From NCBI GenBank assembly GCA_003024785.1, contig PUQB01000042.1:430220-494219 (forward strand): 64,000 bases of DNA. The letters are read 5' to 3'. The stretch comes from Selaginella tamariscina. Lineage: Eukaryota > Streptophyta > Lycopodiopsida > Selaginellales > Selaginellaceae. Shown here piece after piece: positions 1-64,000 of this stretch. Numbering within the stretch: position 1 is the first letter of the stretch; each line of letters opens with the position of its first letter. The position numbers and the translations under genes were made by a program. The notes below the pieces were generated by a model. It was not told the DNA's origin. It saw nothing but the letters and a program-made list of their open reading frames with translations, and ran no database searches.

Positions 1-896
1 CTGTCCGGTATCCCAGTTACTAACATATGCAGCAGACATCGTGTTCCACGAGATGATGTTCCAGGCAGGGGCTCTCTCAAACGCATCTCTCGCCTTGGAC
101 AGGCACGACTTCTGTGTGTACGCCGCAATGAGTGCATTCCATGAGATCGAATCGCGTCGTGGGATTGTGTCAAAGACAGCCTTTGCCTCGTCGAGAAGCC
201 CATACTGTGAGAGTGCCTGGAGACCAGAGTTACACGAGACTATGCTCCAGTTCGGCATTCTCTCGAAAACCATCACTGCTTGCCACCAGTCTGAAGCCTC
301 CCCATAAGCTGCCATCATCGAGTTCCACAGACGACGTCTCTTTGTGGGGTATGATCGAAAAGATCCTTAGCCTTCCGGATATGCCCATTCTGGGCATATC
401 CCTTCATCATGGAGGACCACGAGACTGTGTCGTGTGCCGGCATTCTTCTGAAAGTCTTCTCCGTCTCCCGGAGACGATCATTTTGTGCATATCCGGCTAC
501 CAAGGTGTTCCACGATACCACATCCCGGTTGGGCATGTTCTCGAAAACCGACCTTGCCTTGTCCGTATGCCCGTTCTGGGTATACGTCCCGATCATGATG
601 TTCCATGTTAAACGGGTTCTCTCATTCATGCAATCGAAGACTTCCCGTGCATCTTCTGGGCTCCCACACTTTGCATACATTTGTAGAAGCTGGTTTGCAA
701 GGAAAGTCTTGTTTTGTACCTCGCTGGGAACAATACGTGCGTGTATCTTCCTACCTTGCCGGAGGTCTTTCCTCTCACCGCAACGTAACAAGAGTCTGTA
801 TAAGTGTATGCTGTCTCTCAGCTCAGGCTCTTCAAAATGACAATGCTTCCTTATGTTTACAACCATGAATCTGAACTGTCTTAACTGTGTCCTCAC
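1..896 (-). pseudogene. Pentatricopeptide repeat (PPR) protein, 5' part, frameshifted
   Basis: PPR proteins of this type bind organellar RNA and act in editing, splicing or stability. The frame from 896 to about 324 encodes a leader, then a short motif with LRQGRKIHARIV and FLANQLLQMYAKCG, then successive repeats with the signatures RDVVSWNTLVAGYAQN and HDTVSWSSMMKGYAQNG, all classic of plant PLS-type PPR proteins. Near position 324 the frame is lost by what looks like one missing base in a VSWN motif. The next frame continues with further repeats (RRDSISWNALIAAYTQ, WNIISWNTMSAAYV) to base 1. The gene runs off the window, so its C-terminal E/DYW domains cannot be seen. The wording of the repeats is very like Selaginella PPR proteins, which are extremely numerous. 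The frameshift is either decay or an assembly indel. Confidence 0.85.
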
Positions 897-931
897 TCAC
901 GGATTTAAGACGGTTTGCATCATTCTCTGAG

Positions 932-1328
932 CTACACAAGTCCACTTCCAATGTGTCCACAAAGCTTATATTTGCAGACACGAACTTTAAGATGTCTTCC
1001 CTCTCTAAACCTTAGAAACCGCAATTCTCCAAGCTTTTGGCGGGAAAAGCTGCAGTACGAGAGAGAAACGTACTGTAGTTCGCTTTCAAGAACATCGACC
1101 TCAAAGTCTTTGAAGGCGTTACCGGATAGATCCAATACTGATAACTTGGGTGCATTCACAGTCATCTTTATTGGAGAATCCCACCTGCTCGAAGCAGATT
1201 CAATGGAGAGCTGAGGGTCTCTAAGCTTTGATTCTCTATATTGAAACTAAGAGAATATATATCGGAGGCCTTGACACTCATCTCCCTCAACACAGGACAG
1301 CACTTGAGAATTCCCTCAAACCAGGTGC
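932..1328 (-). pseudogene. F-box/LRR-type protein fragment cut by a retrotransposon
   Basis: Reading leftwards from 1328, one frame gives WFEGILKCCPVLREMSVK followed by a stretch resembling NIENQSLETLS. After a small frameshift near 1210 another frame continues with IKMTVNAPKLSVLDLSGNAF and ELQYVSLSYCSF. These are the regular leucine-rich segments of plant F-box/FBD-LRR proteins, which supply substrate-recognition surfaces of SCF ubiquitin ligases. No F-box is visible because the 5' side ends exactly at the retrotransposon border at 1329. DNA beyond the other border (6298 onward) is AT-rich and shows no clear continuation. I call it a dead fragment; family assignment is moderate because only two or three repeats remain. 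Confidence 0.5.
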
Positions 1329-1516
1329 TGAAAGAGCAGATATATATTCAAAAATGTCAGATGTATTCAGCTACAAAAAAAACCTGCTTATATACAGGAG
1401 ACCTGTGCCATGTGGCACACATGTGACACATGGCACTGACACATGGGAGCCAGATCACCACCTATGTATCACTACGCATGTGTGTATATACACATGCATA
1501 TATATAGTATTTTACA
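1329..1516 (-). repeat. 3' LTR of the Ty3 element
   Basis: 188 bp, with TG at one end and CA at the other. It is unusually short for a plant Ty3 LTR. It shares the stretches GAGCAGATATATAT, CTGCTTATATACAGGAGACC and CTACGCATGTGTGTATATAC with the LTR at 6099-6293. Confidence 0.88.
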
Positions 1517-4500
1517 TTATCCCCCCTTTGCGGTTGTGTAGATAGTGATGGATCTAATGGTCCTGGATCTGTGTGAGCTGAACCATCTAAGGTATGACCA
1601 AATGTACTCAAAGAGTCTCGAACGACAAACCGTTTCATTTGAACCATGTGAACTATCTCAACCTCATGAGATCCCACCAACTGTACTTGATATACCTGAG
1701 GACCAACCTTTCGGAGTACTTGGTAGGGACCAAGCCACTTATGTAATAAACCAGTTGCAAGCCTAGGTGCAGTCAACTTGGGAAAATGTACCAGGACTAA
1801 GTCACTATCAGCAAAATCTGGTGGAATTTGATATCGTGCATTGTAAGAAGATTGTTACCGCATTTGAGCTCGACCAAGATGTTCAGCAGACTCTGCACGC
1901 AAAAGAGGCAAGACAACATCCAAATGTCGAGCCCACATTTTGCATCCTCGGCACGTGCCAAATTCGATGATAACCCCAATTCACTAGGCAACTTAAGATT
2001 ATATCCATACAATGCCTTGAATGGAAAGATACCAATTGAACTCTGAATGCCTGTTACATAAGCAAATCTTAAACATTGCAAATACCAATCCCAATCCGTG
2101 TGATTGAAGTTCACATACTTCGAGATCATACCCTTGAAGGTCCGATTCAATCGCTCCACCAAACCATCAGTTGTGGATGAACGGAGAGGCAAATGAATGT
2201 TTTACCCCTAACCTCTCACACAACACTTGGAATACCTCTGCAATGAAAGCGGGGCCATTGTCTGATAACATCCGCTCTGAACAAGAATGCTACAAAATTA
2301 TATTATCGAACAGAAACAAAGCTGTTAACATGGCAGTTGCATCTGGAAGAGCACCAACCTCCACCCATCGAGTTAAATAATCGGATACAACAATGATGTA
2401 TTGGTTACTGTGAGAAGAACGTGGAAAAGGTCCCATTAAATCCACTACAATTAACTCAAAAGGGCGAGAGACATTGATGGATTCCAACACCCCCATGGCC
2501 CGAGTCGTAGAGGAATTCCGAGTTTGACAAGTGGAACAGCTTTGAATATACCTGATCACATCACCATGCATGCTGGGCCAATAAATGATCAGCGCAGCTT
2601 CTCCAACACTCATTGGTGACCAAGATCCCAATTCTACATGCACAAATTTAAGGAAGCTCACACAAGGATTTCGACTAGCTCCCGTCTATGCATCCGATGA
2701 CCTCCAACAATAGGTGAATCATGATATGCTCGAAGAAGGTGTGGAACATATGTAGAGGGTACAGCCAAACGCCATCTGTCCTCTGGATTTGTCCCAATAA
2801 AATACAATAAACCATCCTGAAGTCGAAACTGAGCATGATATTGTCGAAACCGAGGTTCGGAAGACGGATTGCAAACGCATCGCGTAATTGCCTCGTCCAT
2901 GGTTCATGTTTTTGAGCATCCTGCCACTGTTCCAAGGATGGTAAGTCGGCATCGAATACCTGAGGGGCTTGTATCAAACCGAACGCTGCAGCTACTGCAT
3001 GAGCAGGCAAAGTGGAATCGAGAGGGGTGCTCGAGAAAGTGCATCCGCATCCACCATTGTTCGCCCAGGCCTGTGCACCACCTTAAAGTTATATACCTGG
3101 AGACGTAATGCCCATCTGGCTACACGACCCACTAAATTCTTCCGTTTTAATAAGGAAGTGACAGCAGCATGATCACACTCCAAAAGTGTTTCACTCCCAT
3201 GTAAGTAGGCATGAAGTCGTTCAAAACCCCAAACAGCAGCAAGGCATTCTTTTTCAGTAGTGGAATAATTCCGCTCAGCCGGCGTGAGTACTCGACTAAT
3301 GTAAGCCACCGGGTGTCGAATTGAAGAATCCACAGCATCAGTTTGCATCAATACACCACCAATACCAACATCTGAGGCATCTACTCGTAAAATGAACGGA
3401 CGAGTAAAATCTGGGTATTGAAGCAATGGTGGAGTTGTCAGGAACTCTTTTAACTGGTCAAATGCCTGCTGACACCTGCGAGTCCACCTGAAAGATACCT
3501 GTGGATGAACTAACTCCCGAAGAGGGGCAGTTCGATCAGTGAGATGATCGATGAATCGACCCAAGTACTGCACCTTGCCCAAGAAACGCTGGACTTCCTG
3601 TACTGTACGGGGACGAGGGAACTCTCGAACAGCTCGCAACTTCATTGGATCCACCTGTAAACCCTCTCGAGATATACGGTAACCCAAGTAAGTGGTGTCG
3701 GTCGAACCAAACACACACTTTTCAAGTTTCAACTTCAGGCCAACTTCTCGAAATCGATCAAGAACGCGCCGTACATCACGAATGTGATCCTCCCAAGAAC
3801 CAGACCCATGAATGAGCACATCGTCGATAAAATCGGCAGTGATATCAGGCATATCGGAAAGAAGCTCATCCATCATGCGTTGAAAGGTGGCAGGAGCTGA
3901 AGTCAATCCAAAAGGCATGACCAAAAACTCGTAAAGACCAAATGGTGTCCGGAAGGCCGTTTTTGGAATATCCTCCTCAGCCATAGGAACCTGCCAATAT
4001 CCTGATGCCAAATCCAACTTAGTAAACCATCGACTCTGACCCAAACGATCTAATAGATCGGCAGAGTTCGGAAGTGGATAGACATCTTTGATGGTAACAT
4101 CGTTAAGAGGTCGGTAATCCACACAAAATCGTAGAGATCCATCAGGCTTGGGAACCAAATGAGGTTCACATGCCCATGGACTCCGTGATGGACGACACAC
4201 CTTTACCAATCATATCAGTAACAGCTGTTCGCATGGCTGATAACTCTTTGGTGACCTGCGTCGAACCGGGACTTTGAAAGGCTTTGCATTGCCGTGGGTA
4301 TACAGTGTCGAGTCTTCACACGTGCACCTTGGGACAGATCAAATTTGAACAAACTTGCATACTGTGCTTAAGTTGTTCGATGCATGTGCTCGATACTCAG
4401 GTGACGGATCCGGCATTTGAACCTGTTGAGATGAACACCACCCCAAGACCGGAATCAAAGGAGCTGTATGCGTGATACAAACAGCAACAAGCTTCTCTGG

Positions 4501-4900
4501 ACGTAAAGGAACAGACTGCAAGACACAGACTCCAAGCGTAATACAGGAGGAGAGAGTGAAAAATCACACATACCTTTCGACTGCTTTAACCAATCACATC
4601 CCAGAATATGTCAAAGACCTGGGAAGGGACAACCCTAAGAGACCCAGAGGGAAACTTACGTTGGCACCCAAACCAGCGTAGTCGAAGTGGTGTACTGTGA
4701 TACTGCACGAGACTGCCCATTACCATATAAAATGTGCAAGACCTTATCTGCACGTCTTAAGGGTAATGAGCACCGATGCGCTAGAGTAGTTATGGAAGAC
4801 ATACTGGATCCTGTATCCACAAGCACTGTGACTGAAAGATCATTCACTCGTGCAGAAAATGTGAAAACTGGATGATCTGGTGGAACTTGCAAACCTTGAT
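1462..4900 (-). pseudogene. Ty3 pol: protease, RT, RNase H, integrase
   Basis: Reading leftwards, the protease active site LVDTGSSMS lies near 4790. Reverse transcriptase occupies about 4209-3480, with FTKLDLASGYWQVPM, PFGLTSAPATFQRMMD and the catalytic FIDDVLIHG (a YxDD variant). RNase H follows (FILRVDASDVGIGGVLMQ, TTEKECLAAVW) and ends near 2992. The integrase region has a His/Cys zinc-binding segment (SCSTCQTR), a core segment (IVVSDYLTRWVE) and, at 1776-1690, a C-terminal segment (LGPYQVLRKVGPQVYQVQL). No chromodomain is evident. Frame changes near 4650, 2990, 2660 and 2190 break the polyprotein, so it is not functional as read. Confidence 0.88.
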
Positions 4901-5039
4901 ATGCATAGCGGAAAAAGCATGGAGGTGAAGTCTCCATCGCACGGGATCCCTCCGTCGCCCGTACGATTACTGGTTTTCCGCAACAGATCCACTGCAAGAG
5001 AGGCTTCATCATCTGGAAGCTCATCATCAGACATAATGG

Positions 5040-6046
5040 CCGCCACAGGCACACCATCCGGAACATATGGTCGCCAGCCTGGATGTGGTGGACGCCAATC
5101 AGGATACACATCGCATGCCCGCCAAGTATGTCCAGGCGCCCAACAGGCCCAACAATGAACTTGATTGGGTCGACCTGCATTGTTCCGATTCCTCCTGTCA
5201 CGAATCCGTGGATTTTGACCACCACGGGCAGGAACTGGAGCAGGTGCAGGACGATTTCGTGGAGGTGGTCCACGGGGTGGGCCCCGAGGTCGACCACGAA
5301 AGGCTTGCGTGCGGGCACATATGCAGCAGCATCAACCTCCATTGGATCAGCACGCTGAACAAGAGGAGCAGGTAACCCAAGGGGACACGGCCCTCACCAG
5401 GCACCAACTCAAAACGTTGAGCTAGTGCAAAAGCTTCCTCCAATGTGGTAGGACGAAGAGCCCGAACGAATCGAACAAGTTCGGGTCGCATAGTTGGCCA
5501 TAACATACCGAGCTTAATAGGCTCAGGCATGTTAGGATATGCACGCCGAACTAAATCCCCGAACCTAATACTGAACCGCATAACAGACTCACCAGGATGT
5601 TGTCGTATCGCATGCAGTTGTTGGAAAGCATCATCTGAATCCTCAACTTTGCCAAACGTACGTTTGAGGCATTCCGTTAACCGATTACTATTGGCTTGAA
5701 TCTCCGCAGCCAATCCATTATACCACTTGAGCGCAGGGCCTTCCAAACATGTAGGGAATTCTCTGAGAGCACGGGCCTCATCCCAACCATGGTAACGAAC
5801 AATGACTTGGAAATGATCAAACCAGTGGTATACATCATCTCCCGGATCACCACAAAAAGATCGGGGTCGAACCCTCGGATTTGTGGCCTGTGAAGAAGAT
5901 GAAGGAGTACTAGAAGCAGATCCCCCGGCATGAGGCTCAGACGGGGAAGAGGAGGACGGACCCTCAACAAAGCGCTCCAACAACTTAGTTTGTGCATCAA
6001 TAGCAGTAGCAATAATGCTAAAAGCCGTCTCCATGTTCATTGTCAT
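5040..6046 (-). pseudogene. Ty3 gag (capsid and CCHC knuckle)
   Basis: From the ATG at 6046 the frame encodes a leader and then a retrotransposon Gag core (VYHWFDHFQVIVRYHGWD, ALKWYNGLAAEIQ, PGESVMRFSIRFGDLVRRAYP). It shifts frame near 5400. A zinc knuckle, CWACWAPGHTWRAC, is readable near 5150 in the shifted frame. Gag would package the element RNA. The gene directly follows the 5' LTR at 6099-6293. The first bases after that LTR (TTGGTGGAGAAGTTGGG) are the expected primer-binding position but do not match the common initiator-Met site. Confidence 0.82.
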
Positions 6047-6098
6047 GGAAACAAGAAAAGAAAAGGCGGAAGAAAGGAATACCCAACTTCTCCACCAA

Positions 6099-6293
6099 TG
6101 AAAGAGCAGATATATATAAAATGTCAGATGTATTAGTACAAAAAACCCTGCTTATATACAGGAGACCCTGCCACGTGGCACACATGCACACGTGGCGCTG
6201 ACACATGGGGCCAGATCACCACCCATGTGTCACTACGCATGTGTGTATATACACATGCGTATATATAGTATGTTATATATTACGTATCTTACA
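6099..6293 (-). repeat. 5' LTR of the Ty3 element
   Basis: 195 bp and similar to the LTR at 1329-1516 apart from small indels. It is followed on its outer side by GTGC, the 4-bp target duplication. Confidence 0.88.
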
Positions 6294-6297
6294 GTGC

Positions 6298-8929
6298 CAG
6301 ATATCAAGCAATTCACTTAATCAAGTGATTACCTCACTTTAAAACTTTGGTAGAATAAATGTTTTTAATTTTAATTTTATCAAGGATTCGTTAATTAAGT
6401 GGTGATTTCACTTAACAAGTGGTTACACAAGTTGAAGGTAATTCATTAATCAGTGGTTAATTCATTTTAGTTCTAAGAAGACATCCAAAAACATGAAATG
6501 ATATAATAACAACTTAGGATTTTATTATTTACTATTACTGCAACACTTTGAATTATTAATTATAATATTTTATATTTTTATTATGAGTAAAATTGCTAAT
6601 CAGACTTATTATACAACAAAGCTATTTATTAAACTTATTACAGGCAAAATTGATCATCAAACTTAAAGATAATAATAAATAATGAAGAAAATTAAATCAA
6701 ATAAAGTTGATCAATTAAAAATAATAAAAGAGTTTATTATTATTATTATGTTCACCATATTTATTATACAAAGTTGTTCATTAAATTTATAAGTTGTTTA
6801 TTAAATTTATTCACCAAACAACATTGTTAATTATAATAGTATAAAATTTATTATTTACAATAAAATCTTATATAATAAGTTAGCACTTGTGTGTGTTTGT
6901 GTGTCTTTAAAGCCCCATCAACAACCATTAATTTTAAACCCATGTGGCACTATTATCATGCATAACCATGCATGGTATGAATGCTTAAAGGTAAGAGTAA
7001 AATCATTAAATTAATATAATAACTAAATTAAAGGTCTAATTTAAGAATAAATTTATTAAGTTAAAGATAAAAAGCTGGTTAAGATATATTAATTAATAAA
7101 TTATTATTAAATAATTAAGTTCACCAATAATGAATATGTGTGATAATCTTAATCTATTTGTCACGAACGCTCCATCAGCAGCTATTTAAATCTTATTTAT
7201 GACTATCTTAAATTATTTTAATAATATCCAACCTAAATCTTATCCAACATGCCATTTTAAATCTTAAATATTTTAATTCTTAAACATCTGTCATTAACGC
7301 AATGTGAATAATAATAACTTAAAAGTTAGGTTAATCAGATATGTAATAATTTGAGAGAGTTAAAGAGAAAATTATCAATTAATATTTAATAACTTAATAT
7401 AATAAGAGAGAGAATTCCATATATTATTACATATACACTTTTGTAAGTAAGGATAATAACAAGGTAAAGATTTTTAAATAACTAAATGTAATTAAGCTTA
7501 TGCATAGGTTAAAGATTTGACTTAAATATCAATGTAAGAGTTTAAGGATAAATCACAATTAGGTTAAAGATAATAATTGAGTTAAGAGTAAATTTATTAA
7601 ATTAAAGATAATAATTAGGTTAAGTATTAATAACATAGCATTAATAGTTATGTTCATGCAAAGTAAAATCACTATAATTGGGTTAAGGATAAAACTTATA
7701 AAATTAAAAATAATAACTCAATTAAAGATCAATAAACTCACCAAGTTAAACATAATAACTGGGTTAAGGTTACAGTTCAACTTAAGAATAAATGCATTAA
7801 GTTAAAGATATTAATTAAGTAAAGTACTAATAACATAACATTAATAATTATGTTCATGCAAAGTAAATCACTATATAACTCATAAGGTTAAAAAAATAAC
7901 TCAATTAAAGATTTAATAAACTCACCAAGTTAAACATAATAACTCAGTTAAGAGTCCCTTCAAAGCCTGGGTAGTCCAATTTAGATACAAATTCATTAAG
8001 TTAATAATAATAAGAATGGTTAAATAAAAGCCTAACATAAGAGTTGAAGGATAAACTCATTATTTACGAATAACAAGAATGGTTAAATAAAAGCCTAATG
8101 TCAATTTAGATACAATTCATTAAGTTAATAATAATAAGAATGATTAATAAAAATCTAACATAAGAGTTGAAAGATAAATTACAATAACAAGAATGATTAA
8201 ATAAAAGCCTACATAGAAGTTAAAGGATAAATTCTTATATTACGAATAACAAGGGTCTAACTTAAGAATGAACTCACCAAATTAAGGAAATTTAACTTCA
8301 AATAAACTTACTAGGTTAATAAAGTTAATGCTTAAAATAAATTCACCAAGTTAAAAATAACATTAAATTAATGATAATTAAATTTACCATGTTAAATATA
8401 ACAATCGAATTAAATATTTATTAATTAATAAATTATTATTAAATAATTAAGTCTACTAACATTGGGCATGTGTCCTAATAAACACTAAATTCACCACATT
8501 TATTATAAGACTTATAAAAAGAAGATTATGCTTTTATAATAGGATAAAAAAATCTCTTTAATAAGAAAAAATTTATACTGAATAATAATTTAAAAGTTAA
8601 CTATATTATATTTTCACTAAATCAAGTTGAAGATATTATAAATTAAGTTGTAGATTTAGTTATAATGAATTATAAATTATAATAAATCGAATTAAATATT
8701 GATCAAGAACAAAATAAAAATAGACTTTAATAAGTTAAGGCGCGTGTTTTATATATAACTTATCCGGACTGTATTAATGTAAATCCTGTTAAGAGAGATT
8801 ACTAACCTCTTGGTAGAGAAGAATCAAACTCTAGTCTTCCATTTTATAGAATGCAAGCCGTCGTAATCAAGTTTTATTTAAACATATCATAATTATGAAG
8901 TTAAACAATCTTAACTTCGTTCATATACT
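6298..8929. other. AT-rich spacer with degenerate repeats, no gene
   Basis: About 2.6 kb of very AT-rich DNA without a supportable coding region. It is dominated by variants of GGTTAAAGATAATAA and AAGTTAAAGATAAT. The clearest structure is the tandem duplication listed at 7619-7957. At 8000-8270 three copies of a unit containing AAGAATGGTTAAATAAAAGCCT occur. Confidence 0.7.
7619..7957. repeat. Tandem duplication, about 190-bp unit
   Basis: Two diverged copies, about 7619-7775 and 7813-7957, share TTATGTTCATGCAAAGTAAA, ATAACTCAATTAAAGAT and AATAAACTCACCAAGTTAAA in the same order. This is an AT-rich satellite-like local duplication. Confidence 0.7.
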
Positions 8930-9051
8930 TCAATTTAGTTTGCTGGTTTTACCTGTAGTTTCAGACCATATCTGTCCAAAAACTCTCATTTGCTCATTTG
9001 ATGCTCCAATCACCTGTCAATAATTTCATAAAACTCTTTCATGCATGGGCA

Positions 9052-9089
<38 letters not shown>

Positions 9090-11087
9090 ATTGCATGTGT
9101 AGAGAGAGAGAGAGAGAGAAGAGAGAGATCTTGCAGTGGCCCCAATGCAACTCAATATATTTGAATTATATCAGATGAAGGACAAAGAAAGCCCTTTCTT
9201 ACCTTCAACTCACGAGCATTGAATGACGATCCTAAAAGCGATGACACAACCTCTTCATTTCCTGATCCATACTCGTATAATGCACATGCAAGCTACACGT
9301 AGAAAGCATACATTTATGATGTGTGACATGTGTGTGTGTGTGTGTAAAGTTAGTTGTTATTTACCGAGAGTATAGTTTCATGAATTTGATCACTGCTACC
9401 AAGTACATGAACTCTGCATAACATGATTGGATTTAGTTATTATTTAAACATATGTATAGTATATATAACGTAATTAATTGTACCTCTCTCTCAGATTAGA
9501 GATTAATCTCTTGGCTTCTACATAATACGGCATCGTGCTAGCGACCAGATGACTAAAAGATCAAGTAGCCATTCCTGATGCCATTTGGCCTGTAATAAAC
9601 AAGGAGCGTGTGTGTGTGCGCGTGTGTTGTCAAGACATACAACAATACCTCATCTGTAAACTGCTTAGCAACTTCAAGAACTCTCTCATTGATGCACTCT
9701 CCATATCCTTTAACTTCAACACACAGGAGCAGTCCAAGAGCATTAAGGCTAACCTGCATATATATATCCATCACGTACACACGACGCGCGCACACACACA
9801 CAGAGTGAAATTACCGGAAACAGGTCCTTCTCATCTCGTTCACGATCACCCATTCCGCATATCAAAAATTCTCAAGGCATTTTCAAGTGAACTCTTTTCT
9901 TCAGATTCTAAATGACATATAGCCAAATGCCACCAGTGATGACTATACCTGTAAACAAAGCATTATAAACGCGTGCGTGCGTGCGTGTAACTTACAAGAG
10001 GATCCACAATCTTCCCAGGACTCTGCATTACACTCCATAAACTTAATAGCCTCCTTAAAACTGTTGCTTTCCTGAAGGACGTGACACATCTGAAACACCA
10101 AAACCAACTAAGAGTCGCATACATATTATCGTATATGTATGCCATACGACCATACACACATATATATGCATATGCGTGTGTAAGGAGGCAAACACAGGTT
10201 CCGTGCCTGTGAATGGTAAAAGTGCGCACCGCATGTTGAGCCCAGACATCGTTCTTTTCAATAGAGAGGGCTTTTCTTGCTGCAGTATCGGCTTCTTCCT
10301 TCTACCCTGTTCAACCAGTGCAAAAGCCATCATCCCATACATACGGGCTTTCAATATTCTCGTGCACGCTTGCAATGCATCGTTATATATGTAAGTAATA
10401 ACATACAATACAACAAACTTTATATCCACTTACTTGAGAGGCAAATTTGAGCATCATATCTGACCTGCCCCTGGCGAAAGCAAGCACTTGAGCTCGTTTC
10501 AGTGACACTAAATCGCGAGGAAACTTTTCCAGTATCTGGGGAAATATATATAATATATATATATTATATATGGGTGCATATTCATTACCTCGGAATGAAC
10601 AGAGAGGGCTTTATCAAAGGAGTCCTCCGAGGGTTGTCTCCAAAGCTTTAGAAACTAAACGCTCGTAGTCGGTGGCCTTGTCCTAATGTGTGAAGTATAT
10701 TACGACGTTGTTGTGCGTGCGTGTGTTCATGCTTCATATAATTGATTATAGTACCGCATTATAGCTTGGATTGATGCAGATATTGTTTGGTAGTTGCAGG
10801 ATCCAGCTGGCATATACCAAGCTGCAAGAGAGTTTGCTAGAACACAATTCTCATCTTCCTGCACTGCTTGAAGAATTATCTTCTTCCTGGATCCATAATT
10901 CAACCCTATAATTAACTGGTAATCTGTTTATATATAATATAATTACCAGACCTGTAATTAACTTTATATACAAATATATAAATATAATTACAACCTGTTG
11001 ATAAAATTCATTCAGAAATTTGATACACTCATCCGAGTTAGTGTGAACCAAATATCCCCATTTATCTTTCTTCATCTCTTCTTGCAT
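8930..11087 (-). CDS. TPR-containing TTC38-like protein
   Basis: Multi-exon gene on the minus strand with introns of about 40-80 nt, several holding CA/TG repeats. Exon 1 starts at the ATG at 11087 (DKWGYLVHTNSDECIKFLNE). Later exons give VLANSLAAWYMPAG, ILEKFPRDLVSLKRAQVLAF, ALSIEKNDVWAQHAV, CHVLQESNSFKEAIKFM, HHWWHLAICHLE, VSLNALGLLLCVE and finally VIGASNEQMRVFGQIW, ending at TGA (8930). This order and wording match the conserved eukaryotic tetratricopeptide protein 38 family, of unknown biochemical role. Single-base frame breaks are visible near 10300, 9870 and 10630, so the copy is either decaying or the sequence has indels. Confidence 0.82.
9052..9125. repeat. CA and GA microsatellites in a TTC38 intron
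   Basis: A (CA)n run followed by a (GA)n run. On the minus strand this gives a TC/TG-rich intron between the last exons of the TTC38-like gene. Similar repeats sit in many introns of this gene and of the neighbouring RDR1 gene. Confidence 0.85.
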
Positions 11088-11248
11088 TTTTGATACTTAC
11101 AAGAAACCCTAAACCTATTTATGTGTATTACAATATATAATGGATATAATCTCCTTATAGAGCGTGTGTAGATATATTTGGCCGCCAGACGTTTAAATAT
11201 AACATGGAATATTATTTGGCATATGCTTGAATATACAGTCAACTACAG

Positions 11249-12483
11249 TCAACTCAAGACAGTCAAACCCAGTCGTCTCTTCCGGCGTTTGATGTGCAAC
11301 AGCCGATCATGGACGACCCAAGGGAAGCTTAAGAGCTGCTCTTCGCGACTGATTGTGGATCTTATATGAGGATCGTATGTAACATGGTACCACGCTGATG
11401 CCTTGGCGTACATATCCTCGCCGGTCTCCTCGCCCTCATCGAACCATCCCCTCGCCTCCTTCACCAGCGCCTTAGCGCGCAAGAACAACTCGGTCCTTGG
11501 CGTCCTGCTGCCTCCTCCTGTAGTATCTCGACAGGCTGCGGATGTTACCACTCATAATCTCCGCTTCAGTCACGTTATAGTGATTCAGAAGACCCACAAG
11601 CTTCTCATTGTAGCATTCCTTGTGAAACATCGCTTCCTGCACATGCCTCTCATAGCCATCCACGACGAGATCCTCATCGAATTCTCGCGAGTAAGGGAGC
11701 TCCACACGTCCCTGGAAGCTATGGTCCTTAACAGATCTATACAGCTTCCCGATGATCCGCTCGGATTTGTACGATGGTTTGTCTTCTTTCTCCATGAAGT
11801 CCGGGAATGTCCGAGCTCGGAGCTTCGGAGGGATACTTGCAGGAACACCAGTCTTGGGAAATCAACTGCTATAGAAAAGAGTTTGCTAAGTCCATACACT
11901 TCGGATCATTTGCCTGCATCTTTGATGCATCTCCAAGGGCCAGGTGAGAGTTTGCTATCATCCCGAGGTTTGCCACTTGTCATGTGGTCCACGAAGAACT
12001 TGGTGATTTCCTGCATATGTATACACATATTTACATATGTGTGTGTAGATTGAGAACGTACCTGAAGGGTGACAGAATGGTCAAGCTCCACGGCCTTGGC
12101 AGCCTCGTAGTTCATCGGCTCAGCTCTCGAGTGAGGAATAAGGTCTTTGTCCCAACTAACAAAGTACAAGTCCCCATCTAAATCACCTCCTGAGCACTCG
12201 TTTGGGTGCGGTCTGCAGTGTCATATCATGTTAACTATGTGTTTTCTTAAACTCTAAACTCTCTACCTTGGTCCTTGCTGTGGGAAAACAACACAATCAA
12301 CCATGTGGTGTAGCTCGGGAACATCTATAGCTCGAAGTACCAGAACATCCCCTGGGTGAAGACATGGATTCTTTGCAACTACAACGCGTCCTTCCAACAC
12401 GAAGGCTTTGTCACTCCCCGTAACTCCCCTATCGTAATGAACTTGCTCTTCCAGAAGGTAGTACTCGCTCCCTGCCAAACAAC

Positions 12484-12516
<33 letters not shown>

Positions 12517-12795
12517 GAGGAGTGTTTCCATTGTTATTACTTCTATTATCTACACGTATACATCACTCTGCGTGCGTGTGTGTTTATATATAAGCTGTTG
12601 TTATTGATAACGATCGATATGTGAAAATTGCTGCAATGAGAGAAGAGAGAGATGGTACTACTCGCTCCCTGTCAAACAACATGTGCGTGTGTGTGTGAGA
12701 GAGAGAGAGGTGATAGTACTCGCTCCCTGTCAAAAAACATGTGTGTGTGAGAGAGAGAGAAAGAGAGAGATGGTAGTACTCGCTCCATGTCAAAC

Positions 12796-12856
<61 letters not shown>

Positions 12857-13055
12857 CAGAGAGAGAGACAGATGGTAGTACTTGCTCTGTCAAACAATGC
12901 ATTGTGTGTGAGAGAGAGAATGGTAGTACTCGCTCCCTGTCAAACAACGCGTGTGGTAAGAGAGAGAGATGGTAGTACTCGCTCCCTGTCAAACAACGTG
13001 TGTGTGTGTGTCTGTATGTGAGAGAAGAGATGGTAGTTCTCGCTCCCTGTCAAAC

Positions 13056-13119
<64 letters not shown>

Positions 13120-15864
13120 TAGTACTCGCTCCCTGTCAGACAACGTGTGTGTGTGTGTGAGAGAGAGAGAGGAGGACATGCACCTGGTGGTGGAGAGAGT
13201 TGAACGAAGCACTCTCCATACTGAAGAACTCTAAGCTCATCCAGACACCCCATGAGGCATCTTCCCTTGGGAACAATGATTTTAGACTTTGTCTGAAGCA
13301 ACAAGAGATGGCAAGCTCTGAAAGCTTGCAACAAGCTACTCAAGTATGGTTCCATTGCCGGATCATACCCTGCCTGTAGCATTGACAGTATAAGCCTGTG
13401 ACTTTCACCGGCGTACAGAGTCCGAAGAACCTGAATATACGCATCTCAACACACACACATACACACACGCACGCAAGCGTTTAACCTCTTGGGCTATAAC
13501 TTCATCACAGAGCATGAGATCCAGCTTTCTCGACCACCTGCTCTGCATTCGCTCAAATACACTGTCTGGGATACCCAATGTCGAGAGGAGCATGATGATC
13601 TCACGGTTCAGGTAGCATGGAATGTACCGGTCCATTGTAACACATCCAGCCCACTATAGTTAAGTTAGTAATACGATTAATGATTAATATAAGTGTTAAG
13701 TTAGTATACGTCTGCGAGGACGGGAACTTTGACATGCTGGGGCGGAGAGAAAGCTTGAAAGGCGAAGTAGGATCACGGCAACAACTCCCTTATATCCACC
13801 GTATCGTATTTGAAACGCTGAAGGGACACAACTTGCTCGGCATTTGGAAGACACTTCTTTGGCAAATGCCTTTGAGATCTTCCCTATGCCATCGGAGAAG
13901 CAATACTTTCCATCTTTATAATGCCTCTCGATATCGTTTAACGGTAGAGTTCGTGTTGGGAGACGTGGAGTGTGTGAGTCGACGACGAGAAGCTCTGACC
14001 CATTCGAGCTGCACATTTGGCCACGTTCCTTATCGCCATGAACTCTCCCATCCATCTCCTTATTTGGTCGGCTGTTAGTTCTTCGTCATTAGTAAACATC
14101 CATACCGAGTTCTCCCGGAGCTGGCTCGGTGAGAATGCAAGGAACTGGAACTTCCTCCCAGCAAACTCTACACCTTCGTTGAGCACCTTTCATGAAGTAA
14201 ACGTGTGGTGTTGTGTGTGTATGTGTGCGTGTGTGTGTGAGAGAGAGAGAACCTTCATAGCTCGATCGTAAACAGCTGAGTGAGATTCACCTCTTGCACC
14301 TTGAAGTGCACATGAAGTGAGCCTGTCGTAATCCTCTTCAGTGAAGGTCACCCGGAGGAAATTATCAATCTTGTGGGAAAGTTCCTTGTTACCCGGTTGG
14401 AGACCTGTGTTTTATCTTTCATTATCTCATATATGTATAGTGAATGACAAACCTCTAGTTCTGGCCCAAAGAAGTATGCTTTGGATGGAGTAATAATTAG
14501 ACGTTTCACATACATTTGCCCTTCCTCTGCCACAATATTTCCCAGGTACCTTCCACTTCTTCTGTTGTTTCTCCTCAAGAATCCTGTGTATAATATCAAG
14601 TACACACACGCGCACACAACACACGTACACACACACCTTAAGCTTGTTTGTGGGATCCAAACAAGTGGTCTGCTTGATCTCAAACTTTCTCAACGCCGTC
14701 AAGGAGCGCTCTACTGAGCTTGTGAACAGCAGCCCGAAAAACTCAGAAGTTACACAAGCTGGACTTATATACCCTTGCTGAAGCAAGTTAAGTTCACCTA
14801 CAGAACAAGTTCAGGAGTTCCGTAAGCAATAACACACACACATTGTTACCTTAAACTCGACCTCCAAAGGAAGTTGATAACCTTCAGTGCTACGCAAGAC
14901 AGGCACCACTTCCTGTTCGAGAGCGTAAGGCTGTCCCCTCCTCATATGGATCGGCTTGAAACGAGGTGGATAGTCACCGAGGTGATAGTCATGGAACTTC
15001 TCAAGGATGTTCCTGAGGTTGCTGTCGTACGACATCCCAAAGTCGAGGCAGAGGACAACTGCCTGTCCAAAGACTCTCTCTGCAGTGAAGTCCGTTGTGC
15101 GAGACCACTCCGGACCGAAACTGACTGCAGCTACATACACAAAGTCCTCCCAGACCGTGCCCTCGTAGTTCAGGATGGGTTTCTGGTAGATGCGAGGCGG
15201 ATAATACAGCTGCATAGCAAATGTAACACACACCACGCACACGCGAACACACACACACACACACACACCTGAAAAACGAGGCATTTTCGTGAGCCATGCG
15301 TACGACTCTCAATGGAAGCAATACTAGGGAGGTGGATCTCAAGCTTGTACTTGGTTTCTCCACTTATGATGAGATCCACCCTGCAGTTGTAAAGGAACTC
15401 GACCTCGACGTTACCGGACTCCAGAGATAGTGTATATGATCTCCAGATCCAGCCAAGTTCCCAATGTACATTATGAGATTACCAATATTGGTACTGTCGT
15501 GCTGTGGCTTGTGTTGGACTCGGTTGTTTGCTGCTGCTTTCAACACTCTTCCTCTGTATACAACACACACACGCGCACGCATTACTTCGTAGATAAATAA
15601 TGAAAGAAGAATGTACCCGAGACAGAGGTTGCGGGAGAGGGCGAGGGAGAGAATGAGCTCGGCTGCAGATTGAGTAGAGAAGTGCACGAATGCAGACCCT
15701 TTGGAACCACCTCCATTGGGTTTGGTTTGGATGTCACACTTGGTGACGCTTCCTGAACCAGATATACTCTCGAGGAACGTCACTACTTCCCTTGCACGCG
15801 CTGAAAATGGTATGTTGCGGAGGAAGAGCTGTAGACGGTCTCTGTTACTACCATTCGATGCCAT
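11249..15864 (-). CDS. RDR1: RNA-dependent RNA polymerase, RDR1 type
   Basis: RDR1 copies single-stranded RNA into double-stranded RNA for Dicer and acts in antiviral silencing. The gene starts at the ATG at 15864 with an RRM-like N-terminus (LQLFLRNIPFSARAREVVTF, SAFVHFSTQSAA) and runs through many short introns. Conserved blocks follow: EWSRTTDFTAERVFGQ; FLAFSPSQLRENSVWMF; RNVAKCAARMGQSFSSS; SDGIGKISKAFAKEV; CLMGCLDELRVLQYGECF; KNPCLHPGDVLVLRAIDVP. The catalytic DLDGD of the plant RDR-alpha clade is at 12170-12184. The C-terminus (ASAWYHVTYDP, LLSFPWVVHDRLLHIKRRKRR) is specifically RDR1-like rather than RDR6-like. Two single-base frame breaks lie in the last exon region, near 11850 and 11480. 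All key motifs are present, so the gene may be functional if these are sequence errors. Confidence 0.9.
12457..13145 (-). repeat. Array of nine duplicated 3' splice sites in RDR1
   Basis: Nine near-copies of one motif occur on the minus strand: TTTGACAG followed by GGAGCGAGTACTACC, each separated by TC and CA runs. They lie near 12460, 12652, 12712, 12772, 12873, 12921, 12971, 13031 and 13117. The copy at 12460 is the real acceptor, because it alone continues into the conserved exon encoding GSEYYLLEEQVHYDRG. The upstream exon ends near 13190 after GECFVQL. The other eight repeat the acceptor plus about 15 nt of exon. Confidence 0.85.
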
Positions 15865-16523
15865 GGTAGAATATGTAAATGTAACCCCATTTTATGCTAA
15901 GCAAGAAGATAAGCTTGTACGGTTGTATCTCCCATAATCCAAAGAACAGCAGAGGGAAAGTGAACCACTCTAGTACAAGATTGCTACACGTGGCGCAATG
16001 TGTGATTAGAGTATATAGAGTAGGTCCAACAGAATGGGAATCAATGTGATGCCGCATAATGACTTTAAAAAAGTAATATTAATCTGAAGCTTTTATAAAA
16101 GCGGTTTTGAAAGGATGCCTAGAGAATATACATTTAAGAATATGTAAGATTAAGATAAATTAATAATAATGTTGTAATATATTATTATACTTTCCACTGG
16201 GTGGTTATTTGGCCGGTGTAAATTAAAATAATGTTACGTTATTAATTATTACTATTATTGTGCTTTTCCATTAGAGTGATTAATTAAATTAAAATATAAA
16301 TTAGCATACACAATTTGATTTAACCGGTTATTATAAAGAAGGTTTATATATTATAATATATTACATACTGTAATGTGCACCTACTGAGTATTTTTAATTA
16401 AAAAAATATATTAAAATTCTAACTTTTCATTATTATTTTCTTATATAAACCAGTCGTTATAGTTTACTAGTGTCTCTCTTTATATTTATATATATATGTG
16501 TGTGTGTGTGTGTAACAATGTAT

Positions 16524-16573
<50 letters not shown>

Positions 16574-16735
16574 CACACAAACATGTGAGTGTGTTAGAAA
16601 GAGAGAGATCTTTCAATTATTACATACTCCATATATAATATATTATATGTATAAATACAATACATATATATAATTTATATATTTACGTACATATATATGT
16701 TCAGATTGTTTATTTTTGATTTTTTATTTATTATT

Positions 16736-16770
<35 letters not shown>

Positions 16771-19700
16771 AATTTATAATATTTATATATATTATTAATT
16801 TAAATATATATACATGTATAACATTAGTTTAATATGTGAAAAAAATCTATTTATTATTATGCATTCTTACAATACTTACATCGTTTATATTAATACATGT
16901 TGAATATAAATGAAACAATATTAAAAAAAACACACACATCTGTGTTTATGTTATAATAAAAAAGACTCTTTAGAGATTTGCATATATCTGCAACAACTAA
17001 AGTTCTTTCTCAAAATAAGTATATTAAATAATGTGTGTCTATATATACATATATAATATTCTTACATGTAAATTAGTGATATTTTACTAATATTATGTTT
17101 GCTATTTATTTTAAAGTTCTAATTTATCTTTTTTTCATCGATTTTTTTGAAAGTTAAAAAAAACAAAACCTAATTTATTAATTTTGATACATGTGTTATT
17201 CAATTATGCCCGGTAATTATACATTGCTTAGTTATTTAACTACCACTGAAAAAAGCCATATAGGCACCACATAGGTGCTATGTAAATTTAAATTATAAAT
17301 AACCAACAAGTGAAAAACTAAACCCATGATAAAATAAATAATTTCTTTTATTTTAATTGGTTAAGGCAATTAACCACTTGCTAAGCCTAAAAATATATTT
17401 AAATTTTAAGTTTTATTTAAAATAATAACAATGATGTAAAAATTAGAATATATATATTATATTATCAATAGACGATCCTAAGAATATATGATAATACTTA
17501 AGCTAATTGAATGATTTAAATTTTTTTAAATATTCTATATTTATGCTCAAGAGCTTATTATGTATGAAAGGTATTTAATAAAAGCTTGTGAATGTAATTA
17601 AAATGTTTTACACTTTCAAAAACCTCAGAATTTTAAAGCATTTCAAATAAACTTAATATCATTTTTTGGTTTGCTCATTGTAATAATATTTTATTTCATA
17701 AATAAGACGAACAAATGTCATAAAATTAAAGCAACATATCTTATGTGCTTATATTTTTTTTTTATCAATTTAAAAGTTTCAATTATAAGTGAGGTAGGGT
17801 CATTTCTTTTTCATATAAATTAATAATTTTACTATTATATTTATATAAGAATGAAAAGGCCTTATAGGCAACCCTTAACTTATTTACTTAAGTGTACTGA
17901 GGGTTCATGGTTATTTTTTTTTTTCCATTAAACTTTAATTTAAGCCTTAAGTAAGTGAAATATATTCACACTAATCTTTAATGTTAAATTTAAAATTAAA
18001 TTAAGAATACAATCTTTTAACTTAATTTCACATATGTGAATACACACATTAAATATTTTAAATGAGCTTCAGAAGTCACTTAAAAACTAATTTAAATTAT
18101 TGTAGCACTTTATTTATTTTATAAGAATAAGAAATTAATGAAAATGCTTCGCACTTAACAGTTAAAGACTTAAGTTAAGAGGTGATGAAAATAAAATTCA
18201 TTATTCAAAACTTAAATAAGTTAAGTTAAAGGTTGGTGTGAATGACCCCTAATATAAAATTTACCTTGGAATTAATTAAATGATAATAAATTATGTTTTG
18301 ACATTTAACATAATTTATATAAAATGTCATATGACAAAAACCTTAAACTATGAATAAATTAATAAATTTATCTGAAGATTCATATATGAGAAAATAAATT
18401 CTAAAGAAATATTTTAAAAAATTATATATGTAATACGGTTATAAAAACTTTATCAATGTTTACTAATAAATTCATTAAAAGATTTCACAAAGAAGAAAAA
18501 GTGAAAAAGTTTTTAAATACATTTACATATAGTAAATAAATGATGTTAATATCAATTTGCAAATGCAAAATAAATTATATTCATCAACATAACTATATTT
18601 ATCACACTTTTAAATCTTAATCAAAACCTTATACTTCATTTTATTTTTAGTTTTTAATAACATTATTTAATTTATAATACAAATACACTTTGATTAAATA
18701 TTTTAAATAAATTGAAATTTTTTAAAAAAGTATATTCTAAACACAAAGAAGGTATTTATTACATTTAAATCATCATAATAAAGATTTAAAAAGAAATGTA
18801 ACACATAAAAGACATTTGAACAATTACATTAAAGATTCAAGAAAAAAATTTAAAAAGATTTAAAATTTATTTAAAAACTTTTTAAATAGTTTTTAAATTA
18901 TTTTATCTTTAATATGCTTATTATTTATAAATATATGTTCATGCAAACTTAATGTTGTTTATAATACATGTTTTATAAGATAATGAACTAATCCTTATTT
19001 ATAAAATATGTCTAAGGGTAATAAAGTTATCACTTATAACATATTTAAAGGAACAATACAATAATTAAGATTAATTAATATTTATAACTGAAAAATCTTT
19101 TTAATTTTTTAATTTTAATTTTTTTACACTTGGTTTTCTTAAATTGATCAGATTACATTTAATAATATATTTAAAACACTTACATTTAATAATAACAATG
19201 TTTAATTGTAATTATGAACATGATTCATGATTATAATGTGAATTACATTAATAAATTCTTTAAAAGGAAATTTCCAATATAGAATTAAAGGTTTATATAT
19301 ATAATATATATAAGTTATTTCATAATTTTAATTAAATTTAATTACTTATAAAATTATATTATTAATTAGTTTACCACTTTATACATTAGTTCTCTTATAT
19401 CACATTTAAATTCAATCTTATGTATTAAATTAAAAATAAGAACTTAAATTATAACACAGTAATAATAGTAAATTCTTTATATTCAAAATAAATATTATTT
19501 ACTCTTTGATACATATATAAATATTGAATTATTATTAAGTTTTTCTATTTGTATTACTTTTGGTTTCATTTGAATTTTTATGTTAATTTGTAAAAAAATT
19601 TAAGCATTAAATTTATTTTTTTTATTTAAGTTTTTATGTTTATATTGCAGAATATTTTTAATCATTAATGTTTTTATTTTTATTTAGTTTTTACATTTAC

Positions 19701-21064
19701 ATTATACAATTCTTTTAATCATTAAGTTCTTATTTTTATTTGAGTTTTTATATTTGTGTTTAAAATTCTTTTTAATCATTAAGTTTTTGTTTTTATTTTT
19801 TTTTACTCATTAATATTAATAACAACACTTGTAAATGACAGTGAAGAATGAATAATTATATTAAAGTTTTTATATTTAAAAAAATTAATGACTTCATTAC
19901 CTCATTATAAAACAAAGGTAAATTTAAATGTTTTTGCAAAGATAATTAAAATGTGTAAATTTAAATGTTTTTGTGAAAGTAATTAAAATGTTTTTAAGAA
20001 ATAACAAAAGATTGAAGAGCACAATAATAAATAAATAAAAACCAAAAATAATTGCAGATTTTTAAACTTTTAAAAAGTGATGTGTTAAACATATTAGTTA
20101 CATGTGTAACTGTATTAATGAAAAAATAATTATTCATGAATTTTCACAAATACTTTATAATGCTATTTAAGGTGAATAATGTGGCAAATTCATATACAAA
20201 TTAATAAAAGTTTAATTGTGAAATGTTACATTATTGTTATTATTAAACTTTTAATTCCAATTAACTTATATATAACATAATCACTATTAGAAAATCGAAT
20301 TACAAATTATGTAATAACGATTATATAATAATGATTATTAAGATAACGTTTTTTTAACGTTTTTTCAGCAATGTCGATACTTTCATGGAAGATCAATTTT
20401 TTATTTAAAGATTGATTACTTTAATTTAAATATTATATTGTTATTAAACATTATAATGTACGATTTAATGAATTACAAAAAAATTTATGATTCTTTAATA
20501 AAAATGCAATTGCAATTCAATATACATAATATCATTAAAATTGGAAAATAATTTTTAATTTATTAAAGATTGTAACTTATGCAAAATCAATATTAAAAAA
20601 CAATGATGCAATGTAATAAGTATTTATATATTAACTTTAATTAATGCTAAATTTTTTATAACTTATGTTTAAAACTAAAGCATACTCATTAATAAATTTC
20701 ATTATGAATTTATTTGTTATTTAAATAAAGCTAATCCAACCTACATGTAATAGACTTTTAAATGGTAACATGAAAAAAAAACAAATGCAAAAAATAAAAA
20801 ATTAAAAAAAAATTAAAAAATAAAAAACAAACAAATAAAACGAAAACAAAAAACAAGAAAAAACAAATAAAAACAAAAAGAGAAACAAAAGAAAACAAGA
20901 AAACGAAAATTAAAAAATACAGAAAACAAACTAAAAAATCAAAATAAATACTAGTTTGTTATATTAACACTCCTCCGTGAACCTAAGAAATTAAGGTTCA
21001 TCTCATTAATTCATCAAAATTATAATTTATATCAAAAAAATTAAAATTAGTTAGAATATAACTT

Positions 21065-21095
<31 letters not shown>

Positions 21096-21184
21096 ATATA
21101 TGAAATAACTAAGTATTTCAACAAATTATCTTAGTAAAAAGTAAAATACATAATGGTTTGGATAGAACAATTCACTTTTTAAAG

Positions 21185-21303
21185 TAAAAAAAAGTATTTA
21201 CTAAGTCAGCACCAATGCCAGTCAACTTTGCCACGTTTGAGCTTTTCATACATATATAAATACTTTATCTCTGCATCTTGCTCTTGAGCTCCAGCCATTT
21301 GCC

Positions 21304-21337
<34 letters not shown>

Positions 21338-21570
21338 CGTGTGCGTGTGCGTGTGTGTTTAATAATAAAGTATAGTATATATTGATACATATATATAGTA
21401 TAATTACATAATGGGATATACTATATATTATTGTGTGTATGAGTGTGATATCATATGCATATAGTAGCCGTATAGTTTATCATTAACACATAAGCACAAA
21501 CATATATTATATTTATATACATCAATTAAGAACATGTACAATGTAAAATTAATTGGTAAGACACACAGAC
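21185..21570 (-). repeat. Gene 5'-end fragment, partner of 38085-38425
   Basis: On the minus strand an ATG near 21298 opens MAGAQEQDAEIKYL, and the upstream 270 bp, with TATA and TG repeats, resembles the plus strand at 38085-38425. That partner opens MVRAQEQDVEIRYL. Coding potential fades within about 30 codons in both. I do not recognise the gene. It looks like a duplicated promoter plus first exon. Confidence 0.55.
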
Positions 21571-21627
21571 GAGTCTGAATGTCACAAGATGTAATTCTTA
21601 ATAAACTATACACCTATAAAGCAAACT

Positions 21628-21660
<33 letters not shown>

Positions 21661-21727
21661 GTGGACTTTGATATATACAGACAGCATACCTTTAAATATC
21701 CTTTAATGTAAAACACGACTTATTTTA

Positions 21728-21809
21728 TGTGGTTTGAATTATTATTTTTTATCTAGAATATGTATATATGCATACATATACTAGATAAAAAATAATAATT
21801 CAAACCACA
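21728..21809. repeat. 82-bp hairpin with perfect 29-bp arms
   Basis: Positions 21728-21756 are exactly reverse-complementary to 21781-21809 (arm core GTTTGAATTATTATTTTTTA), with a 24-nt spacer that is itself nearly palindromic. It could be a small foldback element or a small-RNA precursor. A 28-bp perfect AT palindrome lies nearby at 21902-21929. Confidence 0.85.
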
Positions 21810-22289
21810 CACTTCATAATCAATATTTACAAGTTTAATAATTAGAAATATATCGATGTCATTATATCCTATACATAAGTCAAATGCTTAAAAAGGCTGC
21901 CTATTCATTATAATTAATTATAATGAATAATATTAACAAAGTTAATATTAATGTATTTTAAAGAAATATAATCCGTTGTTCAAATTTAAAATGGTTGCAA
22001 GTTAAAACATCAACACCTTTTAAATTAGATAATAACAACGAATAAAAGCAGCCCTTACATTTTATAACATGGAAGCCAACAAAAACTAAATTAATTATAT
22101 AAAAATGAATTTTTGTATATATATATATGTAAACATAAAAATGATAATACTCTCAATATCTTATTGAAACGGGGCATTTTTAAGAATATCCATACAATTA
22201 AAAACGAATCAAAAAATTAAACCATTATAAATACACATACAGACATCAAGTTCCTATTTATTAATCATAAAAATATGTAATACAATTTA

Positions 22290-22490
22290 ATATAATGTAC
22301 TAATTATGTATATTGTGTCCCCGTGTGTTTGTGATAAACACCAATAACAGAATAAAACTATAGCAGGTCACTCTTCTTTACAACCAGATTCATGTAGTAC
22401 TCAACTGTGCTCAAATGATAATAAAAGTATTATTTAATTAATTTAATATTTTTTATATAACATAGAGAATTATACAACCTGTCAGTGAAC
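22290..22490 (+). repeat. Crinkler-gene upstream module
   Basis: This segment (ACTAATTATGTAT, GTGTTTGTGATAAACACCAATAACA, GCTCAAATGATAATAAAAG, TACAACCTGTCAGTGAAC) recurs inverted at about 45560-45710, upstream of the right-arm gene. A diverged third copy lies at 43143-43400, downstream of that gene. It probably holds the promoter of these genes. Confidence 0.7.
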
Positions 22491-22609
22491 AAAAAAAAAG
22501 TTTAATTAAAATTTAACCTTAATGATAATTAGTATAATTAAATTACATATTAAATGAAAGAATATTCCAACAGATTCTTCTTTTTTAGGGTTGAAGTTTT
22601 TGGCTGCAT

Positions 22610-24520
22610 GAAGCGGCAGCGCGTGAACACGATTCTGTGGATGGGGTTGGATTCATGTGGTCCTTGACCAGCTAAGGATGTCTTGAAGGATCTTGAGGCT
22701 GTGTATGCGTTATGCCAGGAGCAGATTTCTTGTGGGATACGAGCAAATTCCAGACGCTTGTACAACCTACAGCGTTTTTCGGCGCCGATTCTTCGAGGGA
22801 ATTCAGGTACATAGGCAGGGCCAGAGCTGAAGATTTGTTTCGAGTGATGGTAGCTCTCCAAGGCGGTGCTGATTGCAGATTCAGGGCGCCAAAGGTTCTG
22901 GGAAGAGCACTGCAGTGAGCTCAATAGTTGGCTATATGCTCTTGGGAATGAAGCGGAAAGTGGTTTACATATGTGCCGCTCGTTTCATCACTGCTCCGGT
23001 ACACGTGTTGCGGCACGCATTGCTGGTGGCAAGCGGCGGTGACCAACGTTTGGCTTGTCTAGACAAGATGGAGCAGCTTAGCAAGTGGTGTTTAGCTCAC
23101 GCAAGGGATCCCTTGCTATTCGTGGTAGACGACTGGGATAAGTTTGAAAACTTCCAAATGAGCAGGCGGCTCTATGGAATGCAGTGTCGTGTCACCACAT
23201 CCTCGTTAAGACTTCGTCAACCAACAGCAGGGAGCGCAGGATATTTGCTGCCAGTGACAAGTGTCCTCCAACATTCGACTTCGACGGTCCTTACACGCAT
23301 GCTGAGCTCCAAACATGGATTGGACAGTCAAGCCTTCCGAATGACAAGCTAGAAGCACTTGACTGTCTAACTGGTGGGATGCCCGGCTATTGCGCTTTAC
23401 GAAGAAGTGAAAGGGGACGGCCGGCATTTCAGGCAGAAATTGAGGAGCCATATACAAGCAAGCTGTTTGAGAAACTGATTCGATTGCAGACCACCAAGGC
23501 GCAGCTTGCATCTGCCATAGAAATGGTGACTACAGGTGTCCGAGGTATTCATCTCAAGCAGCCGGTGGACTTGACGTGCTTCTACAAGGAGGGCCACAGA
23601 TTCAAGCTTCTGAGCCCATACTTGCGGACCAGAGCTGAGTACTGTATCATGGAGCAACAAAAGGAGTTGCAGAGCGGCCTCAATATGCTGCAGTCCAGAA
23701 TTGGGCAAGGGCTGTTAGAATGGACTGCCTTGTCGAGGCAGAAATCCTGCGCGAGCAGGCTGGAATGTGGAAGGCCTGGTCATAGCTGTGATGAGGTATC
23801 AAGGGAAGTTGTGGGATGGGTTACCATTTATGCACTACATGACTTACGAGCATGGCTGTGAAGCAGCTCTGCTTCGAAAGCTGCTGAAGGACGAGCTCAG
23901 TGAGGGCGTGTTGGTAGGACCTGTTGCCTTCAACGAGAAGCTTTGGATGTCATCTACCTCAAACTAGATGTGGAGACCGGCATCTTGACAATCAAGGCTG
24001 TGCAAATCACAATCTCCAAATGGAAGAACAAGAGAGGAAAGATCACACAGGGTTTGGCAGGAGGAGTTCTACCAAGGTGGCTCTCTGAGGAATGGGATTT
24101 AGAGCATCAATTCATTTACATAATGCCGAGAAGGTGAACGTGAAGGATGAGGGAGTTCCCGAGGACTTGGTCAGCTACGTTGCTGCTTGCCATGCGGACA
24201 ATGAGGAGGATACATATTATTTTGATACGCAATATGGAGCGGAGCAGTACGAAGGAGTGGATTTGGCTCAAGTTAAGAGCCATCCTGTTGAGTACAAGAA
24301 GCTTGGGGATGTCCACGAGCCTCGCAGAATTTGATAAGCTGCTCAACCTTCAGGAACCTACAAAGGTGGAGAAGAAGGAAGTTCAGCAGTGTGGTGGTAC
24401 GGTGGTGGAAATGGCCTTCCACGGGCATGCCGAAGGTGGTCTTGCACAGATGCAAAGGTTTATTACTGTTGTCCTGCTCATGAGCCCCAGACTGCCGAGT
24501 AATGCGTTTTCCAAATAGAT
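22610..24520 (+). pseudogene. Crinkler/RHS-type NTPase-nuclease, left-arm copy, degraded
   Basis: Closely related to the right-arm copy at 43490-45444 but broken into at least five frames. Recognisable parts are the AAA/STAND-type NTPase with its P-loop near 22885 (GAKGSGKSTAVSS), Walker B (LLFVVDDWDKFE, near 23120), then FDFDGPYTHAELQTWIGQSS, and the C-terminal restriction-endonuclease-like domain (EHGCEAALL, VGPVAFNE, AVQITISKW) at 23830-24030. The start region differs from the other copy and has an early stop. Crinkler (CRN) effectors of oomycetes and fungi and trypanosome RHS proteins share this P-loop NTPase plus Q-x-T endonuclease layout (established family knowledge). The role in a plant is unknown. 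This copy looks dead. Confidence 0.75.
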
Positions 24521-24954
24521 ATTGCCATTAAATCTCTAATTATTATAACTTACAAAGTTATTACTATTATATAATTAGATTGGCCTTACTGAATTTTTAA
24601 GCATTTTTAACGTCTGTTGAAATTCTATCTATGTTGACACGATCAATGTTTTATCCTTCCATGAAACATAGGATTTTTGGCTAATTGCAGCTCGTAAATC
24701 ACTCTCAATATCTTATTAAAACCGGGTAATTTTTAGAATACACTTTCAATATCTTATTGAAACCGGGTATTTTTGAGAATATCCATTTCTATGTATACAG
24801 AGATTAAACAATTATAAAGTAATATGAATTCCATATTTCCCCTAATAATTCTCCTATTTCTCTATGAATAATTTTAAACATAAATGTAAATTTTATATCT
24901 TCTATATATGTGTATGTACACGTTAATTTACATATTAACAATTGGAACTAGCAG

Positions 24955-25020
24955 TATAAAAAGCACCAAGATTAATCTGGTCGATCTTGCTGGATCAGAA
25001 CGTCAAAAGAAAGACATGTA
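24955..25020 (+). pseudogene. Kinesin motor-domain fragment, left arm
   Basis: The frame here reads KINLVDLAGSERQKKD, the invariant switch II block (DLAGSE) of the kinesin ATPase motor. Nothing else of the motor is visible before microsatellite sequence begins. The inverted partner at 42535-42640 carries the same block and slightly more. Confidence 0.75.
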
Positions 25021-25176
25021 TGTTTGTTATATATATATTATATATTATATATATATATCACACACATGCATGAATATTCATACATGTCATATGTATTTGT
25101 ACATTGCGCTGACACGAAAGCAAAGACACGTGCCATACGGTCCTTAACTTATTTTTGTAAGCATATATATTACCTA

Positions 25177-25185
25177 TTGCTCCAC
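25177..25185. repeat. Target site duplication, left (TTGCTCCAC)
   Basis: Nine bases identical to 34158-34166 and directly abutting the element ends. A 9-bp duplication is the hallmark size for Mutator-superfamily insertion. Confidence 0.93.
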
Positions 25186-25305
25186 GGGTTTGACATTTCT
25201 TCGAGCGCAGTTTGCCGAGCGTACGGATTTCCGTCATACCGGAATATTCCATTCCGTACAGAATATTCGTTTTCATATAAAGAATATTCTGGTGCGGCGG
25301 GCGGG
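25186..25305 (+). repeat. Left terminal inverted repeat of the MULE
   Basis: Compared with the reverse complement of the right end it shares GGG, TTCGAGCGCAG, a GAGC, GATTTCCG, GAATATTCC, TTCCGTAC, and at its inner border GAATATTCT followed by GTGCGGCGG. It contains three GAATATTC palindromes (25242, 25261, 25282). Confidence 0.85.
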
Positions 25306-25492
25306 CAATCATGGCGGCACGGTAATGTGTCAAAGTTTCACAAATTTGGGGGTTAATCTGACATATATATTTATATATTTATATTATATTTATGTTTTTA
25401 TTTTTTTAATATTTATATTTATAACTATAATTATATTTTTATATAAATACCGCATCAAACTAAATAAAAATTACAATAAAAACATAACTCAA

Positions 25493-28400
25493 TCATGAAG
25501 ACTCGTTTCCACCAGCCAGTGCCTCGTCGTTAATGAATGCATTGTTACGGTGTCGTGAACGTTTCTCCAAAATCTGTCTGTCGTAAACTTCGAACTCTTT
25601 AACCATTTTCTTTGCCATCTTATTAGCGTAGTCTGGTAGAACAATACTGAAAACATATTAAAGTTTAAAACCAAAGAAATGATAAAACAAATCTCACTCA
25701 TCATCTGATGACTCGTATGATCTCTCTTCTGCTGACTCATCTGATGACTCGTCGTTGTGCTCCACGGACTTCTCCGTAACAACATCCTTGTCGTTTCGAG
25801 AAGGCGGATCCTGGTCTCCATCGTTGTCGCTAGACAAAGGCAAATCCTGTGCTTCTGTTTCCATGGCCCTCTTCCACTCATCAAAAGGAGTAATCATGGA
25901 AACAACTTGATCATCCCCACCACCTTCAGCTGCTGTAACACTTGGAATGACCTTCCTGAAGACATCTCTGGCTGCTAAAACCAGATCCTTGTTGATGTCG
26001 ATTCCATAACCATGTCTCCCTGTGTGAAAAGCTGCAAGAATACTAGCACCGGTTCCCACTGTTAGATCCACAACAGTTCCACCAGGCTTTGTGAGCTTCT
26101 CCACTAGCATCGCAAACAACTTGGGAGATTTCGGGCCAATTGAAATCCTGAAAGTTACAATATTAGAACATGAGAAATAACAAACAACATTATACCATGG
26201 GAGCTGGAAATCTTCTGGCTCATCAAAAAGAAGAGTGTAGCGAGTGTCCAAGATCTCCTTGTTCTTGGCAACCTTAGAGTAGGGGGAACCAAAAATACAC
26301 ATGGCAATGATGCTTTCCTGAAAAAAAAACATTAAAAAATGACATTCTCAAAAAGAAGAATTACCTTTCTAGAGAAACGGTATCCCCATGACTTTGTCGT
26401 GTGCACATAACTCATCTGCAGAAACTTTAGCTTGCAAGTTTCTGCAGTGTTCTTCAAAGCTAGAACATCATCCGGTAGCACAAACACTACCACATGGCCA
26501 GCTCTGTCTAATATCCCGAAAGCAAGTTCACCAAGTTTCTTCAGCAAAGCATCCGAGAACTTCGTGTATTGATCCACCATCCCGCCTGCCTCAGCAACGC
26601 ATCCGGTAGGCGGGTCGATGACAACGAGATCAACAGCTCCCTGGATGCATTTTGGTGGAGGCTTCGCACCAAACACATGAATAGTCCAACTTGACTTGTG
26701 ACTCACGATCCAATCCTCAAGCTCCTTCAATCCTGACGGAAAAGGCCTTCCGGCTTTGAAGTACTGGACTGCAAGGTTCTCTGAATCTGCATGAATGATT
26801 TCCCAGCTTCCATTTCCCTTCTCAGGCATCACCATCCTCAACATATCATCTTCTTCCAATCCAGCCGAGATGAAGGATGGGGCTGAAGAAGAAGCTTGTC
26901 CCTTGCTGACCTTGCTCGCCGATCTAGCATACCTGATATCCATCTTCACATGGAGCTTCCTTGCAGCATTGTCGTTCTTCCATAATAGCTCTCGCCGATC
27001 ATCCTTGTGTATCTTATAGCTGGCCATCTCCCATTCGGGACAGTCACCAGGAAGGAAATCCAGCCAGAAAGGACAGTGTTCCACTTCGTAATCACTGATA
27101 TCACGTAACAACCGGCTCCACATGCTAGAATCCTTGGTAACATCCATCCACTCTTTGAAATCTTCAGGGAGTGCATCGTTCTTCCATTTTAAAAACCTGT
27201 AAAAATAGATAAAAATCTGTAAAGAAACAAAAAAAAAACTTGCCTGAATGCCATTCTTTTTGCAGATTTTTCCAGCTCAAATAGTCGAGGAGGTGGAATT
27301 GTCGCACCGAACTCCTTGTTCTCGAGCATGTTCTGGTACATATCCAACTTAATTTCATTGTGCATCTTCATATACCATGTCATGAACTCCTCTACATGCT
27401 CGACCAAAAGCTCTTTAGCTGCCTCCGCGACCTGGCACGATAAAACGAATAAAAATGAAAAATATAAATATTAAATTACCTGGAACCAGTAAGTAAAGAT
27501 GTGCAAAAACTTGATGAAGTCCTTGTCAGGCCAGCCGGTGACACCTTCCTTCTTGTCTTTCTCCGTCATGTTCACCAGCTTCTCAAGAACGCCACGTTCT
27601 TGAATGTGCACAAGCTTTCCAAGGATATCAACCTTGACGTTGGAAGGAAGCTGGGACTTCGCGAGCATTTGAAGCTTCTCCAGAGTTATTTGCTTCGTTG
27701 ATGGTTTGATAGTGATATCTGTGATCGCCTTGAACCAATCTTCACCGACCGCCGGATCAGCAATGGTGAGGAATTTGTTCATCCGAACTGTGAATGTCTT
27801 GTAAACGCTGGAGAGGATCTGAGATTCTGTCTGGTTTGGTTTTCTGTTCGCAAGTTTTGTAGCGATTTGTCGCTTCAGTTGATTCTGCAAAAGAAACCGA
27901 AAATCAAAAAACAGTCAAAAGAAGAAGAAAAGATTACCTCCCAAAAAATCTTCACCAATGTCGTCTTTGGATACTCGTACCAAACGTCTTCTTTTCTGTT
28001 CGATCTCCACACTTCCACAGCTTTTCTATCTTCCTCCGGCATCCCGCGAAGAACATGATCGGTAGAAAGATCTGCAGACTTCACACAACAATTCCGTAAG
28101 AACTGCAAGGTGTGAATGATTGTTGTAGGAACCACACGAGCAGTTGCTCTGCAAAACAAAACAACATTTATTTAGTATTTAAATAATGAAACAAACAAGT
28201 CACTTACTCATTCAACCGATTGCAAGCAGCGATTAGTCTCTTCTCCTCTTGCACTGTGGATGCTATGAGTGTTGCACGTACACGCAAAGTCCATTTCAAA
28301 CCTGGCTCTTCAGCAAGCAAAGTGTTCAAAGCAACCCGACGATGATTCCCATCCCACACCAGAAACTTTGCATCTTTCAGAAATCGATACCATGCAGAAA

Positions 28401-29124
28401 ATGCTGGCTTATGCAAATCCGCTTCAAACTCTCTATCGACCTGTGCTTCTGACTCATTCCAACTTCGGCGTTCGTCTGCACTCAGCTGTGGTCCGAAAGA
28501 TAAGGTGAACACTGACGTCTCCTGGTAAAATCCTTCAGCTCTAATCCATCCAACAAGGTCTTTCACGCCGTCCTTAGTGACATTCCTCAAACGTTGGTGT
28601 GGGAGCAACCTGTGAACCGGGATACGCGGAGGCTCACCAAGCTCAACTGGAACGTAGTGGTCTCGTCCTTGTAGCGATGTGTCAATATCTGTGTCATACC
28701 GAATAACAAGATCCCGAAGAAGCTTGGATGGAGCCTCAAGTGTCAGCCGCTCCGGAATTGCATATGATTCGGCAACATCCTCAGGAGCATCCAGTTTCCT
28801 CTTCTTATTGAACATTTTACTACCAAGATCAATATCCGGTACTTCCTCTGCATTACCGTGTTCTGCAGAGCTTCCTGCAATCTCCCTATTTCTAGGCATC
28901 CATTCACTCACCACAGTATGTTCATCAATGACTTGCGAACTATCCACAGGTTCATTGTTCGTCGGCATCATCTCTTTGTGTTGCAGTTGTTGCTTGGCGC
29001 CTCGGCCTCCTTTCTTGCCACGAGGTTTTGGAGCCATATCTGCAAGAGCTTCTTGGACGATATGTTCTTGAAGTGTCAAAGTCTTGTATTTATCTCGTAG
29101 TCTCTTACTCTGCCTTTGTCTCAT
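25493..29124 (-). CDS. ParB-like domain fused to N4/N6 DNA methyltransferase
   Basis: Eight exons join in frame: 29124-28208, 28148-27938, 27884-27480, 27431-27244, 27196-26365, 26317-26196, 26147-25698, 25646-25493. The product is about 1092 aa. All introns are 46-60 nt; the fourth is GC-AG. Residues about 30-110 are basic with a possible nuclear signal (NKKRK). Residues about 157-290 form a ParB/sulfiredoxin-like domain with IPVHRLLPHQRLR and VWDGNHRRVALNTL, the last resembling the ParB GERR box. A helical middle follows. The methyltransferase has motif IV first (LVVIDPPTG, 768-771) and the SAM-binding motif I later (DLTVGTG, 919-925, then HGYGIDIN), the beta-class order. The usual aromatic residue after DPP is Thr. 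The C-terminal region has a Ser/Asp/Glu-rich stretch. The expected activity is adenine-N6 or cytosine-N4 methylation of DNA; activity is unproven. Confidence 0.88.
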
Positions 29125-29460
29125 TCTGCAATTACAACAACTGATAAGTGTGTGTGTGTGAGTTTTTTAATTTATGGACACACATTTACTATATATGTAT
29201 ACCTATCAATATATATAGACACACACGCACACACACACATATTTATACGTGTAATGTTGTTTGTGTGTGTGCTCACTATATAATGTTCCTTGTGTATGTG
29301 TGTAATGTTGATTATGTGTGTGTGTGTGCAATGTTGTTTGTGTTTTGTGATGTGTCTGTGTGAGAGAATATGGGTATATTCATATCTCTTCACATGTATA
29401 TACAGACGAAAAAGCATCATCTCATATATACAAGTCTTAAATTCATATACTTATACATAC

Positions 29461-29517
<57 letters not shown>

Positions 29518-29628
29518 TCTTTTAAGTATGTATTTAAATATATATATTTATATATACACACACACATGTATACAAGTCTAATGTTGTATAATCATACGTG
29601 TGTAAAATGTTATTTATGTGTGTGCGCA

Positions 29629-29668
<40 letters not shown>

Positions 29669-30581
29669 TTTCCTGCCCGAATGGTGCGGCCGCCGCACCA
29701 TCCAGGCGGCAGATTTCCTGCCCGAATTGGCAGGAAATGTGTGTGTGTGTGTGTGTGTTTGCCGAAATCGGCAATAACTCATGCGTCGGAGGTGTGTGTG
29801 TGTGCACACGCGCGTGCGTTTGTGAATACAAAGAAATCCTACTGAATTTGCACATACATTCACAGAAATTACTATACACATATATAAGATTTTACCTGTA
29901 GCCATGTCGCCGTGACGCTCACACTAGCCTCTTGTCGCCGCAAAAAAAAGAACAAAAGTGCCCTCTCTCAACAATGGAGAATGGAGAAGAAGAATGGGTA
30001 GTCCTGAACCTTTACCCTAAAATCTAACACTTAACCCTTTGACCCTTAACTATAAAACTGTGTTTAATTAAACCATACAACAGTATATATAATACTTACG
30101 ATAAATAACATACTATATAAAAGGATACAAATACAAACACATATTTAAGTAAAAATTTGTATGTTAAAAAAACATATTATTATATAATTAAATAAATATT
30201 CGTGTAAAAATATGTATTTATAATTGACAATTGGTAGCGGAGCAAGTATTAATCAACATCTACATTTGATAAAATACTGGATCAAATAACTATATAATTA
30301 TAATAAATAAATTAACAGAATATAAACAAGTCATAAATAAATATGTCAGATGAATGTAGATTAGACACACATTTATTTAAAAGACAATAAAGATTGCTCT
30401 ATCTCTACGTGAAGTGCTATACTATATTAGCATCTAAGATCTATACGTTTCCTTGAATTAAATATTCGCCCACGTTGAGTCATGATTGTGAATTTTTGAA
30501 ATGGTAATATCCGATATTTACCAAAAGATGATTAAGTAATGCTGTTGTTTTTCTGTCACGTTTGTGGTAACTGCTTGCAAA
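29125..30581. promoter_or_regulatory. Divergent intergenic region of the MULE
   Basis: This 1.46-kb region separates the two 5' ends and must contain both promoters. It holds TA and CA microsatellites and, at 29631-29757, a foldback: a (CA)n arm, a GC-rich centre and a (TG)n arm. The centre has GGTGCGGCCGCCGCACC (29683-29699), two copies of GATTTCCTGCCCGA (29667, 29712) and the 10-bp inverted repeat ATTTCCTGCC/GGCAGGAAAT (29713-29738). Exact TATA boxes cannot be assigned in such AT-rich DNA. Short reading frames here are microsatellite artefacts. Confidence 0.65.
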
Positions 30582-33500
30582 ATGGCCAGGATTGTTTACG
30601 GCAATTTGGATCACGATGTTCCTGTGATAGATGGTGTTGGAATCATTCTTACTAATCAGATTAGAACGTTCTTTGGCATTTTTGATTGGCAAAGTGTTCG
30701 TCTTTTTAAACTTCTTCATGGGCAATCTGCTTTACAGATCGAAATAAACGAGGACCAAGATGCTGGAGGGAAGGATAATCCAGGATATGTTTTGTTACCG
30801 GATGAAGGACCATTGTTTAAGCTTGTCGTTGCTTCTGACTCTGAATACTCAACGTTGAAGAACCTTTTCACTTCTAATACCTGCAAAAAGGGAAGAATTC
30901 TTATCGAGGGTTCCACGATCATTCATACAAATGAATTGCCTATTGCGTATGATGGGGATGTCATTTTTGAGCTCCCTCCTTCCGAATACAAATACAAAGG
31001 AATGAATCGGAAAGAGGATGGACATACCTGGACAGCAGGAACGACCAGCAACTGGAATTTTCAAGCGAGGGTGTCCAGGAGCAAATGTGTTGGGAGCCTT
31101 TGCTGTATCAACCCGGACTGCCCTGCTTCTAAGGCAGGATTTCCGAACTGCACTAAATGGAAAGGATGTATTGTTTCCCCACCTTCAATCGACAAACTGG
31201 CAAAAGGATTGACATGTTTTTTCTGTAAAGAAAATCCATTGTGCCTTGAAGTTTGTCATGCTGTGGCGTTTTGCGTTTTCCCAGACGACATAACCAAGAC
31301 TAGATTGTTTATCCACCAGGGAAAACATTCACATCCAGTGGGTGATGGTGTTTCTGCATCGAACAAAGAAGAAATGCATATGGCGGTCCAGAATGCAACA
31401 GAAAGAACTCCCAGAGCTAGTCCAAGAGTCATCGAAATGGCAGCATGTAAAGATGCTATCTTTGGTTTTCTATTAGATAATTCTGAGCCTGGAAGTTGGG
31501 ATAAGCTCATGGATCATTTGCAACCATTATCAAACAATCGAAGGTACAATTAGAGTTTTACTTTGTGCTGAGCATTCTTTGATAATACCTTTGATGCAGA
31601 GTTCGTCAATGGGTAGCGTCCGCAAAGAGAACTGCTGCTGAAATGCCAGAGAATATTGATGGATTATTGGAGCTGAAACGAAGGTTGTCTATCCCATTCA
31701 TCCACGTGATTCACTATCCTGGGATGAATTTCCGTGGTTCAGACGACCAGGCATTAGTTTTTAAGATGACGGTTTCAGGGCCAGGTTCTGGAATCGATTA
31801 TGTAAGGATGTGCCAACCTCCTCTTGGCCCTTTGCAGAAGAGTTGGGTTCTACTTGATCACACACACCGTGTTGTTGATAAGTGGATCACTCTGGCATTG
31901 CATGTTTACGACCCAAAGTAAGATGTTATCTTTTTGTTGTTTGCTTAACTCTTTGATTATTTTATAGTGTGCGCCGATTATCCACCATTGCTTATGGTGA
32001 CATGAAGAGACAAACGGCTGGAGCTGTGGAGAAGTTTTTTCGTGCTATGTTGGATGTCTGTTCCGAGAAGGGAATCTACAATGTGCAGTTCGCTGGGTTT
32101 ATGTCCGATGAAGCAGGAGCGATCTGGCAAGCAATTAGGAATGTGTTCTTTAATGGCCAAGAAATTCCTGGACGTGAACGGAGCTGTATCTTTCACTATG
32201 AACAAGCCATACAACGTGTGACAAGGAAGTGGGTCCCTCTTGAACATCAACAACAACATCTTCAACTTTTGAGATCATGGCCAACAGCCACATCAACAAC
32301 TGATCGTGAAGAAATTGAAAATAATCTTTTCCGCTTTTGGAATGAAAATGTGAAGGATGTTGGAGTTATGCAGACGTGGTTTTCATGGTGGGAAAGACAG
32401 AAGAATCATATTTCAAATGTTGTTCTTGAAAGCATGCCGGAGAATGCTGCAAGGGTTGTGCCCATGACAAACCAGTCGGAGTCTGTTCACGGAAGATGGA
32501 GGAGGGCTAGAGATTCAAAATACATTTCATTGTACCAAGCTACAATCCACGACCTGACTGAATCAGTGCGACAATGTGCTCTTGTGAAGGCTTTTAGAGA
32601 TGGAAGGTATAGTGGTTCCGGGCCGACTTCAGAGGAGCTCTCAGCAAGGTTCGAGAGAAGAATGTCAAATGCTAACTCAACAACACCTACAGCAAAGGTT
32701 ATCATCGACTTAGTTGAAGATGTTGCTCCATCAAGCATGCAGGATACTGCTTTTGTGGCTGCCACGAATGTTGAACATCGCACTGTGCAAAGAAATATGG
32801 GGTCAGAGGCTGAACGATCCCACCGACCGGACATCTTCTATAGTGAACAGGTTATTCCAACACAGTGTAGACGGAAGCGACGATTGGATTTTCAACTTGC
32901 AGAAGAACATGAAGAATATGTTCTGGTTGAAGAACAAGATGTTACACCTGGACAATGGGCGATTAGAAGATGTGGTGAAAGAAGTTCTGTGAAATGTCTG
33001 GCAGGCTTTCCCTCTTCAGGAGGTCAGTGGAGTGCTTGTGACAAAAAGATCAGTCCTAGTGGTAATCGAGTGGCTGCTCCTTGTTTTTTTGGAAGGATCA
33101 GATACAATGACAAAGAAACTGGTGAAGAATGCTTTCGCTCACAAATGATGTATTTTTGTCCAACAAACATGCTTTGCAACAGACATCCAAGACCAACTAT
33201 TGTTTCTCCGCCAGCTTCTACCTCGGTTTGGAAAGTTCAAGTGGGCACGAAGCTGATAGCAATGGAGATCAATGATCTGGCAAGATCAGGTTTTATGCTA
33301 GCTGGGCTTCCTTCAGCTCATGCAGGAGTGCCAGGTTTTTCAACACCTCATGTTCCTTCAGTTCCTGTTGGAGTCACTGGATTTTCAAACCCCCCCCGTG
33401 ACCTCCTGTTCCTGCAAGTGGTCGTGCAACAAGAACACCTTTAGGGATGTCTAAGAAACAACAGGTAAGTTTTGAAGCATGTTTGACGTTGGGAGCATAT

Positions 33501-33791
33501 GTCGCAGAAGTTGACGTGGTTGATCCTCCAACATGCATTCGCTTCAGAGTATGTGACAACGACCATACATCTGCTTGGGTTGTCATTTGTAGCGCACCAT
33601 CTTGTTCATGCTCGGAGTTCTGCAATGGTCGTCAGTGGGTGCCTTGCAAACATATGTATTTTGTTTACAAGCGTGTACTGGGAGCTGATCCTCGAGTTGT
33701 CAAGCATTTGCAACGTCGTACACTTGCACCCCGTGAACTAAGTTCTTTATTGATGCTACCAAGGAACCTCCATCCTCCACCATCTATTTAG
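30582..33791 (+). CDS. MULE transposase with SWIM zinc finger
   Basis: Four exons (30582-31543, 31600-31917, 31968-33397, 33445-33791) join in frame to about 1018 aa; an ATG at 30564 would add six residues. The N-terminal half has a Cys-rich segment (LCCINPDCPASKAGFPNC) and a CxxC...HxH-type finger ending GKHSHP, like the WRKY/FLYWCH fingers of MULEs. The DDE core shows LLDHTHRVVDKW (Asp407) and GFMSDEAGAIWQAI (Asp474), followed by CIFHYEQAIQR. The catalytic Glu is not pinned down. At residues 957-973, CSCSEFCNGRQWVPCKH is a CxC...CxH SWIM finger, diagnostic of MULE transposases. The third intron is inferred: the 47-nt GTGACC...TTTAG after a poly-C run is the simplest way to reach the SWIM exon in frame. 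Its role is cut-and-paste at the element ends. Confidence 0.88.
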
Positions 33792-33953
33792 TGTGTTTGG
33801 TTTGTTTTCAAACAGCTTCGGTTTTATATTTGTTATTTCAAACTTATAATTTTCAATATAAATTTTAATGGTAATTTTATGTTTAGCATATTTTTAAGTA
33901 ATTTAACATATATTTTCTTTAAATACAACAAAAATATACTACCATATTTTGTA

Positions 33954-34157
33954 TGCGGCCGCCGCACTAGAATATTCTAGAATATTCTTGAAAATTTTGG
34001 AAGGTCCAATTGTGTGTACACTTGGCAGTACGAAAAATTTCCGTACAGAATATTCGAGGATATCTAGACGGAAATCGTACGGAACAACGGAATATTCAAG
34101 AATATTCGGAAATCTAGGTCAAGCTCGTTGACCTGCGCTCGAATTTCGCCGTGCCCC
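33954..34157 (-). repeat. Right terminal inverted repeat of the MULE
   Basis: The outer 25 nt (34133-34157) are the counterpart of 25186-25210. The inner border is TGCGGCCGCCGCAC at 33954-33967. Five GAATATTC palindromes lie within (33970, 33980, 34048, 34090, 34100). TTCCGTACAGAATATTCG occurs at 34039-34056 and, in the same orientation, at 25252-25269 in the left end. Confidence 0.85.
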
Positions 34158-34166
34158 TTGCTCCAC
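34158..34166. repeat. Target site duplication, right (TTGCTCCAC)
   Basis: Exact copy of 25177-25185, directly outside the right end of the MULE. Confidence 0.93.
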
Positions 34167-34600
34167 ATACCTGTAAATTATATGGTGTGTGTGTATATAT
34201 CTATATCTTTATATATATATATATATATATATATAAACTCTTGATAAACATGCTTGTGCAGTGAGACACAGAGCACTTTAAATGTTTGCACAGAGAGCCA
34301 AAAACATCCAAAAAGAAACCGGTTGTCAACGAGGAGACCACTAATAAGATACATAAGTTATACTTGTTTCATAGTTATTCATAATAACTTATCATTACAT
34401 GATAATTTCATGTACAGATAGTACACAGAGTTTTAATATGCTTTTAACAAACCATATATAAATTCATTAAGGTTTAAAATATACAGAGATATCCTATTTA
34501 AATTAATGTTAAATCAATATTAAAATTATAAATGTCATGTTTAGAATAGTTTGGATGTATTCTCTTAAATCTTTTCTATGTTTTAGAATTTAAAAAGGCC

Positions 34601-37600
34601 TCCCTATTCTTAATTCCCATGGGTTTCTTGCTTATAACATACACTAAAAACCCATTCCTAAATGCATTTAAATAAAAAATATATTAATTCAGAAATGTAT
34701 TAACCCTAAAGGGCCTTATGTTTTCATTTTTTAATTTTTAATTAAGATTTGGATTTTTTTTTTAATTTATTTTATTAAATTTTCCACCATATTATAACAC
34801 TCAGTATCTTAAATCCCTCCTAAATAATATTAAAATAAAAGAGGGACCATATTCTACAAAACTAACCCATTTGTAATAATCATCAGTGAAGAATGCACAA
34901 CTACATCAAAGTTTTAAACTGAAAAAAGTTGCTTGATTGTCTTGATCAAAATCAAAGGTAAATTTAAATATTTTTACAAAGGTGTGTAATATTTTTTAAA
35001 CATATAATGTGGTTGTATAAATAGAACAGGATTATGTTTTAATATTGAAGTTCTTTAATAGATTATATGTGCAAATTTTTGTTTGATTAATAATAATATA
35101 CTTTTAAATAAATACACATTTATAATAGTTCTATCATGTTTTAGAGTTAAAAAACTTTTTATATAAATTTTAAAGTATATTCTAATTTTAATACTGAAGT
35201 TTTAAATATGAAGGTATTTTAACTTCACATACTAATTTTATTCTAACTAGTAAACCTTCTAAATATTTTATGTACTTGCTGCAAATCTTTAGACGTCTCA
35301 TTTCTCTGTAAGCTTACTTGTAACTTAAGAAGATTCGTGTAGTATAACAAAGGTATTATTTAATTAATTTCACAAAAAAACTATAATTAATATTTATACT
35401 AGAGGTAAAATACAACTTTTACCCACCTTGAAAGCCCCCTTTTACCGCGCGTCTTAAAGCTGCATTCTCTCTGTCTCTCTCTCTCTCTCACACACGCACG
35501 CACGCACGCACGCACGCACGCACTTTGCTGGATAAAACCTCTATAATCCCACCTTCGTTCAAAATCTTTCTTCCAATCTTCTTATAGAGATACTTCCAGA
35601 TTACAATATTTTCCATTACTCTGGTCTTCATCACACGCTATACTGCAATACACATACATCTCCTATTATATTACATATAATACACGTGGGCATGTATGTA
35701 CGTATATCCGTATGTATACATTCTCTAAACTACAAACAGTTTAAATTTTTAATTAAACAGACGACATGATCAGTAATATATATAGATATATACTATATAA
35801 GTAAAGAACACATACACAACTCTAGGTAGCACATTACTATATTTCCAAGTGTGTAATATGATATTTAAACAAAACCATTCCAAGATAACAAGCTTAGAAA
35901 TATCGATTTCTTCTTGTATATAAATAAATAGAATACAAAATTATATACATTATAATTAAACGGAACTATTCCAAGAGCTGCATGGATAAAAAACCTAGAA
36001 AATATCGATTTCTTTTTGTATAGAAATAAATAGAATACAAACTTTACCTACATGTTATAAAAACAGTTACCGTGACTACTGGCTCATTGATTGTGTTATT
36101 GATGTATGTGTAAATATTCTACATATGTATTATATTACATCCTGCTTTAGTGAATTATACTAATCAACACATAATTATAATTTTTAAATAAAGCTTAAAG
36201 CTATAAACTTTGTATGACGTGGCAGTTGGATCGTGTTGACAATGTCAAGGAACAGTTGACTTATAACGATTCAGTATACTTGTACGTATACAACATCCCC
36301 TGTGTTCAAAGCTGATTACGTATAGAATGCATCCATATATATACATTTTTCTTATTTTCTTCCCGAGATCGATGTACCTAGTCTACCAAGTGCAGATCTA
36401 GCAGGACCATGGTCTGATCTTCTCAAGCTTGTGGACACATTGCTCATTGTTGAAATCATATTATCTCGTGTGTACCCCGGCCTTCCGAAGCCTCGGGTGT
36501 CCACATGCTCATCGTTCACATTGCTCGTGGTTGAAAATCGTTCTTCGGGAAGACCTAACATAGATAGTTGCGACTGGAATATGTATACAATAGTTTTGGT
36601 GAACCGGTTGACACAAAGTTCACGGAAGGACTGTTTGGCGAAAAGAATCAAGTGGCTCACTCATTGTGGATCATATGCGTGAGCAGCCATGGTGATCCAA
36701 TCTTACATGAGATGCACATAGTCAAAGTGGACTCAACAATTCTTCAGATTTCCATCTCCATTTGTGTCCATCCTTTTGACAAGGTCGACGTCGGAACCTA
36801 GATCTCCTGTGGACAACTTGAAACAAGACTTAGTAGGCCCTATCTGATGTTATAGTAATTTGCTTAGGAAACAAACTACCATCAATGTACTTGTATATGT
36901 ACTTGTTCTTCAGTTGTAAAATGCCTTAAATGCCTTAGTGTTGTTATTTCAATCCAATTCTTTACCTTGTAAAAGTGTTTTAATTAACAAGTGTTTGAAA
37001 TGGAATTGGCATTATAATGTGAATGAGTTCGTTGAACCCTCTTCCAATAACATTTCCCTCTTGACCCATTGAGGAGTTGAGTAGATGTCCCTTCATAATC
37101 TCTAGGTGGATTTGTCTTGGTGTCGTGGAAGTGCTAGTTCTCACCAACTCCTCAGCCTTTCACCTGCCTTTATGGAGTGATAATCATTTCACTCCTTTGT
37201 CCGAATGGGTGCATGTGCTTGCCCACGTGAACTACTGCCTTGCCTCTTCCACAGTCTAAGGAGGGATGAGTAGTAGTATATTCAAGCAGGACATTCCTAT
37301 ATGCACAAGAGTGGTGTCTTGCAATGATGACACTACTTGTTGGCCGACTTCAGGGGGTAAAAGGGATCCCTTCAAAGTCAATCTTGTTGCATGGTCTCCC
37401 ATGAATCCCCTCCCTTTGATGATTTTGTAATCCTCGTTCGTAACAAAAGGCATATGTGATATTACACTTCTAGCTTAAGATTGTGGTTGACTTTCATCTA
37501 CACTAGCGTGGATCAAGTTTGCCATATATTCCTTGTTGTCTGAAATCTCAATAGGTAGGGGCTCAATGTATAGGTTGCCATTGTATGAGCTTGGTAAAAC

Positions 37601-38084
37601 TAGAGCCTTTCGCACGTCAAAACCCTATAAATCAATACATGGCTTGGAAGAAGCCATGTATTGATGCTTACAAAAGCTGTGAACTCAATTGCACCATTGC
37701 CCTTTGCAATTAGAACAATCACATCTAGGTTATTGTGAATTTTGGTTAAGGTTTCAAAAGACTAAAATGCATGAAGATGTTTAAGGAGTCATCATCGTAG
37801 CTTAAAGGTATATTAATTTACTAAAAGAGCCACCATAATTACGATGGAGTCTCACCTTGTGAAGCACGACTCCACTTCGTAGCATAGAGTCTCATTTTGT
37901 GAGCTTTCGAGTTTCACTTCAATGGGAATGACTCTCATTCATATGTTTGGAGTTTTACTCATATATACATATGTACGTATGTATATGTAAATTGCATTAA
38001 TATATTTTATGTCTTTTTAATTGCAAGTTTTGTTTGTGTATGGAGGAAAGCTACATTAATACATGCATATATAATTACACGCAC
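34601..38084. other. Spacer, no recognised gene
   Basis: AT-rich DNA. A TC and CACG microsatellite lies at 35453-35522. Between 36350 and 37450 the base composition is more balanced and short open frames exist on both strands, for example 36431-36682 (+) and 36352-36660 (-), but none resembles a known protein and no splice-linked model stands out. A short repeat pairs 36427-36456 with 36500-36535 (GTGGACACATTGCTCATTGTTG and a related copy). A perfect 15-bp hairpin sits at 37631-37665. Confidence 0.6.
37631..37665. repeat. 15-bp perfect hairpin
   Basis: ATCAATACATGGCTT at 37631-37645, a 5-nt loop, then its exact reverse complement at 37651-37665. Function is unknown. Confidence 0.8.
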
Positions 38085-38425
38085 ATGTGAACTTGTGTGT
38101 GTGTCTTACGAATTAATTATAACATTGTACATATTCTTAATTCATGTATTATGTGTGTATATCAATATAATAGATGTTTGGCTTGTGTGTGTAAATGATA
38201 AATTATATGGCTATAATACAATTACTATATGCACATGACATCAAACACACACACAATAATATATATACCCCATTATGTAATTATACTAATATATGTATCA
38301 TTATACTATACTTATTATTAAACACACACACACACACACAACACACACCACATATATATATAGATTGAAAGATGGTTAGAGCCCAAGAACAAGATGTAGA
38401 AATAAGGTATCTTGTAACTCAATTG
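38085..38425 (+). repeat. Gene 5'-end fragment, partner of 21185-21570
   Basis: The plus strand matches the minus strand of 21185-21570: a conserved GTACAATGTTATAATTAATT region, CA/TA repeats, and an ATG near 38375 that opens MVRAQEQDVEIRYL. The reading frame ends soon after. The protein is unrecognised. Confidence 0.55.
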
Positions 38426-39039
38426 GGACTTAGATATTAAGAGTGCGGCCATGGATATAAAAACTCTAATGTGGCAAAATTGATTAACATTAGTGTTAAC
38501 TTGGATTTTTACTTAAATAAGATATGTTCTGACTTTGATTCGTTTGAACTTGATAAATCTATTACACAAAGTTGTGAGATTGATAAATGCTAACTCAAGT
38601 TGTGAAATGAATTAAACATGAGTAATTTTCGCATTTAATTTCAATGGTGGTGGGCATTTGGATTTGAAAATTGAACACACTTGGGTTTTTTACACAAACA
38701 AGCTAGCCCACACCCTTTGCTTGATTCAATTTATTTACACATGGATTAGTGAGATTAGTGAAAATCAATAACGATGCTGCTAGATGGAGCTTAAATGTCT
38801 CTTCGAAACTACATGTAGATTGTAGATTTCAATTTCAAAATGTTTGTTTCTTCCACTATCCTCTCAATACCAACTACATTAATGTACACCTCTTCATATG
38901 CCTTCTTCATCACATTTGATGCTTAATAATCTCCATTCTAGTGTTATTGCATAAGTGTCTGTCTTAGACACGATTAGATCATGCATTGTAATATATCACA
39001 AGAAAACAACGTTGTGCATGTATGATTGACATTGTAGAA

Positions 39040-39420
39040 GGTTCGTAGAATGTCAATAAGAAGATCATGAGGTTAACATGAGGTTTGTAGAAGGTCAGCA
39101 TGAGAACCGGGAGGACAAGGAGGTTAATAAAAGGTCCAATCCACAGACAACCGAGAGGTCAACAAAAAGTCTGCATGAGGTTTACATAAGGTCAACATGA
39201 GGACAATCGAGAAGTCAACAAGAGGTTTGCGGGAGGATCGGACCATGAGGTCTACATAAGGTCAACATGAGGACTAGGAGGTCAACATGAGGTCTGCAAG
39301 ACGATTAAGAGGTTTGCAAGAGGTTTGCATGAGGATCAAGAGGTCAACAAGACAACCATGAGGTCAGCATAAGGTTTGGGAGGTTAGTAGGAGGTCCACA
39401 AGGCGACTAAGAGGTTAGAC
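39040..39420. repeat. Degenerate short tandem repeats, left of cysteine synthase pieces
   Basis: Many imperfect copies of a unit of about 20-25 bp containing GAGGTCAACATGAGGTCTGC and variants. A short stretch with the same wording (GAGGTTAACATGAGGACTAGGAGGTTAGC) recurs at 41209-41300 on the other side of the scrambled cysteine synthase gene. Confidence 0.75.
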
Positions 39421-39794
39421 CCATTTACCAATTAACGCGTTCGGGTGAAAATTTACCGTTAGTAACGCATTCGTAACGTCGCATTCGTAACACACGTTCG
39501 GGTTCGAGTCACGTCTCTTTTTAAGATCCGAATCTTTCCATGAATTTAAATTAAGTTTATCATTAAGTTAGGTTTATCATTTATTATGCTTCCAAGTAGA
39601 TGAGGCAAGAGGAAAGAACTTCGTGGGAGTTTAAAATTTCTTTCCACTTTCTTTAGGGTTTGTCACGTTCGGTTGGTTTGAAACCAAACGTCGCGTTCGA
39701 ATGAAAATTTGCCATTTGTAACACCGTTTATAACACGTACGTATGCAACGTTCGGAAGTTCGACGGTAAGAACTGTATCTGGACGTTGTCTGCA

Positions 39795-39960
39795 GGCTCA
39801 GTTGTTGGAAGCACTTGGTGCAGGTAGAAAGAGTTAGACCTGTTTCCATCACTCACAAGGAGCACTTCGTTAACATTGCAAGGCGAAGAGCATTAGAAGC
39901 AGAAGGCAGGTACTATGCAGAGAAGGAGCAAACGGGAGATTTAAACCAGCAGCAGCAAGT
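39795..39960 (+). pseudogene. Cysteine synthase-like, middle segment (opposite strand)
   Basis: A plus-strand exon preceded by a GTCTGCAG acceptor reads AQLLEALGA, then VERVRPVSITHKEHFVNIARRRA. This is the central part of a cysteine synthase (PLP-dependent O-acetylserine sulfhydrylase family). It belongs between the N-terminal piece (minus, 39976-40430) and the C-terminal piece (minus, 40499-41180) but lies on the other strand and beyond the N-terminal piece. Confidence 0.7.
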
Positions 39961-39975
39961 GCAAATCGCTAGATA

Positions 39976-40430
39976 TCTTACCTTCTCAATAGCTGCATCA
40001 TCAGGAATGACACATGACATTTGCACCATAAGCTGCAGCTACTACTGCCAAGCTTATCCCGGTACTCCCTGCACTCCCTTCCGTGACCAAGCGTCCAGGG
40101 CGTAACTTTCCCGACTCCAACGCCTAGAAATGGAGATGTTCCAGCTAAAAGAAGAAATTCGCTTCTTACCTCTTTGATGATTTCCACTGCTACTCGATCT
40201 TTCACGCTTCCTCCTGGGTTCAAGAATTCTGCCTTGCCATATATCTGCAAAACAGAGGCTCTCACATAGGTAAATAAATAAACCTTGCCTAACCTCGCAA
40301 CCGGTTGCGTCTGACAAGCTGCGGATTCTTATCAACGGAGTGTTTCCAATCGCTCCAAGAATACCATATGTGGCGCCTTGTCTTCTCTTCCGCTTCCACA
40401 CGCGCATAACGACGATAACGGCGGCGCATA
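39976..40430 (-). pseudogene. Cysteine synthase-like, N-terminal segment
   Basis: The minus strand encodes a hydrophobic stretch (AGTILCAAVIVVM, a possible membrane anchor), then GILGAIGNTPLIRIRSLSDATGCE. After an intron of about 55 nt comes KAEFLNPGGSVKDRVAVEII, containing the PLP-binding lysine context of the family (SVKDR), and later EGSAGSTGISLAVVAAAYGAN, the phosphate-binding loop. It ends at a GTAAG donor near 39976. Retained introns mean it was moved as DNA, not through mRNA. The upstream frame lacks a clear start. Confidence 0.8.
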
Positions 40431-40498
40431 AAATTGTCCCTGCCGTAATTGCGCAGGCTCCTCATATGTTGGCCTAGCAAAAACTTAAACGAGGAACT

Positions 40499-41180
40499 CT
40501 ATCCTTTTGCACTAGGCATCAGGCCATGAGTAGACAAGTAGTTATCATTGTAGAATTTGCTAAGGTGACGCACACCACTATCACAAAGAATAGTAACTAT
40601 TGTGTGGCCAGGGCCTAGTAGGCGGGCCACCCGAACGGCTCCAATACAGTTCACGACTGAGGAGCTCCCAATGAATATGCCGTCCTCCCTTAAAAGAAAC
40701 CTGTGCAATTTATTAGAATATCTGTTGTTAGTGAATCTATATTTGGTACCTTGACTCTCTACGGCTTCCTTGTCTGTACCGCGGATTGCTCCGTCGAGTC
40801 TAGCCAACAGGAAGTTCCTGGTGAGCCGGTTGATGCCTATTCCTTCTGTTATTGTATCAAATGGATTTTTGAGGCGTCTGCCTTCTGCCTCCTCCCTCGT
40901 GTACATAACTCCGCGACCCGGTTGAAAAGTCCAGAACCAGGCGGTCTATCAAATAGCACTTTACATCTGGTTTCTGGTCCTGGAACCAGATGATTAACAC
41001 AGCTAACAAACATGACAACATCTATAACAACCTTAAGGTAGCAAGAGATTCCTGCAATTGTACCGCCTGTGCCAGATGCAGCAACAAACGCATCAATCTT
41101 ACCGTTGATTTGCTCCCAAATCTCTGGCCCAGTGCCTAGGTAATGAGCTCGGAAATTGGCAGGTTCTCAAACTGATCAGC
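40499..41180 (-). pseudogene. Cysteine synthase-like, C-terminal segment
   Basis: The minus strand reads [20 protein letters not shown] and [14 protein letters not shown] (41150-41040), then [19 protein letters not shown] and GTDKEAVE (40880-40760), an intron, and GIFIGSSSVVNCIGAVRVA, GPGHTIVTILCDSGVRHLSKF, ending at a stop at 40499. These are the C-terminal two-thirds of a cysteine synthase. It lies upstream, not downstream, of the N-terminal segment, only about 70 bp away. Confidence 0.8.
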
Positions 41181-41208
41181 AAAATATCCTCCCTATGGTT
41201 AGACCAAA

Positions 41209-41300
41209 TGAGGTTAACATGAGGACTAGGAGGTTAGCAGGACGACCGAGAAGTCAATAGAAGGTCTACAAGAGGATTGGGACATTAACATGAAGTTTGC
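41209..41300. repeat. Degenerate short repeats, right of cysteine synthase pieces
   Basis: Contains GAGGTTAACATGAGGACTAGGAGGTTAGC and related units matching the array at 39040-39420. Confidence 0.65.
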
Positions 41301-41797
41301 CTCGTCCTTTTTGACTTTTATCTTCTTCGTGACATTTGTCGTTTCACTCTACTATGAATAATTCAAAGTTTCAAATTAAAAGCAACAATAATAAATACAA
41401 TGTGTTATTCAATTTTGAAATTGAATATGAATTTCCCACTACACTTTCATATATTGAAAATTGCCCAACACTTACATTATTTTAATGACCCCTTGCTTGG
41501 TTCGCTGCCCCTTTAGTTTCTGTCAATCATAACCTTCTCAATTCAAATATGCAAGTATTTCCCATATTTAAAACCCTTTATTATGTGTTTTTATTTTTTG
41601 CCAAGATAATTACCTAGTTATCTCATTATAATATATATATATATTATATATATAATATATAAGAAGTTGATAATCTTCATATTTCTAATATTTTTTTCAG
41701 CCAACACTCAACAAGATGATAAACTGGATCTTTAGGCACACATTAGAATTGCACATAGAAGTGCTTGTCATGTTCCTTGTTATAAGAAAAGGTGGAT

Positions 41798-41828
<31 letters not shown>

Positions 41829-42215
41829 CATATATATATAATAATGGTCTTTTAAATTCTAAAACGTAAATAGATTAAGAGAACACATCCAAACTATTAT
41901 CAAATTTAAACATGGCATTTATAATATTAATATTGATTAACTTTTTCATTAAATTATGAAATTAAATAGGATATCTCTGTATCTTTATAAACCTTATGAA
42001 TTTATATCTGTACATGAAATCATGTAATGATACTCGTTAACTTATTTGAATAACTATGAAACAAGTATAACTTATGTACTTATTAGCAGTCTCTTCGTTG
42101 ACAACCAGTTTCTTTTGGATGTTTTTTGGCTCTCTGTACAAACCTTAAAGTGCTCTTGTCTCACATAGAGTTTATATATATATATATATATAATTTGGCT
42201 TGTGCTAACATGTAT

Positions 42216-42224
42216 GTGGAGCGA
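42216..42224 (-). other. Empty MULE target site
   Basis: On the minus strand the sequence runs GCATATATATTACCTA, then TCGCTCCAC (42224-42216), then ATACATGTTAGC. The left arm has GCATATATATTACCTA, TTGCTCCAC, the MULE, TTGCTCCAC, ATACCTGTAAAT. One copy of the 9-bp target (8 of 9 identical) and no element sequence is what an unoccupied site looks like. Confidence 0.9.
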
Positions 42225-42455
42225 TAGGTAATATATATGCTTACGAAAACAAGCGTTAAGAAAATAAAATGCTTGTTAGAGATATTCCACATACAACAGC
42301 CAGTTGAGAATTCCCACCTAAGGATTCTTGTAGAAGAAATGGTATGGACCGGACCCGTACGGTACGTGTCTTTGCTTGTCAACGACAAATATACATACAT
42401 ATGACATGCATGAATATATTCTGCATGTGTATGTATGTATATCTACAACATGTAC

Positions 42456-42491
<36 letters not shown>

Positions 42492-42534
42492 ACGACGATT
42501 ACAAACATACATACGTATTACTCCGGCTGTAAAA

Positions 42535-42640
42535 GGGAACGATTGATATTGTTGAGTCTTTCTCCAGTGTGCCTTTGACGTTTTGATCCAGCAAGATCGA
42601 CCAGATTAATGCTCATCATGTAAATTTTAATAAATATATT
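42535..42640 (-). pseudogene. Kinesin motor-domain fragment, right arm
   Basis: The minus strand reads SINLVDLAGSKRQR then HTGERLNNINRSLL, matching the kinesin switch II block and the following RL..IN.SL helix. DLAGS is followed by Lys instead of the conserved Glu, and a gap removes residues between the blocks. It is a remnant. Confidence 0.75.
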
Positions 42641-43142
42641 GTTTAATATGTAAATTAACGTGTACATATACATACACACACATACATTTATGTTTAACAC
42701 GTATTACACATATTTAATATGTATTTTCCTTTTATATTCAGAAATTAGATATATGCATTTTTAAAAACTAATTACTTTGAGTTTGCGATCAAAATAAATA
42801 AAATAAGGAAATTGTTTATATAATCAAACAATCATATTACTGGCTTTATGGTGTGTGTGCGTGCGTTAAAATTGCTATTTGAAAAGGACGTGTATTCAAC
42901 CTTCAAGATACATACAAGAAGCTAAGCTATTTTGGGCAACATATGACATTCATATTTAGTTCTAATATATACCTTAGAATACTTAAGGTATATTTGTAGA
43001 ATCCTTACATACTGCAGCTTTAAGACACTGTAAAAGGAAGCTGTAAAATTATTAATGTTTAATCTTATTATTGCAGCCTCCTTATCTGACTGGCTTTTTT
43101 GTGCGTTTTCTCATGACGGATGAAGTCCAATATTAAACTTTG

Positions 43143-43400
43143 ACAGGTTGTATATTCTTATAAATACATTAAATTAATTAAATAACACTTTTATGACATT
43201 TGAGCATAGTTTAGTACCTTGGTGGACATATGAAAGAGGGGGAGACTTGTCTTGCTATAGTTTTGTTCATGAGCGGGAACTTTGGGATAGGACCTTCGAC
43301 CGATGATTGTGGCAGTGGCAGCACGCCGGCGGGGTATCAGTCTGTTGTTAGTGTTATAACAAACACATGAGGCCATGATACATAATTAGTACTTTATATG
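43143..43400 (-). repeat. Extra upstream module downstream of the Crinkler-like gene
   Basis: GACAGGTTGTATATTCTTAT, ACATTAAATTAATTAAATAA, TGAGCATAGTTTAGT and GTTATAACAAACACATGA match the module upstream of the same gene (45560-45710). The gene is therefore bracketed by two direct copies about 2.4 kb apart. Confidence 0.65.
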
Positions 43401-43489
43401 AATTGTATTTGGATAATAATAAGATAATTCTAGATTCAAAAGATTATAAATTGATATGCATAATAATTAGAGCAAGGATAATTATCATA

Positions 43490-45444
43490 TATGTATTTGG
43501 AAAACGCATTACTCCGCAGTCTGGGGCTCGTGAGCAGGACAACAGTAATAAACCTTTGCATCTGTGCAACACCACCTTCGGCATGCCCGTGGAAGGCCGT
43601 TTTCCACCACCGTACCACCACACTGCTGAACTTCCTTCTTCTCCACCTTTGTAGGTTCCTCAAGGTTGAGCAGCTTATCAAATTCTGCGAGGCATCGGTG
43701 GACATCCCAAGCCTCTTGTGCTCAGGATGGCTCTTAACTTGAGCCAAATCCACTCCTTCGTACTGCTCCGCTCCATATTGCGTATCAAAATAATATGTAT
43801 CCTCCGCATTGTCCTCTGCCTCGTCACTCATTGCTAATGCATGGCAAGCAGCAACGTAGCTGACCAAGTCCTCGGGAACTCCCTCATCCTTCACGTTCAC
43901 CTTCTCAGGCATTATGTAAATGAACTGATGCTCTAAATCCCATTCCTCAGAGAGCCACCTTGGTAGAACCTCCTCCTGCCAAACCCTGTGTGATCCTTTC
44001 CTCCTCTTGTTCTTCCATTTGGAGATTGTGATTTGCACAGCCTTGATTGTCAAGATGCCGGTCTCCACATCTAGTTTGAGATATATGACATCCAAAGCTC
44101 TCTCGTTGAAGGCAACAGGTCCTACCAACACGCCCTCACTGAGCTTGTCCCTCATCAACGTTTGAAGCAGAGCTGCTTCACAGCCATGCTCGTAAGTCCT
44201 GTAGTGCATAAATGGTAACCCATCCCACAACTTTCCTTGATACCATCACAGCTATGACCAGGCCTTCCACATTCCAGCCTGCTCGCGCAGGATTTTTGCC
44301 ACAGACAAGGCAGTCCATTCTAACAGCCTCTGCCCAATTCTGGACTGCAGCATATTCGAGGCTGCTCTGCAACGCCTTTTGTTGCTCCATGATACAGTAC
44401 TCAGCTCTGGTGCGCAAGTATGGGCTCAGAAGCTTGAATCTGTGGCCCCTTGTAGAAGCACGTCAAGTCCACCGGCTGCTTGAGATGAATACCTCGGACA
44501 CCTGTAGTCACCATTTCTATGGCAGATGCAAGCTGCGCCTTGGTGGTCTGCAATTGAATCAGTTTCTCAAACAGCTTGCTTGTATATGGCTCCTCAATCT
44601 TCTGCCTGAAATGCCGGCCGTCCCCTTTCACTTCTTCGTAAAAGCGCAATAGCCGCGGCATCCCACCAGTTAGACAGTCAAGTGCTTCTAGCTTGTCATT
44701 CGGAAGGCTTGACTGTCCAATCCATGTTTGGAGCTCAGCATGCGTGTAAGGACCGTCGAAGTCGAATGTTGGAGGAGACTTGTCACTGGCAGCAAATATC
44801 CTGCGCTCCCTGCTGTTGGTCGACGAAGTCTTAACGAGGATGTGGTGACACGACACTGCATTCCATAGAGCCGCCTGCTCATTTGGATAGTTTTCAAACT
44901 TATCCCAGTCGTCTACCACGAATAGCAAGGGATCCCTTGCGTGAGCTAAACACCACTTGCTAAGCTGCTCCATCTTGTCTAGACAAGCCAAACGTTGGTC
45001 ACCGCCGCTTGCCACCAGCAATGCGTGCCGCAACACGTGTACCGGAGCAGTGATGAAACGAGCGGCACATATGTAAACCACTTTCCGCTTCATTCCCAAG
45101 AGCATATAGCCAACTATTGAGCTCACTGCAGTGCTCTTCCCAGACCCTTTGGCGCCCTGAATCCGCAAATCAGCACCGCCTTGGAGAGCTACCATCACTC
45201 GAAACAAATCTTCAGCTCTGGCCCTGCCTATGTACCTGAATTCCCTCGAAGAATCGGCGCCGAAAAACGCTGTAGGTTGTACAAGCGTCTGGAATTTGCT
45301 CGTATCCCACAAGAAATCTGCTCCTGGCATAACGCCATACACAGCCTCAAGATCCTTCAAGACATCCTTAGCCTGGCCAAGGACCACAGAATCCCAAGCC
45401 TCATCCACAGAATCGTCATGCATGCGCTGCCTCTTCATGCCCAA
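43490..45444 (-). pseudogene. Crinkler/RHS-type NTPase-nuclease, right-arm copy
   Basis: The first frame (45444-44401, 347 codons) carries a short Lys/Arg-rich start, RYIGRARAEDLFRVM, the P-loop GAKGSGKST (residues 97-105), Walker B LLFVVDDWD (173-181) and the segment HILVKTSSTNSRERR. A 2-nt loss near 44450 and another near 44235 break the frame. The rest reads through 44230-43500 and holds a restriction-endonuclease-like domain: Glu in HGCEAALL, Asp in ALDVIYL, and Q-x-T in KAVQITISKW replacing the usual E-x-K. This P-loop plus Q-x-T layout is shared by CRN effectors and RHS proteins. Only two frameshifts separate it from a full-length reading of about 640 codons, so it is the better-preserved of the two copies. 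Confidence 0.78.
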
Positions 45445-45559
45445 ACCCTAGCCCTAGCTGTGCCCTAACAAAGAATCTATTGGAAGATTATTGGGATTTA
45501 GTATATAATTAATTATATTAATAATCATTAAATTTTAATGAATATTTTATTTTGTTCAC

Positions 45560-45710
45560 TGACAGGTTGTATAATTCTCTATGTTATATATAAAAAATAC
45601 ACTAAATTAATTAAATAATACGCTTATTATCATTTGAGCACGTACAGTTTTATTTTGTTATTGGTGTTTATTACAAACACACCAAGACAAATAGGAACTC
45701 GACGTACATA
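45560..45710 (-). repeat. Crinkler-gene upstream module, right arm
   Basis: Contains GACAGGTTGTATAATTCTCTATGTTATATA, TTGAGCACGTACAGTTTTATT and GGTGTTTATTACAAACACACC. It matches 22290-22490 inverted and 43143-43400 in the same orientation. Confidence 0.7.
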
Positions 45711-45868
45711 TGTGTTATAAATTATTTATAGAGAAATAAATATGGAATAGGAATTATGATGTTTGTATGTGTTATAAATTATTTATAGAGAAATAAATAT
45801 GGGAAATAGGAATTTGATATTTGTATGTGTTATAAATTATTTATAGAGAAATAAATAGGAAGTGTGAA
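45711..45868. repeat. Tandem repeat, three 58-bp units
   Basis: Three consecutive copies of a unit starting TGTGTTATAAATTATTTATAG and containing AGAAATAAATA, near 45711, 45770 and 45828. The left arm has at most a trace of it, so the expansion followed the duplication. Confidence 0.85.
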
Positions 45869-46080
45869 TGTTGTAATAAATGCCTGAATGAATTCATATC
45901 AATTTATAATGGTTTAATCTTTTGTTAATCATTTTTAATTGTATACATAGAAATGATATTCTTAAAACTGCCCGGTTTCAATAAGATATTGAGAGTATAT
46001 ATAACACATTTTATACTACTTAGTTTTATGTGAGTATGTGAGGGCTGCTTTTATTTGTTGTTATTCAATTATTTGTTCTT

Positions 46081-48331
46081 GAAAAAAACATATGTCCTGA
46101 GTTGAAATGGGAGAATGAAGAGCTTTTAAGAAATTGAAAACTGGTTTAGGACAAAGTGACAAGCAAGAGACAACAAAAATTGAATAGATTTTTCTAACCA
46201 TGTAATAAGCTTTTACATTTCTCTCTAAATTACTTTGTATAATCAACACTCTTTAATTACTTGTATAATTAGAGTGTGTTAGAAGAAATGCATGTGGTGG
46301 AGAATCGACCTGAGTAAGTCTTTAGTCATGTTTTAGAGTCGGCATTGTTGTACAATCATCCGTATAATTTTGTACAAATGAGTGTTCAAGGCTATGAACA
46401 AAAGGAAAATTGTAGTTGTCCATATCAAATTTTATCTTCATAGTGCAATTGGTTATTCTCGGCTCCAAATACATGTTCTTAGTAAAAACGACTTATGGAC
46501 ATATAGTGTAAAGGAATTTTCATAAGGTGATTCAAGCTTTACATAATTAATTTTTGTGTTTTCTTAAAGAAATGGAATCGTTAGATAGAATAATTCTTAA
46601 ATGAAATGAAATAAGTTTACTAAATTCTTTTTTTATATTTATTTCTTAATTGTAAAGAAACTTTTTGATTGTGGACTAAATATGATTAGTTTTAATTTGA
46701 AAGGATTGACTAACTTGATTAAAGTGAAAGCCCATCCTTGGCACTGAAGATTGTTCATGTAATAATGTGTATTTTAATTGTATTATCCATGAACAATTAT
46801 CCTATCTTCGGCACCAAGAATGGTTCATGTAACATTGTGTGGCACTGAAGATGGTTAATGCATTATCGTGTAACTGAATTGTATATTCTAAGAACAATTG
46901 TACCATCCTTGGAACAATGGATTTGAAATACCTATAGTAGGACCTTTTTTTACAATGATTCGCCCTCAGTGCCGAGGATGGAGTAGGGCCCTATGGAGAC
47001 ACTTTAGAGTTGACAAATTTAGTGAGGATGTTCATGCATATGTTCTGTTGATATTGAACAAAAATACTTTTTTTTTGCTAATTTCTTAGGTCTACCTCTT
47101 TCTTTACCACATGTTTAAATCACTGCAGCGTCATTCCTTGACAAGGCTAGATGCAATCAAAACGACTTCTTGATTCTTTTTTTTTTTTGTCTCTATAACA
47201 AAATGCTCTCTATGTGCATTCTTGGTTGTTGCTGAATCCTTTCTGGGCTGTCCTTTCTCCATGATCGTTTTTCTCTTCTACTTGGAAGGTGGTGTATTTT
47301 TACATCTTTGAGACCTAAATTGCCTTCATTTAGAATGTTGAATTATCGTTTCCTCAGTTCGTCGAAAGGGGTTGTTTTGCTTGTTTTTTGGGGTGGGGCT
47401 ATCTCATTTTTGGTTCTTCCTCCAATTGGTCTTTCTCATTGCTTGATCGTTATCATCATTCACTTCTATTTTCTGGAATGGTACATGCCCATCCTCTAGT
47501 ACGTCCATCACTTTTTTCTTTAACATGGTAAAAGATCTTATTATTCGAATCATTACCCACAACATTCCTTCTGAATCTTGTGGCTAAAAACACAAGACCC
47601 CATGTCCCTGTAACATGTTGATGATGAAATCCTCGGGCTTTGTCAATTGTAGTATGATGAAGTTCATGAGACCCTTTGATTTTTGCACCAAGACATTTTT
47701 CAGATGACAATATCATTTAAGGAAGTTGCTTACATGTAAGAACATTGGCTACTTTAATGTAGTGAAGTTTATCCACAATGACACTGGAATTTATTTGTAG
47801 GGGATTTGGTTCCATATCATTGGCTTATTTCCGTATTAACGTTAACAAGCTCAATTGAACAATCTACACGTAAGGTACACCAAATCAACATTAAAAAGGA
47901 TTAACATCCTAGTCATGGATACTTAAGGTGAATGATGCCCATTGTGTAGCTTCCCCTCCATCCTCGTGGTGCTAAGGATGGAAGGAAAGCCAAATTATTA
48001 TAAACATTTTCCTTCCCCTTGGAGGCACTTCACATCCTCGATGTTGAGGATGTAGAGTGCCACACACTAGAAATCCCAAAAGGCCGCTATAGCCATTTTT
48101 TTATATAGTTCAATCTCCAACTATGCGAATATACTATATGTAGTATCTTACATACTCGACATATAGTATCTTACATACTCGATTAAATACTATACCGTAT
48201 AGAAAAGTTGATGTGTGCCAATGCTTTGTATAGTTTTTGGCATCAATTTCCATGTCTAGTCTTTTTTTACTCACACTTAGCTCTACTTACCTTTTCATTG
48301 AGAAAGTGGATGCCCTCATCCACAGACTCAA
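46081..48331. other. Spacer with short repeats, no gene recognised
   Basis: Between 46720 and 46990 several imperfect copies of GGCACTGAAGATGGTTCATGTAA occur in both orientations. At 48140-48190 AGTATCTTACATACTCGA is repeated twice. Short open frames at 46898, 47308 and 47456 have no recognisable motifs. Confidence 0.6.
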
Positions 48332-48520
48332 GGGTTTAGGGCCAGAGGTGATCACAGAGCCACTTGGCTGTACAAGTGTGAGTCTGTGGGGTTTAGGGCC
48401 AGAGGGATTCACAGAGCCACTTGGCTGTACAAGTGTGATCGAGGGGTTTAGTTAGGGCCAGAGGTGATCACAAGCCACTTGGCTGTACAAGTGTGATCGA
48501 GGGGTTTAGTTAGGCAAGGA
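48332..48520. repeat. Tandem repeat, three units of about 62 bp
   Basis: Each unit contains GGGTTTAG, GGGCCAGAGG, GATCACA, GCCACTTGGCTGTACAAGTGTGA. It ends just before the retrotransposon-type primer site at about 48590. Confidence 0.85.
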
Positions 48521-48589
48521 CAAGTGCGCCAACCTTAGTGGCGTGAGCTTTCTCAAAGTTCATCCCTTGATGAAATCGAACCCGGCACT

Positions 48590-48614
48590 GCTCTAATACC
48601 AATTGTTACAACCT
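48590..48614 (-). mobile_element. LTR edge with initiator-Met-type primer site
   Basis: The minus strand reads TTGTAACA then ATTGGTATTAGAGC. The second part matches the common plant primer-binding site TGGTATCAGAGC with one mismatch. The CA before it is an LTR terminus, so an LTR extends rightward from about 48604 and the element body leftward. No second LTR was found, so the element is a remnant. Confidence 0.5.
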
Positions 48615-49299
48615 TCCCCTCCCCTTATGCCAACTAGGCAAAGGAATTGGTGTTTATAAGAGGACCCCTGGTCATGATAACCCGGACCGCTTGGGTCTTT
48701 TTGCCCACATATCTCACATATCCCATAATCTTTTCTAATATTCTAGATATAGCTCACAAGGATTGTCAAGTTCTAACCTGGTGAGTTGACTACCTAGGTA
48801 AATATGAGTTGTTCTTCTGGGTTTTTATTATTGAATTCAACCCAGAATATGTTGAACCATGAGAACGGAGGTATGGAATTATTGGCTCCAGGTCCATCGG
48901 CATGAGCATTGATGTCCAAGATGCTACATATACTAGATGTAGTTTTGTATAGTTACGGTTGGGTAACAAAGTCGACACATATTGTGTATTAACTATATAG
49001 TTATTATAATAGTTTATTATTAGTTATGTGTAAAGTCATCCAAGTGTAGTTTTGTACATTTTATTTATGCTTTTCTGTCCTCTAATAACTACATGTAGTT
49101 TTGTTAGTGACATGTTCAATTGTTTATATAGTTATTGAATACAACTATATAGTTGTCATATATAATTTAGTTTTCACTATATCAAGAACTAGGTCCAATA
49201 CCTAGGCAACATTGTAGGTTAGTAAATATATATAGTTATATGCCCGATGCAGTTCATGAAACAACAATGTTGTAGCAAAAGCATATTCTAATGGAAAAA

Positions 49300-52200
49300 A
49301 ATCATTGGGTCCAGAAAATTCGTCCTCGCCAAGAAGCTTGATTTTTACTGGGCCATGTAAGAAAATACTTGCCAATTCCATAATAGATCATGCATGAGAA
49401 ATGAAAGATGTGATCATCTGGCCTAAGTTATGTGGAAATTCGAAGCCCTATCTGTCTTTATGTACTGAGGATACCTAAAAAATTATCTATGTAAACATGG
49501 CTGAAGCAGGAATGACACATGCCTGTAAGACGACATTGTTACCATGTTTGACAGTTGGTGGTGGACTCTCGTTGGCGTTGAAAACTTTACCATTAGCAAG
49601 GATATTGTCTTCATCATTCAAAATTACAACATGATCTCCCATAGTGTACTCAACTGCCTGCGCATGTTTACTAAGTCAAAACAAAAATAAATAGAACTAC
49701 AGTAGCAAGCAACCTCTCGAGCTTTGATAGTTGCCTTCCTCCATTTCAATTGAGTAGCATCTCCCTTAAGCAAAAGTTTTTAGTAACCGTGAATGACAAT
49801 GGTAAGAATAATATACCTTTTTCATTATTTTTTGTTGTCTAGATTGGTTAACCATTCTGAAAATTTGGTTTGAGCATTAGAACAATTCACACTTTCAAAA
49901 TTAGTCAAAGGTACCTTGTTAGTGTTTTGATCATTTTTGCTTTTTGATCTATGCTCATATTCTTGTTTTTGTTTCCTTGCCCTCGGTGCTTGCAATCAGG
50001 ATTGAAATTACATGGGAAGAATAAATGTGTATAGACATATACCTGTTCCTCTTCTTCTGAGTTGTCTTTTGATCCAGACACCTCCTCTTCAACCCAGCCT
50101 CCAAATCGCCAAAATTTTCATTAGTGGCATAAAACATCAAGGATTCGGGCCATCTTACAATGTCTTGTAATTGCACATTAGAAAAATAGTAGCTTGGCCA
50201 TCTACTTTACCTTGAGATTCAGAAGACTAAGTCGCTTCTCCTCTCTAGGGATTTTATATTTGTTTGCATTCTTTAGCTTATGCAAGCCATCAATTCTGAT
50301 TTGCAGGTACCGGATGTTGTTCTCCTCTTCAGAGCCAAGAACCAACCCTACACTAACTCAAACTTCTTTCTCTCAGTAGTATCGCAGCTAAAGCCGCTTA
50401 GCCATATAAAGCACATTGAAAAATACCAACAACTCATCATTGATCTTCACTCTAGAAGCTATCAACTACACTTTTGTGTTGCCAAAAGAATAGTCCCTTG
50501 TCTTCTTGCCTACACGCAACGCCTTTTGCATGCGGTTCCATTTCCAGTTCGTCAGCATGGAAATCCACTTCTCAATGTAATCGATATCTACTTCATACTC
50601 AACTTCGGCGTTGAATGTTACGGGCTGTAGTTTCCCAAATTGCACCAAACTTTTGTCAATTGCGTGCAATCTTGAAAACCAATGCGCATGTTTTATCTTG
50701 GACCCCATTGGCACTTTGTAAAGAATGGAAACTCGCGGTCTGTAACTTCCTTGATGATCCTGTTGATCTCCAACAACTGTGCCCATTGGGTACAATAGCC
50801 CACATCCTTGAGCCCTGCCGCCCACACAAGAAATGTGCAGTGCCTTTTTGTCGGAACATTTCAACCTTCTGTGGAACAGTGTCCTTGGAAGTTGTCACAA
50901 CTTTGCACTTGCCTTGGAGCTTAACTTGTGATACCTCCTCATTTGGCTGCAAAGCAACAACACCTTCAATAGCAGGCCTTTGTGCACTTCAGAACCTTTG
51001 TCTTGAGTCATTTGCGCAGGTGGGGAGGATTTTGCTAGTGACTTCACCAAATTTGCTGCAGCAGATGGAGCACATGACATGGGTGGGCATTTAATTCTTC
51101 TTTGCAATTGACTCAAAGGCCTTTGCCAAACCCATCACTTCTGCTTTGACATATAAAAAACATAAGGTCATTCTTGCAGATCAAGTCGGTTATGACCTCC
51201 CTCTGTGCTAGTAGGATCTTGGATAGGAAGTTGGATAGTTCTTTGGGATCCATGTTTAGTATTTCATCCTCCAACTTAGTGAGGTTCATGTTGGCACCCT
51301 TGGGCTTTGTAGGAGTCTTTGTTTGAACAAGGCGTTGGCTTTGATTTCAACCCAAGGTGAGTTGTTGTTTGCTTCCTTTCTACCTTCTTGATCTTCTCAA
51401 TAGAAATTGTAGCTATTGATGTGGAGTTATCAGTGCTTACTTCGTCAACTTCTTCACGTTGACTATCTTCATCATTAACTTGCGACTTCTCATCATTAAA
51501 TTGTGAATTCTGATTATCATATTGCAGGTCCTTACTAGGTTGTTATCCATCCGACTTGTCTTGGTTGGTTTGTTGCTCTTTCGACTCCTCATGTTCTTGT
51601 TGAACGACTTGCTGCCCATTATACTCAAGTGGTTACTTAGCACTTTTACATACCACTGGTTGCTCAGTGTGATGCAACAACTGCTCGATGAGAATGGTGG
51701 GATGAGGTTGTAACGGGTGCTCACTATGATTAAAGGGTTGTAAGTGATATATTAGCTGCTCTTGACCTGAACCTCTACAAAATCTTGCTTGGGCTTGTCT
51801 GGCTGTTGCGGCTTCTTTGGTTACTGTGATTCCTCAGGATGTGCCTCCTCAACTTGCTTCCATGGCTACTCTTGCTGTAGCTCAAGCTGCGGCTCCTTTT
51901 CTGGCTGCGACTATTGCTTCTCTAGCTCCCGTTGATGTGCCTCAAGCTGCGGATGCTCATGTACATGGATTGGGTCAGGGTTACGTTGCTCGGCTACTTC
52001 TTTTTCACATTGATCATCTAGCTTTGGCCGTGGCTTCTTTATTTTTAGTGATGGAGGGGAAGGAGAGAGCTCGCTACAATCACCTGACTCTGACTTAGGT
52101 TTAGGCTGTGGCTTTTTTTTTTCTTTGGTGGAGGGGAAGGAGAGTGCTCATGCTGATCAAGATCAAGTTCTGGCCACAGCTTCTTCGTATTCAATGGTGA

Positions 52201-52513
52201 AGCACTCATCCAGAGGGGTTGCCTTTACAACACCTGTAACATGGAAAGCTCATGAAACACGCAGCTATGAAAGCTCATGAAACTTACAAACATGGAGCAA
52301 GCTTCATGCAATCAGCACTTACTTGGGCCGCAAGTTTATAAGGTTTGGCATGACATTTAGCTTAATCCTCCATAAATTGTGCATATGCAATGTTTGAAGC
52401 GTTTTGTGGGTTCAAGTCCACGCTTCCTCTTGGCGCCTCCAGTGCTTGCCTTTTGCCTCCTTTCTTCACCGATGGATCAACCCTAGTTCTTTGGCTGTGT
52501 GTTTGCGACATCA
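49300..52513 (-). other. Unrecognised transposon-associated gene remnant
   Basis: The minus strand has several linkable frames. From an ATG near 52510 it reads TQRT-like basic and Gln/Glu-rich sequence (KKGGKRQALEAPRGSVDLNP). A long polar stretch (EESKEQQTNQDKS) lies near 51600. Further frames lie at 50952-50656 (SQVKLQGKCKVVTTSKDTVP) and 50864-50466. I do not recognise the protein. Its position beside TNP2-like sequence suggests an accessory protein of a CACTA-type element, but that is a guess. Confidence 0.35.
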
Positions 52514-52689
52514 TTCATTGAGTAGGGATGAAAAGATTGAGCCCTAGGCAAATGAATGCAGCTTGGTTTAAAATGAGTGGCTACAATTGACTATATTGTA
52601 CGGCAGTAAAGACTTGTGCAATCTATGCAATAAAGACTTGTGCATTTTGTGCAAAGTGCAAACTATAGCTGACTCAATGGGCGATTTAG

Positions 52690-55620
52690 GGTTTAAACCC
52701 CATAAGTGTTGGTCCTTCCAATAGTGGTTCCTTCAATATGTAGATGTAATAGATACATAAGTCTAGTTTGAAAAGGGTTTTGGATATAGATGATCTACTA
52801 GGGTTCATATTATTCATTTGGGGATGGTGCCATGGCCAAGGGTAAGATGCACTTGTGGAAGGTGCATGCTTAGTGGATAGAAGCTAGAAGGGTGTTTAAT
52901 AGCATTCACCACTTACCAGGAATACCAAAAGAGAGTGTCACATTTGAAGGTGAGGCATGCATAGAAAGCACCACAAGTGAATGAAGCAAATGTGTACTTG
53001 TGCCATTGTGGAGCTTGTTTGCTCAACTTTTGTTATGGAAGCCTTTCGCAACTGTTGGTAGCTATTCAAGACATGTTAGCATGGTGGATGGGACTGCAAA
53101 TTCTAGCAAAGGCAAGGAAGCTCCAACCGAAGATGAAGAATTTGCAAGTGGCAAGGCATTTGAAGAGGAGTAAGTGGTTCATGGGTTTGAGTTGAAGTAG
53201 ACTAGGCCAAATTTGAACAAAAGTCATGGAAACTTCAAGTTATATGATGCAGTCCATTAGAAGTTTTTGGAGATCATGAATATCTTACGTCTAAACAATG
53301 TGTCTCAAAGTTGTAGGGATGACGTTTTGAAAGCTTTTCCATGGTAGTGAAGCAGAGAAGTTGTCACTTTGTAGCTTGATTACACAATTTAGATTTGATT
53401 ATGATGGAACATTGGATGGAGTTAAAATCCCAAGTACATGGAAGTAATTTAAGAGTAAAACTTTCAGAAATACCGACTTTCCTAAGTTGCAAAGACATGC
53501 TGTCTGCTATCATGAAGGTAACTTAGAAGAGCAACTTCCATATGCATTCCCATACATTTGGGATGAACTAAATAGAGTTGCAATGGACAAAAATGCCATG
53601 TTTGCTAAAGGCCTCGCAAGAGGGCACTAAATTTTATCTACATGCCTTTGGCTAGACACTTGCGGCTTCGGAGCCAAACTCGCACTATTTGCGAGAACGA
53701 TATGCGGCCATGGACAAACCAGGCTAGGCAGGGACACTACATATAGTATAGAAACTATACGTGAGTCCTAGCATGGTCTCAAATATCAGACTTTTTTGAT
53801 CCATGAAAACAAATTCCCATGCATGTCAGATGTTGCAGTTGTAATATGTACTTGAGACAGTGGCCCAAGCCACATGCTTACTTTGATGGAACTGAGAAAG
53901 ATGAAGAGTTGGAGGTGACAAAGATCAAGTGTCCAAGTTGTGCCACCACAATTGCATTCAAACATACATACTTTTCTAGTGATCCAAGGAACTTACTTCT
54001 TATGTTGCACTTAGATGGTTTCCAAGTGACCAACACCAAAATTCAGAGTGTCCATGCAATCACAACTGTGGTTTTAAATGGTGGTTTGCATGGGGATTTT
54101 AAAGTTGAGCAACTACTACTGCCTTTTATATTCATTCTAAAGAAAGATATTCCTAAGAGAGCAAATAAAAAAAGTACTGATGCTATAAACAGTTTTCTTG
54201 AGCCACTTATGCATAAATTAACTTTTTTGGCTTAGACCATGGTTTTTACTATTCATAAATAGTAAACCCTAAATTTTAGTAAAAATATATATACTAATAA
54301 TTTATATAATGAATAAATAGAAAAGGTATTCATAAAATTAAAGAATATAAGATTAAATTTATATATTTGATTTAATTTAAAATCATTAAAATTTATTATA
54401 TAAATTGGTTTGAAGTTTGTTAATTTAAAACACCATAATTTATTTGGTGATTTAAACCATGGGTTAAGTCAAAATTGTTAATCCATGCTCTTATGAAAGA
54501 GTTGAAAGAGTTGTTCATGCGAGGAGTTTCTGTGAAGTATGCACTACCTTCTGTTGATATTAATGGTTGTCATGACCTACTAGAAGAATTTTATCAAAGG
54601 GCAATGATATATTATACAGTTGAAATCATGTTGCTTAGTGTGAGCTACTTAAATTATCATTTGGTAAGAGGCTATATTATCTATTTTTGTTTCTTTGTCC
54701 TCAAAGTTTTTATTATGTGTAACATGTTGAAAACAACTTTGCAAAAGATGCACTGTCAGTTGTCCAGATGGGAGAACACTACCTATTCCAGGTCTCGAGG
54801 ATGACATATTCGCACCCAAAGACTATGTCAAGCTATGAGGAAGCTTTGAGTATAGTTCTAGAAAGCAAAACTGAAGCGAGCTGAAGATAAATATGTGTGA
54901 TACAGGTGTTTGAGGGAGAAGTATGTTACTTCGACTTTGGGAACTCTATGGATTTGACTTGCTTCATCATACTGCTTTTGACATAATGCACAGCTTTGAA
55001 CTCAACATGGCAGAGAAGTGCAACCAAAAGGTGCTTGAGTCCATTCCAAATAATCTTAAACCTATAGCAAATCGAAGGCTAACAACCATTACTCAACACA
55101 AAACTTGAATGTTGAAGTCTGGAACTGCACCTTCGAATTAGTTCACACAACTTTGCAATTGGAAGGCACAAGAACATCAATTCTACAACCAATATTTTGC
55201 AGAGTATGTGCTACCCAACCTTGCCAATAATCATGAGCTTAGGATCATTTAGGTGGTGGCTAATCTTGCAAGAGTTTTCTATGATTTGAGCAGGAGGAGA
55301 GGCTAGTCTGAAGAATATCTTGCCAACACAAAGGAGCTTCTAAAACTGGTAATTTACTTTGGATGAAAGGTAACAACTCCTGGTCACCCTTGGAGCATGC
55401 ACTAGGTGCAGCACATGTGCTTGATGACTATTGTGTTATAGGCCCCGCATGACGGATGCGGTGTTACAAGTTTGAAAGGTTATTTGGAGATGTAGGGAAG
55501 ATAAAGACAAACAACACAATTTGCATATGGTGTGCTTCTGTTGCATTACAGATCTCTAGAATAATAAAAGTTCCTCACTTAGTTCTTGCTGCTCCTTAGA
55601 GCTCTTACTATCTACTAAAT
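52690..55620 (+). pseudogene. TNP2-like (CACTA/Plavaka type) transposase relic
   Basis: Scattered plus-strand frames read, in order: VYLCHCGACLLNF (52990); LEVTKIKCPSCATTI then NLLLMLHLDGFQVTNTK, ending with DAINSFLEPLMHKLTFL (53819-54232), which matches the core of TNP2-type transposases (LxLxLDGFQP... INSFLEPLVEEL); LWELYGFDLLHHTAFDIMHSFELNMAEK (54940-55020, like the GFD..DAMH block); and KFERLFGDVGKIKTNNTI (55460-55520, like RYERFNGxLGSYKTNN). Many stops interrupt. The first 1.55 kb is repeated inverted at 59190-60765. Confidence 0.6.
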
Positions 55621-55929
55621 CTGGCATAAGGACATATGTTGTTTACAAGCTTTTAGATTTAGATTTTTTCTCTAGTGCTGTTGATTGCTTTGTGTATAAT
55701 AAAACCAGCATCCATGTTCCTATACCACATCGTGGCTAAAGACCTTTCTCACAGCATTCCAACCGCATTTAAAAAGTATATTAAGATATATTACATTATA
55801 AATGTTAAAAATGTTTATTAATATTAAATTATCATTGGATCACACATGAAACTGCGAATTTGACCTACTTTGAATCTTGAACTCACGAAAACACTAACAA
55901 GCTTATTTTAGCATAGCTCATGTGTTGCA

Positions 55930-58900
55930 ACATCTTTAATCTTCATCTTTCAAACTACAAAACCAATTGAACTTAATTAAAATTAATGTGCTCGCTTCGA
56001 TTGTGACATGGTTATAACCGCTGAAGTCATCCATGAATGAATACATCTCGTGCCCTGCTACATCCTCTATGATGGCCTCTATGAACGGAATGGGGAACGA
56101 ATCCTTCTCCGTGGCTGCATTTAGCCATTGGTAGTCTAACCTGTCCTTCTTTGGCATGATGATGATCAATGATAGCCACTCTAGATTCTTGATGGGGTAC
56201 ATGAAGTTTGCTTCCAGCCACTTGTCAATCTCATACTTGGCCTTCCATGCATAATTCGGGTTGATGCAGTATTGTTGTTGGCGGCTAGGCCTTGTATCGG
56301 GCTTCAACTTGATCATGTGGTGACTGCTACACATGGCACAAACCAACTCCTAGCGTTCCAATCGTCTATCCTTGTCATTGTACATTGGCCGATACGGCCG
56401 GGAGTGTGAACTATAGCTGTGCTCCCCCAACCACAACCTTATGTGGGACTAGTCATTCTTGTTAGTCCTACGTCCTTGGCCCCTTTGGTTGTTCATGTCT
56501 ACCTCCGACTTCTATTTGACTGTTAATGCAGTTGCTTGAGGTAGCGTGTTGCTCATGAGCTCGATCAGCATGTAGCAGTCGTCTGTGTTGTGGGATCCAC
56601 AGATATTACATACCTTACAATACTTGTCTCCGTGTGCTATGTATCGCAATTGGGCTAGTGTTGTGGTTAAGTCCTCCTTCTGGATTGCAGCCCTATGACC
56701 CTCTCTTCATGGTAGTTGTCCTTGCTCTCTGGTTCCCAAGCGTCGTTCATTCTTGTGAGCCTTAGGGCATCCGAGAGGTTCTCTTCATTCGTGGTAGTGT
56801 CGTTCGCCCCTTCAGCATCAAATTTGTCTTGTGTCTTTTTCTCCTGGTGCCTCTTGGCTTCCCAATTCTTAGCTTTCTTGACATACCAGAGTAACTTGTC
56901 AAACATCTGGTCATCATCCAATTCAATCCATTTGCAAATCTTCAACTGTAGTCCCTTTTGATACCACATCTTCTTGGTAAGGTTGACCAGTCGATCCCTT
57001 AGTCATGCTATATACCCCAACATGCAAACTATGTATTCGTTAACCAGCTTCCCTACTTTTTGCTTCAAGTTAACTAGCTTATGGATTACCTCCTCCTTGC
57101 TCTTCTCCTTCTGGGAAGTGTCCAAGAAATGCTCTTTAAGCAAAATCCCACCGAGCTCCTGCATTTGCCTCGTGGAATTGCATTCACTAGGCATGCAACC
57201 TTCTTGTCTAGGGTCTATGCGAATGCACTCAGCTTCTTGTGGTTATCAATTACACTTATCATCTCACACACCTGTTTAAACTTGTACACATGTTGGTTAG
57301 CATTTTAGCCCTTCACTCTCAAAATGCGGGTAAGGGCACTATCATCGTGCTCTCTTACATTTGATTGAGTGCATGAGCTAGTAAGGTTATTGGGTCTACT
57401 CTTGTGACTTCTTGTTGACCATGGGAAGTATTCGGTTTGGTCCCTCAGCTTCGGCCATGCTAAGGTTTATATCTTGGTTTCTTGCGGGTACCTTCTTCTT
57501 CCCTCGCACACCCACCCTTTCATTGAGGGTTGGCGACAAGGATGGGCTCCTCCCAAATGTCCCTCGGGGTCCCCTTTGCAAGACCATCATGTTTGTTGGC
57601 AGTGCCAATTGTCTTAACAGGATTGTGCGACCTTGCGGAATCCCTCCAATGTTGTAATGGTCGTAGCTCCTAGGGCAGATTCTCCTCGGCTTGAGACGGT
57701 ATCCTCTCGTCTCTTGGTTGTCACGGTTTGCCATATGCCTTGGTGGAATCCCTCGTGTGGTCAGTATGGTCTCGCTTTCCTAGAAAGATTCTTCTCACCC
57801 TAGAACGGAATCCCCTCATCCCTAGCCCATAGTGACCACTGTGTGGTTCCCCTCACCGATGCTCCTTCCCAGTTTGTCAGCTCATCAATGTCTAGTTGCC
57901 TTTTTGCGAGTGGCCTTCTCGTGTGCTGCCCAACCTTTTGGAGCCTCGAGCCGCCATCTCGTACTCACCTTGACTTGTTGCATCATCTAATCTACTGAAC
58001 TCCTAGTGTGGAGGTCTTTTTGTCAATGGTTGGCGCCCTCCCTATGGGGACCTTCTAGATGAGGCTCTTCCTCCCCACTTTTTAGACATCCACGGTCGGC
58101 ATGCCTTGCCCTATTGGGTGATGGCAGCCTTGGGTTTACTACCTTCCGTCTCTTGTAGCGTTGCCCATGCAAAACCTTTGGCTCTCGTCCACTATCACTC
58201 CCTCCACTGTCATCACTGCTTTGAGTTTCCTACCTCGAGCACATGCTTCCCATGTCATGGGGTTCTTTTGCACAAGGTCTCCTCCTTATGGAATACTCAT
58301 TGAATACGAGTTCAATTGTGTAGTGTGGGGCTCATCGTAGCCGTCACTATCACTTACATCAAGAGTAGGTGGCGGGCTTTCTTCGTCCAACCATCTGTCC
58401 CACTCTACTTCATAGGCCATCACCGAGTGATCTCGCTCATCTAGGTGTTGCTCATTCCTACACGTTCCTACACTTGGAATTTCATTAGGTGTGCTAGGGG
58501 TTCTTCATATCTTTCTTCATCGTTTGTGGCTTGAGACCGATTTCAATGGTGTTGTGCTAGGTTCTCCACTCTTCGTAAGGTTGACCATGTGGTATCTGTG
58601 TTGTGAACCTGAACTGGTGAGGCTGGGCATTCACTAATCTCCAGTTGTTTGAACAAGTTAATCCTGGCTCTTTGATCTCTTCTTCGGGCAGCAACTAGGC
58701 TTGTTATAATGAACTCCATCTATGTATGTCAACTATCCCTTCATAGTCGTCACAAATGGTTGTCGGGGACTCCGCATGCCAAATGTGCGGTGACTTTGAG
58801 TGGTCTCAATGGTTGCCAAGATGTTGTTGCTAGTGCCCAATCCTAGGGTTTCTGAGATGGGGGGTCCAACCATTACTTTGGGATGTAAAAGGGGAGGTGT

Positions 58901-59140
58901 AATAGTGGCCTCTACCCAGATGCTGCAAGGGTCCGTGTACCAGAGGGCTAGAGTTCCCTTCCTTCTAGTATGTGGACTTCCACTGAGGAGGGAGCAAGAG
59001 AGAAAGGAGGGGAGACTGGGGCTAAACTTGCTTCATGTACCTCTCTTTCTTGATGAAGATTCTCCAATGGAATCTATTTCAGGAACCAAGATACACAAAA
59101 AAGATGAAGTAGAAGGACCCCAACCCATTGCACACCTTCC
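55930..59140 (-). mobile_element. Ty3-type retrotransposon relic
   Basis: At 56346-55936 the minus strand encodes a reverse transcriptase piece: IKLKPDTRPSRQQQY, then PIKNLEWLSLIIIMPKKD and MYSFMDDFSGYNHVTI. At 57194-56667 lies a gag-like helical segment (KLVNLKQKVGKLVNEYIV, CKWIELDDDQMFDKLLWYV). A second gag-like start lies near 58710 (MEFIITSLVAARRRDQRARI). A possible promoter (CTATATAAGTAGG) at 59140-59155 marks the 5' side. No LTR pair was found. The relic sits inside the inverted pair of TNP2-like segments. Confidence 0.65.
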
Positions 59141-59189
59141 TACTTATATAGTGGGTTGGGTGGTACTAAGACATGTAAAAACCATGGTC

Positions 59190-60765
59190 TAAGTCAAAAA
59201 AGTTAATCCATGCATAAGGGGCTTAAGAAAAATGTTTATAGCATTAGTACCTTTTCTATTTGCTCTCTTAGGAATATCTTCCTTTGGAATGAATAAAGAG
59301 GGTAGTAGTTGCTCAACTTCAGGATCCCCATGCAAACCACCATTTACAACCACGGCTGTGATTGAATGGACACTCTGAATTTTGGTGTTGGTGACTTGGA
59401 AACCATTTGAGTGCAACATAAGAAGTAAGTTCCTTGGATCACTAAAAAAGTATGTACGCTTGAATGCGCACAACTTGGACACTTGATCTTTGTCACCTCC
59501 AGCTCTTCATCTTTCTTAGCTCCATCAAAGTAAGCATGTGGCTTGGGCCATTGTCTCAAGTACATATTGCAACTGCAGCATCTGACATGCATGGGAATCT
59601 GTTTTCCTGGATCAAAAAAGTCTGATATTTGAGACCAACGATTGGTTTGCTAGAACTCATGTATAGTTTTTGTACTATATGTAGTGTCCTTGCCCAGCCA
59701 TGTTTCCTGGTTTGTCCATGGCCGCATATCGTTCTCGCAAATAGTGCGAGTTTGGCTCCGAAGCCGCAAGTGTCCGCCAAAGGCATGTAGATAAAATTTA
59801 GTGCCCTCTTGCGAGGCTTCTAGCAAACATGGCATTTTTGTCCATTGCAACTCTACCTTAGTTCATCCCAAATGTATGGGAATGCATTGCTCTTCTAAGT
59901 TCCTTCATGATAGCAGACAACATGTCTTTGCAACTCAAGAAAGTCGGTACTTCTGAAAGTTTTACTCTTAAATTGCTTCCATGTATTTGGGATTTTAACT
60001 CCATCCAGTGTTCCATCATAATCAAATCCAAGTTGTGCAATCAAAGCTACAAAGTGACAACTTCTCTGCTTCACTATCATGGAAAAGCATTTTCAAAATG
60101 TCATCCCTGCAACTTTGAGACACATTGTTTAGACGTAAGATATTCATGATCTCCAAAAACTTCAAATGGACTGCATCATATAACTTGAAGTTCCCATGAC
60201 TTTTGTTCAGATTTGGCCTAGTCTGCTTCAACTCAAACCCATGAACCACTTGCTCCTCTTCAAATGCCTTGCCACTACAAATTCTTCATCTTCATAAAAC
60301 ATTGGTCCATCATCGGTTGGAGCTTCCTTGCCTTTGCTAGAACTTGTAGACCCTGCCCTAGTCCCATCCACCATGCTAACATGTCTCGAATAGCTACCAA
60401 CAATTGCAAAAGGCTTGCCATAACGAAAGTTGAGCAAACAAGCTCCACAATGGCACAAGTACACATTTGCTTCATTCACTTGTGGTGCTTTCTGTGCATG
60501 CCTCACCTTCAAATGCGACTCTCTTTTGGTATTCCCAGTAAGTGGTGAATGCTATTAAACACCCTTCTGGCTTCTATCCACTAAGCATGCACCTTCCACA
60601 AGTGCATCTTACCCTTGGCCATGGCACCATCCCCAAATGAATAACATGAACCCTAGTAGATCATCTATATCCAAAACCCTTTTCAAACTAGACTTATGTA
60701 TCTATTACATCTACATATTGAAGGAACCACTATTGGAAGGACCAACACTTATGAGGTTTGAACCT
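59190..60765 (-). pseudogene. TNP2-like transposase segment, inverted copy
   Basis: The minus strand repeats 52690-54240: VRHAQKAPQVNEANVYLCHC (60512), VARHLKRSKWFMG, MHVRCCSCNMYLRQWPKPH (59592), NLLLMLHSNGFQVTNTK and a C-terminal FLKPLMHGLTFL. Compared with the first copy it has its own stops and a few indels. Homology ends just after ACCATGGTTTTTAC at one side and at the retrotransposon LTR (60766) at the other. Confidence 0.6.
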
Positions 60766-61304
60766 TGTTAAAGGTAAAATATTAGGAGCATAGGACGTCC
60801 TACTGTAGAGAGAATAAGGGTAGGAAGGTCGTAGAAATGGAAGGAAAGGCTTGGAAGAGGAAAATCCTTACCGAGAGGAAAGGTAAGGAAAAGGAAAAGG
60901 AAAAGGTAAAGGATGACGTGGCGAGAGGAAGGTAGTTAAGGGAAGTTAGGGCAAGGAAGGGGGTCTCCATTTGAAGTTCTAGCAGGAGATAAAGGTTCTC
61001 TACACTTTGTCTTTTGTATTCATGTTAGTAATGAAAGGTGCATATTAGAGAATCTTGTGTGTGTGTATTTACTCTCAATGAATGGATCTAACAAGGCAAT
61101 AGCCAAAATCCGTTCTTGCCCTTGACTTTGGAGACCAGTCATAGTGGCACTGGGAGAAGTCTGATATATATACAGATATATTGAGAGTTGAGAAAGGAAA
61201 GGGTGTAGCCTTTCCTGTACGTTGTATGAAAGGTTTCCTGTCTGCGTGAAGGAAACAGGTTAAATAGGAAAAGGTGAGGCAGAGAGCCCTTTTCCTGTTT
61301 AACA
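60766..61304 (+). repeat. 5' LTR of the right-edge Ty3 element
   Basis: Starts TGTTAAAGG and ends TGTTTAACA, with the short terminal inverted repeat TGTTAAA/TTTAACA. It is followed at 61307 by TGGCGACCACGGAGGGATT, in the position of a tRNA primer site. The LTR begins inside the inverted TNP2-like segment, so it inserted after that duplication. Confidence 0.75.
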
Positions 61305-61507
61305 ATTGGCGACCACGGAGGGATTTCGCCATTGCAGTGTTAGCATTCATTGAGAAAAGAGGCTAAAAAGATAGAATTCTCATTCTGAAAAAGGCTCGGA
61401 AGGTGTAGAGCCGGATGTGTAAAGGAGAAGGAATGAATGGAACCGTGGAGGAACCATCGTCCTGATCAGCCTTAGCTGATCAAAGGAACCAAAGGCAGGC
61501 CAATAGA

Positions 61508-63607
61508 GTGGCTGCCCAACAGCAACCTGAAACTGACGAAAATAGACGTCAAAATATCCTTGGCAAGATAGTAGAGGATATTGCAGAAACAATACAGAAA
61601 TCTGAGGCTGATCCAGAGAATTGGAGGCAGTATCAAACAGCTGGTTTAGAGGAAACAGTGAGAGGAGGAGTGCCTGTTCATATACCGAGATTGCAAGGAG
61701 AAGGATCTCCTGAGAACTCCCGAAGAGGAAGGGAGGAAGGTGTAAGAGGAAATACACCAGAGCAAAGGGTTATTACAAATATGGCACTTTTCCCGGGAAT
61801 GTTTGGGGGTACGGTGATGTATCCCACATTCTCTGCAGGAAAGAAGGAAAATCCGAAAAGGCACTTACAACAGTTTGAAGAGGTAGTAAAACTGTATAAG
61901 GTGACGGATGCAGAAAGGCTGCTTATATTTCCACATACATTGAAAGGAAATGCCTCTGACTGGTATTATGATTTAGAAAAGGAAGTCAGAGAATTATCAG
62001 AAGGTTACTGATGCATTTAAGGAATATTTCAGAAAGGAGGAATTGCCGGAGGAACATTTAGAGAAGTTAAGGACTATCCTTCAAGGCAAAACAGAAAAGA
62101 TAGATGAATATACACACCGTTTTAAGAAACATGAGAAAAAGTGTAAGGCATATGTGAAGATGGATGCCTTATTGCAATGGTATAAGCAAGGGTTGCTAAA
62201 ACCATATAGAGATCTAGCACTTACTATCAATGAAAAGGATAGAGAGGATCTCATTAATCAATTAAAAATATATGAGAAGAAGAGAAGGCAGATAGAAAAG
62301 ATTGCAGAAGGAAAGTTGAAATATATGGAAGAAAGGAAGAATCCTCTGATGAAGAGGAAGAGGAAGCTGATGTAGTAAAAGTTCGAAAATATCCTATAGA
62401 TGAGAAAGCATTGGCTCAAATGATGAAAACTTTAAAAGGAATGACAGTTAAAGAGGAGTTAAAGGAAAAAGTATGGTGTACTAAATGTAACAATCCTGGT
62501 CATACAGTAGAGGAATGTAGCTGCAATTGCCTACATGCCAAATTGCGGAAAGGAAGGACATGTGGCTAGGAACTGTAAACATTTCCTAAATCAGAATGTG
62601 GCTAGTATAGAGAGAGAAAGGAGGAAGATGAACGTCCACCTCCTAGAAGGTTCCCACCTAATAGGAACCGTGGGAATGATAGGAATGATAATGTTCCTTA
62701 TGAGAACAGGAACAATAATATGGCAGAAGGAATGAAGTTCCTTATCAGAATAGGAACTGGATATTATGACAGAAGGAATGATAATCCTTACGAAATTAGA
62801 GAGGAAAGGTATTATGCAGGAAGAAATGGTCCATATAAGGCGTGGCAGAATGATAGACCTTATCCTGAAAGAAATGATAGGCAATATAGAGGAGAGGAAA
62901 GACCATATCAAGGTCAAAGAGGCAGAAATGATTCCTATAAACAAGGAAATGATAAACAAGGACCACAGGGTAGGAATTTTCCTTCCCAGGTTTGTTATAC
63001 ATGTGGTGAAACAGGACATATCTCTAGGGAATGTCCTAGGCGGAATGTACAACCTCCTACTTCCACCAGAACGACTAATGTGCAGCCTACAACACGGCTT
63101 ATTCAAATAGAGGAGGAAAAGGATGAGTATCCACCCGTTGCAAGGGCAGTTATAGCTCTTCAAGAGAAGAAGAAGGAATCCTCTTGTTATGGAGAAGGTG
63201 AGGTAGTTACTATTCCTAACAAGAAGGAGAGCTTGTTACAGGAAAATGTAAAGCAAGGAGCAGGATCTGACCAGAAAGGTCAGACTGATAACGAATCAGA
63301 AGGTATAGACAAAGGTGATATAGATAAAGGTGAACAAAGTTTTTCATTATTACCATTACATGATAAAACAATGGACTCCATGTATCACCAAGCTATAAAT
63401 CAGGAGATAAAGATTACGCTTGGACAGTTGATAAAGGTAGCTCCTTACATAAGAAACCAGATATTAAATGCATTAAGTTTAGTTCAGCAAACATCACCTT
63501 CACGTGAAGGATATACAGTTTGTAAAATGGAAAGGAAGTACTGTATGAAGGTGATTATGATGGACATGTTCCTTGCATCACAGTATATGTGGGAAGGAAT
63601 AAGTTAA
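61508..63607 (+). pseudogene. Retrotransposon gag with three CCHC knuckles
   Basis: The capsid-like part reads MFGGTVMYPTFSAGKKENPK, HLQQFEEVVKLYKVTD, FPHTLKGNASDWYYDLEK, then EEHLEKLRTILQGKTEKIDEY in the next frame. Three zinc knuckles follow: CTKCNNPGHTVEEC (near 62480), a CxxC variant NCGKEGHVARNC (near 62545) and CYTCGETGHISREC (near 63000). A long Arg/Asn/Tyr-rich linker lies between the second and third. Frame breaks at about 62010, 62380 and 62700 split it. Confidence 0.75.
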
Positions 63608-64000
63608 AGAGAGTATTAATAGATGGAGGTTCAGGTGTGAATTTTATTGAAGAAGGAGAATGTAAAAGATGGGTTTAGGACCTATCCAACCGGCTCCATT
63701 TAACCTTAAAATGGCTGATCAACGAAGTGTAAGCCATTAGGCATTGTGAGAGCAGTCACTATATCCGTTAAAGGACTTAAATACAAAATATCCTTAATTG
63801 TCCTACGAATGGAAGGACAGGATGCAACATATACTATGTTGTTAGGACGACCTTGGCTTAAGGTGGCCCAAGCGGTGCAGGATTGGGGCTCAGGAAAAAT
63901 GACAATAGAACAAGGTGACTTGAAGGTCGATATTATACATGCTAAGGGATACTTAGCACAGAAGGATCGGCCAGTTGCATTGGAAGGGTATGATTGGGTG
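63540..64000 (+). pseudogene. Retropepsin-like protease, start of pol (partial)
   Basis: The frame after gag reads VLIDGGSGVNFIEE, an aspartic protease active-site variant (DGGSG in place of DTGS), then VTISVKGLKYKISLIVLRM and TMLLGRPWL, the usual second conserved block. A small indel lies near 63670. The gene is cut by the window edge. Confidence 0.7.

Follow-up and report, generated by a model that had tools for sequence, protein, structure and literature searches.

A two-gene MULE-type transposon family with a putative ParB-like/methyltransferase accessory gene in Selaginella tamariscina

MULEs carrying a second gene beside the transposase are known, as shown by mudrB, mutB and vanB/vanC (PMC6446971), so that the preliminary description of the present locus overstated the rarity of a second full gene in such elements. 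ParB-methyltransferase accessory proteins have been published for transposons of brown, green and red algae, and giant EnSpm elements with accessory genes occur in red algae (PMC12477816); SET genes are also found in oomycete MuDR (PMC12730594). A ParB-methyltransferase on a eukaryotic transposon is not categorically new, being already in print for algae (PMC12477816). What is new here is that the carrier is of MULE type, lives in a probable vascular plant in many copies and has candidate target sites.

All coordinates refer to the window, the whole 64,000-nt stretch of DNA that was analysed (Selaginella tamariscina GCA_003024785.1, contig PUQB01000042.1, forward strand 430,220-494,219). The element and its boundaries are as follows.

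25177..25185, unstranded: left copy of the 9-bp target-site duplication (TSD), TTGCTCCAC, read in the sequence
25186..34157, unstranded: complete family A element (MULE type, 8,972 bp)
25200..25210, plus strand: left terminal inverted repeat core TTCGAGCGCAG, from terminal comparison
29631..29760, unstranded: stretch between the two genes composed of (AC)n, a GC-rich palindrome and (GT)n, differing between copies
34133..34143, minus strand: right terminal inverted repeat core TTCGAGCGCAG, from terminal comparison
34158..34166, unstranded: right copy of the TSD, TTGCTCCAC, an exact match with the left copy, read in the sequence

The limits of the 8,972-bp unit and its 9-bp duplication are exactly those first described. 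The termini, GGG...TTCGAGCGCAG at both ends, do match as had been claimed, but the repeat is short and imperfect.

Searching the host assembly for further copies, as the preliminary description had proposed, found each end of family A at least 40 times at 98-100% identity (40 scored of 155 candidates for the left end and 40 of 132 for the right), with 22 left-right pairs spanning 8,839-9,052 bp. Twenty further copies were compared with the window element, 18 of them seen end to end: 15 align in a single piece (97.5-99.1% identity), three (L015, L023 and L028) align in two pieces (95.7-99.8%), L015 with a run of N, and two (L011 and L020) are cut off. Both genes are present in all 18 further copies with both ends in view, between the same termini. 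The first part of the transposase gene of L015 consists of N. Counting the window element, an exact 9-bp TSD bounds 9 of 19 copies; L018 has one after a 1-bp shift, L022 matches at 8/9 positions, and a full TSD is absent in 8. As a control, the left and right flanks of different copies agree in 1 of 342 pairs (L012/L013), and since these two copies have one flank in common, some joins may be artefacts. That common flank is the point in favour of taking the whole unit for an assembly artefact, or the methyltransferase gene for a separate insertion nested in a transposon. However, the 18 copies lie on other contigs and follow the window in the same order over their full length, save for the N run of L015, and the two further families described below agree; the chance of this reading is next to nil, and for family A as a whole it is already refuted. 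The proposal of a single transposon holding both genes thus stands, neither a separately inserted methyltransferase gene nor a consistent separation of the two genes having been found in the copies or the other families. Family A is best explained as a MULE-type DNA transposon with two genes that was active recently.

The two genes are arranged divergently, as originally reported.

25493..29124, minus strand: ParB-like/methyltransferase accessory gene, 8 coding exons, open frame of 1,092 aa
30582..33791, plus strand: MULE-type transposase gene, exons 30582-31543, 31600-31917 and 31968-33791, frame broken in the window copy
33389..33400, plus strand: frameshift of the window copy, 18 other copies reading differently at this site

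The SWIM-finger transposase, initially taken to be intact, is not: its frame in the window copy ends after 918 aa, upstream of the SWIM motif, leaving the SWIM part out of frame. When the long pieces of the transposase (683 aa and 1,037 aa) were searched against Pfam, the MULE domain did not come up; the cut-out family A core aligned to positions 2-96 of 99 of PF10551 with E 0.0029 and 18.4 bits, under the cut-off of 27.6, and the family B pieces gave no match with this profile. SWIM profile PF04434 scored E 3.3 in family A and E 0.0031 (17.5 bits against a cut-off of 19.6) in an adjacent inverted family B fragment (L042:9416-9901). By eye, the order D, D, CxxH, E followed by a SWIM finger is present, and family A and L042 agree in it apart from L042's own SWIM stretch, which is disrupted. 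The MULE superfamily makes TSDs of 8-11 bp, typically 9 bp. Its hallmarks found here are a 9-bp TSD (in family A copies as counted above and in L042), terminal inverted repeats and the motif order. A Pack-MULE, which would hold captured gene fragments and lack a transposase, was considered and ruled out, as transposase sequence is present in 18/18 end-to-end copies and its frame is open in 3/19.

The second gene is an intact eight-exon gene, as had been described, with GT-AG or GC-AG introns.

29124-28208, 28148-27938, 27884-27480 and 27431-27244, minus strand: coding exons 1-4
27196-26365, 26317-26196, 26147-25698 and 25646-25493, minus strand: coding exons 5-8
28208..28767, minus strand: ParB/DndB-like part with the DGNHRR motif, in exon 1
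26365..27196, minus strand: exon 5, in which VDLVVIDPPTG is the putative motif IV, from alignment to MboIIA
25698..26147, minus strand: exon 7, in which SAM motif I reads VVDLTVGTG, from PF01555 and weak MboIIA and 2zie alignments

The profile searches initially suggested succeeded in part: PF01555 matched above its cut-off at aa 897-950 (E 3.5e-8), covering positions 165-218 of 221 only, while SWIM and MULE remained under theirs and no ParB-family Pfam match was found in the family A protein. There is also a phrog_67 match at aa 638-1034 (E 1.9e-10). A 202-aa piece of the ParB-like part matched PF14072 DndB at E 7.1e-4, under the cut-off, and the assignment of this part to ParB, for which this match and the motif speak, is uncertain. 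DGNHR is retained in L042 and L043 and reads DRNHR in the decayed L041. SAM motif I of the class beta amino-methyltransferases (N6A/N4C) is recognised through the partial PF01555 match, its alignments with MboIIA and 2zie being weak (E 0.77 and 0.74). Motif IV of this class is expected to read (D/S/N)PP(Y/F/W). The candidate stretch VDLVVIDPPTG, whose alignment to VQLAVIDPPYN of MboIIA scores negative on its own, departs from it, with DPPT in 19/19 family A copies and DLPN in those copies of families B and C that were read. Because motif IV is DPPT or DLPN rather than DPPY, methyltransferase activity is uncertain and catalysis may be lost. The second protein could accordingly be a catalytically inactive methyltransferase fold, a mudrB-like cofactor that binds DNA in transposition or integration and modifies no base, and the retention of SAM motif I and DGNHR despite the change in motif IV would agree with this. 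Variant motif IV sequences can be active, however, and the good preservation of SAM motif I across diverged families suggests a continuing need to bind SAM; we regard the inactive cofactor as a tentative possibility.

Two more families with the same divergent gene pair are found in the genome, family B (L042, L043) and a third, family C (L041), with transposases that are 33-52% identical where the main L041 and L042 pieces are compared. L042 is 7,743 bp long and bounded by an exact 9-bp TSD, TTAAAGGCG. The family B ParB and motif-IV pieces matched neither Pfam nor PHROG profiles. As two diverged families carry the same divergent pair, the pairing is old and not a chance insertion, and on this comparison of sequences the second gene appears to be a permanent component of the transposon. 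Gene capture is common in MULEs (PMC13317346), and the second gene might have been a captured passenger without function for the element; its presence in the same arrangement in three families with such diverged transposases, and its open frame in 10/19 copies, make this highly improbable, and we consider it already disfavoured.

The two genes differ in their lesions: 17 copies together hold 22 indels in methyltransferase exons vs 64 in transposase exons, and the share of open frames given above is higher for the methyltransferase gene (p 0.038). Both comparisons count in favour of a retained second gene. The N/S ratios of the two genes are not significantly different, however (p 0.15). Since the methyltransferase introns show 0 substitutions and the rate in the left end (0.19/kb/copy) is likewise under that of the methyltransferase exons (0.47), the lower lesion load of this gene may be regional or technical and not selective.

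Candidate target sites lie just inside both termini.

25242..25289, unstranded: left subterminal array of 3 GAATATTC palindromes (25242, 25261, 25282)
33970..34107, unstranded: right subterminal array of 5 GAATATTC palindromes (33970, 33980, 34048, 34090, 34100)

These 8 sites compare with a shuffle mean of 0.026 for both ends together, and the interior of the family A element has zero. Among one representative each of the three families, GAATATTC occurs near the ends only (8, 5 and 5 sites), and it is this part that the scored alignment of the family B ends covers, their outermost repeat bases being recognised by eye only. In family A the palindromes form runs of 5 and of 4 units that resemble heat-shock elements, and in L041 runs of 3, 3 and 5; family B has no run of three or more. 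Heat-shock elements were considered as an explanation of the arrays, but the middle dinucleotide is TA in 18/18 terminal GAAnnTTC sites, which makes an element-specific palindrome the simpler reading. The palindrome could be the site of the transposase or, given the heat-shock-like runs of family A and L041, a host site instead of the second protein's target.

We give an even chance to the leading explanation, which, taken whole, makes the second protein an accessory or anti-silencing factor of a recently active two-gene MULE. Movement would be the work of the transposase, acting in trans on most copies, and the second protein would be a retained accessory factor recognising the element, with the GAATATTC arrays close to its two ends as plausible sites. 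Through binding to these sites and/or amino-methylation of their DNA, the protein might protect the element from silencing or help it transpose, an effect that would parallel that of VANC in Arabidopsis VANDALs by another route. A more far-reaching reading, which seems unlikely, is a transposon lineage in a vascular plant with a DNA mark of its own other than C5-methylcytosine: the ParB-like domain would target the arrays and the methyltransferase would modify adenines (or N4-cytosine) in them, giving a self/non-self label by which the element would escape 5mC-based silencing and be licensed to transpose. The genome contains at least 150 PF01555 matches above cut-off (150 scored of 739 first-look candidates), which agrees with the leading explanation and would also suit an active enzyme that modifies bases across the host DNA and alters host chromatin beyond the element; the terminal arrays suggest a local target instead, and such an enzyme appears quite improbable.

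The prokaryotic acquisition first proposed is not borne out as a recent event within the limits of word-based searches. No homologue passed among predicted proteins for the full methyltransferase protein (8,000 candidates scored, E 0.001) or its core (819 candidates, E 0.01), nor in a protein search with the transposase core (2,461 candidates, E 0.1). A tblastn search of phages gave no homologue within its limits, and none of 4 pattern matches in viral contigs was confirmed; NCBIfam gave sub-threshold matches only, and the best PDB match had E 0.74. As such methods need shared exact words, these absences presumably say little on distant or eukaryotic relatives.

If the second gene works, a probable vascular plant genome would hold at least 150 amino-methyltransferase profile matches at least partly on mobile elements, the GAATATTC arrays would offer a concrete local test for the disputed 6mA/4mC in plants, and MULEs would have a second way beside VANC to counter silencing.

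VANC is not known to have a methyltransferase domain, and no ParB or methyltransferase domain is known in mudrB. Maize MuDR makes a 9-bp TSD like the element described here, with a different gene order. It likewise combines a transposase (mudrA) with a second gene (PMC6446971). VANDAL/Hiun MULEs also have an accessory gene, VANC, and their non-coding parts likewise hold short motifs, but VANC causes loss of DNA methylation (PMC5735166, PMC10398659). Some DNA transposons encode a TET/JBP dioxygenase or a SET methyltransferase and so carry an enzyme acting on epigenetic marks as well, though of another kind (PMC12730594). Bacterial Bce_0392 resembles the present protein, on its description, as a ParB-adenine methylase fusion, but is prokaryotic (PMC5512222). 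The accessory protein of Ectocarpus Sola1-1_Ec32 also has a ParB-like and a 4mC/6mA-type methyltransferase domain, is of similar length (1,104 aa vs 1,092 aa here), and is encoded on the strand opposite to the transposase inside a DNA transposon (PMC12477816). Family A shows this same arrangement, its ParB assignment being sub-threshold. Compared by description, the two differ in their carrier, a Sola1 element in an alga and a MULE-type element with a 9-bp TSD in a probable vascular plant (PMC12477816).

The Mutator-like element (MULE) of the window, the reference copy of family A, has exact limits at 25186 and 34157 with TTGCTCCAC on both sides, bearing out the 9-bp target duplication of the preliminary description. 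When the host assembly (300,702,823 bases in 1,391 contigs) was searched with its left end (first 501 bases), 155 first-look candidates emerged, and the 40 put through scoring had 98-100% identity; the right end (last 501 bases) gave 132 candidates, 40 of them scored. Within these two lists of 40 scored ends, 22 left-right pairs lie 8,839-9,052 bp apart. Both ends are visible in 18 of the 20 fetched family A copies (as a single aligned piece in 15 of those 18), the other two, L011 (with inserts) and L020 (at a contig end), being cut off by the fetched stretch. Both genes are present in all 18 of these end-to-end copies, as expected of the single two-gene element first described, although the first ~470 bases of the transposase gene are unseen in L015, where an N run spans 29135-31051 in window terms.

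The family A burst is recent, since the copies share 99.5-100% ungapped pairwise identity, with the exceptions of L028 (98.5-98.8%) and L015 (with its N run). The exact 9-bp duplication is found in 9 of 19 copies (window included), one further copy having it shifted by one base and another matching 8 of 9; the full duplication is absent from the remaining eight, two of which show exact 6- and 7-bp matches. As a control, left and right flanks of mismatched copies agree in 1 of 342 pairs, and that one because a flank is common to two copies. The right flank common to L012 and L013 suggests that the assembly is chimeric there or that copies have recombined.

Around the element, the window contains a PPR array, which together with a cytochrome P450 gene surrounding another copy (L043, see below) indicates a land plant. 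Two NACHT-like ATPase gene fragments that resemble each other flank the element on opposite strands, at 22873-23861 (plus strand) and 43436-45447 (minus strand), with profile matches under the cut-off. Other features are:

2992-6151 and 61466-63607, Gypsy-type retrotransposon pieces
2992-4209, reverse transcriptase and RNase H of the Gypsy-type pol
62606-63607, gag-like frame with a zinc knuckle
24960-25018, kinesin-motor-like exon fragment immediately left of the element, identified by eye

The minus-strand methyltransferase (MTase) gene is intact in the window copy, as originally reported, with eight coding exons and a 1,092-codon open frame; ten of the 19 family A copies keep this frame open, at 1,091-1,092 aa. 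The plus-strand transposase gene has three exons and was wrongly taken to be intact: the window copy carries a frameshift at ~33,389-33,400, where the 18 other copies differ from it, and the SWIM motif downstream falls in a different frame. The 1,037-aa transposase frame is open in three of the 19 copies (L009, L022 and L024), and both genes are open together in one. Some of the indels may be assembly errors.

By eye, the transposase motifs (D, D, CxxH, E, SWIM) are ordered as in MULEs. A cut-out family A core aligns with almost the whole MULE profile (E 0.0029, under the curated cut-off), while longer transposase pieces and family B pieces gave no match to that profile. The SWIM profile reaches E 0.0031, also under cut-off, on a family B fragment inverted beside the L042 element, and E 3.3 on family A. 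Motif order, sub-cut-off matches and 9-bp duplications together identify family A as a probable diverged MULE-type element.

The MTase protein exceeds the PF01555 cut-off at the SAM motif only, and residues 638-1034 match a phage methyltransferase family (E 1.9e-10). In phmmer alignments with MboIIA, VDLVVIDPPTG was placed opposite VQLAVIDPPYN at a negative score, with motif I aligned nearby, neither being significant. The order motif IV then motif I is that of class beta methyltransferases. At the putative catalytic motif, all 19 family A copies have DPPT, and families B and C have DLPN where read; the enzyme may therefore have changed or lost its activity yet continue to bind SAM. The assignment of the ParB-like part, resting on DGNHRR and a sub-threshold DndB match, is the weakest of these.

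Searched with PF01555, the host genome yielded 739 first-look candidates; 150 were scored, every listed match being over the cut-off and the window copy not among them. A 106-aa frame, as in L042, occurs in most listed matches, and most of the 150, in this eukaryotic genome, belong to another family than the window's. Beyond family A, three loci were read at length. L042 (contig C744, family B) is a 7,743-bp element (767-8509) flanked by two copies of TTAAAGGCG, with an MTase gene (23-41% protein identity to family A, in pieces) and a divergent transposase gene (40.5% identity over the first 565 aa). L043, a second family B copy read without its far end, has both genes and is 96-98% identical to L042 outside the repeated middle; it lies, by eye, within a plant-type cytochrome P450 gene (C571:471900-480100). 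L041 (C516) represents a third family, decayed, again with both genes. The pairing has thus outlived deep transposase divergence, as all three loci carry both genes despite it.

The element ends share a palindrome, GAATATTC, found three times near the left end and five near the right end of the window element and nowhere else in it. The family B element has three and two near its ends and none inside, and L041 adds five more near its ends. Dinucleotide-shuffled 330-base ends (2,000 shuffles) contain a mean of 0.026 (maximum 2) for A and 0.024 (maximum 1) for B. Three left and three to five right sites occur in 17 of the 18 other family A copies, L018 having three and two, and the middle dinucleotide is TA in 18 of 18 GAAnnTTC sites at the ends of the three families. 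These arrays are unlikely to be promoters of either gene, because both genes run towards the ends and the arrays thus lie behind them. The arrays at 33970-33992 and 34090-34107, and those at the L041 ends, resemble heat-shock elements in that GAA and TTC units alternate in runs, of 5 and 4 units in family A; elsewhere in the window, over 55 kb, there is one such run, of three units. In the divergent intergenic region (29631-29760), a GC-rich palindrome with core GCGGCCGCCGCAC, seen again at 33955, sits between (AC)n and (GT)n tracts and differs in length among copies.

An accessory role for the MTase gene is the best-supported reading of these sequences, because it stays beside the transposase gene in diverged families and carries fewer lesions: across 17 family A copies, 22 indels vs 64 and 26 substitutions vs 50. 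Singleton pN/pS stands at 0.36 vs 0.81, but there is no significant difference between the two genes in N/S counts (p 0.15). The lesion difference may instead be regional, since non-coding neighbours of the MTase exons have even fewer substitutions (none in 353 bp of intron; 0.19/kb/copy at the left end vs 0.47 in the exons). Under the favoured accessory reading, the protein would be an element-targeted accessory or anti-silencing factor, methylation by it being a predicted possibility.

Among the literature matches listed, drawn mostly from outside subscription journals, no title was seen to concern a ParB-methyltransferase carried by a transposon of a land plant. Accessory genes of MULEs are known, with mudrB, mutB and vanB/vanC named in PMC6446971; PMC13317346 describes Ulp1 carried by MULEs, and PMC12730594 reports TET/JBP and SET enzymes carried by DNA transposons.
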